Shown piece by piece: positions 1-64,000 of a stretch of 64,000 bases of DNA (the first letter of the stretch is position 1; each line of letters begins with the position of its first letter). A program made the position numbers and the translations under genes. The stretch spans positions 1-64,000 of the forward strand of contig NZ_LRXL01000045.1 in assembly GCF_001637325.1 (NCBI RefSeq). Direction: 5' to 3'. Origin of the DNA: Cochleicola gelatinilyticus (GTDB taxonomy: Bacteria; Bacteroidota; Bacteroidia; Flavobacteriales; Flavobacteriaceae). A model generated the notes under the pieces. The model made no database searches. It had not been told where the DNA came from and saw only the letters and a program-made list of their open reading frames with translations.

Positions 1-85
1 CACAAGATAGTAGTAGTCTCGCACGGTATTCTAGCTCCTCTAACATACATCTATGAAACGCTCTAGGCGACCCTCCTCCACCTGT

Positions 86-497
86 ACGCGATGACCGGCC
101 AACACAAAGCCACGAATGGTGAATAATTAATCAGTATTTCAATATTCCCACGAGGTTAAGACGCCACTAAGCAACCTTTATGTAACTCTGTGACCTTCCC
201 GCCTACAGCGGGACGCGATGACCGGGCTACGCTACACCCCGAATGGTGTATAATTAATCAGTATTTCAATATTTCCACGAGGTTAAGACAGCACTAAGCA
301 ACTTTTATGTAACTCTGTGACCTTCCCGCCTACAGCGGGACGCGATGACCGGGCTACGCTACACCCCGAGTGGTGTATAATTAATCAGTATTTCAGTATT
401 TCCACGAGGTTAAGACAGCACTAAGCAACCTTTATGTAACTCTGTGACCTTCCCGCCTACAGCGGGACGCGATGACCGGGCTACGCTACACCCCGAG
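86..497. repeat. 127-bp tandem repeat array, about 3.25 units
   Basis: The word GATGACCGG recurs at 90, 217, 344 and 471, exactly 127 bp apart, and the intervening sequence is repeated throughout. Units 217-343 and 344-470 differ at about three positions; the first unit is more diverged, mainly over its first 25 bases. Each unit ends in a perfect hairpin, TCCCGC-CTACA-GCGGGA, at 197-213, 324-340 and 451-467. I see no convincing gene in 1-557. The units are contiguous without spacers, so this is not CRISPR. Function is unknown. Confidence 0.93.
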
Positions 498-557
498 ATT
501 AGCTTTCACCGAAATCTCTAAATTTTAAGTTCTTAAAAAGATCTCAAAAAATTTTTG

Positions 558-642
558 CGGAGAGTGTGGGATTCGAACCCACGCGACAGTTACCCGTCGA
601 CAGTTTAGCAAACTGCTCCATTAACCACTCTGGCAACTCTCC
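558..642 (-). tRNA. tRNA-Ser, anticodon GCU
   Basis: Read on the minus strand, the sequence folds as a class II tRNA. A 7-bp acceptor stem GGAGAGT/ACTCTCC closes it, the T arm carries GGTTCGAATCC, and the anticodon loop CTTTGCTAA-type context exposes GCT, which reads serine AGC/AGU codons. The long variable arm expected for serine is present. The discriminator is G and CCA is not encoded. T-runs follow downstream on the minus strand. The tandem repeat array begins about 60 bp beyond its 3' end. Confidence 0.95.
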
Positions 643-769
643 AAAAAATAAGAACGTCCTCTTTTAAAAGAGCGGTTGCAAAGGTAACTTTTCATTTGAG
701 ATTTCACAAAATTTATGCTTCTTTTTTAAAGGAAAATTTTTTGAAGGATCTTATTTGTTTTTTTTAACC

Positions 770-1933
770 TTATAACTTGCTGCAAACCAATAAAATCTTT
801 TGGTTTTCAATAGTGGTTGTAAAAAACAAATATAGCTCCCCACCATCTTTTATGTTCCATTTCTTTCGTAATGTAGCTACAGATTCGGGAAAATTTCTAA
901 TACTAATATTTGCTTTGTCAATATGCAATCCACGCATTTCTTTCTTAGAATAATTAACCACCTTATCTATAGAGAACCTACGGCCAGGAAATTCTCTTAA
1001 CGCTTCACTTGTGTATAAGTGACTGTGCTGGTGTAATTTTTTCACCTTAAAAGCATCAGAAAGCAGGTGAAATGCTCCGCTTTTTAAAATTGCAGTGTTT
1101 GGTTCGTAGAGAAATCGTTTTGGATTATCATAAATAGTTTCAGAAGTGTCGCTTAATTTGAAGTTGAAAGTCTCAACAACCTCGTTTGTGTAATTAATGG
1201 TTTTTATTAATGGAGTATTAAAACAATCTTTTTTCAGTAACCATACGAGTTCTTTTACTTCATTTGAAACAGCCACGACATGAATTTCTTCAACATTACT
1301 AAGTTCTTCAAGTCCTATTGAGAGATCAAGCATTGGAGACGTTTTCAGTAATATTGTGGAGGTGTGATTGAAAAGTGTGTCTAAAACTTCTGGAATATTA
1401 GGTTCACAGTCTCTTAAAAAGAATACTTTCCCCTTAGTATTATGTCGGCGGGAAGGGTCAATATAAATAACATCGTATTTTTTATTTTCAATTCCAGAGA
1501 GTCCATCTTGTGCAAAACAGGTGATTGTTCTTGCGTTAAGCATTATAAAGTTGTGTGCTGCAATTTCAGACAAAGCTTCGTTATGCTCGTAATGATCTAC
1601 CTGCCGAAAATTCTTTCCGAAGTAAAGGCTGTCTACCCCAAAACCACCAGTAAGGTCTGCAATATTATTTCCTGCCACTATGGTTGCTTTATAGGCCGCT
1701 GTTTCTTCAGAAGAAGTCTGTTCTATATTCAGTTTTGGAGGATAATAAACTCCTTCTGTATTATAATAAGAAGGTAGTTTTTTTACAGTCTTTTTTCTAC
1801 TTTCAATTTGCTGAATTAGCTCTTGAGTCGTAATTTCCTTAAAAGGGCTTCCAGCAAACGCGAGTTTTTCTAAGGGGTCGTTATAATTTATTATAAATTC
1901 CTGGACCGTAGCGCTTAACAGTTTCTTGTTCAA
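770..1933 (-). CDS. THUMP-like class I SAM-dependent methyltransferase
   Basis: A 387-residue putative RNA or DNA methyltransferase. A Rossmann SAM-binding motif DLTGGFGVDS lies at residues 93-102. The catalytic-type motif DPSRR at 159-163 replaces the DPPY/NPPY of related base methyltransferases. The C-terminal third matches the THUMP-like domain found in this Bacteroidota family. The substrate has not been established for the family as far as I know. It stops 4 bp from the end of the membrane protein gene upstream and is probably cotranscribed with it in the minus-strand run down from 5365. Confidence 0.85.
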   Translation of the reverse strand: MNKKLLSATVQEFIINYNDPLEKLAFAGSPFKEITTQELIQQIESRKKTVKKLPSYYNTEGVYYPPKLNIEQTSSEETAAYKATIVAGNNIADLTGGFGVDSLYFGKNFRQVDHYEHNEALSEIAAHNFIMLNARTITCFAQDGLSGIENKKYDVIYIDPSRRHNTKGKVFFLRDCEPNIPEVLDTLFNHTSTILLKTSPMLDLSIGLEELSNVEEIHVVAVSNEVKELVWLLKKDCFNTPLIKTINYTNEVVETFNFKLSDTSETIYDNPKRFLYEPNTAILKSGAFHLLSDAFKVKKLHQHSHLYTSEALREFPGRRFSIDKVVNYSKKEMRGLHIDKANISIRNFPESVATLRKKWNIKDGGELYLFFTTTIENQKILLVCSKL

Positions 1934-1937
1934 AGTA

Positions 1938-3035
1938 TTAATATAAGTTTTTTGTAAGACGTTTTACTATTTTATATTCTGAAAGAAACTCCTTTGAAAT
2001 CACTTTTATAGCAGTGTATGTGGGGACTGCTAGAATCATTCCTGCAATTCCAAAAACAAATCCACCAATCAGGATAGCAAGAAAAATTTCAAGAGGGTGC
2101 GACCTAACACTTTTTCCAAATATTACTGGCTGAGTAATCAAATTATCGAATGTTTGGGCTATAGCATATCCAATTGAGGTGTAAATTAAGAGCGGTAACA
2201 ACTCTGTTGAAAAGTCAGCACCAAGATTATTAGATATAACTACAAGAAGCATTAAAAAGCCTCCAATAAGAGGTCCGAGATAAGGAACGATATTCAAAAA
2301 AGCGCAAATAAGTGCAATAGCAATGGCATTTTTAATATCTAGAAATAATAGCAATACTGAATAAAATAAGGTAAGTATTGTAATTTGAAGCAATAGACCT
2401 ATAAAATAGCGAGAAAGCAACTCTTTAATTTTGGTAAAGACCATCATAAATCGACGTTCATTTTTTTCTTTGGCAAATACAGTTACCGTTCCTGTAATTA
2501 GCTTATCGTCTTTAAGTAAGAAAAAGGAAATAAACAATACCGAAAAAAGGCCAACCATAAAACTCCCAACATTTCCAAAGAAAACTTCTACGAAGCTAGG
2601 AATAACTTCCATTTCAAAGTTTCGAACATACGAGGTGTTTTTAATCGCTTCAACGATATCAATTCGTTCTACACCAAGATAGTCACTTGCTTGAATGTTT
2701 AATTCATTAAGATCTCTTTTTACAAGGTCGAAATCGATCTTAGAGATGGTTTTACTTTGTTCTATTACAATAGGAGTGAAAACCCAAAGAAGCAAAATAA
2801 CTGAAGCAATTACTAACAATAATGTTATAATAGAAGATAACGTGTTGCCTAACTTGAGTCGACTTCTTAAAAATAAAACGACGGGGCGGCCAATAAGTGA
2901 CACTACAGCTGCAATCCCAATAAATAAAATAAGGGCTTGAATTTCGTATAAAAACCAAAGCAATAAAATAACTCCAGTAAGAATTGCTACCACTTTTAGT
3001 ATTCCAACTGTAATTGCCTTGGCGTTATCTTTCAT
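1938..3035 (-). CDS. AI-2E family transporter / PerM-like membrane protein
   Basis: An integral membrane protein with about eight hydrophobic segments: a pair near the N-terminus, a long soluble loop at about residues 80-150, then a cluster of segments with the glycine/proline pattern PYLGPLIGG typical of the AI-2E exporter (UPF0118) family. Family members export small signals or ions, but the substrate cannot be inferred here. I start it at ATG 3035, which gives MKDNAKA; a TTG 18 bp further upstream is open but less likely. It is one of several unrelated short genes in this minus-strand run. Confidence 0.85.
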   Translation of the reverse strand: MKDNAKAITVGILKVVAILTGVILLLWFLYEIQALILFIGIAAVVSLIGRPVVLFLRSRLKLGNTLSSIITLLLVIASVILLLWVFTPIVIEQSKTISKIDFDLVKRDLNELNIQASDYLGVERIDIVEAIKNTSYVRNFEMEVIPSFVEVFFGNVGSFMVGLFSVLFISFFLLKDDKLITGTVTVFAKEKNERRFMMVFTKIKELLSRYFIGLLLQITILTLFYSVLLLFLDIKNAIAIALICAFLNIVPYLGPLIGGFLMLLVVISNNLGADFSTELLPLLIYTSIGYAIAQTFDNLITQPVIFGKSVRSHPLEIFLAILIGGFVFGIAGMILAVPTYTAIKVISKEFLSEYKIVKRLTKNLY

Positions 3036-3069
3036 GTTGTAAATATAGCACAATCTAAATGCTAAAATA

Positions 3070-3573
3070 TCAATTTTTTGTTAAGGCATACAGGGCTATT
3101 CCCGTTGCTTGTATTACATTCATACTACTATTTACACCGTACATTGGAATATGTGCGATTTTATCTGCTAAAGACAAAATTTGTTTGGAAACACCTTGCT
3201 GTTCGTTTCCAAGGATCAAGATAATTTTTTCATCTTCACTAATTGATAAGGATTGAATTGGTTCACTTGTTTCGGTAATTTCTAATGCTGTTATTGTAAA
3301 GCCTTGTTTCTGAAACTGTTCTATTTCTGAAGGTACATCATCAACTATACGATAGGGTACTATTTTATTGGTATTTCGAGCTGTTTTTCGCAGTCTTGAA
3401 GAATTAAAATTAATAGTAGCATTAGAAAAAACAATTTCTGAAACACCAAAGGCATCACAAATTCTAAAAAGACCTCCTACGTTTGAAGGGCTTTGCAAAC
3501 CGTCACAAAGAACCACAATTTTATTTTTACGAATGGAAACAGAGGTCATGTCATGTGTGAGTTGTTGTGACAT
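3070..3573 (-). CDS. TrmH/SpoU family RNA 2'-O-methyltransferase
   Basis: A compact 167-residue SPOUT methyltransferase that should transfer methyl groups to a ribose 2'-OH in tRNA or rRNA. Three family motifs are visible: the N/NVGG region with N31-G34, motif 2 GNEQQGVS at 122-129, and motif 3 IPMYGVNSSMNV from 142, which forms the trefoil knot and SAM site. It lacks the N-terminal substrate-binding domain of RlmB-like members, so the target position is uncertain. It begins 6 bp after the stop of the DUF4159 gene, suggesting cotranscription. Confidence 0.85.
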   Translation of the reverse strand: MSQQLTHDMTSVSIRKNKIVVLCDGLQSPSNVGGLFRICDAFGVSEIVFSNATINFNSSRLRKTARNTNKIVPYRIVDDVPSEIEQFQKQGFTITALEITETSEPIQSLSISEDEKIILILGNEQQGVSKQILSLADKIAHIPMYGVNSSMNVIQATGIALYALTKN

Positions 3574-3579
3574 TTTAGC

Positions 3580-4221
3580 TCAATTTTCGAATGCGTATTT
3601 TACAATATTAGCGCCCATTTGCAATGCTTTTAAACGAACCTCTTGTGGGTCGTTATGAATTTCTTGATTTTCCCATCCATCTCCAAGATCGCTTTCGTAG
3701 GTGTATAAAAGAATGAGACGACCTTCAAATTCGATTCCGAATGCTTGCGGACGAGAGTTATCGTGTTCGTGAATTTTAGGCAATCCCTTTGGGAAATTAT
3801 AATGAAAATTAAAAATTGGATGATTTCCAGGAAGTTCTTTCAATTCAAAATCTGGGAAAATTTTCACAATCTCTTTCCGAAGGTATTGATCCATTCCATA
3901 ATTATCATCGATATGCAAAAATCCTCCACTTATTAAATAGTCTCTAAGATTTTGAGCTTCTTCAGAAGTAAAAAAAACATTTCCATGTCCCGTCATATGT
4001 ACATAAGGATAATCGAAAAGATCAACACTTTCTGGAGTCACAGTTTCGGGCTTAGCTATGAGCGTAGTATTAATTTGTTCATTACAAAATTGAATTAAAT
4101 TGGGGAGCGCCGTAGGATTACTATACCAATCACCACCACCACCGTACTGTAAAACGGCTAATTTTTGAGCCGACATAACGCCCGAACAAAGTACTAATAA
4201 AATAAGAATGAGTTTACGCAT
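3580..4221 (-). CDS. DUF4159 secreted protein
   Basis: A 213-residue exported protein. Residues 1-18 form a Sec signal peptide ending in MSA-Q. The mature part matches the DUF4159 domain, a flavodoxin/class I glutamine amidotransferase-like fold, with the pattern YPYVHMTGHGNVFF followed by a loop containing GGFLHIDDNYG. In many bacteria DUF4159 proteins accompany MoxR/vWA gene sets, but none is visible here. Biochemical function is unknown. The gene lies close upstream of the TrmH-like gene. Confidence 0.82.
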   Translation of the reverse strand: MRKLILILLVLCSGVMSAQKLAVLQYGGGGDWYSNPTALPNLIQFCNEQINTTLIAKPETVTPESVDLFDYPYVHMTGHGNVFFTSEEAQNLRDYLISGGFLHIDDNYGMDQYLRKEIVKIFPDFELKELPGNHPIFNFHYNFPKGLPKIHEHDNSRPQAFGIEFEGRLILLYTYESDLGDGWENQEIHNDPQEVRLKALQMGANIVKYAFEN

Positions 4222-4303
4222 GGTTTCAAAAATACAAATAAATGCGGTGCAAATAGAAGGGTGTTTTTTAAGTCGAATTAAAATAATTTATATAATAATT
4301 TCA

Positions 4304-5011
4304 CTACTCATTTACAAAAGCCACGCTGTGACACGCTACTACAGCTGCGGTTTCTGTTCGCAAACGAGAATTTCCTAAACTTACAGGAATGAAATTGGAA
4401 GCAATGGCATTTTCAATTTCGGAAGTTGAAAAGTCACCTTCGGGTCCAATAAGAATTACTACAGACGTTTTAGGTCTTAATTGAGATTTAAATGATTTCT
4501 TGTTGGTTTCTTCGCAATGTGCAATGCATGAAAGGGTTTCTTTGTCTGATATAGCTAAAAATTTCTCAAGAGGAATCGCTTCATTCAATTTTGGGAGATA
4601 TGCTTTAAGTGATTGTTTCATTGCGCTCACTAAAATCTTTTCATAGCGTTCAGGTTTAATAACTTTACGTTCGCTGTGATCGCAAATAATTGGAGTAATC
4701 TCTGTGATCCCTATTTCGGTTGCTTTTTCCAGAAACCATTCAAATCGATCGTTTAGTTTGGTTGGGGCAACTGCCATATGAAGCGAATAGGGGAGAGGTG
4801 CTTGTTTTTCAGCTTTTAAGATTTTTGCAACACACTGTTTTTGGTGTACACTTATAAGTTCAACTTCAAAGAAAAAACCTGACCCGTTGGTGCAATGTAT
4901 GCGATCGCCTTCTTTTTTTCGAAGAACTTTTCCGAGGTGACGGCTTTCTTCTTTTTCGAAAACAATTTCGGTATCGGTTTCTTTAGTATGTGGCGTGTAA
5001 AATAAATTCAA
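4304..5011 (-). CDS. rsmE: 16S rRNA m3U1498 methyltransferase RsmE
   Basis: RsmE methylates N3 of U1498 in 16S rRNA at the decoding centre. The 235-residue product has the N-terminal PUA-like part with HLGKVLRKKEGD, then the SPOUT catalytic domain with GPEGDFS at 189-195 and the knot motif LGNSRLRTETA at 212-222. Length is normal. The start is TTG at 5011: no ATG or GTG occurs upstream in frame, and the resulting MNLFY matches the usual beginning of flavobacterial RsmE proteins. Confidence 0.93.
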   Translation of the reverse strand: MNLFYTPHTKETDTEIVFEKEESRHLGKVLRKKEGDRIHCTNGSGFFFEVELISVHQKQCVAKILKAEKQAPLPYSLHMAVAPTKLNDRFEWFLEKATEIGITEITPIICDHSERKVIKPERYEKILVSAMKQSLKAYLPKLNEAIPLEKFLAISDKETLSCIAHCEETNKKSFKSQLRPKTSVVILIGPEGDFSTSEIENAIASNFIPVSLGNSRLRTETAAVVACHSVAFVNE

Positions 5012-5032
5012 AGTAAAAAGGGTAAAAATGAG

Positions 5033-5365
5033 TTATTTTGATGTTCGTTCGGCGTGTTCAATACCCAACTCGATCCATTGTTGTAATTTTTCTTCGGTAT
5101 TATATCCTTCCGAAGCAACAAAAATAAATTCTTTTGTAGGTTTCCCTGTAAAGTTCATTGGAGTAACATGTGGCTGCCGTAGTGTCCCCTCCATTTTTTC
5201 TGAAATCACTCGAACCATTAGACGTTCTTTAGTTTCCCCAACACACATTTTTGATTTGTACAAGAAGCAATAGCCTCCAAACATTTTTTTCTCGGTAATG
5301 TGTGCAGTCCAGGGCAATAGAGCCACTTTTAGTCTTCGAATTAAATCTTCAGAATTTGGAGTCAT
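5033..5365 (-). CDS. TfoX N-terminal domain protein
   Basis: A 110-residue single-domain protein matching the TfoX/Sxy N-terminal domain, with KKMFGGYCFLYKSKMCVG and the following MVRV strand. TfoX in gammaproteobacteria regulates competence, but these short stand-alone domains are widespread in Bacteroidota and have no established regulatory role. There is no C-terminal TfoX domain. The gene sits 21 bp upstream of rsmE on the same strand. Confidence 0.8.
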   Translation of the reverse strand: MTPNSEDLIRRLKVALLPWTAHITEKKMFGGYCFLYKSKMCVGETKERLMVRVISEKMEGTLRQPHVTPMNFTGKPTKEFIFVASEGYNTEEKLQQWIELGIEHAERTSK

Positions 5366-5446
5366 GCACGAGTATGTATAAAAACTTTCTTTTGCCGATT
5401 AATCAAAGCTACGTAAACTTTTGGATGGCAGGTGTTCCTCACAGAA

Positions 5447-6055
5447 CTAATTGTTGTTTTTCTTTTGTTTTAAACCTTTACTTTTAAAAACTCGTGTTAA
5501 CCTGCTATTTGTGGGGTACGATCTATGTTTAGTTATATTATTAAAAATAAGGGCGGTTATAAATAAAATAATGGTGCCTGTTAATACTGGTGAAATGACA
5601 TAAAAATAGCCTAACGTTTTAATTTTTTCGGTTCCTATTACTGCAATCAATGCTGTAGCACCACCGGGTGGGTGTAATGTTTTGGTAATTTGCATGGCAA
5701 GTATCGAAGTTGCAACCGCAAGTGGTGCAGTAATCCAAATAATTTCTGGAAAAAATTTAAAAATTGTAACTCCAATAAGTCCAGAAATTATCTGTCCGCC
5801 AATAAAATTTCGAGGTTGTGTTAAGGGACTTTGTATCGCTGCAAAAATAAGCACACTTGATGCACCAAAGGAACCAATTAAAAGTACATTTTCTAATTCG
5901 GGCAAATAAAACGACTGAATAAAAGCAATAAGTCCAATACCTACAAATGCTCCAATAAATGACCAAAACTGTTCTTTAAAATCAATTAAAGTCTCTTTAT
6001 AGATCACATATTTTGAGATCCTAGCGTTTCTCTTTATTTTTTGGCGTATTCTCAT
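5447..6055 (-). CDS. HPP family membrane protein
   Basis: A 202-residue inner membrane protein with about four transmembrane segments between residues 33 and 170 and a basic C-terminal tail. It carries the family signatures GSFGASSVL (61-69), QPRN (80-83) and HPPGGA (128-133), the last giving the HPP name. Plant and cyanobacterial HPP proteins have been linked to nitrite transport into plastids, but the bacterial substrate is uncertain. ATG at 6055 is the only sensible start. Confidence 0.88.
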   Translation of the reverse strand: MRIRQKIKRNARISKYVIYKETLIDFKEQFWSFIGAFVGIGLIAFIQSFYLPELENVLLIGSFGASSVLIFAAIQSPLTQPRNFIGGQIISGLIGVTIFKFFPEIIWITAPLAVATSILAMQITKTLHPPGGATALIAVIGTEKIKTLGYFYVISPVLTGTIILFITALIFNNITKHRSYPTNSRLTRVFKSKGLKQKKNNN

Positions 6056-6148
6056 TATTATTTGTGTTCGGTCTACATCACTTTTACAAACGTATTTTTA
6101 CCTTTTGTTCATTCAACATCAAAAAATGAGCATACAGATGTTTAAGAT

Positions 6149-7171
6149 TTAAAGTTTCATACGTGCATTTGCAGCTATCTCCTGTGTGTTGAAGATCCCT
6201 TGTTTGTATTTTAACTCTCCAACAATTGCGATCATGGCAGCATTATCGGTGCAATACTCAAAATTAGGAATGTGTGTCTTCCAGCCATATTTTTGTTCTG
6301 CATCTTTTAGTGCCTTTCGAATTCCACTATTTGCTGAAACACCCCCACCAATGGCAATCTCTTTAATCCCAGTTGCTTTTACAGCATTTTTTAGTTTGTC
6401 CATTAAGTACTCTACAATAGTGTGTTGAAGACTTGCGCACACATCTTCAATATTTTCGGAAATAAAATCAGGATTAAGGTCTACCTGCTTTTCAACAAAA
6501 TAAAGAACTGCTGTTTTAAGTCCGCTGAAGCTAAAGTCCATAGGTTTTACCTTTGGTTTGGTAAATCGAAAAGCTTTCGGATTTCCTTGTTGTGCATACG
6601 TATCGATTAAAGGGCCGCCGGGATAAGGAAGTCCTAAAATTTTCGCAGATTTATCGAATGCTTCGCCTACTGCATCGTCTATAGTTTGACCTATTACTTC
6701 CATCTCAAAATAACTGGTCACTTTTACTATTTGAGTATGTCCTCCACTAATTGTTAATGCTAAAAAAGGGAAATTTGGTGCAGTTTGATCTTCTGCTTTA
6801 ATAAAATGAGCTAGAATATGCGCTTGCATATGGTTTACAGCAATCAATGGGATGTCTAACCCCATCGCTAATGACTTTGAAAATGAGGTGCCTACCAACA
6901 AAGATCCCATAAGTCCGGGACCTCTTGTAAAAGCTATGGCACTTAATTGATTTTTGTCGATATTTGCCCTGCGAAGTGCTTGGCTAACCACCGGAACAAT
7001 ATTCTTTTGGTGAGCACGCGAAGCCAACTCGGGGACCACGCCACCATATTCCTCGTGTATTTTTTGTGTGGCAACAACATTGGCGAGTACTACACCGTTG
7101 TGAATAACAGCAGCAGCAGTATCGTCGCAGGAGGATTCGATTCCAAGTATATAAGTGTTCGTATCGTTCAA
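6149..7171 (-). CDS. tsaD: tRNA threonylcarbamoyladenosine synthase component TsaD
   Basis: TsaD, with TsaB and TsaE, transfers the threonylcarbamoyl group from TsaC-made AMP intermediate to A37 of ANN-decoding tRNAs. The 340-residue product begins with the ASKHA ATPase motif GIESSCDDT at 10-18. It has the metal-binding histidines H114 and H118 in NHMQAH, a phosphate loop SGGHTQ, and a late GGGVSANSG motif. It is complete and transcribed away from tamB. The intergenic space is short and carries the control regions of both genes. Confidence 0.96.
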   Translation of the reverse strand: MNDTNTYILGIESSCDDTAAAVIHNGVVLANVVATQKIHEEYGGVVPELASRAHQKNIVPVVSQALRRANIDKNQLSAIAFTRGPGLMGSLLVGTSFSKSLAMGLDIPLIAVNHMQAHILAHFIKAEDQTAPNFPFLALTISGGHTQIVKVTSYFEMEVIGQTIDDAVGEAFDKSAKILGLPYPGGPLIDTYAQQGNPKAFRFTKPKVKPMDFSFSGLKTAVLYFVEKQVDLNPDFISENIEDVCASLQHTIVEYLMDKLKNAVKATGIKEIAIGGGVSANSGIRKALKDAEQKYGWKTHIPNFEYCTDNAAMIAIVGELKYKQGIFNTQEIAANARMKL

Positions 7172-7306
7172 GATTAGGTATGTTTATTGCGTGTAAAATT
7201 AAAACTTTAAAAGCGTATCAAAAAATTTAGAAAAATAGTACTTCGCATCTTCGCAGTTATTGTACTGCTTATCGTACTTACGATTATTGTTTTTTCTATT
7301 CCTTCC

Positions 7307-10300
7307 GTGCAAACTTATGTAGCCAATCGAGTTACCAAAGATCTTAATGAGACCTATGGTACCAATATTAATATCCATCGATTAGGACTCAACTGGAAAG
7401 GCGAAGTTGATATTCGAGAGGTTTATATTGCAGACCATCATGACGATACGCTAATTTATTCGAAAGAGCTTCAAACCAACATATTAAGCTTTCAAAATCT
7501 AATAAAAGGAGATCTTGGCTTCGGAAACATTGCACTTAGTAATGCGAAATTATACGTGAAAACATACAAAGATGAGGAGGATGATAACTTGTATATTTTT
7601 TCAGAAAAATTTAATACTGGAAAACAAAGTAGTACCCCTTTTACGCTTTTTAGTAATGATGTAATTTTAAGAGAAAGTCACGTAAAAATTACAGACGAAA
7701 ATCTCGATACTCCTGTAATTTTTGATTTAACGAATGTAAATGCGATTGCAGACAATTTTAAAATCACTGGTCCCGATGTGTTTGCGAACATAAAAGAACT
7801 TTCGCTAAATGCGGATCGAGGTTTCTCTATTAAAAATTTAAAATCAGATTTTTCTTATACTACCGAAGCAATTTCTTTAAAAGAGCTAACGCTAGAGAGT
7901 GAAGATTCTGAAATCAACGGAGAAGTTATTATGACCTATGGTGATGGTGGGTTAGGTGATTTTGAAAACACCGTTGTGATCAAGGCAGATTTAAACAATA
8001 CTAAAATTTCGACCAACGATCTAAATGCATTTTATAATGAGTTTGGTACAGATCAACTTATTTTTCTAAACGGATCTCTCGATGGTACGCTCAATGACTT
8101 CACTTTCGAAAATGCACGCCTAGAGTCCGGTGATATGCGCGTGGTTGGAAATTTTGCGTTTAAAGATCTTTTAAAAGGAAGCGATTTATACTCTATTACC
8201 GCTTTAAACCACAGCATTCGCACCAACTATTACGAGTTGCGTCGTTTTATGCCTCGTGTGCTTGGCGATGTTCTTCCGGAACAACTTAAAGTAATTGGAA
8301 CTTTTACTTTTCAAGGAAATACTAGCATTAGTGCCACTAAATTAGATACAAAGAGTACCATAAGAACGTCCATAGGAAGTGCTGAAACCAATCTTTCTAT
8401 GGGGAATATCAATGATTTCGATAATGCATACTATAAAGGAAATATACGCTTAGATAATTTTAATCTTGGTAAAATCGCTAATTCTATTTCCTTCGGAACA
8501 ATGACTGCCAATTTAAATGTGGATGGTCGAGGGTTTACACAAAATACAGTGAGTACTGCAATCACTGGGAAAATTTCTTCTTTTACTTTTGAAGGATACA
8601 CGTATAAAAATATAAATGTTTCAGGGAATCTGAAGAATCCATTGTTCAATGGAGAACTTACCATTAATGATCCCAATTTAAAGCTAGATTTTAAAGGACT
8701 GGTCGACGTGTCGAAAGATTTTAATCAATACGATTTTGAAGCCGATGTTACCTATGCTGAATTAAATAAGCTAAATTTATTTAAACGAGACAGTGTTTCG
8801 GTCTTCGCCGGAAAGGTTATAATGGATATGGATGGCACCACTATAAATGATGCTAAAGGAACCATCTCCTTTATGGAAACCTTTTACCAGACTGCCGATG
8901 ACGATTTTTACTTCGATGATTTCAAGATCATTTCTACGTTTGAAGGTCCTGTAAGAACTATTACCATCGATTCCCCCGACATTATAAATGGATCCATTAC
9001 TGGAGAATTTTTAGTAGAAGACATTCCCAATCTTTTTGTAAATGGAATAGGAAGTATTTATACCAATTACATTCCTAGCGAGGTCACAACCAATCAATAC
9101 ATAGATTATAACTTTACGGTTTATAATAAGATTGTTGAAGTTTTCGTGCCACAGCTTCAGTTAGGTGAAAATACGCGAATTAGAGGCTCGGTATCTTCAG
9201 ATCAATCTAAATTTAAGCTGGACTTTCGTTCTCCTGAGATCGTGCTGTTCGATAATTATATGAATACCGTTAACCTTCAAGTTGATAATGACAATCCTCT
9301 CTATAATACTTTTATAGCTGTAGATTCTGTAGATGCTGGATTTTATGATGTGATCGATGTAAATGTAATTAACAAAACAATAAAAGACACTCTTTTTGTT
9401 CGGGCGGAATTTAAAGGAGGCTCTAAAAAAGAAGATTTATTTAACTTGTCTTTGTACCATACAATAAATCCATCGGGAAAATCTGTAGTAGGAGTAAAGA
9501 AATCTGATATTACTTATAAAGAAAATGTTTGGTATCTTAATGAGAACGAAGACCGATTAAACAAAGTAGTGTTCGATGATAATTTTCAGACCGTTCGCAT
9601 AGATTCATTAGTGTTAAGCCATAACAATGAAATTATACAGATGTCTGGACAGCTTCGAGATTCTACTTATAAAGATCTAAAGCTTCAGTTTAACGATGTA
9701 AATATTGGCAACCTAACGCCTCATATAGATAGTTTACGTTTAGCGGGAAATCTAAATGGTAAACTAAATTTCCTTCAGAAAAACGGAGCCTATTACCCCG
9801 ATTCTAAAATGCGAATCGATAACGTTATTATTAACGATATTGGGTTTGGGGATCTACTTCTTTCAGTAACAGGAAATGAAAACCTTACAGAGTATAGTAT
9901 CAATACTTCGTTAACCAACAATCAAGTAAAATCGATTAATGCCGTCGGAAAAATCGATGTCTCTCCAAACAATCCTCGTATCGAAATGAAAATCGATCTT
10001 AATGAATTTAATATGCAAGCATTTAGTCCGTTCGGCGGGGATGTTATTACCGACATTCGAGGTCTTATTTCTGGAAGTGCAAGGGTTTCGGGCGATTATA
10101 AGTCCCCTGATATTTTGGGTCGCTTTAATCTTGAAAATAGTGGGTTAAAAGTACCGTATCTTAATACAGATTTCGATTTGGATGAAAATACCACCGTTCT
10201 GGTCACAAAGAATAAACTCGAAATAAACAACTCGATTATTACCGATACAAAATACGGTACAACTGGATTATTCACGGGGAATGCAACTCACGAAAATTTT

Positions 10301-11656
10301 TCAAAATGGGCATTAGATCTCTCTATCCAAGCGGACGAACGATTGTTGGTTCTGGACACCCCAGCGGAAGAAGATGCCTTGTATTATGGAACTGCTTTTA
10401 TTAGTGGAGAAGCAACGATAGCTGGTCCAATCGATGAATTAGTTATCGACGTTCTAGCGTCTACCGAAGAGGGAACTACGTTCAAAATTCCGTTGAGTGA
10501 TACCGAATCTATTGGCGACGATTCTTTTATTCGGTTTTTATCGCCAAAAGAAAAAGAAGCGCGTATTAGTGGAGAGCAACTAGATCTGGACGATCCTAAA
10601 GGCCTGTCGCTTAATTTCGATTTAGATATTAATGATAATGCAGAGGTAGAGGTCGTTGTAGATCAAGTAAATAATTCGCGATTAATAGGAAGAGGAGCAG
10701 GAACCTTGTTAATTCGTATTAATACCCTCGGAAAGTTTCAGATGTGGGGAGAATTTACCGTGATTGAAGGATTGTTCGATTTTAGATACGGCGGATTAAT
10801 ACAAAGAAATATTGCAGTGGTTCCAGGCGGAAACATTAATTGGGATGGAGTTCCAGAACGAGCACGACTCGATATTAGTGCAAAATATTCTACAGAAGCA
10901 AATCCATCGGTACTTTTAGACAACCCAACCGTTAACAGAAGAATACCAGTAGATGTTCTAGTAGATCTTACGGGAGAAATTATACAACCAGATTTAAATT
11001 TTCGAATCGAATTCCCTAGAACTAGTTCGGTCGTTCGTAGTGAATTAGAATATAAATTACAAAATCAAGAGCAGCGACAAAAGCAGGCGTTATTCTTAGT
11101 TGCAACAAACACATTTATTAGTGACACTTACGACAATGCAGGGATTGCACCAACAGCATTGGTTGCCGAACGTGTTTCTGGTATTGTAAACGAATTATTT
11201 GCCGATCAAGATGGGAAGTTTAAGGTTGGATTAGATTATTCGCAAGGAAGTAGACTGCCTAACCAAGAGTCTGCCGATCGGTTTGGAATTACCTTATCAA
11301 CTCAAATTAACGAACGAATTCTTATTAACGGAAAAGTAGGTATTCCTGTGGGAGGAGTTAATGAGACTGCAATTGCAGGTGATATTGAGGTGCAGTGGTT
11401 AGTGAATGAAGATGGAAGTCTGCGGATGAAATTCTTCAATCGTCAGGCAGATATTCAGTTTATCGGGGAAGATCAGATTTTCGAACAGGGTGGAGGTATT
11501 TCATATTCCGTTGATTTCGATACTTTCCGTGAGCTTGTCGATAAACTTTTCAATAAAAAGCTTACTTTAGAATCGGAAGAACCACTTCCCGTAACCCCCG
11601 ACGATAATTCGTTACCTGTGAACTTCAATACAGAAGCACGACAGGAAAATGAATAA
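7307..11656 (+). CDS. TamB-like translocation/assembly module protein (DUF490)
   Basis: A 1449-residue AsmA/TamB-type protein expected to bridge inner and outer membranes and move lipids or help outer membrane assembly. It is almost entirely repetitive beta structure, with the conserved TamB domain in the last 400 residues or so, including GRGAGTLLIRINTLG and the closing FRELVDKLF. The only canonical in-frame start is GTG 7307, but the frame stays open back to 7211 and encodes a basic stretch plus a hydrophobic membrane anchor (IVLRIFAVIVLLIVLTIIVF). The true protein very probably includes it, so the start is anomalous. tsaD is divergent; ridA is convergent. Confidence 0.9.
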   Translation: MQTYVANRVTKDLNETYGTNINIHRLGLNWKGEVDIREVYIADHHDDTLIYSKELQTNILSFQNLIKGDLGFGNIALSNAKLYVKTYKDEEDDNLYIFSEKFNTGKQSSTPFTLFSNDVILRESHVKITDENLDTPVIFDLTNVNAIADNFKITGPDVFANIKELSLNADRGFSIKNLKSDFSYTTEAISLKELTLESEDSEINGEVIMTYGDGGLGDFENTVVIKADLNNTKISTNDLNAFYNEFGTDQLIFLNGSLDGTLNDFTFENARLESGDMRVVGNFAFKDLLKGSDLYSITALNHSIRTNYYELRRFMPRVLGDVLPEQLKVIGTFTFQGNTSISATKLDTKSTIRTSIGSAETNLSMGNINDFDNAYYKGNIRLDNFNLGKIANSISFGTMTANLNVDGRGFTQNTVSTAITGKISSFTFEGYTYKNINVSGNLKNPLFNGELTINDPNLKLDFKGLVDVSKDFNQYDFEADVTYAELNKLNLFKRDSVSVFAGKVIMDMDGTTINDAKGTISFMETFYQTADDDFYFDDFKIISTFEGPVRTITIDSPDIINGSITGEFLVEDIPNLFVNGIGSIYTNYIPSEVTTNQYIDYNFTVYNKIVEVFVPQLQLGENTRIRGSVSSDQSKFKLDFRSPEIVLFDNYMNTVNLQVDNDNPLYNTFIAVDSVDAGFYDVIDVNVINKTIKDTLFVRAEFKGGSKKEDLFNLSLYHTINPSGKSVVGVKKSDITYKENVWYLNENEDRLNKVVFDDNFQTVRIDSLVLSHNNEIIQMSGQLRDSTYKDLKLQFNDVNIGNLTPHIDSLRLAGNLNGKLNFLQKNGAYYPDSKMRIDNVIINDIGFGDLLLSVTGNENLTEYSINTSLTNNQVKSINAVGKIDVSPNNPRIEMKIDLNEFNMQAFSPFGGDVITDIRGLISGSARVSGDYKSPDILGRFNLENSGLKVPYLNTDFDLDENTTVLVTKNKLEINNSIITDTKYGTTGLFTGNATHENFSKWALDLSIQADERLLVLDTPAEEDALYYGTAFISGEATIAGPIDELVIDVLASTEEGTTFKIPLSDTESIGDDSFIRFLSPKEKEARISGEQLDLDDPKGLSLNFDLDINDNAEVEVVVDQVNNSRLIGRGAGTLLIRINTLGKFQMWGEFTVIEGLFDFRYGGLIQRNIAVVPGGNINWDGVPERARLDISAKYSTEANPSVLLDNPTVNRRIPVDVLVDLTGEIIQPDLNFRIEFPRTSSVVRSELEYKLQNQEQRQKQALFLVATNTFISDTYDNAGIAPTALVAERVSGIVNELFADQDGKFKVGLDYSQGSRLPNQESADRFGITLSTQINERILINGKVGIPVGGVNETAIAGDIEVQWLVNEDGSLRMKFFNRQADIQFIGEDQIFEQGGGISYSVDFDTFRELVDKLFNKKLTLESEEPLPVTPDDNSLPVNFNTEARQENE

Positions 11657-11713
11657 TTATTTCTGAAGGTATATCGAAGGATTATAGTTTCAGAAACAAC
11701 TTCAACTTTATTT

Positions 11714-12094
11714 CTATAACGAAGCGATCATCGAAATTTCTACATTCACAAATTTAGGAAGGTTTGCCACTTCCACAGTTTCTCTGGCTGGCGCCGTAGC
11801 TTCATCGAAATACTTAGCATATACTTCGTTGATTTTACTAAAGTCTTTCATATTACTAATAAAAATAGAGCTCTTTAATACATTTTCGAAGGTCATTCCT
11901 GCTGCTGCGAGAACGGCTTTCATATTCTCCATGACAAGTTGTGTTTCGTCTTGAATGGTGCCTTTAAAAAGTTTTCCATTTTTCGGATCTATTGCAATTT
12001 GTCCAGAGGTATATAACATCGTTCCGTGTAAAACAGCTTGATTGTAAGGTCCGATAGGAGCGGGTGCGTTTGGAGTATTAATAATTTTCTTCAT
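11714..12094 (-). CDS. ridA: RidA family reactive intermediate deaminase
   Basis: A 126-residue YjgF/RidA/UK114 protein that hydrolyses reactive enamine/imine intermediates made by PLP enzymes. Visible signatures are the N-terminal NAPAPIGPYNQAV, the SGQIAID strand, and the C-terminal PARETVEVANLP block containing the conserved substrate-carboxylate arginine. Length and motifs are typical, and no signal peptide is present. It lies directly downstream of the LptD gene on the same strand, 41 bp away. Confidence 0.95.
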   Translation of the reverse strand: MKKIINTPNAPAPIGPYNQAVLHGTMLYTSGQIAIDPKNGKLFKGTIQDETQLVMENMKAVLAAAGMTFENVLKSSIFISNMKDFSKINEVYAKYFDEATAPARETVEVANLPKFVNVEISMIASL

Positions 12095-12135
12095 GATTAT
12101 TTTAGTTAGAGATCAAACTCCAATATACTAATAAA

Positions 12136-14853
12136 TTAAAGCCTTTGGTCTGGTTCTCTACGTTTGTCGTATTTAATATCACTAAGAATGGATGATTTAA
12201 TACCAACAAAGAAATACCAAGATGTATTAATACTACCAATGGGCGTCCAGTTAAAACTCATTTGCCAGCTTTCAAGATCTCTTTGAAACCTGAATTGTGT
12301 AAGCGTAACTCCTTTGTTTTTAAAATCATATCCAGAGGAAACACCCACTTGCCATCGGGGGGATAATTCTAAATTAGAACTAAACATAAGGGATTGTGAA
12401 GAAATTTCATTCTGCCTGCGAGAATTAGAATATGTTGCAGTATAGGCAAGCCTAAGATCCCAAGGTATTTTATAGTTGTACCATTCAACATTTTTTTCGG
12501 TTCCGTCATCATCTTCTTCCTCGAAAATAGCACCATTATTTATATCGGTGTTGTCCCCAAACAAATCATCGGGACGTCCTCCGTTTCTAAAGGTGTCGTT
12601 ATTTAACCGATCGGGATCGCGACTTTTTCCTTCAAAATCTTTGCTAGAAAATGTGTAGTTAACACTAATATTTGCGTTTGTTAATCGAAATAAACTACCC
12701 CCATTTTCAATATTAAACATATCGATTTTATTGTTACTATTATCTAGAGCATAAGGGTCGAGTACTCCATTAAAATTAAAGTCTAGTTTTTCAACAATAG
12801 GAATGCTTCCAGAGAACCGTAATGGACTCCAATTTAAAGAGTCTCCCGCTAGATTATAGGCAGTTGAAAAATTTAAATTATTTATAAGTACTACCTTTTT
12901 TGGTTCGGTCGCGGTGGTGTCTTTGTCACGTACTTTTGCTTCAAACGTATTGCTAAGGCTCATTCCTATACTACTCGAAAAATTTTGCCCTGGCACACCG
13001 TATAAAGTTCCTTGAAATCGGGAATATGAAACAATTTCTTCATTTATGTCTGGGTCGGCTGTAGCGGGTGGTCTACTGTAAGTGTCGTAATATTGATCGA
13101 AACCAGGATTGATATTATAACTTAAACTTGGTCGCACCACATGACGTATAGCTTGTATTTTTTTATCTTCTCCAAAATTAAAAGTTCCGTACACGGTAGA
13201 TCCTAGGCTAGTTGAAAAATTATATGTGCGGTAACTGTCAAAGCCAGGTATAGTGTCTGTTACAACGGCTCCGTTACCATCATTTAAATCTTCATCGAAA
13301 CGCTGTCTAAATGTTTTTAAGGTCCATGTTTCTCTAAATGTTGTACTAGCAGAAGCACTTAAATAATCTAAAATTTTAAAATTTGTACTAATAGGGATGG
13401 TGTGTTGAACCCCTACTAAAGCATCATTAAACATCTCTGGTTTCAGAAATAAAGAATCGACTGTATTAATTCGATTTTCACCCCGAACATCATACTGTAA
13501 ATTAATATTTTGCAGAATTCCTTTTTTAACTCCAACTTTAGGAGCAAAAGGGAATATTCGAGATACGCTTGCGGTTACATTGGGTAAAGAAAGGGTTACA
13601 TTTCCTGTGTTTGTATTCTGTGAATGTGTTGCTGCGATAGTAGTATTTACCTGAGGTTCACCATCGAAAGTCTTGGAATACGAGACAGATGACTGTAGGG
13701 TGTTAACTAACGAACTAGCATTGTTATTTACATTTATAGATTCTTGAAAATACCTCTGACTTCCAAGGTTTACGGAAGCTGAAAAACGAGAGTTTGGACT
13801 TGCCTTTTGATCTTGCGTATGCGTCCATCTTATATTGTATTGGGAGCTCTGACTAAAATTAGGAAAACCGCGCTCTTCATTAATAAGATTTTCATATCGA
13901 ACACTAACATTTCCATTAAACTTATAACGAACCCGATACGAAGATTCCCCTCGTAAACCATAACTACCATTTGTATAGTAATCTCCTAATAGTGTAAGAT
14001 CTACATAGTCGTTAATAGCAAAATAATACCCTCCGTTTTGAAAGAAAAATCCACGTGCATTATTATCACCGATGGCAGGAATAATAAATCCAGAAGTTCT
14101 ATCTTCAGTTAAAGGGAAATATGCAAATGGTAATCCGATGGGTGTTGGAACATCGGCAATGTACATGTTTGTAAGTCCAGTTACGATCTTTTTCTTCGGA
14201 ACGAATTTTGCTTTTCGCGTATAGAAGTAATATTCTGGATCGTCTATATTTTTTGAAGTGGTAAATTTTACATTCCGTAGAAATACTACCGAATCATTTT
14301 CTTTTTTAGTGACTTCAGCGATTACATTAAAGCCGCTTTGCTCGGTACGAGAATTAAATACAATCGCCTTTTCTGAATCAAAATTAAAACGAATCGAATC
14401 GGGTCGTACTTCATTAGCTGCTTGAACAAACACTGGTTTTTGAGAATACACTCCAGCGCTATCAATTCCTTTAGCGTACACTTCATTTTTGTTGTAATCG
14501 AGAATAATAAGTCCAGCGTCGATCCTCGTGTCACCATAGATCACATAGGCTTTATTGTACATATACACTTTATTTTCCAATCGGTCGAGGTATACATAAT
14601 CTTCACCGTAATAATCTACAATATCGGTGAGCGTTTCTTTAGGCGGTTGAACTGAATCTGTTTTTACGGTGTCTGAAACAGCTTCATTAGTTTCTAGAAC
14701 TACAGGCTTCGGTTGTGGTGTAAGTGAATCTGTTACTACAGTAGAAGGAATGTCTGGATTTTCATTTGGAGGAATATCTTGCGAATACAAACCGTTGCTG
14801 CAAAGAAGCAGAAGAATAAAGACAACCGATACATAGTGCTTTTTTGTTTGCAA
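12136..14853 (-). CDS. LptD-like LPS assembly outer membrane protein
   Basis: A very large outer membrane beta-barrel of the Bacteroidota LptD type, expected to insert LPS into the outer leaflet. The N-terminal part after the signal peptide is an OstA/LptA-like region (YVYLDRLENKVYMYNKAYV onward, with the repeated D-TRIDAGLIILDY pattern). The rest is a barrel with many alternating aromatic strands. I choose TTG 14853, which puts a clean signal peptide (MQTKKHYVSVVF...) at the start and gives 905 residues. A TTG at 14919 is open too and would add 22 residues ahead of that signal. Divergent from the amidase gene. Confidence 0.88.
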   Translation of the reverse strand: MQTKKHYVSVVFILLLLCSNGLYSQDIPPNENPDIPSTVVTDSLTPQPKPVVLETNEAVSDTVKTDSVQPPKETLTDIVDYYGEDYVYLDRLENKVYMYNKAYVIYGDTRIDAGLIILDYNKNEVYAKGIDSAGVYSQKPVFVQAANEVRPDSIRFNFDSEKAIVFNSRTEQSGFNVIAEVTKKENDSVVFLRNVKFTTSKNIDDPEYYFYTRKAKFVPKKKIVTGLTNMYIADVPTPIGLPFAYFPLTEDRTSGFIIPAIGDNNARGFFFQNGGYYFAINDYVDLTLLGDYYTNGSYGLRGESSYRVRYKFNGNVSVRYENLINEERGFPNFSQSSQYNIRWTHTQDQKASPNSRFSASVNLGSQRYFQESINVNNNASSLVNTLQSSVSYSKTFDGEPQVNTTIAATHSQNTNTGNVTLSLPNVTASVSRIFPFAPKVGVKKGILQNINLQYDVRGENRINTVDSLFLKPEMFNDALVGVQHTIPISTNFKILDYLSASASTTFRETWTLKTFRQRFDEDLNDGNGAVVTDTIPGFDSYRTYNFSTSLGSTVYGTFNFGEDKKIQAIRHVVRPSLSYNINPGFDQYYDTYSRPPATADPDINEEIVSYSRFQGTLYGVPGQNFSSSIGMSLSNTFEAKVRDKDTTATEPKKVVLINNLNFSTAYNLAGDSLNWSPLRFSGSIPIVEKLDFNFNGVLDPYALDNSNNKIDMFNIENGGSLFRLTNANISVNYTFSSKDFEGKSRDPDRLNNDTFRNGGRPDDLFGDNTDINNGAIFEEEDDDGTEKNVEWYNYKIPWDLRLAYTATYSNSRRQNEISSQSLMFSSNLELSPRWQVGVSSGYDFKNKGVTLTQFRFQRDLESWQMSFNWTPIGSINTSWYFFVGIKSSILSDIKYDKRREPDQRL

Positions 14854-14981
14854 TGCTGCGCTATAAATTTTGTGTGTTTCCGAAGTAATTTTGGTTAAAT
14901 TTGCGTATTGTAATAACAAAATATGCTACGAAAACACCTGGTCTTAATAGAAGGTGTGTAAAAACCCTGACAGACCTTTGG

Positions 14982-15008
14982 CTTAATTTTTGAAACGTCA
15001 AAATTAAG
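14982..15008. promoter_or_regulatory. inverted repeat in the lptD/amidase divergent region
   Basis: The arms CTTAATTTTTGA and TCAAAATTAAG form a near-perfect 11-bp inverted repeat around a 4-nt centre in the space between two divergent envelope genes. No T-tract follows, so it is not a terminator. It could be an operator or a 5' leader hairpin. The minus-strand reading of the right arm also contains TAATTTTG, which resembles a Bacteroidota -7 element. Confidence 0.45.
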
Positions 15009-15078
15009 CATATTTTTCGGGCTACCTTTTAAAATCAAAAAATTAAAATATCAAATTTCAAGATACGTTACTAACTAT

Positions 15079-16200
15079 ATGAAAACGAAACTAATTCACT
15101 TTTTCGTATTTGCCTTTTTCGTAAATACTTTATTTGTTTTTGCAAATCACAAGAATAATACCACAAAACCTTTTGTCGTTGTTTTAGATGCGGGGCATGG
15201 GGGGCATGATTCTGGAAATACAGGGAATGGATACAAGGAAAAAGATATTGCATTGAAAATCGTTTTAGAGGTCGGAAAAATTATTAGTAAGATCGATGGT
15301 GTAAAAGTAATCTATACCAGAAAAGATGACACTTTTATAGATCTTTGGGAACGTGGAGCAATTGCAAATAGAGCCGATGCAGATCTTTTTGTTTCGGTAC
15401 ATTGTAATGCACACAATAGCGATGCTTATGGTACGGAAACTTTTGTATTAGGACTGCATGCTAACAAGCGGAACCTAGAAGTGGCTAAAAAAGAAAATGA
15501 AGTAATTTTTTTAGAAAAAGATTATCAAGAAAAGTATGCAGGGTACGATCCAAACTCGCCAGAGTCGTTTATTGGTCTTACCTTAATGCAGGAAGAATAC
15601 CTAGATCAGAGTATCATGTTGGCGAGCTTGATTCAGAATAATTTTACTAATAAACTGAAACGTAAGGATAGAAGTGTAAAACAAGCTGGTTTTATTGTAT
15701 TGCATCAAAGCTATATGCCTAGCGTTTTGGTCGAAACAGGATTTCTCACTAATAGAAAAGAAGGAGCCTATCTAAATTCTAAAAAAGGCCAGCAGGAAAT
15801 GGCAGAATCTATTTCGGAAGGAATTATAACCTACCAGAAAAATTTAGGAATGGCAACATCGAGATCCCAAAACCCTGAAATTACCCAAGAAGAGATCGAC
15901 AAAGCGATTGAAACTACCGAAGAAAAAAAATATGAAGGAATTACCTTTAAAGTTCAAATCGCTGCCAGCAGTAAAAAAATCGATTTAAAAGCCTATAATT
16001 TTAAAGGGTTGAAAGACGTAAGTCGCAATGAAGAAGACGGGTTGTGGAAATATTATTACGGGGAAACTTCAGATTATAATAAAATTCAATTAATGAAAAC
16101 ATTTGCCCGTGAAAAAGGATATTCTGGCGGGTATATTGTAGCCTTTAAAGGGCGAAAAAAAATAAAACTCTCCGAAGTCTTAAAATCGGAAGATAAATAG
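15079..16200 (+). CDS. N-acetylmuramoyl-L-alanine amidase (Amidase_3) with C-terminal SPOR-like region
   Basis: A periplasmic amidase that cleaves the bond between MurNAc and L-Ala, used in cell separation. After a signal peptide (1-22) the Amidase_3 domain shows the zinc ligands and catalytic residues H40, E54, H108 and E219 in DAGHGGHDSG, KEKD, SVHCNAHN and VETGFL. The C-terminal 85 residues begin with FKVQIAAS and resemble a SPOR-type peptidoglycan-binding domain. It is the first gene of a long plus-strand run that continues into mlaD and the Fe-S genes. Confidence 0.93.
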   Translation: MKTKLIHFFVFAFFVNTLFVFANHKNNTTKPFVVVLDAGHGGHDSGNTGNGYKEKDIALKIVLEVGKIISKIDGVKVIYTRKDDTFIDLWERGAIANRADADLFVSVHCNAHNSDAYGTETFVLGLHANKRNLEVAKKENEVIFLEKDYQEKYAGYDPNSPESFIGLTLMQEEYLDQSIMLASLIQNNFTNKLKRKDRSVKQAGFIVLHQSYMPSVLVETGFLTNRKEGAYLNSKKGQQEMAESISEGIITYQKNLGMATSRSQNPEITQEEIDKAIETTEEKKYEGITFKVQIAASSKKIDLKAYNFKGLKDVSRNEEDGLWKYYYGETSDYNKIQLMKTFAREKGYSGGYIVAFKGRKKIKLSEVLKSEDK

Positions 16201-16224
16201 AATCTGTTTATTTATATTTATTCA

Positions 16225-16232
16225 TAAATTTG
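16225..16232 (+). promoter_or_regulatory. possible -7 element TAAATTTG before mlaD
   Basis: TAAATTTG matches the Bacteroidota -7 consensus TAnnTTTG and lies 22 bp upstream of the TTG start of the MlaD gene. No good TTTG is seen 17-23 bp upstream, so the assignment rests on one box. Confidence 0.35.
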
Positions 16233-16254
16233 TAAGAATTAAAATTCAAAACAT

Positions 16255-17205
16255 TTGAGACTCTCAAGAGAAGTAAAAACAGGAATACTAGCCATTGGCG
16301 CGATCTTACTATTTATATTTGGGTATAGTTATTTAAAAGGGACCAATTTGCTTGAGAAAAAGCGAACCTTTTTTGTGAAGTACGACAACGTAGAAGGACT
16401 CGCAAAATCTGCCCCCGTAACCATAAATGGACTTAATGTAGGAAAAGTACAAAGCATCGATTTTGCAAATAGGGAAGGTGGACTCATAGTTGAATTTGCG
16501 CTCGACGAGGATTTCGATTTTTCAAAAAATAGTCTGGTGCGAATATACAGCAGTGGATTAATAGGAGGAAAGTCTCTTGGAGTTTTCCCTGTCTATGATC
16601 GAGAAAATATTGCCAAATCTGGTGATACACTTCGAGGGGAGATTGAAGATGGAATGCTTAGTGCTGTGACTAAAGCATTAGGACCTCTCGAAAAGAAAGT
16701 AAATAACACATTGGCAACTGTCGATACCTTATTACTCGCCTTTACCGATGTAGTTGACGAACCCACACGAAGGGATCTTAAAAGCGCTATTAAAAATTTA
16801 AATGCTACATTAAACTCCTTAAATGGGGTTTCTACAAAATTAAATGGGGTTCTTGCAGGAAACTCAGACAAACTTGACCGTACTTTTACCAACCTAGATA
16901 TTACAGCTAAGAACTTTGCTACTTTATCAGATTCTTTATCGCAATTAGAAACAGGAAAATTGGTTACAGACCTTCAAGATGTGGTAAGTCGTTTCGATGC
17001 TATTGTTGAAGGAATCGATAATGGAGAAGGAACCGTTGGTAAGTTATTAAAAGATGAACAATTGTACGAAAACCTAGAAGGTGCCTCTCGTCAATTAGAA
17101 GAACTAATGCAAGATCTTAAATTAAATCCAAAACGTTACGTTCACCTTTCAATCTTCGGAAGAAAAAACAAAGAGTACGAAAAACCAGAAGATCCCAATA
17201 AATAA
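16255..17205 (+). CDS. MlaD/MCE family lipid-transport protein
   Basis: A 316-residue inner-membrane-anchored MCE protein, expected to be the periplasmic substrate-binding ring of an Mla-type phospholipid transporter. One transmembrane segment at about residues 9-27 is followed by the MCE domain (FFVKYDNVEGLAKSAPV, then VNGLNVGKV-type loop). After it come long amphipathic helices rich in LNATLNSL and TLSDSL repeats that would form the tunnel. The start is TTG 16255; MRLSREVKTG is the standard family N-terminus. No MlaE or MlaF gene is adjacent. Confidence 0.92.
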   Translation: MRLSREVKTGILAIGAILLFIFGYSYLKGTNLLEKKRTFFVKYDNVEGLAKSAPVTINGLNVGKVQSIDFANREGGLIVEFALDEDFDFSKNSLVRIYSSGLIGGKSLGVFPVYDRENIAKSGDTLRGEIEDGMLSAVTKALGPLEKKVNNTLATVDTLLLAFTDVVDEPTRRDLKSAIKNLNATLNSLNGVSTKLNGVLAGNSDKLDRTFTNLDITAKNFATLSDSLSQLETGKLVTDLQDVVSRFDAIVEGIDNGEGTVGKLLKDEQLYENLEGASRQLEELMQDLKLNPKRYVHLSIFGRKNKEYEKPEDPNK

Positions 17206-17208
17206 ACT

Positions 17209-18531
17209 ATGCAATACATTCCTAATATTCTTTTCTTAATTGCGCTCGTCGTAGGTGTCGGTTTTTTTACCATGAATATCCGTAAGGTTATTCGAAATAT
17301 TAAATTAGGACATGGGGTAGATACCTCAGACCATAAAGCTGAACGATGGGGAAATGTATTTCGAATTGCATTAGGGCAATCTAAAATGGTGGTACGACCT
17401 ATTCCAGGGTTGTTGCACATTGTTGTATATGTCGGGTTTATAATTATAAATATTGAAGTGATGGAAATCGTCATAGACGGTATTTTCGGAACTCACCGAA
17501 TTTTTTCATTTCTAGGTCCTGTATATGATTTCCTTATTGCTTCATTCGAAATTTTAGCGCTACTCGTACTTGTTGGTGTAATTCTTTTTTGGACTCGAAG
17601 AAATGTACAAAAACTGAAACGGTTCTGGGCACGTGAAATGACAGAATGGCCAAAAAATGATGGTAACTTTATTCTGTATTTTGAAATGATTCTTATGGTG
17701 CTGTTTCTTACAATGAACGCAGCAGACCTTCAGTTGCAACAAATGGGTGCCGCACATTACACACAAGCGGGTTCATTTCCTGTAAGTAGTTTTATCGCAC
17801 CACTTTTTGAAAATTTTTCAGAAGCAACCCTTATTATTATTGAAAGAACAGCGTGGTGGCTACACATTTTAGGGATATTAATATTTCTGAACTATTTATA
17901 CTGGTCGAAACACCTTCACATCATGTTAGCATTTCCTAATGTTTACTTCGGAAAAGTAGTTCCGAAAGGAAAGTTTAAAAACCTTGAAGCAGTTACCAAT
18001 GAAGTAAAATTAATGATGGATCCTAATGCAGATCCGTTTGCCGCTCCAGCTGAAGGAGCAGAAGCACCAGCAAAATTTGGAGCCAGTGATGTAATGGATC
18101 TTAATCAAATTCAATTGCTAAACGCTTATACCTGTACAGAATGTGGACGTTGCACCAGTGAATGCCCAGCAAATATTACAGGAAAGAAATTATCTCCAAG
18201 GAAGATCATGATGGACACCCGTGACCGATTGGAAGAAGTAGGAAAAAACATTACTAAAAATGGTGAGTTTAAGCCTGACGGAAAACAATTATTAGGAGAC
18301 TATATCTTACATGAAGAATTATGGGCGTGTACGACCTGTAATGCTTGTGTAGAAGCTTGTCCGGTAAGTATCGATCCACTATCGATTATTATGGATATGC
18401 GACAATACTTGGTTATGGAACAGTCAGCAGCTCCAATGGAATTAAACGGAGCGATGACAAATATCGAAAACAATGGAGCTCCTTGGCCCTACAATCAAAT
18501 GGATCGATTAAACTGGAAGAACGAAGCATAA
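17209..18531 (+). CDS. Membrane (Fe-S)-binding protein, HdrE/HdrC-like fusion
   Basis: A 440-residue membrane electron-transfer subunit. Residues 1-250 hold about five membrane helices with conserved histidines (for example in LLHIVVYV and WWLHILG), like the cytochrome b subunit of nitrate reductase and HdrE/DsrM. The C-terminal half has two 4Fe-4S ferredoxin clusters: C309, C312, C315, C319 and C374, C377, C380, C384. It starts 3 bp after mlaD. The CCG-domain partner is at 19093, so the pair probably moves electrons between quinones and a cytoplasmic dithiol/disulfide or organic acid. The physiological substrate is not known. Confidence 0.9.
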   Translation: MQYIPNILFLIALVVGVGFFTMNIRKVIRNIKLGHGVDTSDHKAERWGNVFRIALGQSKMVVRPIPGLLHIVVYVGFIIINIEVMEIVIDGIFGTHRIFSFLGPVYDFLIASFEILALLVLVGVILFWTRRNVQKLKRFWAREMTEWPKNDGNFILYFEMILMVLFLTMNAADLQLQQMGAAHYTQAGSFPVSSFIAPLFENFSEATLIIIERTAWWLHILGILIFLNYLYWSKHLHIMLAFPNVYFGKVVPKGKFKNLEAVTNEVKLMMDPNADPFAAPAEGAEAPAKFGASDVMDLNQIQLLNAYTCTECGRCTSECPANITGKKLSPRKIMMDTRDRLEEVGKNITKNGEFKPDGKQLLGDYILHEELWACTTCNACVEACPVSIDPLSIIMDMRQYLVMEQSAAPMELNGAMTNIENNGAPWPYNQMDRLNWKNEA

Positions 18532-18561
18532 AAACAATACGAAGCGAAAGAAATTGAGATC

Positions 18562-18996
18562 ATGAAAAAAGAAGAAGTAGCAAAAATATTACATGCAAAA
18601 GTAGAAGAAGGATCTCATGTAAGTCCCATATTACCAGAAGGAATTAAGAATTACCTTATCGATATTGATGGAACGATTACTGAAGATGTTCCTAACGAAG
18701 AACCAGAGCGTATGGCTACCTGTGAGCCTTTTCCCGATGCATTAAAAACGTTAAATAAGTGGTATGATGAAGGTCATATAATTTGCTTTTTTACATCGCG
18801 AACCGAATCGCACCGTGAGGTAACCGAGCAATGGTTAAAACAACATAAATTTAACTACCATTCCCTATTAATGGGGAAACCGCGTGGAGGTAATTACCAT
18901 TGGGTTGATAATCATTTAGTAAAGGCTACCCGATACAAAGGTAAATTTACCGATCTGGTTGAAAAAGAAGTAACCATTCAAGTTTTTGAAGATTAA
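18562..18996 (+). CDS. Small HAD-superfamily protein
   Basis: A 144-residue soluble protein with the HAD motif I DIDGT (nucleophile D34, acid/base D36), motif II FFTSRT, and a late WVDN in place of the usual DD motif. It has no cap domain. It resembles nucleotide or sugar-phosphate phosphatases of the HAD superfamily, and Bacteroidota homologues have sometimes carried the name phosphoheptose isomerase, which the sequence does not support. It lies between the two Fe-S oxidoreductase genes, 30 bp after the first, and probably shares their transcript. Substrate unknown. Confidence 0.8.
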   Translation: MKKEEVAKILHAKVEEGSHVSPILPEGIKNYLIDIDGTITEDVPNEEPERMATCEPFPDALKTLNKWYDEGHIICFFTSRTESHREVTEQWLKQHKFNYHSLLMGKPRGGNYHWVDNHLVKATRYKGKFTDLVEKEVTIQVFED

Positions 18997-19071
18997 ATTA
19001 AAAAATAGAAGATGTTTCTTTCTGAAGTTTTCTTAAGATATTACATCTTTTTTAATAGTAATTAAAATACA

Positions 19072-19085
19072 CCCGTTTAATCGGG
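19072..19085 (+). promoter_or_regulatory. 5' leader hairpin CCCG-N6-CGGG
   Basis: CCCG at 19072 and CGGG ending at 19085 form a small stem that stops 7 nt before the ATG of the CCG-domain gene. The same element, CACCCG-N6-CGGGAA, occurs at 31838-31851, again ending exactly 7 nt before an ATG. It may be a translation-control hairpin. Confidence 0.45.
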
Positions 19086-19092
19086 AAATTAT

Positions 19093-19884
19093 ATGAGTGA
19101 CGCAATAAAAGTACCCACGATGGCCGAATATATGGCGCAAGGCAAACAACCCGAAGTTCTTTTTTGGGTAGGTTGTGCTGGTAGTTTCGATGATCGTGCC
19201 AAAAAGATTACCAAGGCATTCGTAAAATTATTAAACAATGCCGGTGTAGATTTTGCCGTATTAGGTACCGAAGAAAGTTGTACCGGAGATCCGGCTAAAC
19301 GTGCCGGAAATGAGTTTCTGTTTCAAATGCAGGCTATGGGAAACATAGAAGTTCTCAATTCATATGAGGTTAAAAAGATCGTTACTGCGTGTCCGCACTG
19401 TTTCAACACCATTAAAAATGAATATCCAGAATTGGGTGGAAATTACGAAGTGGTTCATCATACACAATTTTTAAAATCGCTTTTAAGTGAAGGTCGTCTT
19501 AAAGTTGAAGGAGGAAAATTTAAAGGAAAGCGAATTACGTTTCATGATCCTTGTTATTTAGGTCGTGCGAATGGAGAATATGAAGCACCTAGAGAATTGC
19601 TCCAAAAATTAGAAGTGGAATTAGTTGAGATGAAACGCTGTAAATCTCGTGGATTATGTTGTGGTGCCGGTGGTGCTCAAATGTTTAAAGAACCAGAAGA
19701 AGGAAAAAAAGACGTGAACATAGAACGTACCGAAGAAGCGATCGAAACAAAGCCAGATATAATAGCTGCAGGTTGTCCTTTTTGTAATACAATGCTTACC
19801 GATGGTGTTAAAGGAAAAGACAAAGAAGGTGATATCGCTGTAATGGATGTTGCTGAAATGATTGCAACAGCAGAGGATTTTTAA
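19093..19884 (+). CDS. (Fe-S)-binding CCG-domain protein, HdrB-like
   Basis: A 263-residue cytoplasmic subunit with two CCG (cysteine-rich) domains of the kind found in HdrB, GlpC, SdhE and LldE. Cysteines fall in two sets: C28, C63, C100, C103 and C154, C189, C190, C228, C231, with PHCFNTIKNEYPE and GLCCGAGGAQM as signatures. Such domains bind noncubane 4Fe-4S clusters and act on disulfides or keto acids. Its partner is the membrane subunit at 17209. Confidence 0.92.
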   Translation: MSDAIKVPTMAEYMAQGKQPEVLFWVGCAGSFDDRAKKITKAFVKLLNNAGVDFAVLGTEESCTGDPAKRAGNEFLFQMQAMGNIEVLNSYEVKKIVTACPHCFNTIKNEYPELGGNYEVVHHTQFLKSLLSEGRLKVEGGKFKGKRITFHDPCYLGRANGEYEAPRELLQKLEVELVEMKRCKSRGLCCGAGGAQMFKEPEEGKKDVNIERTEEAIETKPDIIAAGCPFCNTMLTDGVKGKDKEGDIAVMDVAEMIATAEDF

Positions 19885-19972
19885 CAAAAAGGCCTCATTA
19901 TTTTGTGATTTCTAAATTTCACAATCCGTTATTCTTTGCGACCTTTACCAAATTACTAAATGAAAGAGAACT

Positions 19973-20458
19973 ATGCTCACAGATTTTACCAATCTACCAG
20001 ACAATTCCCGTATTTGGATCTATCAAGCCAATCGTAAATTAACCGACGAAGAAGTAGAAAAAATACACACTAAAACAAATGCTTTTTTAGAAAAATGGAC
20101 TGCTCATGGAAGTGAACTAGAAGCAGGTTTCGAACTAAAATACAATCGCTTTATTGTTATAGGTCTTAATCAAGCAAATGCTTCAGCTTCTGGTTGTAGC
20201 ATTGATGCTTCAGTACATTTTATTCAAGAACTAGAAAAAGAGTTCGATGTAGAATTGTTAGATAAAATGAATGTTACTTTTTACAATGGTGAATTCATTG
20301 CTCACAAATCGCTTACCGATTTCAGAAAAATGGCAAAAAATCGCTCCGTTTCTGGAAATACCGTAGTATTTAATAATCTCGTCAATACAAAAGCTGAGTA
20401 TCTTGAAAATTGGGAAGTTCCAGCAAAAGAGAGCTGGCATAACCGTTTTTTAGCATAG
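19973..20458 (+). CDS. Conserved Bacteroidota protein often mislabelled ABC transporter ATPase
   Basis: A 161-residue soluble protein conserved in Flavobacteria. Homologues are commonly named ABC transporter ATPase, but I see no Walker A, no LSGGQ signature and no Walker B, and the protein is too short for an ABC nucleotide-binding domain. Visible features are a conserved DNSRIWIYQANR N-terminus, an invariant-looking ASGCSIDAS segment with one cysteine, and a C-terminal WHNRFL. Function unknown. It is 88 bp after the HdrB-like gene and 19 bp before the GH3 gene. Confidence 0.8.
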   Translation: MLTDFTNLPDNSRIWIYQANRKLTDEEVEKIHTKTNAFLEKWTAHGSELEAGFELKYNRFIVIGLNQANASASGCSIDASVHFIQELEKEFDVELLDKMNVTFYNGEFIAHKSLTDFRKMAKNRSVSGNTVVFNNLVNTKAEYLENWEVPAKESWHNRFLA

Positions 20459-20477
20459 TTATTGTAACCCCCCGTAC

Positions 20478-23423
20478 ATGAAAAAGTTGTTTTTTACCGC
20501 CTTCTGTTTATTAACGTATGCAGTAGTATTTTCACAACAGATTAATCCGCTGATCGTAAAAGAAGATTTTCAAGATCAAAAAAAATGGGTCGACAGCATC
20601 TATGGGTCGATGTCTCTTCAAGAGAAAGTAGGGCAGCTTTTTATGGTCGATGTATTTTCTTCAGATCCCAAAGCGAAGACCGATAAAGTAAAAGATCTTA
20701 TTAAAAACCAATACATTGGTGGGGTAATTTTCTCAAAAGGAGGACCAAAACGACAAGCAAAACTTAATAATGAATTTCAATCGCACTCTAAAGTGCCTTT
20801 GTTAGTCGCTATGGATGCCGAATGGGGACTTTCTATGCGATTAGATTCAACGTATGCATTTCCTTGGAACATGACTTTGGGGGCAATTACAGACAATAGT
20901 ATTGTTGAAAAAGTGGGATACCGAATAGGAGAACACTCTAAACGACTCGGAGTACATATTAATTTTGCACCAGTGGTCGATATTAATACCAATCCGAAGA
21001 ATCCAATCATTGGAAATCGTTCGTTTGGGGAAGATAAAGAGAATGTTACCGAAAAAGCATTGGCATTTATGAAAGGAATGCAGCGTGCCGGAATTATTGC
21101 CAATGCTAAACATTTTCCCGGGCATGGTGATACCGATACCGACTCTCATAAAACGCTTCCTACAATTGAGTTTTCTAAAGAACGTATCGACAGTGTCGAA
21201 TTATACCCCTATAAAAGACTTATTCGTGAGGGGCTTAGTAGTGTAATGGTTGCTCACTTAAATGTTCCTTCACTTGAGCCTAGAGATGGATACCCTTCTT
21301 CAATTTCAAAAATAATCGTGACCAATATGTTGAAAGGACAGTTGGGTTTTAACGGCCTTATTTTTACCGATGCTTTAAATATGAAAGGCGCAGCGAATTT
21401 TAAAGAGCCGGGGGAGATTGATCTTGCAGCATTTCTTGCAGGAAATGATGTGTTATTAATTTCTGAAGATATACCGAAAGCGCATCAGTTATTGGTGAAT
21501 GCCTATCGAGAAGAAGTGATTTCAGAAGAACGATTAGCACATTCTGTAAAAAAGATTTTATATACTAAATACAAAGTAGGGTTAAATGCCTATCAGCCCG
21601 TAAATGATAATTACTTAATTGAAGATCTTAATTCGGTAATCGATGATGTGGTTTATGAAGAAGCGATGGAAAATGCATTAACGATGTTGAAGAACGATCG
21701 AGCAATCCTGCCAATTAAAGATCTTCAGAAGAAAAACATTGCCTATATAAATTTTGGAGATGCAGATGGTAAACCTTTTCTTAATCAACTTCGAAAATAT
21801 GCAAAGGTTGATTATGTAAAAGCAACTTCGTTAGATAGCTATGTTCAAAAACTTAAAAACTATAATTATGTAATTGTTGGGTTTCATAAATCGAACGAGA
21901 ATCCGTGGAAAGGATATCAATTCACCGATAAAGAATTGGTATGGTTGTACGAAATCGCACGCACCAACACCGTGATTCTTGATGTATTCGCAAGACCATA
22001 TGCCATGTTAGACTTAAAAACAACTGCGAATTTTGAAGGAATTATCATGTCCTACCAAAATAGTACAGTCTCTCAAGAATTATCGGCACAGCTCATTTTT
22101 GGTGCACGGGAAGCAAAAGGAAAACTTCCAGTAACTCTTGGAGATGATTTTCCCGTAAATACTCATTTTAAAACCGCATCACTTAAAAGACTACAGTACG
22201 GAACTCCCGAAAGTGTGGGAATTAATAGTTATAAATTAAATAAAATTGACTCTCTTGCGCGGTTAGGTGTATACAGTGGAATGATGCCTGGCGCACAAAT
22301 TTTAGTCGCTAGAAGAGGAAAAGTTATATATAATAAAAATTTTGGCTACCACACTCCTTCAAAAAAAAATGCAGTAAAAGATAATGATGTTTACGATGTG
22401 GCTTCGCTAACAAAAATCTTAGCAACGCTCCCCTTGATCATGGAACTGGTAGATCAAGGAAAATTGAATCTCGACACGAAACTTTCAGAAATGTTGCCAG
22501 AATATAAAGGGTCTAATAAAGGAAATATTACGCTTCAAGAAATGCTTACGCATACGGCACGTCTAAAAGCATGGATTCCATTTTACACCCATACATTAGA
22601 TACTGTGACGCATCTTCCTTCAGTAAAATACTATAGAAAAAAACCCGATGTAAAATACAACATCAAAGTTGCCGAGAATTTATACATGCGGAAAGACTAT
22701 CAAGACAGCATTTACGAGATTATTAAAGAAAGTGAACTAAGAGATCGTAAAGGATATAAATACAGTGATCTTCCTTATTATTTAATGAAAAAATATCTTG
22801 AAGATTACTATGGTACCACCATGGATAAGTTGGTGCAACGTAATTATTATGAATCATTAGGAGCTAATTACACTACATTTCTTCCTCTTGAAAAATTTAC
22901 CAAAGCAGATATTGTTCCTACTGAAGAAGACACCTATTTTAGAATGCAAAAAGTACATGGATATGTTCACGATCAAGGCTCGGCTATGATTGGTGGGGTG
23001 AGTGGTCATGCAGGACTTTTTAGCAATGCAAACGACATAGCAAAAGTTATGCAAATGTATTTAGACAAAGGGTTTTACGGCGGAAAACGCTATTTTAAAC
23101 CAGAAGTTTTAGATCTTTTTAACACGTGTTATTACTGCGATGATGATATACGACGGGGGGTTGGATTCGACAAGCCTCAATTAGGAGAATCGGGTCCCAC
23201 GTGTGGATGTATTTCTATGACAAGTTTTGGTCACAGCGGATTTACTGGAACCTTTACATGGGCAGATCCAGAAGAAGAGATTGTATATGTTTTTCTCTCA
23301 AACCGAACGTATCCTTCTGCAAATAACCGAAGTTTAATTGGTAGTAATTTGCGAAGTAATATTCAAGAAGCTATTTATGAGGCCATCGATCATAAAAATG
23401 AAACAAAAAAAATTGAACAATGA
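20478..23423 (+). CDS. Glycoside hydrolase family 3 / serine beta-lactamase-like fusion
   Basis: A 981-residue exported two-enzyme protein. A signal peptide (1-19) precedes a GH3 domain of NagZ type: the KHFPGHGDTDTDSH loop with K211, H212 and H216, and the nucleophile D298 in FTDALNMKG. A GH3 C-terminal domain follows (about 390-565). Residues about 590-970 form a class C beta-lactamase/esterase fold with S643-x-x-K646, Y762-S-D and H919-S-G. Together they suggest beta-N-acetylglucosaminidase plus peptidase or esterase activity on peptidoglycan fragments. It overlaps bshA by 4 bp. Confidence 0.93.
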   Translation: MKKLFFTAFCLLTYAVVFSQQINPLIVKEDFQDQKKWVDSIYGSMSLQEKVGQLFMVDVFSSDPKAKTDKVKDLIKNQYIGGVIFSKGGPKRQAKLNNEFQSHSKVPLLVAMDAEWGLSMRLDSTYAFPWNMTLGAITDNSIVEKVGYRIGEHSKRLGVHINFAPVVDINTNPKNPIIGNRSFGEDKENVTEKALAFMKGMQRAGIIANAKHFPGHGDTDTDSHKTLPTIEFSKERIDSVELYPYKRLIREGLSSVMVAHLNVPSLEPRDGYPSSISKIIVTNMLKGQLGFNGLIFTDALNMKGAANFKEPGEIDLAAFLAGNDVLLISEDIPKAHQLLVNAYREEVISEERLAHSVKKILYTKYKVGLNAYQPVNDNYLIEDLNSVIDDVVYEEAMENALTMLKNDRAILPIKDLQKKNIAYINFGDADGKPFLNQLRKYAKVDYVKATSLDSYVQKLKNYNYVIVGFHKSNENPWKGYQFTDKELVWLYEIARTNTVILDVFARPYAMLDLKTTANFEGIIMSYQNSTVSQELSAQLIFGAREAKGKLPVTLGDDFPVNTHFKTASLKRLQYGTPESVGINSYKLNKIDSLARLGVYSGMMPGAQILVARRGKVIYNKNFGYHTPSKKNAVKDNDVYDVASLTKILATLPLIMELVDQGKLNLDTKLSEMLPEYKGSNKGNITLQEMLTHTARLKAWIPFYTHTLDTVTHLPSVKYYRKKPDVKYNIKVAENLYMRKDYQDSIYEIIKESELRDRKGYKYSDLPYYLMKKYLEDYYGTTMDKLVQRNYYESLGANYTTFLPLEKFTKADIVPTEEDTYFRMQKVHGYVHDQGSAMIGGVSGHAGLFSNANDIAKVMQMYLDKGFYGGKRYFKPEVLDLFNTCYYCDDDIRRGVGFDKPQLGESGPTCGCISMTSFGHSGFTGTFTWADPEEEIVYVFLSNRTYPSANNRSLIGSNLRSNIQEAIYEAIDHKNETKKIEQ

Positions 23424-24550
23424 AAATAGCCATCGTTTGTTACCCAACCTTTGGAGGAAGTGGAGTAGTAGCTACAGAATTGGGAATTGCTTTAGCAGAG
23501 CGAGGACATGAAATTCATTTCATTACCTATAAACAACCGGTGCGTTTAGAGTTGTTATCTCGAAACATACATTTTCATGAAGTTTCGGTGCCCGATTACG
23601 CGTTGTTTCATTACCAACCGTACGAGTTAGCATTGTCTAGCAAATTGGTCGATATGGTGAAATTACATAAGATCGATCTTATGCATGTTCATTACGCAAT
23701 ACCACATGCTTATGCGGGTTATATGGCTAAGAAGATGCTAGCAGAAGAGAATATTTTTATTCCAATGGTGACGACATTGCACGGAACCGATATTACCCTT
23801 GTTGGAAACCACCCTTTTTACAAACCTGCCGTTACCTTTAGCATTAATAATAGTGACGTGGTAACTTCAGTTTCAGCAAGTTTAAAAGAAGACACGCTTC
23901 GCCTTTTTGATATTCGAAAAGACATACATGTCGTCCCTAACTTTATTGATATTGAAAAGTATAACAATCCATATACCGATTGCCAACGAGATCTTATGGC
24001 AACAAAGGACGAGCGCATTATTACACACATAAGTAACATACGTGCAGTTAAAAGAGTGCCAGATGTAATCGAAATATTCGATCGTATTCAAAAAGAGATT
24101 CCTTCAAAATTACTTATTGTAGGTGAAGGACCTGAAAAAGAAGCCTGTGAACGATTATGTGCTTCAAAAGGAATTCAGAATAAAGTGTTGTTTTTAGGGA
24201 ACAGTAGTGAAGTAGATAAGATTCTTTGTTTTAGTGATCTATTTTTACTTCCTTCAGAAAAAGAAAGTTTTGGTCTTGCAGCTTTAGAAGCGATGGCAAG
24301 TAGCGTTCCCGTTATTTCTAGTAATACTGGCGGATTGCCCGAAGTGAATCAACACGGAGTTAGTGGCTTTTTAAGTGAAGTTGGGAATGTTGATGAAATG
24401 GCACAAAATGCCTTATTAATTCTGAAAGATGACACCTCGCTTTCAACCTTTAAAAGGCAAGCTAGAGAAGCCGCCATAAAATTTGATACGAAAAACATCG
24501 TTCCTCTTTATGAAGCTGTCTATGAGAAAGCCTCCAATAAAGTGACGTAA
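23420..24550 (+). CDS. bshA: N-acetyl-alpha-D-glucosaminyl L-malate synthase BshA
   Basis: BshA is a GT4 glycosyltransferase that joins GlcNAc from UDP-GlcNAc to L-malate, the first step of bacillithiol synthesis. The 376-residue product has the BshA N-terminus CYPTFGGSGVVATELG, the HVHYAIPHA motif, and the GT4 retaining-enzyme segment EKESFGLAALEAMA near residue 283. Start ATG overlaps the upstream stop (ATGA). BshB and BshC are not in the window. The gene implies that bacillithiol is the main low-molecular-weight thiol. Confidence 0.95.
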   Translation: MKIAIVCYPTFGGSGVVATELGIALAERGHEIHFITYKQPVRLELLSRNIHFHEVSVPDYALFHYQPYELALSSKLVDMVKLHKIDLMHVHYAIPHAYAGYMAKKMLAEENIFIPMVTTLHGTDITLVGNHPFYKPAVTFSINNSDVVTSVSASLKEDTLRLFDIRKDIHVVPNFIDIEKYNNPYTDCQRDLMATKDERIITHISNIRAVKRVPDVIEIFDRIQKEIPSKLLIVGEGPEKEACERLCASKGIQNKVLFLGNSSEVDKILCFSDLFLLPSEKESFGLAALEAMASSVPVISSNTGGLPEVNQHGVSGFLSEVGNVDEMAQNALLILKDDTSLSTFKRQAREAAIKFDTKNIVPLYEAVYEKASNKVT

Positions 24551-24574
24551 TTTCTTCTTTTAAAATTACCTTTC

Positions 24575-26032
24575 TTAAATAAAATTTTTCTTCAAAAATT
24601 CCATGGCATTTCCGTGCAATACGCGCTCTATGATTGCTTCGGAAGAAATATGATTATAATCTTTTAAACGTTCTCGATTATTTTGAAGGTATGCCTCAGC
24701 GTGATGAATTAACTCATCTGCTAGATCTGAAATATTTTCTGCAGTCCAAATTCCTTTTATTGGATTCACAATACCATCAAAATCACTTCCAATTGACTGA
24801 ATTCCCCAACAAAAAAGATTCGCTGCATTTAGTACTTCAGCGACATGCTCAATTTGTCGCCATACCAATAATGATTTACGTTTTAATTGCTTTCTTTTAT
24901 TGGGAAAGAAAATTTTAGATTGATTTATAGCATGCGTACTGCCTATTCGTCTTTCATCCATTTGTAATCCAAAGATTCCGTTGCTTTTTGCAATTCGTAT
25001 AAGTTCATCATCGTACAGATTAATGTCTATATCGGCAAACCAACCTACATAATCTGGATAATCGGTTTCATACCATTCTTCGATCGAGCGTTTTCCATTT
25101 ACAGCTCCATGACTCGCAATTACCGGAATGTTTTCTTCGCTATACAAATCATCTAGTAAGTCATAATAGGTATTTCTTGAGGCAGTACTCATATGTTTTA
25201 CGTCAATGAGAATACGATCATTGTTTGTATTATCTAAGAGCTCTTTTAGAACTCGTAAGCCAAGAGGAGTGATTCCCGTATCGAGTCCACGATTTTGATT
25301 TTCCTCTAAAGCTCCTATGCTTATGCTTCTTGCATGCCCACAAAGTTCGTTATAGAAATGATGTGCAAAAGTGATGAATAATGGACGGTGCTCCCAAAGC
25401 TTCACTTTCGAAACATTTTTCATCACTTCTATTGGATCGGCCATGTCTGTACTCATGTCTAATCCTGTATTAAATGCGTGCGCTCCTTCAATAGAAAGTA
25501 CGACGTTGATAATTTTTTTGTTTTCAGTTTCGCTTTCAAAATTTTTCTCAATCTCTTTAAAATTCTTTACAAGTCGGTATGTGTAAAAAATACCATCTAT
25601 TTTTTCAACCTGATTCTGTATTTGTTTGTAGAAATCATATTCGTCTGTAAGGTCTTCGTAGTAGTCTTTATGATTTAGAACATAATCTATTCTTTTTTGA
25701 CTAATGCTTGCAGCAAGATTTACCAATAAATCGGTAAGACCTTTAAACCCTAAAAGTCGTTTGCTAAGAAAATGTTTTTCAAAAGGGTAGAGACTTACAA
25801 TTACCACTTTAGATCCTGCTCTAGCTAAAGCAGACATGTCGGTTTGTGTAAATTTTGTTAATGTAACAATACGATTAACAAATTTCTCTAGTGTGTTGGG
25901 GGGGCTATAATGCCATATAGAGTTCTTTCTTCCAGCATCCAAGCTATTTAATTTAGCAGGAGTATATTTAAAGCTTTTGCTGTAGGGTTTTAGAGAAGGA
26001 TGGCAATGAATATCAACATAATGTTTTTTCAT
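24575..26032 (-). CDS. Peptidase M19 / membrane dipeptidase family protein
   Basis: A 485-residue amidohydrolase-fold zinc protein of the renal dipeptidase family. The first metal motif VDIHCHPSL has H9 and H11. Later metal regions are IDVKHMS, VIASHGAVNG and IGSDFDGI. It has no signal peptide, so it should act in the cytoplasm, on dipeptides or related amides. It is longer than classic M19 enzymes, with an inserted helical region around residues 110-190. It converges on bshA with 24 bp between stops and has no clear terminator. Confidence 0.85.
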   Translation of the reverse strand: MKKHYVDIHCHPSLKPYSKSFKYTPAKLNSLDAGRKNSIWHYSPPNTLEKFVNRIVTLTKFTQTDMSALARAGSKVVIVSLYPFEKHFLSKRLLGFKGLTDLLVNLAASISQKRIDYVLNHKDYYEDLTDEYDFYKQIQNQVEKIDGIFYTYRLVKNFKEIEKNFESETENKKIINVVLSIEGAHAFNTGLDMSTDMADPIEVMKNVSKVKLWEHRPLFITFAHHFYNELCGHARSISIGALEENQNRGLDTGITPLGLRVLKELLDNTNNDRILIDVKHMSTASRNTYYDLLDDLYSEENIPVIASHGAVNGKRSIEEWYETDYPDYVGWFADIDINLYDDELIRIAKSNGIFGLQMDERRIGSTHAINQSKIFFPNKRKQLKRKSLLVWRQIEHVAEVLNAANLFCWGIQSIGSDFDGIVNPIKGIWTAENISDLADELIHHAEAYLQNNRERLKDYNHISSEAIIERVLHGNAMEFLKKNFI

Positions 26033-26120
26033 TGTTTTGAGTTAGTTAGTTGGTTATCACAAAGTTGATAATTTTTTTTTAAATATCATGTACATGGCAT
26101 CTAGATTATAAAATAAAAAA

Positions 26121-26143
26121 GCCCCGTTCGTTATGAACGGGGC
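26121..26143 (-). terminator. Rho-independent terminator of the outer membrane barrel gene
   Basis: A 9-bp perfect stem GCCCCGTTC/GAACGGGGC with a 5-nt loop lies 24 bp past the stop of the minus-strand gene at 26168. On the minus strand it is followed by TTTTTTATTT. Confidence 0.92.
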
Positions 26144-26167
26144 TTGCTATCTATATTGGTTTGTATA

Positions 26168-26668
26168 CTAGAACTGGTAACGTACTCCCAAAGCAATGTC
26201 AAAATCAACATCGTCATTATAATCTCCAAAACCAAATTCGGGTCTAAAGTCTAGGGATAATAATAATGGAAAATCAAAATTATACTCGATACCTACATCT
26301 CCAGCTAAGAATATATATGTTTCGGTGTCATCGAAACGATCGTCGTTCGGAAAAAAACGATCATCAAAATCTACTTGAGCGATACCAGCACCAGGGCCCG
26401 CATACCAATTAAATCCTCCATCGATGTTCCATACCCATTGGTAAAGACCTACTAATTTATAAGCATCAAAGTCATTATTACTTCTCCATCCTAAACCGAA
26501 TTCTAATCGGTTGTTGTTGGTTCCAACTGCGCGTTGATAGTTAATTTCTGTTCCAAATCCGTCACTATCACCAAGGCGCAAACCAATTGCATTTTTTGAG
26601 ATCTCTTGTGCTTGAGCTTCAAAAGTAAAAGCAGTTAGTACTAAAAGAATTACCAGTATTTTTTTCAT
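26168..26668 (-). CDS. Small outer membrane beta-barrel protein
   Basis: A 166-residue exported protein with a signal peptide (MKKILVILLV to AQA-Q). Alternating hydrophobic/polar strands (for example RLEFGLGWRSN, WYAGPGAGIAQVDF) end in the aromatic C-terminus RYQF, typical of eight-stranded OMPs. I start it at ATG 26668; a GTG 27 bp upstream would only add residues ahead of the signal. It carries its own terminator and is monocistronic. Role unknown, as for most OmpW/OmpX-like barrels. Confidence 0.85.
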   Translation of the reverse strand: MKKILVILLVLTAFTFEAQAQEISKNAIGLRLGDSDGFGTEINYQRAVGTNNNRLEFGLGWRSNNDFDAYKLVGLYQWVWNIDGGFNWYAGPGAGIAQVDFDDRFFPNDDRFDDTETYIFLAGDVGIEYNFDFPLLLSLDFRPEFGFGDYNDDVDFDIALGVRYQF

Positions 26669-26796
26669 GTTGTTTGTGAGTTTAGTTATTTCCACAAAGC
26701 TAGTCTTTAATCAAGCTTACTTTTGTTAATAGCTTCATAAGAACTACATATAGTTTAAGAAAGTTCTGTTAACGTTTCGTATTTTTACGTACTAGA

Positions 26797-29715
26797 ATGA
26801 AAAAAAAATTAAAGAATCTTGCTTTAAGCATTGAGGGTGAACTTCATTACGATTCACTTTATACTACGCTGTATGCTACAGATGCCTCCGTATATAGAAA
26901 ATTACCAATAGCAGTAGCTTTCCCCAAAACTTCATTGGACCTCAAAAAACTTATTAATTTTGCTTTAGAGAACAGTACTTCTTTAATTCCAAGAACTGCG
27001 GGTACATCGCTTGCAGGGCAATGTGTTGGCGAAGGAATAATTGTAGATGTGTCTAAACACTTTACAACAATTATAAATATCGACGCCGAAAAAAAAACTG
27101 TAACGGTACAACCTGGCGTTATTCGTGACGAATTAAACAGTGTGTTAGAACCGTATGGTTTATTCTTTGGTCCAAATACTAGCACCACAAATCGCTGTAT
27201 GATAGGAGGGATGGTTGGAAATAATTCTAGTGGAACAACATCGATACAATATGGCGTAACAAGAGATAAGGTGCTTCAATTAAAAACGTTTCTTTCAGAC
27301 GGAAGTGAGGCGATCTTTACATCCATTACTTCGGAAGAATTTAAGCAAAAAATGCTTCAGAAAGACCTCGAAGGAAAAATTTACCAGCGAATCTATTCAG
27401 AATTAAAATTAGACAGTGCAAAAGACGAAATACTGAAACAGTTTCCGAAGCCGGAAATTCATAGAAGAAACACGGGCTATGCGGTAGATACATTGCTTAA
27501 TACTTCCACATTTAGCACTTCTGAAAATCTTATAAATCTTTCCACGTTACTTACTGGAAGCGAAGGTACATTAGCATTTACCACAGAAATTACACTTCAG
27601 CTAGATGTGTTGCCACCAAAACATACAGCAATGGTTGTTTCACATTATACAACTCTGGAAGATTGCTTAAAAGACGTTGTTACTGTTATGCAGCATGATT
27701 TACATACGTGCGAAATGATGGATGATGTAATTTTGGATTGTACTAAAAAAAATAAAAAATATGAACCCTATCGTTTTTTTGTACAGGGCGCTCCTAAGTC
27801 TTTATTGCTATTAGAATTAAAGGCGGATACAGAAGAAATTTTGGAGTTACAGATCAAAAATCTACTAAATTCATTAACCGCTACGGGTTTAAGTTATTCA
27901 AACATAGTATTAAAAGGGTCTGAAATAACAATGGCTTTAGAATTACGTAAAGCAGGATTAGGATTGTTAGGGAACATGGTAGGTGATAAAAAGGCAGTTG
28001 CATGCATAGAAGATACAGCAGTTGCCTTAACAGATCTTCCTTCGTTTATAGCGGAATTTACGGCGTTAATGAAAAATTACAATCAAGGCGCGGTTTATTA
28101 TGCTCATGCTGGTGCTGGAGAACTACACTTGCGCCCTATACTAAATTTGAAAGAAAGCTCTGGAGTAGATTATTTTAGAAAAATCACAACCGATGTTGCT
28201 CTTCTAACTAAAAAATATAAAGGTTCTTTTTCGGGTGAACATGGGGATGGTATTGTGCGTTCCGAATTTTTACCCATACTCATTGGAGAAACTAATTATC
28301 AACTTCTAAAACGTATTAAATTTACGTTCGATCCTTACAATATTTTTAATCCAGGAAAGATTATAGATCCTTATCCTATGGACGCTTCATTGCGGTATGT
28401 ACCCGATAGAAAGGAGCCGAAAATTCCTAGTTTTTTAAATTTTGATGATTCTGGAGGCATCCTACGGTTAGCAGAAAAATGTAATGGTAGTGGCGATTGC
28501 CGTAAATCTGCAGAGGCAGAAGGGGCAATGTGTCCAAGCTATCAGGCAACTAAAGATGAGAAAGATACGACTAGAGCCAGAGCAAATATGTTACGAGAAG
28601 TACTTACTACTCATAGCGATCTAAACGCCTATGGTTCTGAGAGTCTTAAAAAAGTATTTGATTTATGTATTAGCTGTAAAGCATGTGCAACTGAGTGTCC
28701 GAGTAATGTTGATATGGCAACTGCAAAAGCAGAATTTCAATTTCAATATAATAAGATACACGGCGTGAGCAGAGTAAATAAGCTGTTTGCTAAAAGTTCT
28801 TTCTATAATAAAAAAGCTTCAAAGTTTCCCTGGTTGATAAACAGCATTTTTAAAAATCATTTTTTATCGGGTTTTGTTAAAATGAGAATGGGAATTGCTT
28901 CTAAAAGAACATTGCCAATACTATCAAGTAAAACTTTTAGTAAGATTTACTTAAAAACTGTAAAACAGTCTACTATAAATAAAAATAACAATAAAAATGT
29001 TGTTTTATTTATAGATGAGTTTAGTAATTACCTCGATGCTAAAATTGCTGAAGATACCTATCAGCTTTTAATATCATTAGGCTATAATGTAACACCGATT
29101 ATGCACTTAGATAGTGCACGTGCATTGTTGAGTAAAGGATTTTTAGAAGAAGCAAAGAAAGTAGTAAATACAAATTTAACTTATTTAAAAGATAAGGTTT
29201 CTAAAGATGCTCCATTGGTTGGAATTGAACCTTCCGCTATTTTAGGTTTTCGAGATGAATTTCTGCGTTTAGCAGACGATGTAGATTTAGCAGAGCGAGT
29301 TGCTCAACACACTTTTTTAATAGAAGAGTTTCTTTCTAAGGAAATTTTAAAAGGACGCATTACGACAGAACAATTTACTTCCGAAGAAAAAACAATTAAG
29401 ATTCATGCGCACTGTCATCAAAAAGCAATGAGCAATCAAAAGGTTACTTTCGATATATTAAATCTTCCAGTAAATTATAAACCAACCATTATATCAAGTG
29501 GTTGCTGTGGTATGGCGGGAAGTTTTGGGTATGAGAAAGAGCATTACAATGTGAGCATGAAAATAGGAGAATTAAAGCTTTTTCCCTCTATAAGAAAAGC
29601 TTCTAAAGAAACCATTATCGCTGCAAATGGAACGAGTTGTCGACACCAAATAAAAGATGGAACGCAGCGAGAAGCATTACATCCAGCAACCATCTTACGA
29701 CAAGCGTTGCGTTAA
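26797..29715 (+). CDS. FAD-linked oxidase with Fe-S and CCG domains (YdiJ/Dld type)
   Basis: A 972-residue soluble respiratory dehydrogenase for a 2-hydroxy acid such as D-lactate or D-2-hydroxyglutarate. Order: FAD_binding_4 domain (about 35-175, with PGVIRDELN and GGMVGNNSSG), FAD-oxidase C-terminal domain (about 270-525), a ferredoxin region with C562 and the cluster C624, C627, C630, C634, and a CCG domain with H870-H872-C873-H874 and S-G-C903-C904-G. All modules appear intact. Its stop overlaps the stop of the convergent gene at 29712. Confidence 0.92.
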   Translation: MKKKLKNLALSIEGELHYDSLYTTLYATDASVYRKLPIAVAFPKTSLDLKKLINFALENSTSLIPRTAGTSLAGQCVGEGIIVDVSKHFTTIINIDAEKKTVTVQPGVIRDELNSVLEPYGLFFGPNTSTTNRCMIGGMVGNNSSGTTSIQYGVTRDKVLQLKTFLSDGSEAIFTSITSEEFKQKMLQKDLEGKIYQRIYSELKLDSAKDEILKQFPKPEIHRRNTGYAVDTLLNTSTFSTSENLINLSTLLTGSEGTLAFTTEITLQLDVLPPKHTAMVVSHYTTLEDCLKDVVTVMQHDLHTCEMMDDVILDCTKKNKKYEPYRFFVQGAPKSLLLLELKADTEEILELQIKNLLNSLTATGLSYSNIVLKGSEITMALELRKAGLGLLGNMVGDKKAVACIEDTAVALTDLPSFIAEFTALMKNYNQGAVYYAHAGAGELHLRPILNLKESSGVDYFRKITTDVALLTKKYKGSFSGEHGDGIVRSEFLPILIGETNYQLLKRIKFTFDPYNIFNPGKIIDPYPMDASLRYVPDRKEPKIPSFLNFDDSGGILRLAEKCNGSGDCRKSAEAEGAMCPSYQATKDEKDTTRARANMLREVLTTHSDLNAYGSESLKKVFDLCISCKACATECPSNVDMATAKAEFQFQYNKIHGVSRVNKLFAKSSFYNKKASKFPWLINSIFKNHFLSGFVKMRMGIASKRTLPILSSKTFSKIYLKTVKQSTINKNNNKNVVLFIDEFSNYLDAKIAEDTYQLLISLGYNVTPIMHLDSARALLSKGFLEEAKKVVNTNLTYLKDKVSKDAPLVGIEPSAILGFRDEFLRLADDVDLAERVAQHTFLIEEFLSKEILKGRITTEQFTSEEKTIKIHAHCHQKAMSNQKVTFDILNLPVNYKPTIISSGCCGMAGSFGYEKEHYNVSMKIGELKLFPSIRKASKETIIAANGTSCRHQIKDGTQREALHPATILRQALR

Positions 29716-30554
29716 GAAAAAAGTTGTTGAAACGCAGACCACATTTCTGGGATAGCGTCCTCATCGTTCATAGCAATTTTAGAGGCAGTAGTTTCTGGAG
29801 TATCGTAGGTATTTTTATTGAAGTAATAGAGTTTCCAACTTTCGTTTTGATATTCTAATGCAGTAAGGTTTTCAATCCAATCACCACTATTAAGATACAC
29901 ACATGAGCCTTTATCATTTGTTATTTTTCGTATTTGCGGTTGGTGGATATGTCCACAAACCACGTAGTCGAAGTTGTTTTCTATGGCTAGGTCGGTGGCT
30001 GTTTTTTCGAAATTCGTTATGAACTTCATAGCTCCCTTTACCGAATTTTTAATTTTTTTAGAAAGTGAAAACTTTTCTCTTCCCAACTTTGCTAGACAAA
30101 TATTTATAAAGCGATTTAGTATTATTAACAAATCGTACCCCCAGCCTCCTAATTTTGCGATCCACTTTGTATGTTGTACAGAAGCATCGAATACATCACC
30201 ATGGAAAAACCATGCTTTTTTACCATCTAATGTGAGAACCAATTTATCGAGAATTTGAATATTTCCCATTTTTGTATCACTAAACCGCCGCATTTTCTCA
30301 TCGTGATTTCCTGTTAAATAATACACTCGGGTCCCTTTTGTAGCAAGCGCAATAATTTTTTTAATCACTAATAAATGTGCTTTAGGAAAATACCGTTTCC
30401 TGAACTGCCAAATATCAATTATATCGCCATTTAGAATTAACTTTTTAGGTTTCACCGAATTTAAGTACTGTAGTATTTCTTTAGCATGACACCCATAGGT
30501 ACCAAGGTGGAGATCGGAGAGCACAACTACTTCTACTTTTCGTTTCAACAGCAA
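29712..30554 (-). CDS. LpxH-like UDP-2,3-diacylglucosamine diphosphatase family protein
   Basis: A 280-residue calcineurin-like metallophosphoesterase. The metal-binding blocks are SDLHLG (D14, H16), NGDIIDIW, LTGNHDE, FHGDVFD and CGHIHQP, in the order and spacing of LpxH/YbbF enzymes that cleave UDP-diacylglucosamine during lipid A synthesis. Bacteroidota keep more than one such paralogue, so lpxH is likely but not certain. Its stop codon shares bases with the stop of the upstream convergent dehydrogenase. Confidence 0.87.
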   Translation of the reverse strand: MLLKRKVEVVVLSDLHLGTYGCHAKEILQYLNSVKPKKLILNGDIIDIWQFRKRYFPKAHLLVIKKIIALATKGTRVYYLTGNHDEKMRRFSDTKMGNIQILDKLVLTLDGKKAWFFHGDVFDASVQHTKWIAKLGGWGYDLLIILNRFINICLAKLGREKFSLSKKIKNSVKGAMKFITNFEKTATDLAIENNFDYVVCGHIHQPQIRKITNDKGSCVYLNSGDWIENLTALEYQNESWKLYYFNKNTYDTPETTASKIAMNDEDAIPEMWSAFQQLFS

Positions 30555-30700
30555 AGATTTTATAATACAAAGAACCTATTTTATAGGAACTGCAAGTTTA
30601 TCTGAATGTTATGCTTTGGTGTTTAAAACTTTATATTAAAATAGCTATGTTTCGCAAGTATTAAGCGCAATGTTTATTTTTAATATTCGACCGTAAGATT

Positions 30701-30708
30701 TACATTTG
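30701..30708 (+). promoter_or_regulatory. possible -7 element TACATTTG before aroC
   Basis: TACATTTG fits the Bacteroidota -7 consensus TAnnTTTG and lies 14 bp upstream of the aroC ATG, giving a very short leader. No clear TTTG is found at the expected upstream spacing. Confidence 0.4.
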
Positions 30709-30722
30709 TTGAAAACACAATT

Positions 30723-31787
30723 ATGGCAGGTAATTCCTTCGGAACAATTTTTAAACTCACTACTTTCGGAGAATCACATGGTGAGGCTATCGGTGGTATT
30801 ATCGATGGGTGTCCAGCCGGTGTAACAATAGATTTGAATGCGGTTGAAACTGAAATGAACCGAAGAAAACCAGGGCAATCGGCTATTGTGACTCAACGAA
30901 AAGAACCCGATACAGTGCGTTTTCTTTCTGGTATTTTTGAAGGAACGACCACGGGAACGCCCATCGGTTTTGTAATTGAAAATTCCAATCAGAAGTCGAA
31001 AGATTACGATCATATAAAAAAAACATACCGTCCTTCGCATGCCGATTATACCTACGATAAGAAATACGGAATCCGAGATTATCGAGGAGGCGGAAGATCT
31101 TCAGCTCGGGAAACTGCTTCAAGAGTAGCTGGAGGTGCTATAGCCAAACAATTGCTTAAAGATATTAAGATTACAGCATATGTTTCAGCCGTAGGAAGTT
31201 TGAAACTACAGAAATCGTATTCCGAAGTAGATTTTTCAGAAATAGAAAAAAATCCAGTACGTTGCCCAGATGCACAAATGGCTTCAGAAATGGAAACCTA
31301 TATTAAAGATATAAGAAAACAAGGGGATACTGTTGGTGGCATGGTTACTTGTGTGATCGAAAATGTGCCTGTCGGACTCGGAGAGCCGGTTTTCGATAAA
31401 TTGCATGCCCAACTAGGGAAGGCGATGTTATCGATTAATGCGGTGAAAGGATTTGAATTTGGAAGTGGTTTCGATGGAATCACAATGAAAGGGAGTGAAC
31501 ATAATGATCTATTTGAAACCGATGGCAGTACAAAAACGAACTTCAGTGGTGGGATTCAAGGCGGGATTAGTAATGGAGCACCAATCTATTTTAATGTAGC
31601 TTTTAAACCAGTTGCCACGATCATGCAGAAACAAAATACAATTACTTCGGAAGGAGAAATCGTCGAAATGCAAGGTAAAGGTAGACACGACCCTTGTGTG
31701 GTCCCAAGAGCTGTTCCAATTGTTGAAGCAATGGCGGCATTGGTACTGGCCGATTTTTGGTTGCTGAATAAATTGTCTAAATTGTGA
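30723..31787 (+). CDS. aroC: Chorismate synthase
   Basis: AroC converts 5-enolpyruvylshikimate 3-phosphate to chorismate with reduced FMN, the last shared step of aromatic amino acid synthesis. The 354-residue product has all three family signatures: [18 protein letters not shown] near the N-terminus, the [20 protein letters not shown] block at about residue 120, and [17 protein letters not shown] near the C-terminus. Length is typical. It is a single gene flanked by unrelated functions. Confidence 0.97.
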
Positions 31788-31837
31788 CCTTTGAGATTTT
31801 TTTTTCTAATTATTATAGAACCTTAGCATAAAAGTCA

Positions 31838-31851
31838 CCCGACTTCTCGGG
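31838..31851 (+). promoter_or_regulatory. 5' leader hairpin CCCGA-N4-TCGGG
   Basis: A 5-bp stem CCCGA/TCGGG with a 4-nt loop ends 7 nt before the ATG of the symporter gene. Sequence, flanks (CACCCG...CGGGAA) and spacing match the element at 19072-19085. Confidence 0.5.
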
Positions 31852-31858
31852 AATACAT

Positions 31859-33304
31859 ATGAAAAAATTAGCGCTACACTGGCAAATCATTATCGGATTA
31901 GTTTTAGGAATTATCTGGGCATTATTATCTAGCACATTAGGTTGGACCAATTTCACTATTAATTGGATTGCACCTTTTGGAACCATATTTATTAATTTAC
32001 TGAAACTTATTGCAGTGCCTTTGGTGTTATTTTCGGTGATTAGTGGTGTTGCTAATATTGGTGATCCAGCAAGTCTAGGTAGAATGGGAGGGAAGACTTT
32101 GCTAGCTTATCTTCTAACAACTGTTTTAGCAGTGTCATTAGGATTAGCGCTTGTTAATGTTATAAAGCCAGGGGCTTTGGTAGATGAAGATAGTAGAATT
32201 GATAACCGAATTAGTTACGAAATCTGGGCAAACGATCAAGGCTATGAAATAAAAGATGGTATTAATTATTTGCAAGAACCCGAATTTTTCGAGCGTGCCC
32301 AACGCATTACCGACCTTTCTAAAGGCGAACTAAAAGATGCTGCTGTAAATGAAAAGATGCAGACGGCTAATCAAACAAAAGATGCGGGTCCATTGCAGCC
32401 ATTAGTAGATATTGTTCCTCAGAATTTTTTCCGTTCACTTACCGATAATGGGCTAATGCTTCAGATTATCTTTTTTGCATTGTTCTTTGGTATTTCTTTG
32501 CTTTTCATTCCTAATGAAAAATCGAAACCTGTTACCGATGTGGTGGATAGCATCATGGAGGTATTTCTGAAAATGGTCGATTTAGTAATGCGAGCCGCTC
32601 CGTTCTTTGTCTTTGCGTTATTAGCAGGAGTAGTAAGTAAAATGGCAGGGGATGATATAGGAAAAGTATATGAAATTTTTAAAGGATTAAGTTGGTATTC
32701 GCTAACAGTTTTTGCGGGACTTATGATTATGATTTTTGTAGTGTACCCTCTATTCTTAAAAATCTTTGTGAAACAAATTCCTTACAAAGGCTTTTTTAAA
32801 GCAATGAGTCCGGCGCAAACACTAGCCTTTTCAACATCAAGTAGTGCAGCAACCTTACCTGTTACGATGGAATGTGTAGAAGAGAATTTAGGGGTCGATA
32901 AAAAAGTAACAAGCTTTGTGTTGCCTATTGGAGCAACGGTAAATATGGATGGAACGTGTTTGTATCAAGCAGTAGCGGTGGTGTTTTTGGCGCAATTGCA
33001 CATGATCGACCTTACATTAGGACAACAGTTAACTATTGTACTTACAGCAACTTTGGCGTCTATTGGTAGTGCAGCAGTTCCTAGTGCAGGACTTGTAATG
33101 TTAATAATCGTATTAGACTCGGTAGGGTTGAATCCGGCTTGGATCGCAATTATTTTTCCAGTAGATCGTATTCTAGACATGTTTAGAACCGTGGTAAATG
33201 TTACAGGAGATGCTACGGTATCTTCGATTATTGCTAAAGGGGAAGGAATGTTGCATTATAAAGAACATGAAAATCCTTCAGAAACATTCGATCTCGATTC
33301 GTAA
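31859..33304 (+). CDS. Dicarboxylate/amino acid:cation symporter (DAACS, SLC1 type)
   Basis: A 481-residue GltP/DctA-type secondary transporter for glutamate, aspartate or C4-dicarboxylates with Na+ or H+. It has about eight membrane helices plus the re-entrant hairpins HP1 (STSSSAATLPVTME) and HP2 (ASIGSAAVPSAG), and the NMDGTCLYQA motif in helix 7. An unusual soluble insertion lies at about residues 105-180, between the third and fourth segments, as in other Bacteroidota members. Its leader carries the hairpin at 31838. Confidence 0.94.
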   Translation: MKKLALHWQIIIGLVLGIIWALLSSTLGWTNFTINWIAPFGTIFINLLKLIAVPLVLFSVISGVANIGDPASLGRMGGKTLLAYLLTTVLAVSLGLALVNVIKPGALVDEDSRIDNRISYEIWANDQGYEIKDGINYLQEPEFFERAQRITDLSKGELKDAAVNEKMQTANQTKDAGPLQPLVDIVPQNFFRSLTDNGLMLQIIFFALFFGISLLFIPNEKSKPVTDVVDSIMEVFLKMVDLVMRAAPFFVFALLAGVVSKMAGDDIGKVYEIFKGLSWYSLTVFAGLMIMIFVVYPLFLKIFVKQIPYKGFFKAMSPAQTLAFSTSSSAATLPVTMECVEENLGVDKKVTSFVLPIGATVNMDGTCLYQAVAVVFLAQLHMIDLTLGQQLTIVLTATLASIGSAAVPSAGLVMLIIVLDSVGLNPAWIAIIFPVDRILDMFRTVVNVTGDATVSSIIAKGEGMLHYKEHENPSETFDLDS

Positions 33305-33445
33305 TTGTTATTAACAAACGATTAATTTTTACAGAAACACTTAGAAAGATGTATTTTTTTTAAGTTATTTGTATAGCCCATTGCGTTTTACGCAACTACA
33401 AATCTATTATGTTCTCGATTACTATGCCATGAAAAATCTCATAGC

Positions 33446-34240
33446 ATGAAACAGAACATTACTTTTTTAGCATTTTTTTTACTCACCTATTTGGCAGGTG
33501 CCCAAGTAGGAATAGGAACTACAAATCCATCACCCGCTTCTAATTTGGAAGTAAGTGGAACAACAAATGGCGTAGGGCCGTATCGAGGTTTTATGCCTCC
33601 AAGAGTAGCTACAATAGCACAACGCGATCTTATACCAGCAACTTCTACCGATGTCGGATTAATGATTTTTGTTTTAGACCCTGGTTGCTTACAGCTTTGG
33701 GATGGAGATAGCTGGGAGAATGTGAACTGTTTTACAGTGCCTCCTGTCCCTACAGAGCCATGGATTAATGAGTTGCATTATGACAATGGCGGAAGTGATG
33801 CGGGCGAAGGTGTAGAAATTGCCGGTCCTGCTGGCATAGATCTTTCCGATTACAGAATTGAATTTTATAACGGCTCAAATGGTTTATCCTACGATGGCTT
33901 AACATTAACAGGAATAATTGGGGATGAAGGAAATGGTTTTGCTGCAGAATGGTTTCCGAGAGTTGATATACAAAATGGAGCACCAGATGGATTAGCACTT
34001 GTAAAAATTTCAACGGGAACAGTGCTTCAGTTTATTAGTTATGAGGGTTTCTTTACGGCAGCTGATGGGCCTGCGGCTGGAGCTGTTTCACAGGACATTA
34101 TTGTACAAGAAGATACTGGGACGGCTATTGATGAATCATTACAACTAACTGGAACAGGAAATAGATATACCGACTTTAACTGGAATGGACCCACACCGCA
34201 TTCTCGCGGCCTTTTAAATGTAGGACAAACGGTTAATTAA
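33446..34240 (+). CDS. Secreted lamin-tail-domain-like protein
   Basis: A 264-residue exported protein. A signal peptide (1-19) is followed by a segment seen in many flavobacterial surface proteins (VGIGTTNPSPASNLEVSG, then GFMPPRV and GCLQLWDGDSWENV). From about residue 107 comes a lamin-tail-like domain: WINELHYDN, GEGVEIAGPAG, DLSDYRIEFYNGSNG. No T9SS sorting domain is visible at its C-terminus and no catalytic motif is seen, so a structural or adhesive role is inferred. It is monocistronic with a terminator at 34264. Confidence 0.78.
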   Translation: MKQNITFLAFFLLTYLAGAQVGIGTTNPSPASNLEVSGTTNGVGPYRGFMPPRVATIAQRDLIPATSTDVGLMIFVLDPGCLQLWDGDSWENVNCFTVPPVPTEPWINELHYDNGGSDAGEGVEIAGPAGIDLSDYRIEFYNGSNGLSYDGLTLTGIIGDEGNGFAAEWFPRVDIQNGAPDGLALVKISTGTVLQFISYEGFFTAADGPAAGAVSQDIIVQEDTGTAIDESLQLTGTGNRYTDFNWNGPTPHSRGLLNVGQTVN

Positions 34241-34263
34241 TTTCAAAAAAATAAAAACCATAA

Positions 34264-34290
34264 AACCTCTTCTTTTAAAAATTAGAGGTT
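34264..34290 (+). terminator. Rho-independent terminator
   Basis: A 7-bp stem AACCTCT/AGAGGTT with a 13-nt AT-rich loop is followed by TTTCTTTATT, 23 bp after the stop of the lamin-tail-like gene. Confidence 0.8.
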
Positions 34291-34314
34291 TTTCTTTATT
34301 GCATATTTTAGAAC

Positions 34315-34344
34315 TTGTGACATTTCTAATAATATGTATCTTTA
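34315..34344 (+). promoter_or_regulatory. Bacteroidota-type promoter of the ATP-grasp gene
   Basis: TTG at 34315-34317, a 19-bp spacer and TATCTTTA at 34337-34344 (one mismatch to TAnnTTTG) lie just before ATG 34362. This placement supports the shorter start. Confidence 0.45.
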
Positions 34345-34361
34345 TGTTAAAACCATCAACT

Positions 34362-35390
34362 ATGAATGTTTGCTTTATAATGTACCCTTGGGATGAAATG
34401 GACCCCGATAACGATTCAACGCTTGCGATGATTCATGAATTTGTAAAACGTGGACACGGATTGGCAATTACAACGCCTGCAAACCTTACCATTCGGGATA
34501 GCGTTGCTTTTGCTTTTTCTAAAGTCATGAAGCGAAAAGATAAAATAGCCGGTAGTCTTAAATCATTTCATAAACAAGCAGAATTTTATGATGAGATGCT
34601 ACCTATGGCAGGCTTCGATGTAATTGTATTACGAAGCAATCCACCGTTAGATATGATCATGTTGAATTTTCTAGATTCGGTAAAAGATGATGTCTTTATT
34701 ATGAATGATCTTGATGGAATACGCCGGGCAAATAACAAGCTATATACAGCGGTTTTTGAAGATGATACGAACGAAATGATTCCTCGAACCCATGTTACAA
34801 AAAATAAAGAATATTTAAAGAAAACAATCAAAGAGGGACCAGATAAGATGATTCTGAAACCTTTAAACGGATATGGTGGATCGGGAGTAATTTTAATTGA
34901 AAAAAGAGCTATGTCGAGTATTAACTCGTTATTAGACTTTTATATCGATAATAAAGATGGTACTTCTAATTATGTAATACTACAAGATTATATTGAAGGT
35001 GCCGATCAAGGAGATGTGAGAATATTGCTTCTTAACGGACAACCTATTGGGGCAATGAAGCGAGTCCCAGGAGATGAGGACCACCGCTCTAACGTGAGTG
35101 CAGGTGGCTCTGTTCAGAAGCACACATTATCGAAACAAGAAAAAGAATTGTGTCGTCGAATTGGTCCTAAATTAGTGAAAGATGGATTATACTTTGTGGG
35201 TATCGATGTAATAAATGGGATGCTAGTAGAAGTAAATGTTATGTCCCCAGGTGGGATTACGTATATGAATAAAGTATACAAAGTTAAAATACAAAAAAAG
35301 ATCATCGATTTTGTCGAAGACAAGGTAATCGAACGAGTAGCTGCATTTGAAAGAAGACAAAAGCTTCGAAAACATGTGGATGAGGCGTAA
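34362..35390 (+). CDS. GshB-like ATP-grasp ligase
   Basis: A 342-residue enzyme clearly related to prokaryotic glutathione synthetase. The N-terminus MNVCFIMYPWDEM, the RSNPPLD motif (RKDPPFD in E. coli GshB), the ATP-grasp segment KPLNGYGGSGV and the metal-binding GIDVINGMLVEVNVMSP all align. It would join glycine or another amine to a peptide carboxylate. GshA is absent from the window and BshA implies bacillithiol, so true glutathione synthesis is doubtful. I start it at ATG 34362, just after the promoter; a longer frame from 34299 is open but overlaps the terminator region. Confidence 0.87.
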   Translation: MNVCFIMYPWDEMDPDNDSTLAMIHEFVKRGHGLAITTPANLTIRDSVAFAFSKVMKRKDKIAGSLKSFHKQAEFYDEMLPMAGFDVIVLRSNPPLDMIMLNFLDSVKDDVFIMNDLDGIRRANNKLYTAVFEDDTNEMIPRTHVTKNKEYLKKTIKEGPDKMILKPLNGYGGSGVILIEKRAMSSINSLLDFYIDNKDGTSNYVILQDYIEGADQGDVRILLLNGQPIGAMKRVPGDEDHRSNVSAGGSVQKHTLSKQEKELCRRIGPKLVKDGLYFVGIDVINGMLVEVNVMSPGGITYMNKVYKVKIQKKIIDFVEDKVIERVAAFERRQKLRKHVDEA

Positions 35391-35484
35391 TTAAAGACGT
35401 AATGAAAAATATTTATTGGATAATGTAGAAGGAACTATAGAAGTAGATGAAGAAAATTTAGAGGGGGCAATTAAATAAATTTGT

Positions 35485-36681
35485 ATGAAAGATCAAGGCA
35501 ATAAATTACTTCTTGTACTTGGATTATTAGGTAGTATAAGTAGTATAGTCGCATTACTTATTCATTTTAGTGGAGACAGCCTTCTTTTGTTTTTCTTTTA
35601 TGCAATTCTAATTATCGCAGGTGGAGTGCTCGGCTTCATAATTAGAGGGGTCTTATTCCAAAGAAATACTTCTACAAATAAAGTTTTTAGAACTCCCGAT
35701 AATGCTAAATATAATGAACAGTTCTATGAGTATTTTAATGATAAGATTAGAAATGCCAAACACGATATCTACATAACAGGTGAAGGATTTGAATGTAAAG
35801 ATCCTAAAGGCAAAGAAATCGCTAGAGAGTTTAAAAGCGCGATTGAAACAGCTCTTAAAAACAACGTGAAAGTAATTCGACTTCAGACAAAAACCTATCA
35901 CGAAAACGACTATTGGAATAAACAACTTAAGTATTTACTTAGTGAATATCCAGACTATTTCGAACTATACATAACCAACACAACCTTCGAAATTACTGGT
36001 TTAGCCTCGGTTTGTGTTATAGATGATTGTAACGACAAAGACAATACAGTAGAATTTATGTTCACCGTATTGAGAAATATTGGAACTAAAAATGCTAGAT
36101 TAGCGGGTGTTGGAATTTTTATTGAAAACAATAAAGAACTTTGTATCGATTTTAAGGAAAGGATACTTGCAGATATAAATAACGAGGTTTCCACAGACCG
36201 AATTACGCTCGAAAATTTCGATAGAGAGATGGTAGAGAAATATTTATATTTTTCTTACGGCTCTAATATGGATTTAAGTCAAATGAAAGAACGATGCCCT
36301 TCTGCCGAAAAAATTAGCAATGGGTATGTAGAGAATTATTCTTTAGTTTTTAATAGAAAAGGGGATTATCGCGATGGAGGTGTGGCCAGTATAGAACCTG
36401 CTTCAAATTCAAGGGTTTATGGGGTGATTTTCGAAATGTCGAAAGACGATTTTAAGGAACTTGACCGCATTGAAAACCCAAATTCTTACGTTAGAAAAAT
36501 CATGCGGATTAATTCACTTGATCATGGCGAATTGGAATGTAATTTGTATCTCGCTATTCCAGAAGGAGATATTTCACCAGATGAAGAATATTTGGAAAAA
36601 ATTATCTCAGCGGCACATATTGCTAATTTACCTTTAGATTATATTCAAATTTTAAAAGATTACAGACACAAGGCACAATAA
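35485..36681 (+). CDS. Membrane-anchored protein with C-terminal gamma-glutamylcyclotransferase domain
   Basis: A 398-residue fusion. Residues 7-55 form two membrane helices. Residues about 70-240 look like a phospholipase-D-like fold (HDIYITGEGF, then EFKSAIETALKNNVKVIRL), but no HKD motif is present. Residues 253-398 match gamma-glutamylcyclotransferase/AIG2: YGSNM at 258-262, the DGGVASIEP strand, and E330 in LDRIE at the position of the catalytic glutamate. That domain would release 5-oxoproline from gamma-glutamyl compounds at the inner face of the membrane. I do not recognise this architecture as a named family. Confidence 0.8.
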   Translation: MKDQGNKLLLVLGLLGSISSIVALLIHFSGDSLLLFFFYAILIIAGGVLGFIIRGVLFQRNTSTNKVFRTPDNAKYNEQFYEYFNDKIRNAKHDIYITGEGFECKDPKGKEIAREFKSAIETALKNNVKVIRLQTKTYHENDYWNKQLKYLLSEYPDYFELYITNTTFEITGLASVCVIDDCNDKDNTVEFMFTVLRNIGTKNARLAGVGIFIENNKELCIDFKERILADINNEVSTDRITLENFDREMVEKYLYFSYGSNMDLSQMKERCPSAEKISNGYVENYSLVFNRKGDYRDGGVASIEPASNSRVYGVIFEMSKDDFKELDRIENPNSYVRKIMRINSLDHGELECNLYLAIPEGDISPDEEYLEKIISAAHIANLPLDYIQILKDYRHKAQ

Positions 36682-36692
36682 CCATAAATTTT

Positions 36693-36700
36693 TACATTTG
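36693..36700 (+). promoter_or_regulatory. possible internal -7 element TACATTTG
   Basis: TACATTTG matches the -7 consensus exactly and lies 7 bp before the ATG of the N-formylglutamate amidohydrolase-like gene. This close spacing would give a near-leaderless transcript. No clear upstream box. Confidence 0.35.
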
Positions 36701-36707
36701 CTCATAT

Positions 36708-37538
36708 ATGATACGTCTTTCAGCTAAACAACTAATTGAAAAAATTAATAATGAAGAAATTTTCGAGGCAGTCTGTGACGATTATTCATTCACGCTAAAA
36801 GTTGATGCCTATGTGCCTTATGTGTGCAGTGCAATTCACGATGGGCATCAATTTCGAAGAGAATTATGGGATAAATGTACGCATACCGAATACGATCGTT
36901 GGTTCGAGGAAGATCCTTGCACTAAAGAGTTTGTAAAAACGCATCCTATTGTAATAGCAGGATGCGATAGCCGATTCGAATACGATCTTAATCGTGATCC
37001 CGACAATGCAATATTTGATGATGCCTGGGGAAAAAAATTATGGAAAGAACGATTAACGACCGAGCAACGAAATAAAAGTCTTGAAAAACATGCTACATTT
37101 TATACCGTTGTTCATGCCTTAATTTCAAAATTAGAGGAGAAATTTAAGGATGTAATTGTGTATGACATGCATTCTTATAATTGGAAAAGATGGGATCGCG
37201 AAGTACCCGTAATTAATTTAGGAACGACAAATATAGATACGCAACGTTATGGAACGTTTATAGAGTCTTGGCGCATTTCTTTATCTCAACTTGATATCCC
37301 TGGAGTGCCTGAAACAACCTCTTTAGAAAATAATACCTTCTTCGGAAAAGGCTATTTTTTGAAATTTATTACCAAAAACTTTAGAAATACCTTAGTTTTG
37401 GCGACAGAATTTAAGAAAATCTATTGTGATGAAATGAAACAGGTGATCTTTCCTGAAGTAGTTTTCGCTATTGAAAAACAACTTCAGAAAAAATTAAAAG
37501 ATCATGCAAACGCTTTTTACAAAACACACAAATCTTAA
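36708..37538 (+). CDS. N-formylglutamate amidohydrolase-like protein
   Basis: A 276-residue member of the N-formylglutamate amidohydrolase (HutG2-type) family, zinc enzymes that hydrolyse N-acyl amino acids. Motifs are HDGHQFRREL, GCDSRFEYDLNRDP and YDMHSYNWKR, giving the expected H/E/D/H metal and substrate residues. No other hut gene is nearby, so histidine degradation is unlikely to be its job. In many bacteria this family sits next to QEGLA-motif proteins and GshB-like ligases, as here. Confidence 0.84.
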   Translation: MIRLSAKQLIEKINNEEIFEAVCDDYSFTLKVDAYVPYVCSAIHDGHQFRRELWDKCTHTEYDRWFEEDPCTKEFVKTHPIVIAGCDSRFEYDLNRDPDNAIFDDAWGKKLWKERLTTEQRNKSLEKHATFYTVVHALISKLEEKFKDVIVYDMHSYNWKRWDREVPVINLGTTNIDTQRYGTFIESWRISLSQLDIPGVPETTSLENNTFFGKGYFLKFITKNFRNTLVLATEFKKIYCDEMKQVIFPEVVFAIEKQLQKKLKDHANAFYKTHKS

Positions 37539-37583
37539 ATTTTAGAAATTAATAGACCTTAGATATTAGGATAAAATTTTTCA

Positions 37584-38747
37584 ATGACCTACCCCGAAGC
37601 CAGTATCGATAGCCATCCAAATCTTTTTAAGATAGATTTTAATTTAAACAAATTAGTTCAGAAAATTGAGTTACTTAATTATGTGAACCCCATTAATATT
37701 GAACAAGAGAAACGAAATTTCTTTGCTTCCAAGTACAATATAAATCCGAACTTTAAATACCGGAAAATTGATTTTAATGCGCATCAGATTCAGCAGGAAC
37801 TATTCTCGCAAGACATTGATAGTATTAAAGATGAAACTACCCGAAATTTTTATAGGGATGTAATCTACGATTATTCGGGGTTAATACAATGTATTGAAAC
37901 GATAGGGCAGGGTCGAAAATTTTACTATAACGTTTTAAAATCGTTTGGAACTCCTACAGAAAAAGATGTTGAAAATGCACGTTTTATTCTTCATTTTGAA
38001 GATGAATCGTATGATAAAGAAATGATCCCAGCCTATTCAGCACCCGAAGCGCTCGATTATTTTATGGATTTTACCAAACGATATGATTTTGCCTTTAACA
38101 CCAAATTATCGAATAAGATCACTGCGGCAGCAATGGTGCAAAATAACACGCAAACACTATTATTAAAAAAGAACTATCGATATAGTGCCAATCAGTTAAA
38201 GGTATTAGCAAATCATGAGATAGGGGTGCATTTGGTTACTACGTTCAATGGATTAAATCAGTCGTTAAAAATTTTTCATAACGGATTCCCAAACAATGTT
38301 GAAACTCAAGAAGGACTTGCCGTTTTTAGCGAATACATGAGCGATTGTTTAACACTCTACCGCCTCAAAGAACTAGCGTACCGTGTTATGGCTACCGATA
38401 GTTTACGAAAAGGTTTTAACTTTTGCGATACATTCGATTTGTTGCACAATCAGTATAAATTAAACAGAGACGAATCGTATAATATTACACTACGCGCACA
38501 TCGGGGTGGTGGGTTTACAAAAGATTATATGTATTTAACAGGTTTAAAAAAAGTGTACGATTATTACCATCGTAATGAAAATCTAGACACGCTACTGGGA
38601 GGAAAGGTTACGTTAGAAGCTGCGCCAATGGTTTTAAAATGGAAAGAAGAAGGCTTAGCTCTGGAAAATAGGTACCGTAATTTTGCGTTCGATTCTAACG
38701 AAAATTCTAACACCAAATTGAATTTTATTCTTCAGAATTTAAAATAG
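37584..38747 (+). CDS. QEGLA-motif (DUF1704) metallopeptidase-like protein
   Basis: A 387-residue protein of the family called flavohemoglobin expression-modulating QEGLA motif protein. A zinc motif H211-E212-I-G-V-H216 is followed by E243 in the QEGLA segment. That H-E-x-x-x-H plus distal glutamate arrangement is shared with the human DUF1704 protein MATCAP, a tubulin tyrosine carboxypeptidase, so a carboxypeptidase or peptidase role is a reasonable inference. It is the last gene of the block that starts at 34362 and is followed by a terminator. Confidence 0.85.
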   Translation: MTYPEASIDSHPNLFKIDFNLNKLVQKIELLNYVNPINIEQEKRNFFASKYNINPNFKYRKIDFNAHQIQQELFSQDIDSIKDETTRNFYRDVIYDYSGLIQCIETIGQGRKFYYNVLKSFGTPTEKDVENARFILHFEDESYDKEMIPAYSAPEALDYFMDFTKRYDFAFNTKLSNKITAAAMVQNNTQTLLLKKNYRYSANQLKVLANHEIGVHLVTTFNGLNQSLKIFHNGFPNNVETQEGLAVFSEYMSDCLTLYRLKELAYRVMATDSLRKGFNFCDTFDLLHNQYKLNRDESYNITLRAHRGGGFTKDYMYLTGLKKVYDYYHRNENLDTLLGGKVTLEAAPMVLKWKEEGLALENRYRNFAFDSNENSNTKLNFILQNLK

Positions 38748-38751
38748 AAAA

Positions 38752-38775
38752 AGCGGATAGAAATCTCCATCCGCT
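38752..38775. terminator. Bidirectional terminator between convergent genes
   Basis: A 7-bp stem AGCGGAT/ATCCGCT with a 10-nt loop lies between the stops of the QEGLA and T9SS genes. A-rich sequence before it gives a T-run on the minus strand, and CTTAAATATTTT follows on the plus strand. Confidence 0.8.
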
Positions 38776-38802
38776 CTTAAATATTTTAAATTTAAACGAA
38801 AC

Positions 38803-40530
38803 TTAATTTTTAATTATCTTTCTTGTTATCGATGATGTATTGCTATTAACTTTAAGTACATATATTCCTGTAGCGAATGCTGACATATCAATTTGAGATT
38901 GAATTGTTCCTGTAGCTATTTTTGTTCCAAGCACATTATATATTTCGTATGAATCTGCAATATTGTTTTTGTCTATTATGTAAATAATTCCTGTAGTTGG
39001 ATTTGGGTATATTACAACATTTGTTAATTGAGATTCTTCTATACCCGCTATAGGTTCTGTATTAAATCGTGAAAAGTAAACATCGTAACTTCCTATAGAA
39101 CTTATAAGATCCTCCTCATCGAACGGATTAAAATCTACATCTGTACCTTGAAAAGCACCAAAGGTTATAATTTCGTTGTTTTCATTAATTTCGAGTTGTG
39201 GGTTTACTTCTGCCAAAGGACCTCCAATTGTCCAATGGTTCACATAATTACCATCTGTGTCAATTTCTAATAGGTAGCTGTCGGTATTTCCATTGGAAGT
39301 ACTTTCGGCAGTGTTGTCACTATTGTCAAAATCGGTTGTTACTAAGAAAGTTCCAGTAACAAAAAGATTTCCGGTGGCTTCATTTTTTCGCAAACTGTAT
39401 ACGTCTTCTAAATTTGTAGTATCATCACCCCCAATAGTATAACTAAATTGATAGTCTCCATTTGAATTAAATTTACTTAGATAACCATCGTAACCACCTA
39501 AGGCTGTAAACTCATTAACTCCGTCTGTAGGGTTTAAGTCTGTAGTTTCAGTATACATTCCTCCAATATAAATATCTTCATCGATGCTTTTTATGACTTT
39601 TGAAATTTCTGAAGCAGCACCCCCAAAGGTTTGCGCCCATAGGTATTCCCCATCTGAAGTAAATTTGGCCATAAAAGTGTCTCGAGCACCATTAGATGTG
39701 AATTCTGCATCTTCAGTTTCAGAAGGATTGAGATCTACTGTTTCTTCAAAATCCCCTATCATGAGTAAATCCCCATTTGCATCGAATTCCATGTCGTTTA
39801 TTTGCACTAATCCTTCCGAAGTAAATGTTTTTACCCAAACATAGTTTCCATCGGTATCCAGTTTCAGAAGAAAACCATCTAGAGATGAGCCTCCTCCGGT
39901 GGATATAATTATTTCTTCTCCATCTGTAGAAGGGTCGAAGTCTGCATAAGCAAATCTACCTCCCACATAAACATTTCCGTCGGTATCTACTTCAATACTA
40001 TAAGAGTCTTCATTTGCTACTGCCGCAGGATTGCTTACTTGTTTTGCCCAGATAAAATCCCCATTAGGATCTAATTTTATAATAAAGCAATCACGACTTG
40101 CAAATGGAGAAGGCTGCATTAATAAAAATTCTTCTGGTCCTGGATCAGCATCAAAAGAGTCTGGACCTGCTCCTGTAAAATATCCAGTGATATAAATATT
40201 GTCATTGATATCTATTGCTACGTCGAGTGCTACATCGTCCATAAACCCTCCAAAGCCTTTAATATCTAAAGGTGTTCCATTGCTGTCGTGTCTGGTTAAA
40301 AACCCGTCAGCGTTTCCACCTTCCCAAGTAATTGTTGCATCCCCTAATGTTAAGGTTCCTGAATATAAACCGAGTGTGAAAATTTCCCCTTGACTGTTAA
40401 CGGCAGAGCGATAATTAATGTCGATAGAAGTATCACCAATGCTAGTGGTTCCAAAATATTCTTGCGCTCTTACGAGATTCGTAGTAACGATAAGAAATGT
40501 TACTATTAAAATGTGAGTAATTGTTTTCAT
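38803..40530 (-). CDS. T9SS type A sorting-domain protein with SBBP-like repeats
   Basis: A 575-residue secreted protein. A signal peptide (1-22) precedes a series of repeats of about 50 residues with the patterns DGFLTRHDSNG, DCFIIKLDPNGDFIWAKQ, DGFLLKLDTDGNYVWVKTF and DTFMAKFTSDGEYLWAQTF, which form a beta-propeller-like SBBP region. The last 75 residues are a type IX secretion sorting domain: VVIYPNPTTG, then IYVLKV and the basic end KIIKN. It should be exported by T9SS and attached to or released from the cell surface. Confidence 0.92.
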   Translation of the reverse strand: MKTITHILIVTFLIVTTNLVRAQEYFGTTSIGDTSIDINYRSAVNSQGEIFTLGLYSGTLTLGDATITWEGGNADGFLTRHDSNGTPLDIKGFGGFMDDVALDVAIDINDNIYITGYFTGAGPDSFDADPGPEEFLLMQPSPFASRDCFIIKLDPNGDFIWAKQVSNPAAVANEDSYSIEVDTDGNVYVGGRFAYADFDPSTDGEEIIISTGGGSSLDGFLLKLDTDGNYVWVKTFTSEGLVQINDMEFDANGDLLMIGDFEETVDLNPSETEDAEFTSNGARDTFMAKFTSDGEYLWAQTFGGAASEISKVIKSIDEDIYIGGMYTETTDLNPTDGVNEFTALGGYDGYLSKFNSNGDYQFSYTIGGDDTTNLEDVYSLRKNEATGNLFVTGTFLVTTDFDNSDNTAESTSNGNTDSYLLEIDTDGNYVNHWTIGGPLAEVNPQLEINENNEIITFGAFQGTDVDFNPFDEEDLISSIGSYDVYFSRFNTEPIAGIEESQLTNVVIYPNPTTGIIYIIDKNNIADSYEIYNVLGTKIATGTIQSQIDMSAFATGIYVLKVNSNTSSITRKIIKN

Positions 40531-40550
40531 TATATAAAAATTATAGTTAA

Positions 40551-41255
40551 TTATTTAGCGTTTATATTAAATTCTAATCCTATTCCACGCACGCTTTGCA
40601 GGCGTATAGAGGGATCTTTTTTAAAGTATTTACGAACCCTGCTTATAAAAACATCCATACTTCTTCCCGAAAAGAAATCTGTTTTATTCCAAACGTGTGC
40701 GAGTATCTCATCTCGTTTAATAAGTTGATTCTTATTAGTATTGAGGTAATAAATAAGCTTTGCTTCTTTAGCAGTAAGTCTTTGCATTGTATTGTCTATG
40801 CGTAATTCAAGATTTCGATAATCGAAAGTGTAATTGCCAATATCTATTATACTATTTGTTTCATCATCAGGCTCTATAATACTTTGTTGCTTTACTCTTT
40901 TAACAATATTCTTAATTCGAAGAATGAGTTCTTCAGCTTCAAAAGGTTTAGCGATGTAATCATCGGCTCCTAGTTTTAAGCCTTTTATTCGATCCTCTTT
41001 TGTTTTACGTGCTGTGAGAAATAGAAAAGGCATTTCTGGTTTTATGGTAACAATTTTTTTTGCTAATGAAAACCCATCCATCCTCGGCATCATGACATCT
41101 AATATGCATATATCAAAATCTTCTTCTTGGAAGAGTTGGTATGCTTTTTCTCCATCCTTCTCCCACTTTATCTGAAAATTATTTAATTCTAGATATCGCT
41201 TTAGCATGGTACCCAAGTCTTGATCATCTTCTGCTAATAATATTTTCCAGCTCAT
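40551..41255 (-). CDS. OmpR-family response regulator (RprY-like)
   Basis: A 234-residue DNA-binding response regulator. The receiver domain has acidic residues at E9-D10-D11, phospho-acceptor D53 in ILDVMMPRMDG and K104 in DDYIAKPF. The C-terminal winged helix has the RDEILAHVW and MDVFISRVRKYF motifs. Its start overlaps the kinase stop by 4 bp, so the two form a pair like Bacteroides RprXY. Direct repeats of GTTAAC upstream of the kinase gene are a candidate target. Confidence 0.94.
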   Translation of the reverse strand: MSWKILLAEDDQDLGTMLKRYLELNNFQIKWEKDGEKAYQLFQEEDFDICILDVMMPRMDGFSLAKKIVTIKPEMPFLFLTARKTKEDRIKGLKLGADDYIAKPFEAEELILRIKNIVKRVKQQSIIEPDDETNSIIDIGNYTFDYRNLELRIDNTMQRLTAKEAKLIYYLNTNKNQLIKRDEILAHVWNKTDFFSGRSMDVFISRVRKYFKKDPSIRLQSVRGIGLEFNINAK

Positions 41256-42631
41256 ACAATTGGGATTTTAATGATAAATGTAGCTCCGTGATTTACTCGG
41301 CTATGTACTGTAATTGATCCATTATGTGCTTTAATTATTTGTTTGGTATAATAAAGTCCTAATCCAAGTCCTTTAAAATTATGGGTGTCTTTTTCCCCTA
41401 CACGGTAAAATTTATCGAATATATATTTTTGATATTTTTCTGAAATTCCAATCCCATCATCTGTTACCGTTATGTGATGAACATTTTCTTCTTTTATAAT
41501 TCCGTAAGACACTACGAGTGTTCTCCCGCCATATTTTATGGCATTATTTAATAAGTTTATTATTGCAGTACTTAAGTAAAAATTATCTGCACTTAATAAA
41601 ATTCCAGTGTTGTCGATATGGGTGATAATATTCACTTCTGAATGTAATGTTAAGCGATAATCTTCTATTACTTGTTTCATAAAAAGACTTCCATTAAGTT
41701 CTTCTTTGGATAGTTTAATCTCTTGATACCCCAAGCTACTTTGCAACACTTGATCGATAAGTTTTTGTAGTCTTATGTTTTGTCGATTAACTACCTCCAC
41801 TGCTTCTGAAGCAATAGTGCGATCTTGGGCATACGAACTTGTAAGAGTTTTAGTAGCCAAGGATAAAGTAGATAAGGGAGTTTTTAACTCATGTGTGATA
41901 TTATTAATGAAATCGGTTTTAATTTCAGCAAGTCTTTTTTGCTTTAATAAATTCTGAATCGAATAATAGAGAAGTGCAACAACAAAAAGTAAAAGGAGAC
42001 TAGAAACAATAAAAAGTCCCGATAACTCTTTAAATAATATGGTGTTCCAATCGGTAACATTCATGTAAATACTAGACTTAAAGGTAAGATCGAATTTATC
42101 TGGTACGCCATTATTTAAAAATTCGTGGTCTTTTTGCCAAGTACTATTATTAATTAGCATGGCATCTTCTTGTTTAAAATTTTGACCTACAAGAAGTATG
42201 GTGTCTGGAGTAACTTCTGAAATTATAGTTTCAGAGTTCCCATCATTATTAGTTAATGTGATGCTAGTTACTAGTTTTTTAAACTTAATGTTGATACCAG
42301 GAATTTGAGATTCGATCCCTTGTTTGTAAAGATTTAAAAACCCAGGATTTATCTCTTTAGCTTTCTGCTGAAGACCCTCAACAGCTTTATCTTTGGTGAG
42401 GTTGCCACTTTTATACTCCTCTAAATGATAAAGAAAATCGTTTCGATATAACCAAAGAATTGAATCTACTTCTTTTGTATTATAAACTTTAGCTACAGCA
42501 TTTCGGGCATCGATCGTAATTGTCTTTTTCTTAAGCTCATACGAGTTATAGATAAGATACCCCTGTATTGCAATAAGCGCTAATAAAGTAATTACAGCAG
42601 CTATTATTAAGCCTTTGGTTTTTAATTGCAT
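41252..42631 (-). CDS. Sensor histidine kinase (RprX-like)
   Basis: A 459-residue inner membrane kinase with two transmembrane helices (about 7-27 and 213-235) flanking a periplasmic sensor of about 185 residues. The dimerisation box has phospho-acceptor H247 in THELKTPLS. The ATPase domain shows N (NLLNNAIKYGG), G1 (DDGIGI) and G2 (GLGLGLYY). There is no HAMP domain. I start it at ATG 42631 (MQLKTKG); a TTG at 42670 is open but adds an unlikely leader. Confidence 0.94.
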   Translation of the reverse strand: MQLKTKGLIIAAVITLLALIAIQGYLIYNSYELKKKTITIDARNAVAKVYNTKEVDSILWLYRNDFLYHLEEYKSGNLTKDKAVEGLQQKAKEINPGFLNLYKQGIESQIPGINIKFKKLVTSITLTNNDGNSETIISEVTPDTILLVGQNFKQEDAMLINNSTWQKDHEFLNNGVPDKFDLTFKSSIYMNVTDWNTILFKELSGLFIVSSLLLLFVVALLYYSIQNLLKQKRLAEIKTDFINNITHELKTPLSTLSLATKTLTSSYAQDRTIASEAVEVVNRQNIRLQKLIDQVLQSSLGYQEIKLSKEELNGSLFMKQVIEDYRLTLHSEVNIITHIDNTGILLSADNFYLSTAIINLLNNAIKYGGRTLVVSYGIIKEENVHHITVTDDGIGISEKYQKYIFDKFYRVGEKDTHNFKGLGLGLYYTKQIIKAHNGSITVHSRVNHGATFIIKIPIV

Positions 42632-42680
42632 ATCGTAAAAGTAGGTGTTAGATAAGCCATTAAGGTACAAAAAAGCATGC

Positions 42681-42709
42681 GTTAACCGATCGTTAACCTA
42701 ACTGTTACT
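42681..42709. promoter_or_regulatory. GTTAAC direct repeats upstream of the kinase gene
   Basis: GTTAAC at 42681 and 42692 and GTTACT at 42704 repeat with 11-12 bp spacing, 50-80 bp upstream of the kinase ATG. OmpR-type regulators bind direct repeats of this period, so autoregulation is possible. Confidence 0.4.
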
Positions 42710-42761
42710 AGATATGAATTAGAACTAAAAACGTTTTTTAAACGTTGAATAATAATTAAAG

Positions 42762-43169
42762 CTATAAAAATCTGGATTTTAATTCTGGAGTCGGAATCAT
42801 ACAGCTATCTTTTTTTCCGTACCATTTGTAGCGATTTTTTGCGACGTAATCGTAAACTTTGTTTCTTATAAAAGTAGGAATAATTATAAAGGCATAGAGC
42901 AGGGGATAAGCACCAGACAATCCTTTAGCAATGCGAAGTGCTGCTGTAGATTTAACGTAAGCGGTATTGTTCTCAATAAGAATAATAGAATCTGTATCGT
43001 TAGGGTCTATAGTAAACTCTTCGGTAAGCGAAGCTCCAATTTCGCTCTGTAAAGCAGCAAATTGGAAACGATTTTTTGGATCATGACGAATTACAAAATT
43101 GATAGAGCTATTGCACAAATTACAAACCCCATCGAATAAAATAATGCTATGTTTTTCTGTTTTGTCCAT
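42762..43169 (-). CDS. DCC family thiol-disulfide oxidoreductase (DUF393)
   Basis: A 135-residue thioredoxin-like protein of the DCC family, named for its N-terminal DGVCNLC motif: D13, C16, C19. The pair C16/C19 would be redox active. A basic hydrophobic stretch near residue 100 (LYAFIIIPTFIRNKVYDYVAKNR) is typical of the family. No partner gene is evident; mutS2 lies upstream on the same strand, 59 bp away. Physiological substrate unknown. Confidence 0.9.
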   Translation of the reverse strand: MDKTEKHSIILFDGVCNLCNSSINFVIRHDPKNRFQFAALQSEIGASLTEEFTIDPNDTDSIILIENNTAYVKSTAALRIAKGLSGAYPLLYAFIIIPTFIRNKVYDYVAKNRYKWYGKKDSCMIPTPELKSRFL

Positions 43170-43228
43170 GAATTATAGTGCAATTAGATTTAGATGTTTT
43201 TTAAATTTCCTAATTCCCCATTTCTCAC

Positions 43229-45403
43229 TTAAACTTTCTCCAATTCATCCATACTTACATCTGCGGTAAACATTCCATAATTCACAATAGCTTTTTTCTT
43301 TTCGATGCTATCAATTGTTCCTATGGCACGCCCATCTATCATTCTAACTCTGTCGCCAACTTTAAGTATAACTTTCGGTTTTGGAGGTGGTGCTTTTTTA
43401 GCTTCTGCTTTTTCTTTCTTTTTTCGTTCTCGAATTACTTCAACTTTTTTCTCTACTTCTTGCTGAACTTTTTTTTCTTTAGCTTTTACAACCTTTTTTA
43501 CTTTAGGGGCGAGCTTTTTTCGTTTGCTGTTTTCTATCATGACCAGCTTCATTAATTCATCTGTAAGCTGTTTTTTTCGTTTGTTGTTGAAATAAGATTC
43601 CGATAACGAATCGAACTTCTTACCTAAGCTAATCATCTTTTGGTTCGCATCATATAATTCTTGATACCGTTCTAACTTCTCTTGAACTTTAGCATTTATT
43701 TCTTCCAATTGCTTACTTTCCCCCCGTGCTTTCTCTTCTTCAGATTTTAATGAAGCAGAGGTTTTACGGAGTGCCGATCGTTCTTTTTGAAGGTTCGCAA
43801 TTGTTTTATCGAATCGAACTTTTCCGCGTTCTATTTTTTTCTTCGAACGGTTAATAAGACTGTACGGAATGCCATTTTTTTGTGCAACTTCAAATGTAAA
43901 CGAACTTCCAGCTTCTCCTAAATGAAGTTTATATAAAGGTTGAAGCGATTTACTGTCGAACTGCATGTTTGCGTTAATGGCATGCGGTAATTCGTTTGCC
44001 AGTAGTTTCAGATTAGTGTAATGAGTCGTGATTATTCCAAAAGCTTCTCGTTCGTAGAATACCTCCAAAAAGGTTTCAGCCAATGCTCCACCTAATTCGG
44101 GATCACTTCCGGTACCAAATTCATCAATTAAAAAGAGGGTCTCGTTATCACATTTCCGAAGAAACTGATTCATTTTTTTTAATCGGTAACTATACGTACT
44201 TAAATGGTTTTCGATAGATTGGTTATCTCCAATATCGGTAAGAATACGCTCGAAAAAACAGAGTTCACTTTGTGGATCCACAGGAATTAACATTCCACTC
44301 TGTATCATTGCTTGTAATAGTCCTACGGTTTTTAAAGTGATACTTTTTCCCCCTGCATTTGGACCTGAGATCACAATAATTCTACTTTCTGGCTCCAGTG
44401 CGATGCTTTGCGGAAATGTCTTTTCGTTTCTTTTTTTATTTGCTGTTAAAAGTAGAGGGTGATACGCATTTACAAGAGAGAGTCTTTTTTCTGAAGTAAG
44501 TAACGGCAACACTCCATCAATACTAATGGCATATTTTGCTTTGGCGTAAAGAACATCCATCGTCGAAAGATAGTCTTGATAATCGGCAAGCAATGAAGCA
44601 TACGGACGAATTTGTTCGGTGAGCACCTTTAAAATTCGTTTTACTTCTTCCTGCTCTTCATACACAAGAGTGCTAAGTTCGTTGGCATATTCCAGCGTTT
44701 CTTGCGGTTCTATATACACAATACTTCCTGTTTTGGAAGTACCTAAGACTGCGCCTTTAATTTTTCTTCGGTGCATGGCAGTCACGGCAAGAACTCTTCT
44801 ATTATCGACGATTGTCTCTTTTATGTCATCTAAGTATTCAGCTTTTACATAACGTTGCAACGCTCTTGAGAAAGAGGCATTAATTTGTCCTTTCACCAAG
44901 TTGAGTCTTCTGCGAATGGCGTCCAGTTCGGGTGAAGCATCATTTTTTACTTCACCGTATTTATCAACTACTTTATTAATTGCTTCGGAAATCATCCCAG
45001 TATAAGCAACTCTTTCTGAAAATGCATTTAGATATATATAGAACTCTTCAAATTTTTTAAAGAATTTAAGTAATATTCTAGTCGTTTCTGAAACACTTAA
45101 AATGCGACGAAATCCGGAGATCTCTAACGTACTGTTTTCAATTTCAAATAACTGAAGTTCTTTAAATATGGGCTCGAAACCATGATTTGGAATTCGATTA
45201 TCTCCGTCGAATGAAGCTACAAACTCTTTTACCCTATTTAATTCGGGCGCAATGTCGTTTGTATTTCTATAGGGAGCAATACCAGCTACTTTTCGTGTGC
45301 CTGGTTCGGTTACACAAAATGCTGAAACCTGACTCAAAACCGTGGGAAACTCAAGGTCTTCTAAGGTTTTTTTATGGATTTTTGTCTTTGAATTCTGTTG
45401 CAA
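43229..45403 (-). CDS. MutS2 family ATPase without Smr domain
   Basis: A 724-residue MutS2 protein, in other bacteria an anti-recombination factor or a ribosome-collision rescue ATPase. It has the MutS2 clamp/lever region, a Walker A GPNAGGKS at 347-354, Walker B FLIDEFGTGSDP and a signature THYTNLK. A long coiled coil follows (about 510-660). The end is a lysine-rich linker plus a small beta domain (VGDRVRMIDGRAIGTID); the Smr nuclease domain of B. subtilis MutS2 is absent. Start TTG 45403 is the only sensible codon. Confidence 0.92.
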   Translation of the reverse strand: MQQNSKTKIHKKTLEDLEFPTVLSQVSAFCVTEPGTRKVAGIAPYRNTNDIAPELNRVKEFVASFDGDNRIPNHGFEPIFKELQLFEIENSTLEISGFRRILSVSETTRILLKFFKKFEEFYIYLNAFSERVAYTGMISEAINKVVDKYGEVKNDASPELDAIRRRLNLVKGQINASFSRALQRYVKAEYLDDIKETIVDNRRVLAVTAMHRRKIKGAVLGTSKTGSIVYIEPQETLEYANELSTLVYEEQEEVKRILKVLTEQIRPYASLLADYQDYLSTMDVLYAKAKYAISIDGVLPLLTSEKRLSLVNAYHPLLLTANKKRNEKTFPQSIALEPESRIIVISGPNAGGKSITLKTVGLLQAMIQSGMLIPVDPQSELCFFERILTDIGDNQSIENHLSTYSYRLKKMNQFLRKCDNETLFLIDEFGTGSDPELGGALAETFLEVFYEREAFGIITTHYTNLKLLANELPHAINANMQFDSKSLQPLYKLHLGEAGSSFTFEVAQKNGIPYSLINRSKKKIERGKVRFDKTIANLQKERSALRKTSASLKSEEEKARGESKQLEEINAKVQEKLERYQELYDANQKMISLGKKFDSLSESYFNNKRKKQLTDELMKLVMIENSKRKKLAPKVKKVVKAKEKKVQQEVEKKVEVIRERKKKEKAEAKKAPPPKPKVILKVGDRVRMIDGRAIGTIDSIEKKKAIVNYGMFTADVSMDELEKV

Positions 45404-45421
45404 TTTTTATTCTTAATTTTG
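45387..45421 (+). promoter_or_regulatory. Promoter of ung inside the mutS2 5' end
   Basis: TTTG at 45387-45390 and TAATTTTG at 45414-45421, 23 bp apart, fit the Bacteroidota promoter pattern at its upper spacing limit, 20 bp before the ung ATG. The upstream box overlaps the beginning of divergent mutS2. Confidence 0.4.
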
Positions 45422-45441
45422 AAAAAGTAAAAGTACAAATA

Positions 45442-46107
45442 ATGCAGATAAAAATAGAGGAAGGTTGGAAGTCGGTTTTAAAAGATGAATTTAAAAAACC
45501 TTACTTTGAAGAATTGACTCGTTATATAAAAACCGAATACGAACAACACACATGTTTCCCGCCAGGCAATGAAATTTTTGCAGCATTCGACCATACACCC
45601 TTTAATGAAGTAAAAGTGGTGATTCTAGGACAAGATCCTTATCACGGGCCAGGCCAAGCTAACGGACTTTGTTTTTCGGTAGCCGATGGAATTGCTCATC
45701 CTCCCTCGCTTCAGAATATTTTTAAGGAACTTGAAACCAATATTGGGGTGCAACTTCCTGATAGTGGAAACTTGCAACGATGGGCAGATCAAGGAGTTCT
45801 TTTGCTAAATGCTACGTTGACAGTCCGTGCTCACAACGCAGGCAGTCATCAGAAAAAAGGATGGGAACAGTTTACCGATGCTGTGATTAGTGCACTTTCA
45901 GAACAACGAGAAGATCTTGTCTTTCTTTTATGGGGTGGATACGCAAAGAAGAAAGGAGCCAAGATCGATACTACCAAGCATCTTGTACTTACTAGCGGAC
46001 ACCCATCCCCATTGAGCGCCAATAGAGGATATTGGTTCGGAAATCAACATTTCAGTAAAGCCAATGACTATTTAAAAAAACTTAAAAAAATGCCAATTGA
46101 ATGGTAA
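45442..46107 (+). CDS. ung: Uracil-DNA glycosylase, family 1
   Basis: Ung removes uracil from DNA. The 221-residue protein has the catalytic-water motif GQDPYHGPGQANGLCFSV with D65, and the DNA-binding HPSPLSA loop near residue 187 followed by RGYWFGNQHFSKAN. The start at ATG 45442 gives the normal family length. The frame is open upstream to 45187, but that extension runs antisense through mutS2 and is not family-like. mutS2 is divergent, so two DNA-maintenance genes share a 38-bp control region. Confidence 0.96.
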   Translation: MQIKIEEGWKSVLKDEFKKPYFEELTRYIKTEYEQHTCFPPGNEIFAAFDHTPFNEVKVVILGQDPYHGPGQANGLCFSVADGIAHPPSLQNIFKELETNIGVQLPDSGNLQRWADQGVLLLNATLTVRAHNAGSHQKKGWEQFTDAVISALSEQREDLVFLLWGGYAKKKGAKIDTTKHLVLTSGHPSPLSANRGYWFGNQHFSKANDYLKKLKKMPIEW

Positions 46108-46135
46108 ATAAGCCATCAAAATTGTAATATGTATT

Positions 46136-47572
46136 ATGAAAAAAATTATTTCTCTACTATTATTATCTGTTATTTCTGGTGTTCATATAAGTTGTGCACA
46201 AGAGAAAGCACCTTTTTCGATTCATCCAGAAAGTTTTCAGGTAGATCCAAGTAAAAAAATTATTGTACTTAATATAGATGCAATAGAGAGTGATCCTGAA
46301 ACTCCACTAAGCACCATTACATTAGATACGACCTATCATTTCGAAACACCGATAGCATCGTTATCGAACAGTGAAGTGTACCCAGTTTCAGTAGGGGAAG
46401 AACAATTCAGTTTGTATGTTACAAAATCTCCGATCCTTTCAATTACGGTTAAGGATGATATTGTTGATTTTCCGAAGAAAAATGCGGAGTTTCATTATTA
46501 CGATGCCGACACTACGTTTACCAGTGCTGCAGGAATTGAGCTACGTGGAAATCTATCGCTTACCTATCCCAAGAAATCGTTTAATGTAGAATTTTATACC
46601 GATACAATTTCGAAAGGAAAAAAGGAAATAGACTTCAAAGATCTTCGGAAAGAAGACGATTGGATTTTAGACGGTCTTTACAATGAACCCTTATTTGTTA
46701 GAGCAAATTTTTCTCAGACACTTTGGAAAGATATGTACGAACCGCATTACGCTTCAGAAGAGCCCAAAGCCCGAAGTACGATCGATGGGTTTTATGCAGA
46801 TCTTTTTATCGACGGTGAGTATCGAGGTGTCTATTTCTTTTCAGAAAAAATAAACCGATCCTTACTGAAACTAAAGAAAATGAAAGACGGTGTTGCCAAC
46901 GGATTGCTTTTTAAAGCATCGAATTATGTAAATGGAACTGCATTTAAAGGCGCTCCAGAATTTAATAATAATTTACCGATGTGGGGTGGTTTTGAGATGA
47001 AATATCCTTTTGAAGATTATGTAGCGCATTACGATGATTTCTATAAAGCGGTTAAATTCGTTGCCGAATCGAACCCAAAAGCGTTCGAAGCTGAGATTGA
47101 CTCCTATTTTGTTGTGGATAATTTAATGAATTATTTTTTGTACATAAATTTAATTCGTGCTACCGATAACTTAGGAAAAAACTACTATATGGCTCGGTAC
47201 GATAAAGAGACTCCTTTTTTTATTGTTCCGTGGGATCTTGATGGCGTACTTGGAACCATTCAAGACGGGAAACGAATTGCAACAACAAACGACATTTTGA
47301 GTAATAATTTATTCGATCGTCTGTGGAATGAGAATCCGAATAACTATAGATCGAAGGCAATTACGCGATGGAAAGAATTGCGAAGAGGGGAGTTTAGTGA
47401 TGAAAAAATTAGCAATCGAATAGAAGAGAATTACTTAAAATTAAAAGAAAACAACTTTTATGAAAGGGATGCAAAGGTATGGAATGTCTCTCACGACGAA
47501 GAAAACCTAACTTACCTTAAAGAATGGCTTGAAAATAGATTGTTGTACCTAGATGGATATTTTAAAGAATAA
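46136..47572 (+). CDS. CotH kinase family lipoprotein
   Basis: A 478-residue lipoprotein with a signal peptide ending at a lipobox-like HISC (C20). The CotH domain covers about 130-470: ELRGNLSLTYPKKSFNVEF, the YRGVYFFSEKI strand, and the kinase-like metal motif PWDLDGVLGT. B. subtilis CotH is an atypical protein kinase of spore coat proteins; non-spore-forming bacteria have surface CotH proteins of unknown target. It starts 28 bp after ung, but function gives no reason for coupling. Confidence 0.88.
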   Translation: MKKIISLLLLSVISGVHISCAQEKAPFSIHPESFQVDPSKKIIVLNIDAIESDPETPLSTITLDTTYHFETPIASLSNSEVYPVSVGEEQFSLYVTKSPILSITVKDDIVDFPKKNAEFHYYDADTTFTSAAGIELRGNLSLTYPKKSFNVEFYTDTISKGKKEIDFKDLRKEDDWILDGLYNEPLFVRANFSQTLWKDMYEPHYASEEPKARSTIDGFYADLFIDGEYRGVYFFSEKINRSLLKLKKMKDGVANGLLFKASNYVNGTAFKGAPEFNNNLPMWGGFEMKYPFEDYVAHYDDFYKAVKFVAESNPKAFEAEIDSYFVVDNLMNYFLYINLIRATDNLGKNYYMARYDKETPFFIVPWDLDGVLGTIQDGKRIATTNDILSNNLFDRLWNENPNNYRSKAITRWKELRRGEFSDEKISNRIEENYLKLKENNFYERDAKVWNVSHDEENLTYLKEWLENRLLYLDGYFKE

Positions 47573-47604
47573 AATACCTCTGATTATTACTTATAAAAAA
47601 GAAA

Positions 47605-47712
47605 TTACTCTTCTTCGGGTACTTCGGGATCTGTAGCATCGTTACAGCTAAATTCTAAAAGTAGATAGTTAGTAACAAGTAAGGCCCCCAAAATGATTAG
47701 AAAGATTGTCAT
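47605..47712 (-). CDS. 35-residue single-span membrane peptide
   Basis: A short frame from ATG 47712 to TAA 47605. It reads as one hydrophobic helix (residues 3-19, IFLIILGALLVTNYLLL), one cysteine (C23), and an acidic tail rich in D, E and P ending in EEE. The composition is that of a small bitopic membrane protein and not of random AT-rich DNA. It lies between cotH and the solute-binding-like gene, where no other gene fits. No named family is recognised. Confidence 0.55.
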   Translation of the reverse strand: MTIFLIILGALLVTNYLLLEFSCNDATDPEVPEEE

Positions 47713-47779
47713 ATTGCTTACTGTTTTATATTTAAAAGATGCAGTAAGTATAAATGGGTTGCGTTAACAGATCATTTTT

Positions 47780-48634
47780 TTAAAATTTGTGTAATACCCT
47801 GTTTTTATTGATCTTATCGTCGATAAGCTGTAATTTTTTTAATTGTGTTTGAATTTTTTCGAGCTGTGAATCTGTTAATTGTGACTGACTCCATTCGGTA
47901 AGCGACAACCACTTTTGTACATCTTTAAGTTCTAATTCGTATCTATTAGCAATCATCACATCGATAGAAGGGATGTCTTTAAATTCTGAAGTAGTTCGAT
48001 TAATGATTTCAATAATTTTTTTAACCGCGTCTTCATCTTTCTCTAATACCTCGTCACGAACTGCAATAACGAAGCAAGGCCAAGGGGTAGGGCATTCACC
48101 TACCAATCGAAATGTTCCGTTATCTACATGAGGTTTGGTCATAAATTTCTCCCACATAAAATAATCGCCATTTCCTTCAGGAAGATTTTTTAGTGCTCCA
48201 TCAAGATTTTTTATTACCGTAAAATCAAGGTCTTTTTCGGTATTCCAGCCTTGTTGTTCCGCATTTACGAAAGCCATTAAGTGGGATCCCGAACCGTATC
48301 TACTAATAGCCGCCTGAGTACCTTTTAATTCTTTAACCGAATTATAGTCTGAATTTTCAGCCACGTGAATTCCCCAAAGCAAAGGTGTTTCAACAAATAC
48401 TTGTACAATTTTACACGGATTTCCATTAACAATATCGCGTACCATTCCTTCGGTTAAAATAACTGCCATATCAATCTCACCTTCGCGCAATGCTTTGCAC
48501 ATTTCTCCAGTACCTCCCGAGTAATCTTTCCAACGTAAATTTATATCCTCTTCTTGATATTCTTTATCACGTAGTGTTAAATACCAAGGTAAATTAAAGT
48601 GTTCTGGAACACCACCAATTTTAAAATTTTTCAT
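47780..48634 (-). CDS. Type 2 periplasmic-binding-fold protein without signal peptide
   Basis: A 284-residue protein with a type 2 solute-binding fold: IGGVPEHFNLPWYL at the start, REGEIDMAVILTEGMV, and SRYGSGSHLMA in the hinge region. It resembles the group typified by Candida Ca3427 and is distantly related to thiamine-precursor and sulfonate binders. There is no signal peptide or lipobox, so it is probably cytoplasmic and may be an enzyme or sensor. It overlaps the nucleoside phosphorylase gene by 4 bp, so a shared role on a nucleoside or base is likely. Confidence 0.8.
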   Translation of the reverse strand: MKNFKIGGVPEHFNLPWYLTLRDKEYQEEDINLRWKDYSGGTGEMCKALREGEIDMAVILTEGMVRDIVNGNPCKIVQVFVETPLLWGIHVAENSDYNSVKELKGTQAAISRYGSGSHLMAFVNAEQQGWNTEKDLDFTVIKNLDGALKNLPEGNGDYFMWEKFMTKPHVDNGTFRLVGECPTPWPCFVIAVRDEVLEKDEDAVKKIIEIINRTTSEFKDIPSIDVMIANRYELELKDVQKWLSLTEWSQSQLTDSQLEKIQTQLKKLQLIDDKINKNRVLHKF

Positions 48635-49512
48635 GCTACTAGAATGGATAAGGTTTTTTGAATTAACAGATCAACTGTCTTTTGGGGTTGTTTGCTGAAT
48701 GTTTGGTCACATCGATTCGCTAAGATAGCATTTAATGAAATAGCACGATGCCCCAACAAAGTCGCCATTCCATAAATTCCTGATGTTTCCATTTCAAGAT
48801 TGGTAATTTTTTTCTTCTGAAACTGAAAACTGGTAAGTTTGTCGTTTAACATGTTATCTTCTGTTTGAAGCCTAAGAACGCGACCTTGCGGCCCGTAAAA
48901 CCCAACATTGGTGGCAGTACAACCTTTTAAAAAATCGGTTTCAGAAGAGAATAATTTTAATAGTTCGGTGTCTGCTGAAACTACATATGGGGTTGATTTA
49001 TGGGCATTCCAGTTAGTATGCTGTACAAATGCTTCAGAAAAAGCGGAATCTGTAAAAGAAATATTTCCGTAGAAATGAAGCAGATTGTCAAAACCAATCG
49101 CTGTTTCAGTAACTAAAAATGAATCTATAGGAATAGTTGGTTGTATAGCCCCAGAAGTTCCAATACGAATTATAGTAAGTTTGGTAAGGTCTTTTTTAAC
49201 GCGACGTGTCTTAAAATCGATATTAGCAAGTGCATCGAGTTCATTTAGAACAATATCGATATTATCGGTTCCAATTCCGGTAGAAATAACGGTTATTCGT
49301 TTTCCCTTATAGGTACCAGTATGTGTTTTAAACTCTCTTTTTTGTACCTCGACCTCAAGAGCGTCAAAGTGTTTTGAAACTGCTTCAACACGATCGGGAT
49401 CGCCTACGGTAATAATGGTTTCTGCAATATCAGCAGGTTTTAAATTTAAGTGATATATACTTCCGTCGTCATTGAGAATTAATTCACTTGATGTGAGGGC
49501 AGGTTGTTTCAA
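48631..49512 (-). CDS. Nucleoside phosphorylase (uridine phosphorylase-like)
   Basis: A 293-residue PNP/UDP-family phosphorylase that cleaves a nucleoside with phosphate. It has the phosphate motif VGDPDRV (36-42), the STGIGTDN loop, IRIGTSGAIQ, and the late NLEMETSGIYGMA motif with the purine/ribose-binding Met-Glu. It is longer than E. coli uridine phosphorylase (253 residues) mainly through an N-terminal extension, and the base specificity is uncertain. It is the first gene of a two-gene unit with the binding-fold protein. Confidence 0.87.
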   Translation of the reverse strand: MKQPALTSSELILNDDGSIYHLNLKPADIAETIITVGDPDRVEAVSKHFDALEVEVQKREFKTHTGTYKGKRITVISTGIGTDNIDIVLNELDALANIDFKTRRVKKDLTKLTIIRIGTSGAIQPTIPIDSFLVTETAIGFDNLLHFYGNISFTDSAFSEAFVQHTNWNAHKSTPYVVSADTELLKLFSSETDFLKGCTATNVGFYGPQGRVLRLQTEDNMLNDKLTSFQFQKKKITNLEMETSGIYGMATLLGHRAISLNAILANRCDQTFSKQPQKTVDLLIQKTLSILVA

Positions 49513-49626
49513 ACTTGAGTTTCTGTTTATTTAAGAGTTGTTTCTTAAGAAGCTAAATGTTGCATGCTTCTATCGTATTGAGTGGGTTAAAATGCCAAAT
49601 TTAAAATTTTAAATAGACCATTTACT

Positions 49627-49959
49627 TTATCCGCCAACGCGCTTAGTTTTAAATCCTTTTTCTTGTAAAAATTTCATAATGCGATCGCGATAATCACCTT
49701 GAATGATAATTTTTTCATTTTTAAAACTACCACCCACACTTAATAATTGTTTTATTTCTTTGGCAAGTTTTTTAAAGTCGCTATCTGCTCCGGTATATCC
49801 TTCAATAATAGTGATAGGTTTTCCTTTACGCTTTTCGTATTTACAAAGTAACGGATCATCTTGAAGCCAAAGAGTTTCTTTATTCTCAAGGCTCGCAGGT
49901 TCTTCCGATGTTTCGTGTTCGGGAAATAAATTTTTAAGTTGGTCTTCTAACGATTTCAA
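49627..49959 (-). CDS. SUI1/eIF1-type translation factor
   Basis: A 110-residue protein with a C-terminal SUI1 domain, homologous to eukaryotic eIF1 and E. coli YciH. The KGKPITIIEGYTG and LLSVGGSFKNEKIIIQGD segments are the family core. YciH has been linked to start-site fidelity and stress responses in vitro and in E. coli. The N-terminal 40 residues are acidic and variable. It lies 43 bp downstream of the 2OG oxygenase gene on the same strand. Confidence 0.92.
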   Translation of the reverse strand: MKSLEDQLKNLFPEHETSEEPASLENKETLWLQDDPLLCKYEKRKGKPITIIEGYTGADSDFKKLAKEIKQLLSVGGSFKNEKIIIQGDYRDRIMKFLQEKGFKTKRVGG

Positions 49960-50002
49960 AAATAATTAATTTTAAAAGTTCTTACGTGAGTGGATGCATT
50001 AC

Positions 50003-50953
50003 TTATTTTTTAATCAAACCTATTTCTACCAGTCGTTGATGTAAAAAATCTCCTGCAGTAATATCATCAAATGCTTTTGGGTGTTCGTCATCTACACATT
50101 CCTCCAAACAATCGAGACGCATATCGCCTCTTGGATGCATAAAAAATGGGATAGAATAGCGTGGAGTGTTCCATTGCTCTTTTGGTGGATTTACCACCCG
50201 ATGTATGGTAGATCTTAACTTATTATTGGTGTGTCTTTCTAACATATCTCCAACATTTATTACTAATTCATCGTCTTTAGGTATGGCGTCGATCCATTCA
50301 CCGTCTTTACGAAGAACTTGTAAGCCTCCTGAAGAAGCTCCCATTAAAAGTGTAATTAAGTTAATATCACCATGAGCACCAGCACGAACCGCACCTTTTG
50401 GTTCTTCGGTAATTGGAGGGTAGTGAATAGGGCGCAAAATACTATTTCCATTGGCTGCCCAATGATCGAAATAATGTTCCTCTAAACCAATGTATAAAGC
50501 CAACGCTCGTAATACATAAATTCCAGTTTTTTCAAGCATACGGTAAGCCTCCATTCCGGTGTGATTAAAATCTTTTAATTCGGTGACTTCAACATTGGCA
50601 GGGTATTCCTCTGGGAGATCCGCATCTGCATCTGGTTCTTGACCAAAATGCCAAAATTCTTTTAGATCCCCTTCTTTTTTTCCTTTGGCATGCTCTTTTC
50701 CAAAAGAAACATAGCCACGTTGTCCGCCTAATCCTTCTATTTCATATTTCTCCTTGGTTTCTAACGGAAGTGCAAAAAAAGATTTAATTTCTTTATATAG
50801 TTCTTCAACCAATGTATCACTCAAAAAATGATTTCTAAGAGATACAAAACCTATCTCTTCGTATGCGGTTCCAATTTCCTGAACGAACTTTTCTTTTCTT
50901 TTTGGATCGTCCGAAAGGAAGTCGGCAAGATCTACACTTGGTATATTATTCAT
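50003..50953 (-). CDS. Isopenicillin N synthase-like 2OG-Fe(II) dioxygenase
   Basis: A 316-residue non-haem iron oxygenase of the IPNS/ACC oxidase family. The iron triad is H194, D196 and H251 (HGDINLI and STIHRVVNP), and R265-x-S267 binds 2-oxoglutarate. The N-terminal DIOX_N domain includes EEIGFVSLRNH. Specific substrate cannot be told from sequence; no biosynthetic cluster surrounds it. It stands upstream of the SUI1 gene and is divergent from the E1 gene. Confidence 0.9.
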   Translation of the reverse strand: MNNIPSVDLADFLSDDPKRKEKFVQEIGTAYEEIGFVSLRNHFLSDTLVEELYKEIKSFFALPLETKEKYEIEGLGGQRGYVSFGKEHAKGKKEGDLKEFWHFGQEPDADADLPEEYPANVEVTELKDFNHTGMEAYRMLEKTGIYVLRALALYIGLEEHYFDHWAANGNSILRPIHYPPITEEPKGAVRAGAHGDINLITLLMGASSGGLQVLRKDGEWIDAIPKDDELVINVGDMLERHTNNKLRSTIHRVVNPPKEQWNTPRYSIPFFMHPRGDMRLDCLEECVDDEHPKAFDDITAGDFLHQRLVEIGLIKK

Positions 50954-51025
50954 AATACTTTATTTAATAGTACAAATATACCAAATTCACTTCGGAAATT
51001 CCTCAATAAAAAAACCTCTAAAATC

Positions 51026-51055
51026 TTTGAAAACATGCTATTTTTTCTACATTTG
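51026..51055 (+). promoter_or_regulatory. Promoter of the E1 gene
   Basis: TTTG at 51026-51029, an 18-bp spacer and TACATTTG at 51048-51055 match the Bacteroidota consensus TTTG/TAnnTTTG. The predicted start of transcription is about 35 bp upstream of the E1 ATG. Confidence 0.65.
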
Positions 51056-51064
51056 ATATATATT

Positions 51065-51082
51065 TTCTGAAATCTTTCAGAA
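51065..51082. promoter_or_regulatory. Palindrome in the E1 leader
   Basis: TTCTGAAA and TTTCAGAA form an 8-bp perfect inverted repeat around TC, directly after the predicted transcription start and 13 bp before the ATG. It may be a repressor site or a leader hairpin. Confidence 0.5.
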
Positions 51083-51095
51083 GCAACCCAATTCT

Positions 51096-53102
51096 ATGAA
51101 GTCTCAGATTGTTCCTAAGATCCATTTCGATTACGACCGAACCAATATTAATAGTGATACACTTGTATCTCTTTACAGAGCAATGCTTAAACCACGCCTC
51201 ATTGAAGAGAAAATGATGATTCTCTTACGACAAGGAAAAATCTCAAAATGGTTTAGTGGAATAGGACAGGAAGCTATTTCTGTAGGAGTAGCAAGTGTGC
51301 TAAATTCGAATGAATATATTTTGCCAATGCACCGAAACCTAGGTGTGTTTACCACCCGCGAAATTCCTTTATATCGCTTGTTCTCACAGTGGCAAGGGAA
51401 AGCAAACGGATTTACAAACGGTCGAGATCGTAGTTTTCACTTCGGAACCCAAGAATTTAATATTGTTGGAATGATATCGCATCTAGGACCCCAATTTGGT
51501 GTTGCCGATGGAATTGCATTAGCAAACCAATTGAAGAAGAATGATCATGTATGCGCCGTCTTTACAGGCGAAGGAGGAACTAGCGAAGGTGACATTCACG
51601 AAGCACTAAATGTCGCTTCTGTTTGGCAATTACCCGTTTTGTTCTGTATTGAAAATAATGGGTACGGTCTCTCAACACCAACCAGCGAACAATATAATTG
51701 TGAACATCTTGCAGATCGAGGAAAAGGCTACGGAATGGAATCGCACATTATCGAAGGAAACAACATTCTTGAGGTTTATAGCAAACTTAAAGAGTTGGTT
51801 TCAGATATGCGTAAAAACCCCCGTCCAGTATTATTAGAGTTTAAAACCTTTAGAATGCGTGGACATGAAGAAGCAAGTGGAACGAAGTATGTACCTACAG
51901 AATTAATCGACTTTTGGGGCGAAAAAGATCCGCTTATAAATTTTGAAAAATATTTGATTTCTGAAGAATTATTATCGGAAGAAATGATTGAAGCTTTTAC
52001 GAATGCGATTAAACAAGAAATTGATGAAAATCTAGAGAAAGCTTTTGAAGAACCAACGATTGAAGCTGATTTAACAAAAGAGTTAAATGACGTGTACTCA
52101 AGCTTTAAATACCAAGAAGTTGCGCATACTAATGATGTTGAAAATATACGACTCATAGACGCAATTTCTGAAGGACTAAAACTCTCAATGAGAAAACATG
52201 ATAATCTTGTTATCATGGGGCAAGATGTTGCAGAGTATGGTGGTGTTTTTAAAATTACAGAGGGTTTCGTTGAAGAATTTGGAAAGGAACGTGTACGTAA
52301 TACACCTATTTGTGAATCTGCCATAGTTTCGGCAGCTATGGGATTATCTATTAATGGGTTTAAAGCTGTTATGGAAATGCAATTTGCAGATTTTGTAACT
52401 TCTGGATTTAATCCGATAATAAATTATCTCGCTAAATCACATTACCGTTGGAATCAGAAAGCAGATGTAGTAATACGTATGCCTTGTGGTGCAGGGGTAG
52501 GAGCAGGTCCTTTTCATAGTCAAACTAATGAAGCTTGGTTTACACATACCCCAGGACTCAAAGTAGTATACCCTGCATTTCCTTATGATGCGAAAGGGTT
52601 ACTGGCTACTGCAATAGAAGATCCTAATCCAGTGCTCTTCTTTGAGCACAAAGCTCTTTATCGTAGCATTCGTCAAGATGTTCCTAAAGAGTATTACACA
52701 TTACCAATTGGAAAAGCAGCGACATTAAGAGAAGGAGATGCAATTACTATAATTTCGTATGGAGCAGGAATTCATTGGGCTATCGAAACATTAGACACAC
52801 TCCCAGATGTAAAAGCAGATCTTATCGATCTACGAACTTTATCACCTTTAGATACAGAAACCATCTTTGCTTCTGTTTCAAAAACAGGTAAAGCGATCAT
52901 CTTGCAAGAAGATTCGCTATTTGGAGGAATTGCATCCGATATATCGGCATTAATTTCAGAACACTGTTTCGAAAAATTAGACGCCCCAGTAATGCGTGTG
53001 GCTAGTATAGAAACTCCTATCCCTTTTGCAGCGGCATTAGAATCTCAGTATCTTCCAAAAAATAAATTTAAAGAGGCATTAATAAACCTACTAGCTTATT
53101 AA
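51096..53102 (+). CDS. Fused 2-oxoacid dehydrogenase E1 alpha/beta subunit
   Basis: A 668-residue thiamine-diphosphate enzyme that decarboxylates a 2-oxoacid, most likely a branched-chain one. Residues 1-330 are the alpha part, with the TPP motif GEGGTSEGD (from 158) ending in NNGYG. Residues about 350-668 are the beta part (GQDVAEYGGVFKITEGF, then EDPNPVLFFEHKALYR). Both normally separate subunits occur in one chain, as in many Bacteroidota. E2 and E3 are not adjacent. It has a good promoter and a palindrome in its leader. Confidence 0.93.
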   Translation: MKSQIVPKIHFDYDRTNINSDTLVSLYRAMLKPRLIEEKMMILLRQGKISKWFSGIGQEAISVGVASVLNSNEYILPMHRNLGVFTTREIPLYRLFSQWQGKANGFTNGRDRSFHFGTQEFNIVGMISHLGPQFGVADGIALANQLKKNDHVCAVFTGEGGTSEGDIHEALNVASVWQLPVLFCIENNGYGLSTPTSEQYNCEHLADRGKGYGMESHIIEGNNILEVYSKLKELVSDMRKNPRPVLLEFKTFRMRGHEEASGTKYVPTELIDFWGEKDPLINFEKYLISEELLSEEMIEAFTNAIKQEIDENLEKAFEEPTIEADLTKELNDVYSSFKYQEVAHTNDVENIRLIDAISEGLKLSMRKHDNLVIMGQDVAEYGGVFKITEGFVEEFGKERVRNTPICESAIVSAAMGLSINGFKAVMEMQFADFVTSGFNPIINYLAKSHYRWNQKADVVIRMPCGAGVGAGPFHSQTNEAWFTHTPGLKVVYPAFPYDAKGLLATAIEDPNPVLFFEHKALYRSIRQDVPKEYYTLPIGKAATLREGDAITIISYGAGIHWAIETLDTLPDVKADLIDLRTLSPLDTETIFASVSKTGKAIILQEDSLFGGIASDISALISEHCFEKLDAPVMRVASIETPIPFAAALESQYLPKNKFKEALINLLAY

Positions 53103-53201
53103 TACTTTAACATTTGCTGTTAAACTTTAGACAAACATTCTCTACACAACGTCCTGTTGCTGTACCTTAGCTGTATTACTAATCATCAAAACTTAAACAT
53201 T

Positions 53202-53363
53202 ATGGTACGTTGGATCGTTATTTTTTTAGTCATTGCATTAATCGCAGCAGTATTCGGATTCGGAGGAATTGCAGAAGGAGCTACAGATATTGCAAAAATT
53301 ATTTTTTACATCTTCATAGTATTACTGGTACTTTCACTTTTGTCCAGACTTTTTAGAAGATAA
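53202..53363 (+). CDS. DUF1328-type small membrane protein
   Basis: A 53-residue membrane protein with two hydrophobic helices separated by the glycine-rich [14 protein letters not shown] segment typical of the DUF1328/YtjA family. In other bacteria such proteins are stress-induced, function unknown. I start it at ATG 53202; an open frame upstream to 53157 adds non-family residues. It is followed closely by the lipocalin-like and OmpA genes. Confidence 0.9.
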
Positions 53364-53409
53364 TAAGCAAATAACAACTTAATTATTAATCACTTAACTT
53401 AAATTAAAT

Positions 53410-53889
53410 ATGAAAAAGATCATATTACTTTTAGTTTTAGGAGCTACCATGTTCGCATGCGGAGTTCCCAAAACTGTACAAGAATCACGTAAGGTTATTA
53501 AAGGATATTGGAATCTTGATAAAATAACTTATAATCAATCAGGAAATTTTAATGTTACAATGTTCAACGATACATCGACAGAATGTTTTGAAGGAACTAC
53601 ATGGAGATTTATTCCAAACAATAATACAGGTGTATATTCGGTAAACGACGCAAATTGTCCTACTGGAGATCGAAATTTCGTTTTTACGATACAAGAGATT
53701 GACCCTAATACTGGATTGTACGATTTTCTTTTAAAGCCTACCAATGCTAAGAATAAATCTGAAGACGATAGAGGTTTCAGATTGCAGTTAAAGCAATTAA
53801 ATGCTAATTCTATGCAATGGCAACAAACGGTAACTTTAGAAGGTGAACCGTTTAAAATTAATATGAACTTTTCTAAAATTGAAGAATAA
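53410..53889 (+). CDS. Lipocalin-like lipoprotein
   Basis: A 159-residue lipoprotein with lipobox MFAC at residues 14-17. The mature protein resembles lipocalin-like domains of Bacteroidota: GYWNLDKITYNQSG, then TWRFIPNNNTG and beta strands with alternating polar and hydrophobic residues. Such proteins may bind small hydrophobic compounds, but no ligand is known. Its stop overlaps the ATG of the OmpA gene by one base, so the two are cotranscribed. Confidence 0.82.
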   Translation: MKKIILLLVLGATMFACGVPKTVQESRKVIKGYWNLDKITYNQSGNFNVTMFNDTSTECFEGTTWRFIPNNNTGVYSVNDANCPTGDRNFVFTIQEIDPNTGLYDFLLKPTNAKNKSEDDRGFRLQLKQLNANSMQWQQTVTLEGEPFKINMNFSKIEE

Positions 53890-54596
53890 TGAAAACATTT
53901 TTTAAACAACTTTCGCTAGCTGGTTTAGCATTAGTATTTATTGCTAGTCTTAGTAGTTGTGAAGCAACACAAAACGCAAATAATAAACAAAAAGGTGCTG
54001 TTATAGGTGCTGCAGGAGGTGCTGTTTTAGGTGCCATTCTTGGGAACAACATCGGTAAAGGTGGAAATGGTGAAATTGGAGCTGTTTTAGGAGGAGTCGT
54101 TGGTGGTACCGCGGGTGTTCTTATTGGTAACAAAATGGACAAACAAGCGCAAAAAATTGAAACTGAAATTCCAGGAGCTCAAGTAGAGCGAGTAGATGAT
54201 GGAATCGTTGTAACATTCGATGAAAACAGTGGAGTTTATTTCGACACCAATAAATATAATATTAATTCAGCATCACAAGTGACTCTCGATAAACTTGCAG
54301 GAGTTTTAAGAGAATATCCAGATACAGATGTATTGGTAGTTGGTCATACAGACAGCACGGGTGCTGACGATTATAATATGACGTTATCTAAGAATAGAGC
54401 GTACGCAGTGACCAATTATTTCACACAGAATAAAGGATTATCTAATTCGCGTTTTACAACCAATTGGTTTGGTGAGCAAAGCCCTGTTGGAGATAATAAC
54501 ACAGTAGATGGACGACAACAAAACCGTCGTGTGAACGTAGTAATTGTGCCGAATGAAAAAATGAAGCAAGATGCCGAGCAAGAAGCTGGTAACTAA
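53889..54596 (+). CDS. OmpA-family lipoprotein with glycine zipper
   Basis: A 235-residue lipoprotein with lipobox near SLSSC (C24). Next comes a glycine-zipper region (about 36-82, repeated GAAGGAVLGAILG and GGVVGGTAGVLIG). The C-terminal OmpA peptidoglycan-binding domain has the VVGHTDSTGADDYN core and the closing NRRVNVVI. It likely links outer membrane to peptidoglycan. It is the last gene of the short run from 53202 and is followed by a strong terminator. Confidence 0.93.
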   Translation: MKTFFKQLSLAGLALVFIASLSSCEATQNANNKQKGAVIGAAGGAVLGAILGNNIGKGGNGEIGAVLGGVVGGTAGVLIGNKMDKQAQKIETEIPGAQVERVDDGIVVTFDENSGVYFDTNKYNINSASQVTLDKLAGVLREYPDTDVLVVGHTDSTGADDYNMTLSKNRAYAVTNYFTQNKGLSNSRFTTNWFGEQSPVGDNNTVDGRQQNRRVNVVIVPNEKMKQDAEQEAGN

Positions 54597-54625
54597 TTAC
54601 TAAGTAGATACCCATCTATTTAATG

Positions 54626-54656
54626 AAGCTCGTTCAAATTTTTTTTGAACGAGCTT
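54626..54656 (+). terminator. Rho-independent terminator
   Basis: A long stem AAGCTCGTTCAAA/TTTGAACGAGCTT is followed by TTTTTT, 30 bp after the OmpA stop. It separates the envelope genes from the polyketide operon. Confidence 0.93.
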
Positions 54657-54677
54657 TTTTTATATCGTTCATAGTTT

Positions 54678-54685
54678 TACATTTA
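54678..54685 (+). promoter_or_regulatory. possible -7 element before the polyketide operon
   Basis: TACATTTA differs from TAnnTTTG by one base and lies 5 bp before the first ATG of the operon. No suitable upstream box is seen at normal spacing. Confidence 0.3.
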
Positions 54686-54689
54686 GAAA

Positions 54690-55817
54690 ATGCATAACAA
54701 AAAATACGACCTCATTATTATTGGAGCAGGGCTAGCTGGACTTACAGCAGCCATACACCTCTCCAATAATAATCTTAGTATTTTAGTATTAGAGCGACAT
54801 ACTTTTCCACGTCATAAAGTATGTGGAGAATATATATCTAACGAAGTACTGCCTTACCTTAAGCATTTAGGAGTTGATCCTTTACAAGCTGGTGCAAAAA
54901 TGATAGATCAATTTTTAATAAGTAATAAAAAAGGGGCAACGTTAAACACCTCTTTACCTCTTGGAGGATTCGGAATTAGTCGATATGCATTAGATGAGAT
55001 GCTCTACAACAAGTGCAAACAAACTGTCGATTTTGTATTTGAATCTGTTGAAACTGTAAATTTTACTTCGGAAAGATTTACTGTAGAAACGCAGTCTAAA
55101 TCTACTTTTGAAGCCAAATACGTACTAGGGGCTTTCGGGAAACGATCGAACCTCGACCTACATCTGAAGCGCTCTTTTATACAGCAAAAAACTCCTTGGA
55201 TGGCTGTTAAAGCACATTATAAATACGATCTTTCGGAAAAATCGGTACAGCTTCATTCGTTCGATGGAGGCTATTGCGGACTTTCAAAAGTAGAATCAAA
55301 CGCAGTGAATGCTTGTTATTTAACAACAGTATCTTCCTTTAAAAATGCTTCCTCAATCAACGATTTTCAAAATAGAATTCTATCACAAAATCCGCATCTT
55401 CATAAATTTTATTCCGAAGCAATTCCAATTTTCGAAAAACCATTAACGATAAGTCAAATATCATTTCAATCTAAAAATGCTGTTGAAAATCATATTTTTA
55501 TGGTAGGTGATAGTGCAGGATTAATACACCCCTTATGTGGCAACGGAATGGCAATGGCTATTCATAGCGCTAAATTATTTTCAGAGTTGTTTCTGGAAGC
55601 ATATCATTCTAAAAGCGTCTGTAGAGCCGACTTAGAAAAGGAATACAGCAAACGATGGAACGAGACATTTATAAAACGATTACAAGCAGGCGAGCGTATT
55701 CAACGTATCTTACAGCATCCTATTGCAATGAAAGTTGGGTTTGGTATTGCTAAAATTGTTCCTTCAATTCTTTCTCCGATTATACAAAGCACACACGGAA
55801 AGCCTATAGTTGTATGA
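54690..55817 (+). CDS. FAD-dependent oxidoreductase of the polyketide operon
   Basis: A 375-residue flavoprotein of the geranylgeranyl-reductase/PHBH superfamily. It has the dinucleotide motif GAGLAGLTAA at 12-21, a PRHKVCGEYIS motif typical of this group, and the late FAD motif FMVGDSAGLIHPLCGNGMA. In the operon it would hydroxylate or oxidise the aromatic product, as SrsC does in Streptomyces griseus phenolic lipid synthesis. It overlaps the methyltransferase gene by 4 bp and starts a run of six genes. Confidence 0.88.
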   Translation: MHNKKYDLIIIGAGLAGLTAAIHLSNNNLSILVLERHTFPRHKVCGEYISNEVLPYLKHLGVDPLQAGAKMIDQFLISNKKGATLNTSLPLGGFGISRYALDEMLYNKCKQTVDFVFESVETVNFTSERFTVETQSKSTFEAKYVLGAFGKRSNLDLHLKRSFIQQKTPWMAVKAHYKYDLSEKSVQLHSFDGGYCGLSKVESNAVNACYLTTVSSFKNASSINDFQNRILSQNPHLHKFYSEAIPIFEKPLTISQISFQSKNAVENHIFMVGDSAGLIHPLCGNGMAMAIHSAKLFSELFLEAYHSKSVCRADLEKEYSKRWNETFIKRLQAGERIQRILQHPIAMKVGFGIAKIVPSILSPIIQSTHGKPIVV

Positions 55818-56533
55818 CGTATTTCTCTTCAACATATCGTTCTAAAGAACCTGAGTTTATGGATGAATTCGACCTACAAGGAGTCGAAATGGAACGAGTA
55901 TTAACCGATCTAAAGAATGTAAATAGATTATTAGGTGGTAATAAAGTAACCCGAAAAGGAATTGCTTATTTACTTAAAAATGCTCCAAAAAATAAGGTAT
56001 ACACCCTCATCGATATTGGTTGTGGTGATGGAGAAATGCTTCGACAATGTGCTCGTTTCGGAAAATATAATGGGTATAATTTTCAACTCATAGGGATCGA
56101 TGCGAATGGTTATATTTTAAAAGAAGCAAGAAAAAGATCTAGTAACTTTTCAAATATTCAATATCTAAATAACGATTTATTTTCGCCTACGACGACGCTT
56201 CCAGAATGCGATATTGCGTTATGCACTCTGTTCTTACATCATTTTGAAGAAGCTAAAATTATTCAATTACTTACCAAACTTTCCGAAGTATCGAAAGTAG
56301 GGGTTGTGGTTAACGACTTACAACGAAGTCGATTGTCTTTCGTATTATTTTCGGTCGTACGGCATTTTCTATTGCGAACAAAAACAGCTCGTAATGATGG
56401 ATTGGTGTCTATTGCTAGGGGATTTAAACGAAAAGAACTAGAGTTACTTTCAGAAAAAATTCCGAAGCAAACCTCCCGAATTCGATGGAAATGGGCGTTT
56501 CGATATCAATGGATTTTAAAAACAATTAATTAA
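55814..56533 (+). CDS. SAM-dependent methyltransferase of the polyketide operon
   Basis: A 239-residue class I methyltransferase with SAM motif I IDIGCGDGEML near residue 67, an acidic motif II at IGIDANG, and CTLFLHHFEE. It is expected to methylate the aromatic or quinone product; a comparable methyltransferase is SrsB in S. griseus. It overlaps the FAD gene and is followed 15 bp later by the type III polyketide synthase. The exact acceptor atom (C or O) cannot be told. Confidence 0.87.
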   Translation: MTYFSSTYRSKEPEFMDEFDLQGVEMERVLTDLKNVNRLLGGNKVTRKGIAYLLKNAPKNKVYTLIDIGCGDGEMLRQCARFGKYNGYNFQLIGIDANGYILKEARKRSSNFSNIQYLNNDLFSPTTTLPECDIALCTLFLHHFEEAKIIQLLTKLSEVSKVGVVVNDLQRSRLSFVLFSVVRHFLLRTKTARNDGLVSIARGFKRKELELLSEKIPKQTSRIRWKWAFRYQWILKTIN

Positions 56534-56548
56534 TACCAAACACACCAT

Positions 56549-57601
56549 ATGAGTGTAAAAATAACAACTGTAGCCACACAATTACCTCCATATACGAGAG
56601 AAACCACCGAGATTTTACCCTTTGTTGAACAATGGCTGCAGGGGCAAGATTCTAGATTTCAACGAAAAGTGATGAAAATTTTTGAAGGAGCAGGGGTAGA
56701 TCGGCGCTATTCGATTATGGATGCACATGAAGTTTTTCTAAACACTAGTTTTGAGGAGCGAAATGATATCTATGTTCGAGAAATTAAAAAACTTGGACGA
56801 AGATCACTTGAAAAAGCACTTGAAAAAGCACAATGGAATCCAACCGATATCGATTATATAATTACTGTAAGTTGTACAGGTATCATGATTCCTTCTGTAG
56901 ATGCATATCTTATCAACGAACTTAAAATGAGGCAAGATGTAGTGCGTCTTCCAGTTACAGAAATGGGATGTGCCGCTGGGGTTTCGGGGATTATTTATGC
57001 TAAAAATTTTTTGAAAGCCAATCCAGGAAAACGGGCTGCTGTAATTGCTTTAGAATCTCCAACAGCAACATTTCAGCTTGAAGATTATTCGATGGTTAAT
57101 ATAGTTAGTGCTGCCATCTTTGGTGATGGTGCTGCCTGTGTATTAATGTCTTCAAATGAGGACGATCAGGGCCCAGAAATAATTGATGAGGCGATGTATC
57201 ATTTTTATGATGCTACTACCATGATGGGCTTTAAACTAGTGAATACAGGGTTGCAAATGATCCTCGATAAAGAAGTACCTCAAACTATTACAGATCATTT
57301 TCCGAAGATTGTACATCCCTTTTTAAATCAAAATGGAAAAAAGATAGAAAATATTGACCATCTTATTTTTCATCCAGGCGGAAAAAAAATTGTTCAAACC
57401 GTGGAAAAACTTTTTGGAAGCTTAGGAAAGAACATAGACGACACCAAAGAAGTACTGCGACTGTATGGAAATATGAGCAGTGCCACAGTTTTGTATGTGT
57501 TAGAACGTTTTATGGATCGAGGAGTTGAAAAAGGTTCTTTAGGACTTATGTTAAGTTTCGGACCGGGATTTTCGGCACAAAGAGTGTTACTCAAATTTTA
57601 A
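56549..57601 (+). CDS. Type III polyketide synthase
   Basis: A 350-residue chalcone-synthase-like homodimeric enzyme that extends an acyl starter with malonyl-CoA and cyclises the chain. The catalytic triad is visible as C141 (EMGCAAGV), H275 (IFHPGGKK) and N308 (LYGNMSSAT). The DAYLINELKMR segment and SFGPGFSAQ C-terminus are typical of bacterial alkylresorcinol/alkylpyrone synthases. The starter may come from the ketosynthase, dehydratase and ACP encoded directly downstream. Confidence 0.95.
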   Translation: MSVKITTVATQLPPYTRETTEILPFVEQWLQGQDSRFQRKVMKIFEGAGVDRRYSIMDAHEVFLNTSFEERNDIYVREIKKLGRRSLEKALEKAQWNPTDIDYIITVSCTGIMIPSVDAYLINELKMRQDVVRLPVTEMGCAAGVSGIIYAKNFLKANPGKRAAVIALESPTATFQLEDYSMVNIVSAAIFGDGAACVLMSSNEDDQGPEIIDEAMYHFYDATTMMGFKLVNTGLQMILDKEVPQTITDHFPKIVHPFLNQNGKKIENIDHLIFHPGGKKIVQTVEKLFGSLGKNIDDTKEVLRLYGNMSSATVLYVLERFMDRGVEKGSLGLMLSFGPGFSAQRVLLKF

Positions 57602-57650
57602 TTCTGAAATTTAAAAAGAGTATCTTTAAATACTAAATGAAAGAATCTCT

Positions 57651-58130
57651 ATGAAACCGGAACAAATTCAAAATGAACTTCCGTACGCAAAACCGTTTTT
57701 ATTTGTAGACAAACTAGAGCATGTCGATGAAAATGGTGCACGCGGACATTATACTTTTCCTGAATCTTCCTTTTTTTATGAAGGGCATTTTCCTGAATAT
57801 AAAATCACTCCGGGAGTTATTTTAACCGAATGCATGGCACAGATCGGCGTTGTAGCGCTGGGAATCTATATCTATAATCTTGAATTTCCAGGAGCCCGAA
57901 TACGAATGGTAGATGCCGCAGATATTGATGTAAGCATTGCTCTAGCAGAAACACATATCGACTTTAAAAAACCGGTCTTTCCAAATGAGAAAGTGACCGT
58001 AATTTCAACCAAAGAGTATTATCGTTTTAACAAGCTTAAATGCAAAGTTGAAATGCGGAAAGAAAATGGCGATCTTGCCTGCCGTGGTTTTATAAGCGGT
58101 GTAATTATTCCACAAAGTCGACGTGGATAA
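57651..58130 (+). CDS. FabZ-like 3-hydroxyacyl-ACP dehydratase
   Basis: A 159-residue hot-dog-fold dehydratase. The catalytic pair is H46 in FFYEGHFP and E60 in GVILTEC, the usual FabZ/FabA layout. It would dehydrate 3-hydroxyacyl intermediates on the operon's own carrier protein. Its stop overlaps the GTG start of the ketosynthase by 8 bp, so translation is coupled. Confidence 0.9.
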   Translation: MKPEQIQNELPYAKPFLFVDKLEHVDENGARGHYTFPESSFFYEGHFPEYKITPGVILTECMAQIGVVALGIYIYNLEFPGARIRMVDAADIDVSIALAETHIDFKKPVFPNEKVTVISTKEYYRFNKLKCKVEMRKENGDLACRGFISGVIIPQSRRG

Positions 58131-59397
58131 ACAGCGAGTTGTTATAACAGGATTGGGGGTGGTAGCGCCTAATGGTACAACACTCTCACAATTTAATGAG
58201 GCGATACGCTCTGGTGTGTCTGGAATTCAACACTATCCACATCTTGAAGAATTGAGCTTTTCGTGCTGCATAGGCGGAATTCCCTCTATTTCTGAAGAAA
58301 GAAAAAGAGAGTATTTTACAGAATTACAGCTTCGAAATTTTAAAAGTAGCGGCATATTATATGGCGTTATTGCTGGGCTTGATGCTTTGGAAGACGCTGG
58401 GATTCAACGCGCAGAGAAAAATGCTGATCCGTTATGGGATCTGGGAATAATCTTCGGAACAGGAACCAGTGGGGTTGACAAATTCAGAGAAGCGATTTAT
58501 AAAGTAGATGAAGGAAATGTACGTCGTTTGGGAAGTACTACCGTGGTACAAACAATGGCAAGCGGCATTAGCGCTTATCTGGGTGGCATGATTGGAGCTG
58601 GCAATGTGGTTACCACAAATTCTTCAGCATGTGCTACCGGTGCCGAAGCAATTCTTTTAGCGTATGAACGTATAGCCTACGGCAAAGCGCAACAAGTGCT
58701 TTGTGGAAGTACAAGCGACGATGGACCTTACTTATGGGGTGGTTTCGACGCAATGAAAGTAATAACATATAAACATAACGATGCGCCTAAGAAAGGATCT
58801 CGCCCAATGAGTGCCACAGCAAGCGGATTTGTGCCTGGAAGTGGGGCAGGAGCCCTCATTCTTGAATCTTTAGAAAGTGCTGAGCATCGAGGAGCTAAAA
58901 TCTATGCTGAAGTTTTAGGTGGAGCTATAAATAGTGGAGGACAACGAGGTGAAGGTAGCATGACCGCTCCTAATAACAAAGCAGTGCAACGTTGTATTAC
59001 CGATGCATTAAAAAATGCTAAGATAAATCCTTCTGAAATAGATTACATTAATGGACATCTTACCGCAACTGTAAAAGATCCCGTAGAAATTAACAATTGG
59101 TGTGCTGCATTAAACAGAAGCGGGAAAGACTTTCCATACATTAATTCGCTTAAAGGTATGGTAGGGCATTGTCTTGCAGCAAGTGGTAGTATAGAAATAG
59201 TTTCAGCAATTCTACAATTAGATCAAGGGTTTGTGTTTCCAAATATAAATTGTGAAGATCTGCATCCTGAAATCTTATCTAAAGTTGATGCTGAGAAGAT
59301 TCCGAAGCAATTAGTGAAAACTACGTTAAAAACCATTGCAAAAGCGAGTTTTGGTTTTGGCGATGTAAATGCCTGTATTATCTTTAAAAAAAAATAA
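58123..59397 (+). CDS. Beta-ketoacyl-ACP synthase (FabF-like)
   Basis: A 424-residue condensing enzyme with catalytic C170 (SSACATGAEA), H312 and H349 (GMVGHCLAASG). The second motif reads NGHLTATVKDPVE in place of the usual NAHGTSTxxND, a sign of a specialised group. Start GTG 58123 is required by the overlap with the dehydratase stop. It likely elongates an acyl chain dedicated to the type III synthase. No ketoreductase gene is in the operon, so that step must be supplied elsewhere. Confidence 0.92.
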   Translation: MDKQRVVITGLGVVAPNGTTLSQFNEAIRSGVSGIQHYPHLEELSFSCCIGGIPSISEERKREYFTELQLRNFKSSGILYGVIAGLDALEDAGIQRAEKNADPLWDLGIIFGTGTSGVDKFREAIYKVDEGNVRRLGSTTVVQTMASGISAYLGGMIGAGNVVTTNSSACATGAEAILLAYERIAYGKAQQVLCGSTSDDGPYLWGGFDAMKVITYKHNDAPKKGSRPMSATASGFVPGSGAGALILESLESAEHRGAKIYAEVLGGAINSGGQRGEGSMTAPNNKAVQRCITDALKNAKINPSEIDYINGHLTATVKDPVEINNWCAALNRSGKDFPYINSLKGMVGHCLAASGSIEIVSAILQLDQGFVFPNINCEDLHPEILSKVDAEKIPKQLVKTTLKTIAKASFGFGDVNACIIFKKK

Positions 59398-59400
59398 ACT

Positions 59401-59649
59401 ATGACCACCGAAGTTATTTATGCTAAACTGCTTCCTATTATAAAACGATATTTGCCAGAAGATGTTGATACTAATACGATACAGCCCGATAGTGATCTAA
59501 CAGATGAGCTTAATATAAACTCTGCACACCTTGTAGATGTCGTACTCGATGTAGAGGATGAGTTTGAAATAGAACTTGAAAATAGCGATATCGAGCAATT
59601 AAGAACAATGAATGATGCCATTGCAATTATTCAGAAAAAAATAAGTTAA
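59401..59649 (+). CDS. Acyl carrier protein of the polyketide operon
   Basis: An 82-residue ACP. The phosphopantetheine serine is S41 in NINSAHLVDVV, where most fatty acid ACPs have DSLDTVE; the acidic recognition helix (DVEDEFEIELE) is kept. It starts 3 bp after the ketosynthase stop. The altered motif suggests it is used only by the enzymes of this operon. Confidence 0.9.
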   Translation: MTTEVIYAKLLPIIKRYLPEDVDTNTIQPDSDLTDELNINSAHLVDVVLDVEDEFEIELENSDIEQLRTMNDAIAIIQKKIS

Positions 59650-59694
59650 GCTAACGGAAGCTATTTTCCAAGGAACTTGTTTAATCCCTAAATC

Positions 59695-60216
59695 ATGATT
59701 TTTATGAATTTCAGACTCTTATTACTTTGCTGTATATTTTTATGTATATCGAATGTACAAGCGCAAGAAACTACCGAAACACTTTTAACAGAGGCTTACG
59801 CTAAAGCACAAGCTGAAAACAAAAATGTTTTTGTGAAATTTGAGGCTTCATGGTGTGGTTGGTGTAAACGGATGCAAACACAAATGAAAGATTCGGAGCT
59901 GGCTCCATTATTTGATGCAAATTACGTGATCGTAACCTTGGTTACTAAAGAAACTAAACGCTTAAAAGGTCTGGAAAACCCAGGAGCTTTCGAATTGTTA
60001 GAAAAACATAAAGGAGTTAAAGCTGGACTGCCTTTCTGGCTAATTTTTGATGCTAAAGGAAATTTAATTGGAGATTCGCTTGATGCTGAAGGAAATAATT
60101 TAGGTTGTCCTAGTGCGGTTAATGAAGTTAGTGTTTTTCTTGAAACCCTTCAGAAGACCTCTAATTTATCGGAAACAGAGCTTCAAATGATTGGAGAAAC
60201 ATTCCGTTCAGAATAA
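59695..60216 (+). CDS. Exported thioredoxin-family protein
   Basis: A 173-residue periplasmic protein with a signal peptide (about 1-24, ending in QAQ) and a thioredoxin-like fold carrying C54-G-W-C57, in the context FEASWCGWCKRM. The sequence is closer to the DsbD-gamma/thioredoxin_7 group than to TlpA. It should reduce or hold disulfides of exported proteins. An alternative ATG is at 59704. It lies 45 bp after the ACP gene, but nothing ties it to the polyketide pathway. Confidence 0.87.
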   Translation: MIFMNFRLLLLCCIFLCISNVQAQETTETLLTEAYAKAQAENKNVFVKFEASWCGWCKRMQTQMKDSELAPLFDANYVIVTLVTKETKRLKGLENPGAFELLEKHKGVKAGLPFWLIFDAKGNLIGDSLDAEGNNLGCPSAVNEVSVFLETLQKTSNLSETELQMIGETFRSE

Positions 60217-60223
60217 CTAGTTC

Positions 60224-61444
60224 ATGTTTCACATACATCTTCCGAAGTTTGCACCACAACGCCTAGCTATAAAACTTAATGTAGCTGGAGAAAGAAGTGT
60301 GCGCAATGGGCATCCGTGGATTTTTTCAGAAAGCATAGAAAAAATAAATAAAGAAGCACATTCTGGGGATGTTGCAATTATCTTTAGTCATTCTAAAAAT
60401 AAACCTATTGGAGTGGGATTATACGATCCCGACTCTCCAATTCGGCTCAAAATGTTGCATAGTGGGGGAGGTGCCCAAATTAATTCAGCCTTTTTTGCAG
60501 ATAGAATTGAACGAGCCTTTTCGCTGCGTCACGAGTTATTAGAAACGAATACCAATAGTTATCGACTACTTTTTGGAGAGAACGATGGTTTTCCAGGATT
60601 AATTGCAGATGTCTATGCGGGAGTACTTGTAATTAAATTATATTCCACTATTTGGTTTCCTTACATTGAGCAAATTATTGAGCATTTAATTACTATTTCA
60701 AATTGCGAAGCCGTAGTTATTCGTTTAAGCAGACGGCTTCAGCAAACAGAAAGTTATGGGCTTAAAGATGGAACCATTTTTTATGGTAATCTAGACAATG
60801 AAACAGTTCATTTTATTGAGCACGGAGTACATTTTTCAGCACATGTAATTCTTGGACATAAGACAGGTTATTTTTTAGATCATCGAGAGAATCGAAGACA
60901 AGTAGGGCTGCTTTCCAAGAGTAAAAAAGTATTGGACGTATTTTCGTATGCTGGCGGTTTTTCGGTACACGCATTGGCAAATGGAGCGACCGAAGTTACA
61001 AGTGTAGACATTAGCAAACAAGCCTTAGAGTTGGCTGTAGAAAATGGAAAACTTAATGAATTTAAAGGGGTACATACCACACTTGCAGGTGATGCGTTTA
61101 CTGTCTTGCAACAACTTATAGAGCAAAAGAAAACCTTCGACGTGGTAGTTATCGATCCTCCTTCATTCGCGAAGAGTAAGAAAGAGGTGGATATTGCTAA
61201 AAAAAAATATTCACAATTAGCGAAACTAGGAATTGCACTTACCGCGAAAAATGGGTTGCTAGTTTTGGCATCATGTTCTTCACGCATTACTTCTGAAGCG
61301 TTTTTTGCCATCAACGAAACAGTTCTTAATTCTCAGCATCGAAATTATAACGTTGTACAAAAGACGAACCACGATATTGATCATCCTATTTCTTTTTCTG
61401 AAGGAGCCTATTTAAAATGTGGTTATTATCGTTTCATTAATTAA
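60224..61444 (+). CDS. RlmI-like 23S rRNA m5C methyltransferase
   Basis: A 406-residue PUA-plus-Rossmann methyltransferase. The PUA domain (about 14-95) starts at AGERSVRNGHPWIF, and the SAM domain has LDVFSYAGGFS and the active motif IDPPSFAKSKKEV. E. coli RlmI (YccW) methylates C1962 of 23S rRNA; the close architecture makes this the likely role here. It ends before a perfect palindromic terminator shared with the minus-strand genes. Confidence 0.88.
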   Translation: MFHIHLPKFAPQRLAIKLNVAGERSVRNGHPWIFSESIEKINKEAHSGDVAIIFSHSKNKPIGVGLYDPDSPIRLKMLHSGGGAQINSAFFADRIERAFSLRHELLETNTNSYRLLFGENDGFPGLIADVYAGVLVIKLYSTIWFPYIEQIIEHLITISNCEAVVIRLSRRLQQTESYGLKDGTIFYGNLDNETVHFIEHGVHFSAHVILGHKTGYFLDHRENRRQVGLLSKSKKVLDVFSYAGGFSVHALANGATEVTSVDISKQALELAVENGKLNEFKGVHTTLAGDAFTVLQQLIEQKKTFDVVVIDPPSFAKSKKEVDIAKKKYSQLAKLGIALTAKNGLLVLASCSSRITSEAFFAINETVLNSQHRNYNVVQKTNHDIDHPISFSEGAYLKCGYYRFIN

Positions 61445-61511
61445 TCATTTACATAACTTGGAGTTTACAAGGCTTCTTCCCTTATAGTAACAATGAAGTA
61501 ATTAGATAAAA

Positions 61512-61543
61512 AAAACGCTTTCGAAGTACTTCGAAAGCGTTTT
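61512..61543. terminator. Perfect 32-bp palindromic bidirectional terminator
   Basis: The 16-bp arms AAAACGCTTTCGAAGT/ACTTCGAAAGCGTTTT have no mismatch. It sits between the convergent ends of the RlmI-like gene and the ArsC-fold gene and carries T-runs on both strands. Confidence 0.95.
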
Positions 61544-61565
61544 TCAATTAAATATTGAAATAAAA

Positions 61566-62018
61566 TTATTTAAAATTTTCGTCTTCAGTTTTTGAAGAAA
61601 TAATAGGTTTTTCGGTATGCATGGTTTTTTCTATTCCAGCAGATTCAACATCGAAAAAGTTCATAATATTGGGTGGGTTTTCGATTTGTTTAATCTTATT
61701 CCCTTTTATAGCGATAGGTTGTGTAAGAACTTCAGAGTTATTTTGAAGGATCTTCACCCAATCTACCGAAGTAAACTCTGAGGTATCTTCAACCTTCGCA
61801 ACTCGCTTGTCTACAAGATCACCAATTTTACATCCTAATTTATCGGCAATTTCGGCCCACTGTGTTCCAGTAACTTCAGTTTTTGCAATGTCGATGGTTT
61901 GAATTTTATCTTCCATACCTTGCAAATAACTTAACGTATGTGTACCAACACGTGTTTCACTACTATATATTAATGTTAATTGCCTATCATCTGTTGCAAT
62001 TACTCCCATAGTTTTCAT
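61566..62018 (-). CDS. ArsC/Spx-fold protein lacking the catalytic cysteine
   Basis: A 150-residue protein that aligns with the arsenate reductase (ArsC)/Spx family along its length: LTLIYSSETRVGT at the start, and QPIAIKGNKIKQIENPPNIM matching the ArsC RPIVV..RP region. The catalytic Cys of the HNPxCxxS loop is absent here (SSETRV), and the only cysteine is in LGCKIGD. Arsenate reduction is therefore ruled out. It follows the ribosome hibernation gene by 23 bp in one likely operon. Confidence 0.75.
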   Translation of the reverse strand: MKTMGVIATDDRQLTLIYSSETRVGTHTLSYLQGMEDKIQTIDIAKTEVTGTQWAEIADKLGCKIGDLVDKRVAKVEDTSEFTSVDWVKILQNNSEVLTQPIAIKGNKIKQIENPPNIMNFFDVESAGIEKTMHTEKPIISSKTEDENFK

Positions 62019-62041
62019 TTAATTTATTTTTATTCAGAACA

Positions 62042-62350
62042 TTAATATGTCTGCATTTTTTCTTTCTTTTTTTGTAACTGCGTTTTTAATTCGCTCACTG
62101 TTTTTGCAATAGCGGCTTCAAAAGAACCATTGGCAGTTTCAGCAAATAAAGTTGCTCCCGGTACATTAGCACGAATTTCACAAATTTTTCCAAGGTCTTC
62201 CCCTTTCATGTTTTGTTTTTTGAAATAGACATCCACGCCTACGATAAAGTCGTATTTTCCTTCTAACTTATTTAATTTCTCTGTTACCATTGCTTCAAGT
62301 CGGGTACTTGCAGCTACGTCTTTGTATTCAAAATTGATATTCATATGCAT
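62042..62350 (-). CDS. Ribosome hibernation promoting factor (HPF/RaiA)
   Basis: A 102-residue short HPF that binds the 30S decoding site in stationary phase and blocks translation. It has the beta-alpha core NINFEYKDVAAS, KLEGKYDFIVGVDVYFK and the lysine-rich C-terminal helix KLQKKKEKMQ. There is no C-terminal dimerisation domain, so 100S formation would need a separate factor. ATG occurs at 62350 and 62344. The ArsC-fold gene follows 23 bp downstream. Confidence 0.93.
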   Translation of the reverse strand: MHMNINFEYKDVAASTRLEAMVTEKLNKLEGKYDFIVGVDVYFKKQNMKGEDLGKICEIRANVPGATLFAETANGSFEAAIAKTVSELKTQLQKKKEKMQTY

Positions 62351-62425
62351 TGTTTTTAAGTTCGTTCTTAAAGGTACAATGCCCTGTTAGGCTTAACAAG
62401 GATTTTAATAATTATTTGTGAAATA

Positions 62426-63379
62426 TCAAGGAGTTGTGTTGGTTTCTTCGGAAGGAATTACAATCGAAGCTATTATTCCGCTAGCAAGTGCTAGTATAAT
62501 GATCCCGAGCGATATCCACTCTGGAATTTCAACGTGATGAGCCAATATCATTTTTACCCCAACAAATGCAAGAATAACTACTAAGCTATAATTAATGTAT
62601 CGAAATTTCTGAAGCATTCTCGAAATAAGAAAATACATAGAACGTAATCCGAGTATCGCTAATATATTAGAGCTAAATACTATAAATGGATCTGCGGTGA
62701 TGGCTAAAATTGCTGGAATGCTATCTAACGCAAAAAGTATGTCTGTAAGTTCGATAACCATGAGCGCAATAAAAAGGGGCGTGGCTGCTCGAATTCCCAT
62801 TCTCCGAATAAAGAAACGATCGCCATCCATTACTGGAGTTACAGGGAAAATCTTTTTTAAAATTTTGTACGCGGCCGATTTTTTAGGATTAAATTTTTCA
62901 CCAGACGAGGTAGCCATCTTAAAAGCTGTAAAAAGAAGAAACGCGCCAAATACATAAATAACCCAATCGAATTTGGTAATTAAAGTAACTCCAAAAAGAA
63001 TCATTAAAGCTCTAAAAACAATGGCTCCTAAAATTCCCCAAAATAACACCCGATGCTGAAACTTCTCAGGTATAGCAAACGACGAGAAAATTACTGCGAT
63101 TACAAACACATTGTCGATACTTAATGAAAGTTCGATAAGATATCCTGTAATATATTTCAAGACAGCATTTTCTGGAGTGAGTCCAGTAGGGTTTTCAATT
63201 AGTTCGCTAGAAAATAGCCAGTATATTACTCCAGAAAAACTTAATGCTATGGTTACCCAAACAGATGTCCAGATAGAAGCTTCCTTTGTTTTTATAACAT
63301 GTGCTTTCTTATTAAAAACACCTAAGTCTAAGGCAAGAAAAATGATAATTATAGTAATAAAACCTCCCCAGACAATCAT
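62426..63379 (-). CDS. TerC/Alx family metal transporter
   Basis: A 317-residue integral membrane protein with about nine helices. The acidic signature residues of the family are in SLSIDNVFV, VIELTDILFALDSIPA and ITADPF. Alx/TerC proteins export manganese or support metalation of exported enzymes. I looked for a yybP-ykoY manganese riboswitch in the 140 bp before the nitroreductase and found none. Start ATG 63379 gives the normal family N-terminus. Confidence 0.93.
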   Translation of the reverse strand: MIVWGGFITIIIIFLALDLGVFNKKAHVIKTKEASIWTSVWVTIALSFSGVIYWLFSSELIENPTGLTPENAVLKYITGYLIELSLSIDNVFVIAVIFSSFAIPEKFQHRVLFWGILGAIVFRALMILFGVTLITKFDWVIYVFGAFLLFTAFKMATSSGEKFNPKKSAAYKILKKIFPVTPVMDGDRFFIRRMGIRAATPLFIALMVIELTDILFALDSIPAILAITADPFIVFSSNILAILGLRSMYFLISRMLQKFRYINYSLVVILAFVGVKMILAHHVEIPEWISLGIIILALASGIIASIVIPSEETNTTP

Positions 63380-63521
63380 AATTTTTTTTTCAAAAATAAG
63401 CGTTATTATAAATAACTAAAAATAGGAAACGTCTTAATATTCTTCAAAAAGCGTTAAATGTTTTTTAAATTCTTTTAAACAGATCACAAAGGCTGTAACT
63501 TACTACAAAAACAATATAACT

Positions 63522-64000
63522 ATGAAAACTACACCCAATGATTTTCCAATTTCAGAAACCATAAAAAATAGGTGGAGTCCTCGCGTTTTTGCAGCAAAAG
63601 AAATGACAAAAGATGAAGTTCAAATTTTACTAGAGGCAGGGAGATGGGCGCCAAGTTCTAATAATTTACAACCATGGCGTATTATTTGGGGAATTAAAGG
63701 AAGTGATACTTACGATCGTATTTTTAATTGTCTGGCCGATTTTAATAAGCAATGGGCTGGAAATGCTCAGGTGCTTTGGGCATGCGCTTTTAAAAAAACG
63801 ATGAAAGATGGTGAAAAGGAAAACTTTCATGCGCTCCACGACTTAGGACTGTTTATGGGAAATGTTTCTAATCAGGCTCAAGAAATGGGGATTGCCTTAC
63901 ACCAAATGGCTGGAATCGATTTTAAAAAAGCAGGTAAGGAATTCAATTTTACAGAGGAGTACCATGTGGCTACGGCGGTTGCTTTTGGATATTACGGAGG
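63522..64000 (+). CDS. Nitroreductase family protein (partial, cut by window end)
   Basis: The frame opens at ATG 63522 and runs off the window after about 159 residues without a stop. It shows the FMN-binding nitroreductase pattern NRWSPRVF, RWAPSSNNLQPWR and a LGLFMGNVSNQA helix. It is divergent from terC. The C-terminal FMN-binding block is beyond the window, so substrate cannot be judged; oxidoreductases of this family reduce nitro compounds or quinones. Confidence 0.88.
   Translation, partial: MKTTPNDFPISETIKNRWSPRVFAAKEMTKDEVQILLEAGRWAPSSNNLQPWRIIWGIKGSDTYDRIFNCLADFNKQWAGNAQVLWACAFKKTMKDGEKENFHALHDLGLFMGNVSNQAQEMGIALHQMAGIDFKKAGKEFNFTEEYHVATAVAFGYYG

Follow-up and report, generated by a model that had tools for sequence, protein, structure and literature searches.

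A flavobacterial operon in which a type III polyketide synthase probably draws on its own acyl-chain supply

The window considered here, the whole 64,000-nucleotide stretch of Cochleicola gelatinilyticus DNA that was analysed, carries a plus-strand operon of six genes at positions 54690-59649, which encode an FAD oxidoreductase, a methyltransferase (MT), a type III polyketide synthase (PKS), a FabZ-like dehydratase (DH), a FabF-like ketosynthase (KS) and an acyl carrier protein (ACP). The features of the locus are as follows:

54625..54657, plus strand: terminator-like hairpin (14-bp stem and T run) from a consensus scan, separating the operon from the OmpA-family gene that precedes it; alone no evidence of function
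54690..55817, plus strand: FAD-dependent oxidoreductase (flavin monooxygenase / geranylgeranyl-reductase-like), likely a ring hydroxylase (profiles, motif, AF2 model)
55814..56533, plus strand: SAM-dependent methyltransferase (profiles, SAM-site motif)
56549..57601, plus strand: type III polyketide synthase with catalytic Cys141, His275 and Asn308 (profiles, alignment, AF2 model)
57602..57650, plus strand: 49-bp gap, the site of a FabL-like enoyl reductase (SDR) gene in 72 of 80 named relatives
57651..58130, plus strand: FabZ-like hotdog dehydratase with conserved His46 and Glu60 (profiles, alignment)
58123..59397, plus strand: FabF-like ketosynthase of a distinct clade, with Cys170, His312, Lys344 and His349 and the motifs GHLTAT and GFGDVN; GTG start
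59401..59649, plus strand: acyl carrier protein with phosphopantetheine site Ser41 (profile, alignment)

Spacing within the operon ranges from -8 to +49 bp: the FAD and MT genes overlap by 4 bp, gaps of 15 bp and 49 bp lie before and after the PKS gene, the DH gene overlaps the GTG-initiated KS gene by 8 bp, and 3 bp separate KS from ACP. A preliminary description had named six compact genes of these families, and both the open reading frames and the profile searches agree with it. The hairpin comes from a scan of 5.6 kb that found six terminator-like sites against 3.7 expected in shuffles; a promoter scan was set aside, as it used a sigma-70 consensus and the host belongs to the Bacteroidota.

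In sequence alignments, all checked catalytic residues of the PKS, DH, KS and ACP are intact. Specifically, the PKS matches both chalcone/stilbene synthase profiles, Chal_sti_synt_N/C (PF00195/PF02797), above cut-off (2.6e-21 and 7.2e-21), and its Cys141-His275-Asn308 triad is invariant in 18 sequences, the fold and triad that define a type III PKS. Its AF2 model (pLDDT 83.9) has CylI as the top structural match, with Pks11 also among the best, and all 50 Foldseek matches listed are type III PKSs; by sequence, the best PDB match is Pks11, and the best NCBIfam model is DpgA, at 175 bits and below the cut-off of 425. By residue numbering, Met237 would stand at the place of Phe265, as reported for HidC. 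Residues that have been tied to ring type are Trp281 (PMC9927152) and Phe265 of chalcone synthase (PMC8086630). Of the acyl-handling proteins, the DH matches a FabA-like model (3.9e-9), with FabZ models below cut-off, the ACP matches PP-binding (7.4e-6), and the KS matches the N- and C-terminal ketoacyl-synt profiles. The KS is not a housekeeping FabF by the NCBIfam equivalog cut-off, since its closest model, FabF, reaches 274.7 bits vs 493.75; another KS in the same genome (C25:911249) has a stronger Pfam match.

The MT matches Methyltransf_25, with PRK06202 as its nearest NCBIfam model (123 bits, below 243), and its SAM-site glycines G69, G71 and G73 are invariant in 16 sequences. The FAD protein matches FAD_binding_3, its GxGxxG glycines G12, G14 and G17 are invariant in 16 sequences, and Foldseek places its AF2 model (pLDDT 88.2) nearest to flavin halogenases and to 3-hydroxybenzoate 6-hydroxylase, with TMq values of about 0.7-0.78 at 16-18% identity. 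A halogenase is the top fold match, yet the protein lacks the halogenase motif WxWxIP, and this function is not claimed. Because the best NCBIfam model is the geranylgeranyl-reductase-like TIGR02032 (106 bits, below 158.8), reduction instead of hydroxylation is possible for this enzyme, judging by sequence.

Together, the first three genes place a type III PKS, a SAM-dependent MT and an FAD oxidoreductase in one operon, the same kinds of enzymes as in the srs, hid and pkq operons, in accordance with the earlier comparison to srsABC. Such trios have been described as leading to alkylresorcinols in planctomycetes (PMC10896814) and to quinones in Streptomyces (PMC9927152). The srsABC, pkqABC, hidABC and planctomycete trios share these three activities with the window operon but, in the descriptions available, lack any KS, DH, ACP or enoyl reductase. 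In Bacteroidota, too, there are trios with no set of acyl genes nearby (L135-L137), and their PKSs, 28-31% identical, form a separate clade.

Across 299 genomes of the Flavobacteriaceae, the KS is present in 100 of the 102 genomes that hold the PKS clade vs none of the 197 that do not. Of 236 genera sampled, 84 carry a PKS of the operon kind and 82 the KS, and the gene order recurs in 80 named loci, so that the operon reflects more than chance; in 76 of these loci the arrangement is PKS-(SDR)-DH-KS-ACP. It is this co-occurrence, together with the adjoining DH and ACP, that makes a pathway-specific acyl starter supply, as proposed in the preliminary description, the best reading of the last three genes. 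In a second, phylum-wide sample, which shares genomes with the first, the same 33 of 395 genomes hold the PKS clade and a KS match of at least 60%, and whole operons were found beyond the family (L120, L121, L122, L217 and L218). Furthermore, three genomes (G189, G143 and G275) have split the operon and retained both halves, which, with the co-occurrence, rules out coincidental neighbours. PKS neighbourhoods without KS, DH and ACP had been named in advance as evidence against a linked pathway, and the link withstood this test. Two cases of this kind exist all the same: G137 keeps FAD-MT-PKS-SDR, but a search of its genome at E<=1e-100 gave no KS, and at L071, which also has FAD-MT-PKS-SDR, the 10 kb downstream contain no DH, KS or ACP. 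The acyl cassette is therefore not strictly needed. The PKS tree (100 rows) left out three of the 102 PKSs as partial or broken (L034, L117, L147), and the distance correlation and gap counts left out eight of 81 loci.

Compared with its relatives, the operon in the window is missing genes. Specifically, 72 of the 80 named relatives carry the FabL-like reductase gene between PKS and DH; it is missing in 11 of 100 rows, and no close copy was found in the window genome. A PPTase gene follows the ACP in 41 of the 80 loci and is absent from the window operon, and the sole PF01648 match of the window genome lies at C25:547001. The relatives' SDR has FabL as its best NCBIfam model (137 bits, below the equivalog cut-off of 328) and FabL 3oic as its best PDB match (1.1e-36), and Y159 and K166, which do not vary among 14 SDRs, have the YX6K spacing described for the enoyl-ACP reductase active site (PMC9260719). 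In the three split operons it remains with the PKS half, and for that reason it may act on what the PKS makes and not on the acyl chain. The operon shows no clear ketoreductase candidate besides this SDR. The six genes first described thereby stand, as an incomplete version of an operon that usually adds a FabL-like reductase and often a PPTase and whose acyl cassette is portable; likewise, the claim that the operon has its own elongation parts holds for KS, DH and ACP, which make up only a partial set, as the SDR is the one candidate for a ketoreductase.

Reductase, DH, KS, ACP and PPTase form a cassette, marked by a KS clade of its own, that recurs in other Bacteroidota, and the KS-DH-ACP part is a portable unit that is coupled elsewhere to darA/darB. 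At six loci (L202, L203, L211, L212, L213 and L215), a homologous SDR-DH-KS-ACP-PPTase cassette and a darA/darB-type set, including DarB- and DarH-type genes, are arranged head to head, but there the ring is made by DarB/DarA and not by a type III PKS. DarB and DarH of L202 score above their NCBIfam cut-offs, as does DarB of L203; the MT, FAD and PKS queries had no match in the fetched stretches of these loci, and the window genome gave no DarB match at E<=1e-60 among the four of nine candidates scored. Dialkylresorcinols arise by condensing two fatty-acid intermediates (PMC3949708), and heterologous expression of darA/darB alone is reported to give dialkylresorcinol (PMC3992019), so that ring, too, can form without the cassette.

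A shorter form of the cassette adjoins GNAT-like and glycosyltransferase (GT2) genes with no PKS partner nearby and can therefore serve other lipids. Along with the solitary PKS halves of G137 and L071, this would suit an explanation in which the window cassette makes a special membrane fatty acid and only shares an operon with the PKS. The distribution of the KS across genomes with and without the PKS clade, the retention of both halves after splits and the joint presence of cassette and PKS in other families render such a lack of functional link highly improbable.

The operon KSs (n=25) form a single clade (100/100) apart from 19 paralogues of six genomes, which rules out that the KS is a near copy of another KS of the same genome. 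The tree left out 11 of 30 loci (four large multidomain PKSs, five operon KSs already present and two very weak matches), and the KS motif count left out six of 99 sequences as partial or broken. Flexirubin and aryl-polyene clusters also use separate KS, DH and ACP proteins in Bacteroidota (PMC3992019) but appear to differ in that the operon KS clade is apart from the other KSs of these six genomes; which of those KSs belong to such clusters was assigned from their clustering in the genome. A plasmid search with the KS returned only matches below 60%, at 33-36% among the ten listed.

The separate KS clade bears on a reversed order of events, in which the PKS would produce a small aromatic starter from malonyl-CoA in the manner of DpgA; once this starter was loaded onto the ACP, KS and DH would lengthen it into an aryl-polyene or an aryl-alkyl chain. 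The DpgA model as best, if sub-threshold, PKS match, the report of a related Aequorivita cluster as T3pks-arylpolyene (PMC6139392) and the window's lack of a dedicated enoyl reductase would fit such an order. Besides the distinct KS clade, however, neither the six genes nor the relatives' SDR and PPTase include an aryl-loading ligase or acyltransferase, the enoyl-reductase-like gene of most relatives argues for a saturated chain, and the cassette at darA/darB would have to provide acyl chains; we regard the reversed order as distinctly unlikely.

The available data are best accommodated by a model, to which we assign a probability of roughly 0.6, in which the operon makes a phenolic lipid and the dedicated KS, DH and ACP feed an acyl chain to the type III PKS. 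In this model, KS and DH, with housekeeping malonyl-ACP transacylase and ketoreductase, would build the chain on the dedicated ACP; in the window genome, which has lost the FabL-like enzyme, a housekeeping enoyl reductase is probably used as well. Subsequently, the PKS would take the ACP-bound chain directly as its starter, add malonyl units and close the ring. Such a transfer has a parallel in cylindrocyclophane-type cyl clusters, where a carrier-protein chain is handed to CylI, the closest structural match, which can take ACP-bound chains (PMC8086630); those clusters differ in having cyanobacterial type I PKSs and a halogenase, neither of which is in the window operon.

Of the two candidate ring types, the resorcinol is favoured over the pyrone. 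With an unchanged acyl supply, the PKS could instead close an alpha-pyrone (lactone), so that MT and FAD enzyme would decorate an alkylpyrone, as the alkylpyrone synthase Pks11 is the best PDB match by sequence and among the best by structure; the top structural match, CylI, is nevertheless a resorcinol former, the PKS-MT-oxidoreductase trio is described as a resorcinol or quinone arrangement in planctomycetes, cyanobacteria and actinobacteria, and the other home of the cassette is a resorcinol pathway, which leaves the pyrone rather unlikely. In the favoured resorcinol route, the MT would methylate and the FAD enzyme hydroxylate the ring to a methylated hydroxy-alkylresorcinol, which could oxidise to a quinone. 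The product is thus probably a methylated, oxidised alkylresorcinol; we infer the tailoring order, as well as any chain length and biological role. To our knowledge, the operon has no known product and no experiment ties it to any lipid. The parts of the open-licence PMC literature consulted yielded neither a paper describing the operon or its product nor a product for Flavobacteriaceae type III PKS clusters.

The closest precedent in design is arsABCD of Azotobacter vinelandii, in which a dedicated FAS and a PPTase (ArsD) are joined to type III PKSs in one operon to give alkylresorcinols and alkylpyrones (PMC4824345). The flavobacterial operon, by contrast, has separate type II-like KS, DH and ACP, usually with a FabL-like reductase, in place of the type I FAS protein, and a single PKS with FAD enzyme and MT in place of several PKSs. 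As the window operon has neither a type I FAS protein nor an in-operon PPTase, it is best read as working like ars, as a counterpart assembled from separate proteins, and not as a member of the ars type.

More broadly, and only tentatively, a portable cassette of KS clade, DH, FabL-like reductase, ACP and often PPTase may have been recruited during evolution by two resorcinol-forming systems that are unrelated to each other, type III PKS and DarB/DarA, as well as by one or more lipid loci with GNAT and glycosyltransferase genes. In roughly one in three of the Flavobacteriaceae genomes sampled, it would drive a type II-style ars counterpart, and the methylated phenolic lipid or lipoquinone made there would be a regular constituent of the membrane or would carry electrons. 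If so, the acyl supply would be exchangeable between ring-forming enzymes of different families, and many flavobacterial type III PKS clusters, the second commonest predicted type for Flavobacteriaceae in a survey of 66 bacteria (9%, with terpenes at 44%; PMC7440613), would represent a single conserved route to a lipid, equipped with its own source of acyl chains, which would help pathway engineering and the naming of T3PKS and T3pks-arylpolyene clusters.

The operon at 54690-59649 consists of genes for an FAD oxidoreductase (FAD), a methyltransferase (MT), a type III polyketide synthase (PKS), a FabZ-like dehydratase (DH), a FabF-like ketosynthase (KS) and an acyl carrier protein (ACP). The preliminary description had claimed six closely packed reading frames here, and all six are found in place on the + strand, with overlaps of 4 bp (FAD/MT) and 8 bp (DH/KS) and other gaps of 3, 15 and 49 bp. 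Profile searches place the proteins in families that agree with the activities it had proposed:

FAD protein, + strand, FAD_binding_3 / geranylgeranyl-reductase-like
MT protein, + strand, Methyltransf_25
PKS protein, + strand, chalcone/stilbene synthase
DH protein, + strand, FabA-like/FabZ
KS protein, + strand, ketoacyl-synt, FabF nearest
ACP protein, + strand, PP-binding

The catalytic residues are intact and the same in all sequences compared, namely C141/H275/N308 of the PKS (18/18), H46/E60 of the DH (17/17), C170/H312/K344/H349 of the KS (93/93) and S41 of the ACP (16/16). A consensus scan finds a terminator-like hairpin 32 bp ahead of the first ATG, after the upstream OmpA-family gene. 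The flanks vary by clade: named loci with an OmpA-family gene upstream (often with an RlmI-like gene downstream) have no match to the phosphopantetheinyl transferase (PPTase) that follows the ACP in some relatives, and the 41 named loci with a PPTase have other flanks. The thioredoxin-like gene at 59695-60216 has no match in the loci searched.

53889-54596 and 60224-61444, flanking genes of the window operon, flanks that differ by clade

Public genomes yielded 463 relatives of the PKS, the best 80 of which were examined as loci. The neighbourhood comparison suggested in the preliminary description shows a recurrent arrangement: PKS, DH, KS and ACP, with or without a FabL-like reductase gene (SDR) between PKS and DH, lie on one strand in this order in 76/80, including two loci that end upstream at a contig end and one (L104) with only a KS fragment. 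Two more have PKS-SDR-DH-KS without an ACP match (L096, and L091, which runs off its contig within the KS), and two have FAD-MT-PKS-SDR without DH, KS or ACP: L112, at a contig end, and the Subsaximicrobium locus L071, where the three are absent although 10 kb downstream is visible. After 8 of 81 rows had been dropped, spacing was measured across all six genes in 72 loci, not counting the window; FAD and MT overlap in 64/72, and median gaps are -4 (FAD/MT), 0 (MT/PKS), 800 (PKS-DH), 2 (DH/KS) and 7.5 bp (KS/ACP). The distances of the operon genes are correlated across 73 loci (Spearman 0.54 to 0.83; PKS-KS 0.82), which shared descent alone would be enough to give. Possible broken copies or sequencing errors are seen in L147 (genome G149; PKS and FAD matches split over two frames), L150 (G204; KS in two pieces), L104 with its KS fragment, and G754:C77 (KS match with one internal stop).

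The co-occurrence of KS with PKS, on which the preliminary description had staked its reading, also holds across genomes. In a sample of 299 Flavobacteriaceae genomes (PKS at E<=1e-40, KS at E<=1e-100, at most 5 KS candidates scored per genome), the PKS occurs in 103, one of which (G071) is only 31% identical and is therefore assigned by sequence to another clade. The KS occurs in 100, every one PKS-positive, which gives 100/102 PKS-clade genomes against 0/197 others, in genomes related by descent that do not amount to 299 independent trials. The two without KS are G137, 99% complete with FAD-MT-PKS-SDR retained, and G292, 76% complete with its PKS on a 4.6-kb contig. PKS and KS lie within 4.4 kb in 96 of the 100 genomes, 354.5 kb apart in G189 and on different contigs in three. 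In G189, G143 and G275 the operon is split, with FAD-MT-PKS-SDR in one place and DH-KS-ACP in another; in G275 the latter half includes the PPTase, and the PKS contig stops ~1.8 kb past the SDR. The separation in G065 may be an assembly break.

In a sample of 395 genomes of the phylum, which overlaps the family sample, PKSs of the clade (>=66% identity) and KSs of >=60% identity occur in an identical set of 33. The next PKSs in this list are at most 38% identical. Among 17 such loci and G071, a PKS-MT-FAD trio is present in 3 (L135-L137), and none has a KS, DH or ACP near the PKS. In a tree flagged for long branches, the 22 sampled PKSs from the operon group together (100/99), and the three trio PKSs make up a separate clade. 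The operon seems to pass whole from family to family, judging by its presence in three genomes of other families in the phylum sample (L120, L121, L122), in two further loci of family f4 (L217, L218; complete with SDR, ACP and PPTase) and, up to the KS, on a 13-kb contig of a Saprospiraceae MAG that could be misbinned (L096).

The operon KSs are distinct. A tree joins the 25 sampled in one clade (100/100), which sits on a long stem and excludes 19 KS paralogues from six genomes; among these paralogues are C25:911249 of the window genome, taken to be its housekeeping FabF, and the KS proteins encoded in a KS-rich cluster. Common motifs are GHLTAT and FGFGDVN; L313, D414 and V415 within them are invariant in 93/93 KSs (of 99 extracted, the rest being partial) and absent from 13 paralogues compared. 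The window genome holds a second KS-rich cluster at C25:1159298-1165327, outside the window, perhaps of aryl-polyene type.

The search of the phylum further revealed five genomes with KSs of 48-51% identity and without an operon-clade PKS. In two of these (L202, L203), SDR-DH-KS-ACP-PPTase is divergent from a gene set in which DarB is confirmed (in L202, DarB 634.8 bits, cut-off 550; DarH 453.7, cut-off 300). A 300-residue protein ahead of DarB, without a model match, is taken as DarA by position. DarB occurs in 33 of 395 phylum genomes, most of which therefore do not show this arrangement; with 4 of 9 candidates scored, the window genome has no DarB match at E<=1e-60. In the other three (L204-L206), DH-KS-ACP adjoins GNAT-like and GT2-like proteins, with an SDR also in L205. 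KS searches of families f4 (ten matches in 79 genomes) and f24 (four in 77), query genomes counted in, gave ten new loci:

L211, L212, L213, L215, DAR-type (beside darA/darB-type genes) with SDR, DH, KS, ACP, PPTase
L214, cassette of SDR, DH, KS, ACP, PPTase, contig ends just past SDR
L217, L218, full PKS operon
L216, DH-KS-ACP with other neighbours
L219, DH-KS-KS set
L220, GNAT-type (beside a GNAT-like gene)

DAR-type loci thus total six. In a KS tree with the first five loci, DAR, GNAT and PKS KSs form one clade (100/100), within which the PKS-linked KSs form a nested clade (98/98). The motif GHLT[AGS]T is carried by 15/16 KSs from these loci (missing from L219a) and GFGD[VI]N by 14/16 (missing from L219a and L205). 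By the joint clade and shared motifs, this is a single homologous cassette that has been taken up in three or more settings.

The GNAT-like protein of L204, L205, L206 and L220 has ~380 residues, with the GT2-like glycosyltransferase neighbour only in the first three; a serine-palmitoyltransferase/BioF-like gene lies 4-5 kb off in L205. The GNAT-type cassette may provide acyl chains specifically for some other lipid. The genomes of L205, L204 and L206 also hold, in L208, L209 and L210 (f24), a type III PKS of 29-31% identity adjoining an MT match, without a FAD match.

The SDR fills the 800-bp PKS-DH space in the relatives read. Among NCBIfam models it fits FabL enoyl-ACP reductase best (137 bits, below the cut-off of 328), its best PDB match is FabL 3oic (1.1e-36; next 1.4e-26), and in 14/14 sequences its Tyr and Lys are spaced YX6K, as in enoyl reductases. 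Among the best 80 of 463 loci it is present in 72 and missing from 8. Searches of the window genome and of the Ulvibacter genome G062, to which L060 belongs, found no close copy (best 28% and 27-28% identity), compared with 67-70% in four other relatives. The window operon is thus a reduced form. A tree with 100 PKS rows (98 different, a few genomes entered twice) includes 11 without the SDR. The most parsimonious history needs 5 changes, with well-supported branches requiring 4 or more, which suggests that the gene was probably lost repeatedly. The PKS-DH gap seems to be a point of insertion and breakage; transposase-like ORFs, identified by eye and judged to be one family, lie there in three loci, the first two from Polaribacter:

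L102, 11085-11669, transposase-like ORF in place of the lost SDR
L105, 11114-11677, transposase-like ORF in place of the lost SDR
L067, 12022-12582, transposase-like ORF after the SDR, between PKS and DH

The PPTase gene follows the ACP in 41 of the best 80 of 463 loci (Pfam ACPS match in L067); it is absent from the window operon, and the only PF01648 match of the window genome is at C25:547001.

The strongest hint to the role of the cassette is its place beside dar genes: dialkylresorcinols arise by condensation of two intermediates of fatty-acid metabolism (PMC3949708), and these are compounds of the kind that KS and DH produce. An analogous task here would be to provide the type III PKS with an acyl chain carried on the ACP. 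Such transfers are described from a fatty acid synthase in Azotobacter arsABCD (ArsA, with the PPTase ArsD; PMC4824345) and from a carrier protein to cyanobacterial CylI (PMC8086630), whose structure the PKS model matches best. Against this interpretation and the product suggested below, two lineages have the PKS without the cassette, the SDR remains beside the PKS where the operon is split, the operon has no clear ketoreductase gene, the closest sequence of characterised function belongs to a pyrone synthase, and darA/darB are described as functioning without the cassette in heterologous expression (PMC3992019). The FAD enzyme model is similar to flavin halogenases and aromatic hydroxylases, and PKS-MT-oxidoreductase trios elsewhere lead to alkylresorcinols, their methylated forms and quinones (PMC10896814, PMC9927152). 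The product is likely an alkylresorcinol that is methylated and hydroxylated, or else the quinone derived from it.

Type III PKS clusters of Flavobacteriaceae are already known from cluster predictions (PMC7440613, PMC6139392), and KS and ACP genes are reported near dar genes in Azoarcus (PMC3949708). The open-licence PMC literature searched showed no account of this gene set, of the KS clade or of its sharing with darA/darB. The operon probably works as ars does, except that its proteins are separate, and it holds a trio similar to srs/hid/pkq; its parts are of known kinds, and their combination is new. In the DAR-type loci of families f3 and f4 (L202 at 7776-15544), the cassette stands head to head with genes of darA/darB/darH type, and two small conserved proteins of 166 aa (no model match) and 145 aa are encoded there too; this conserved two-sided locus deserves its own study.
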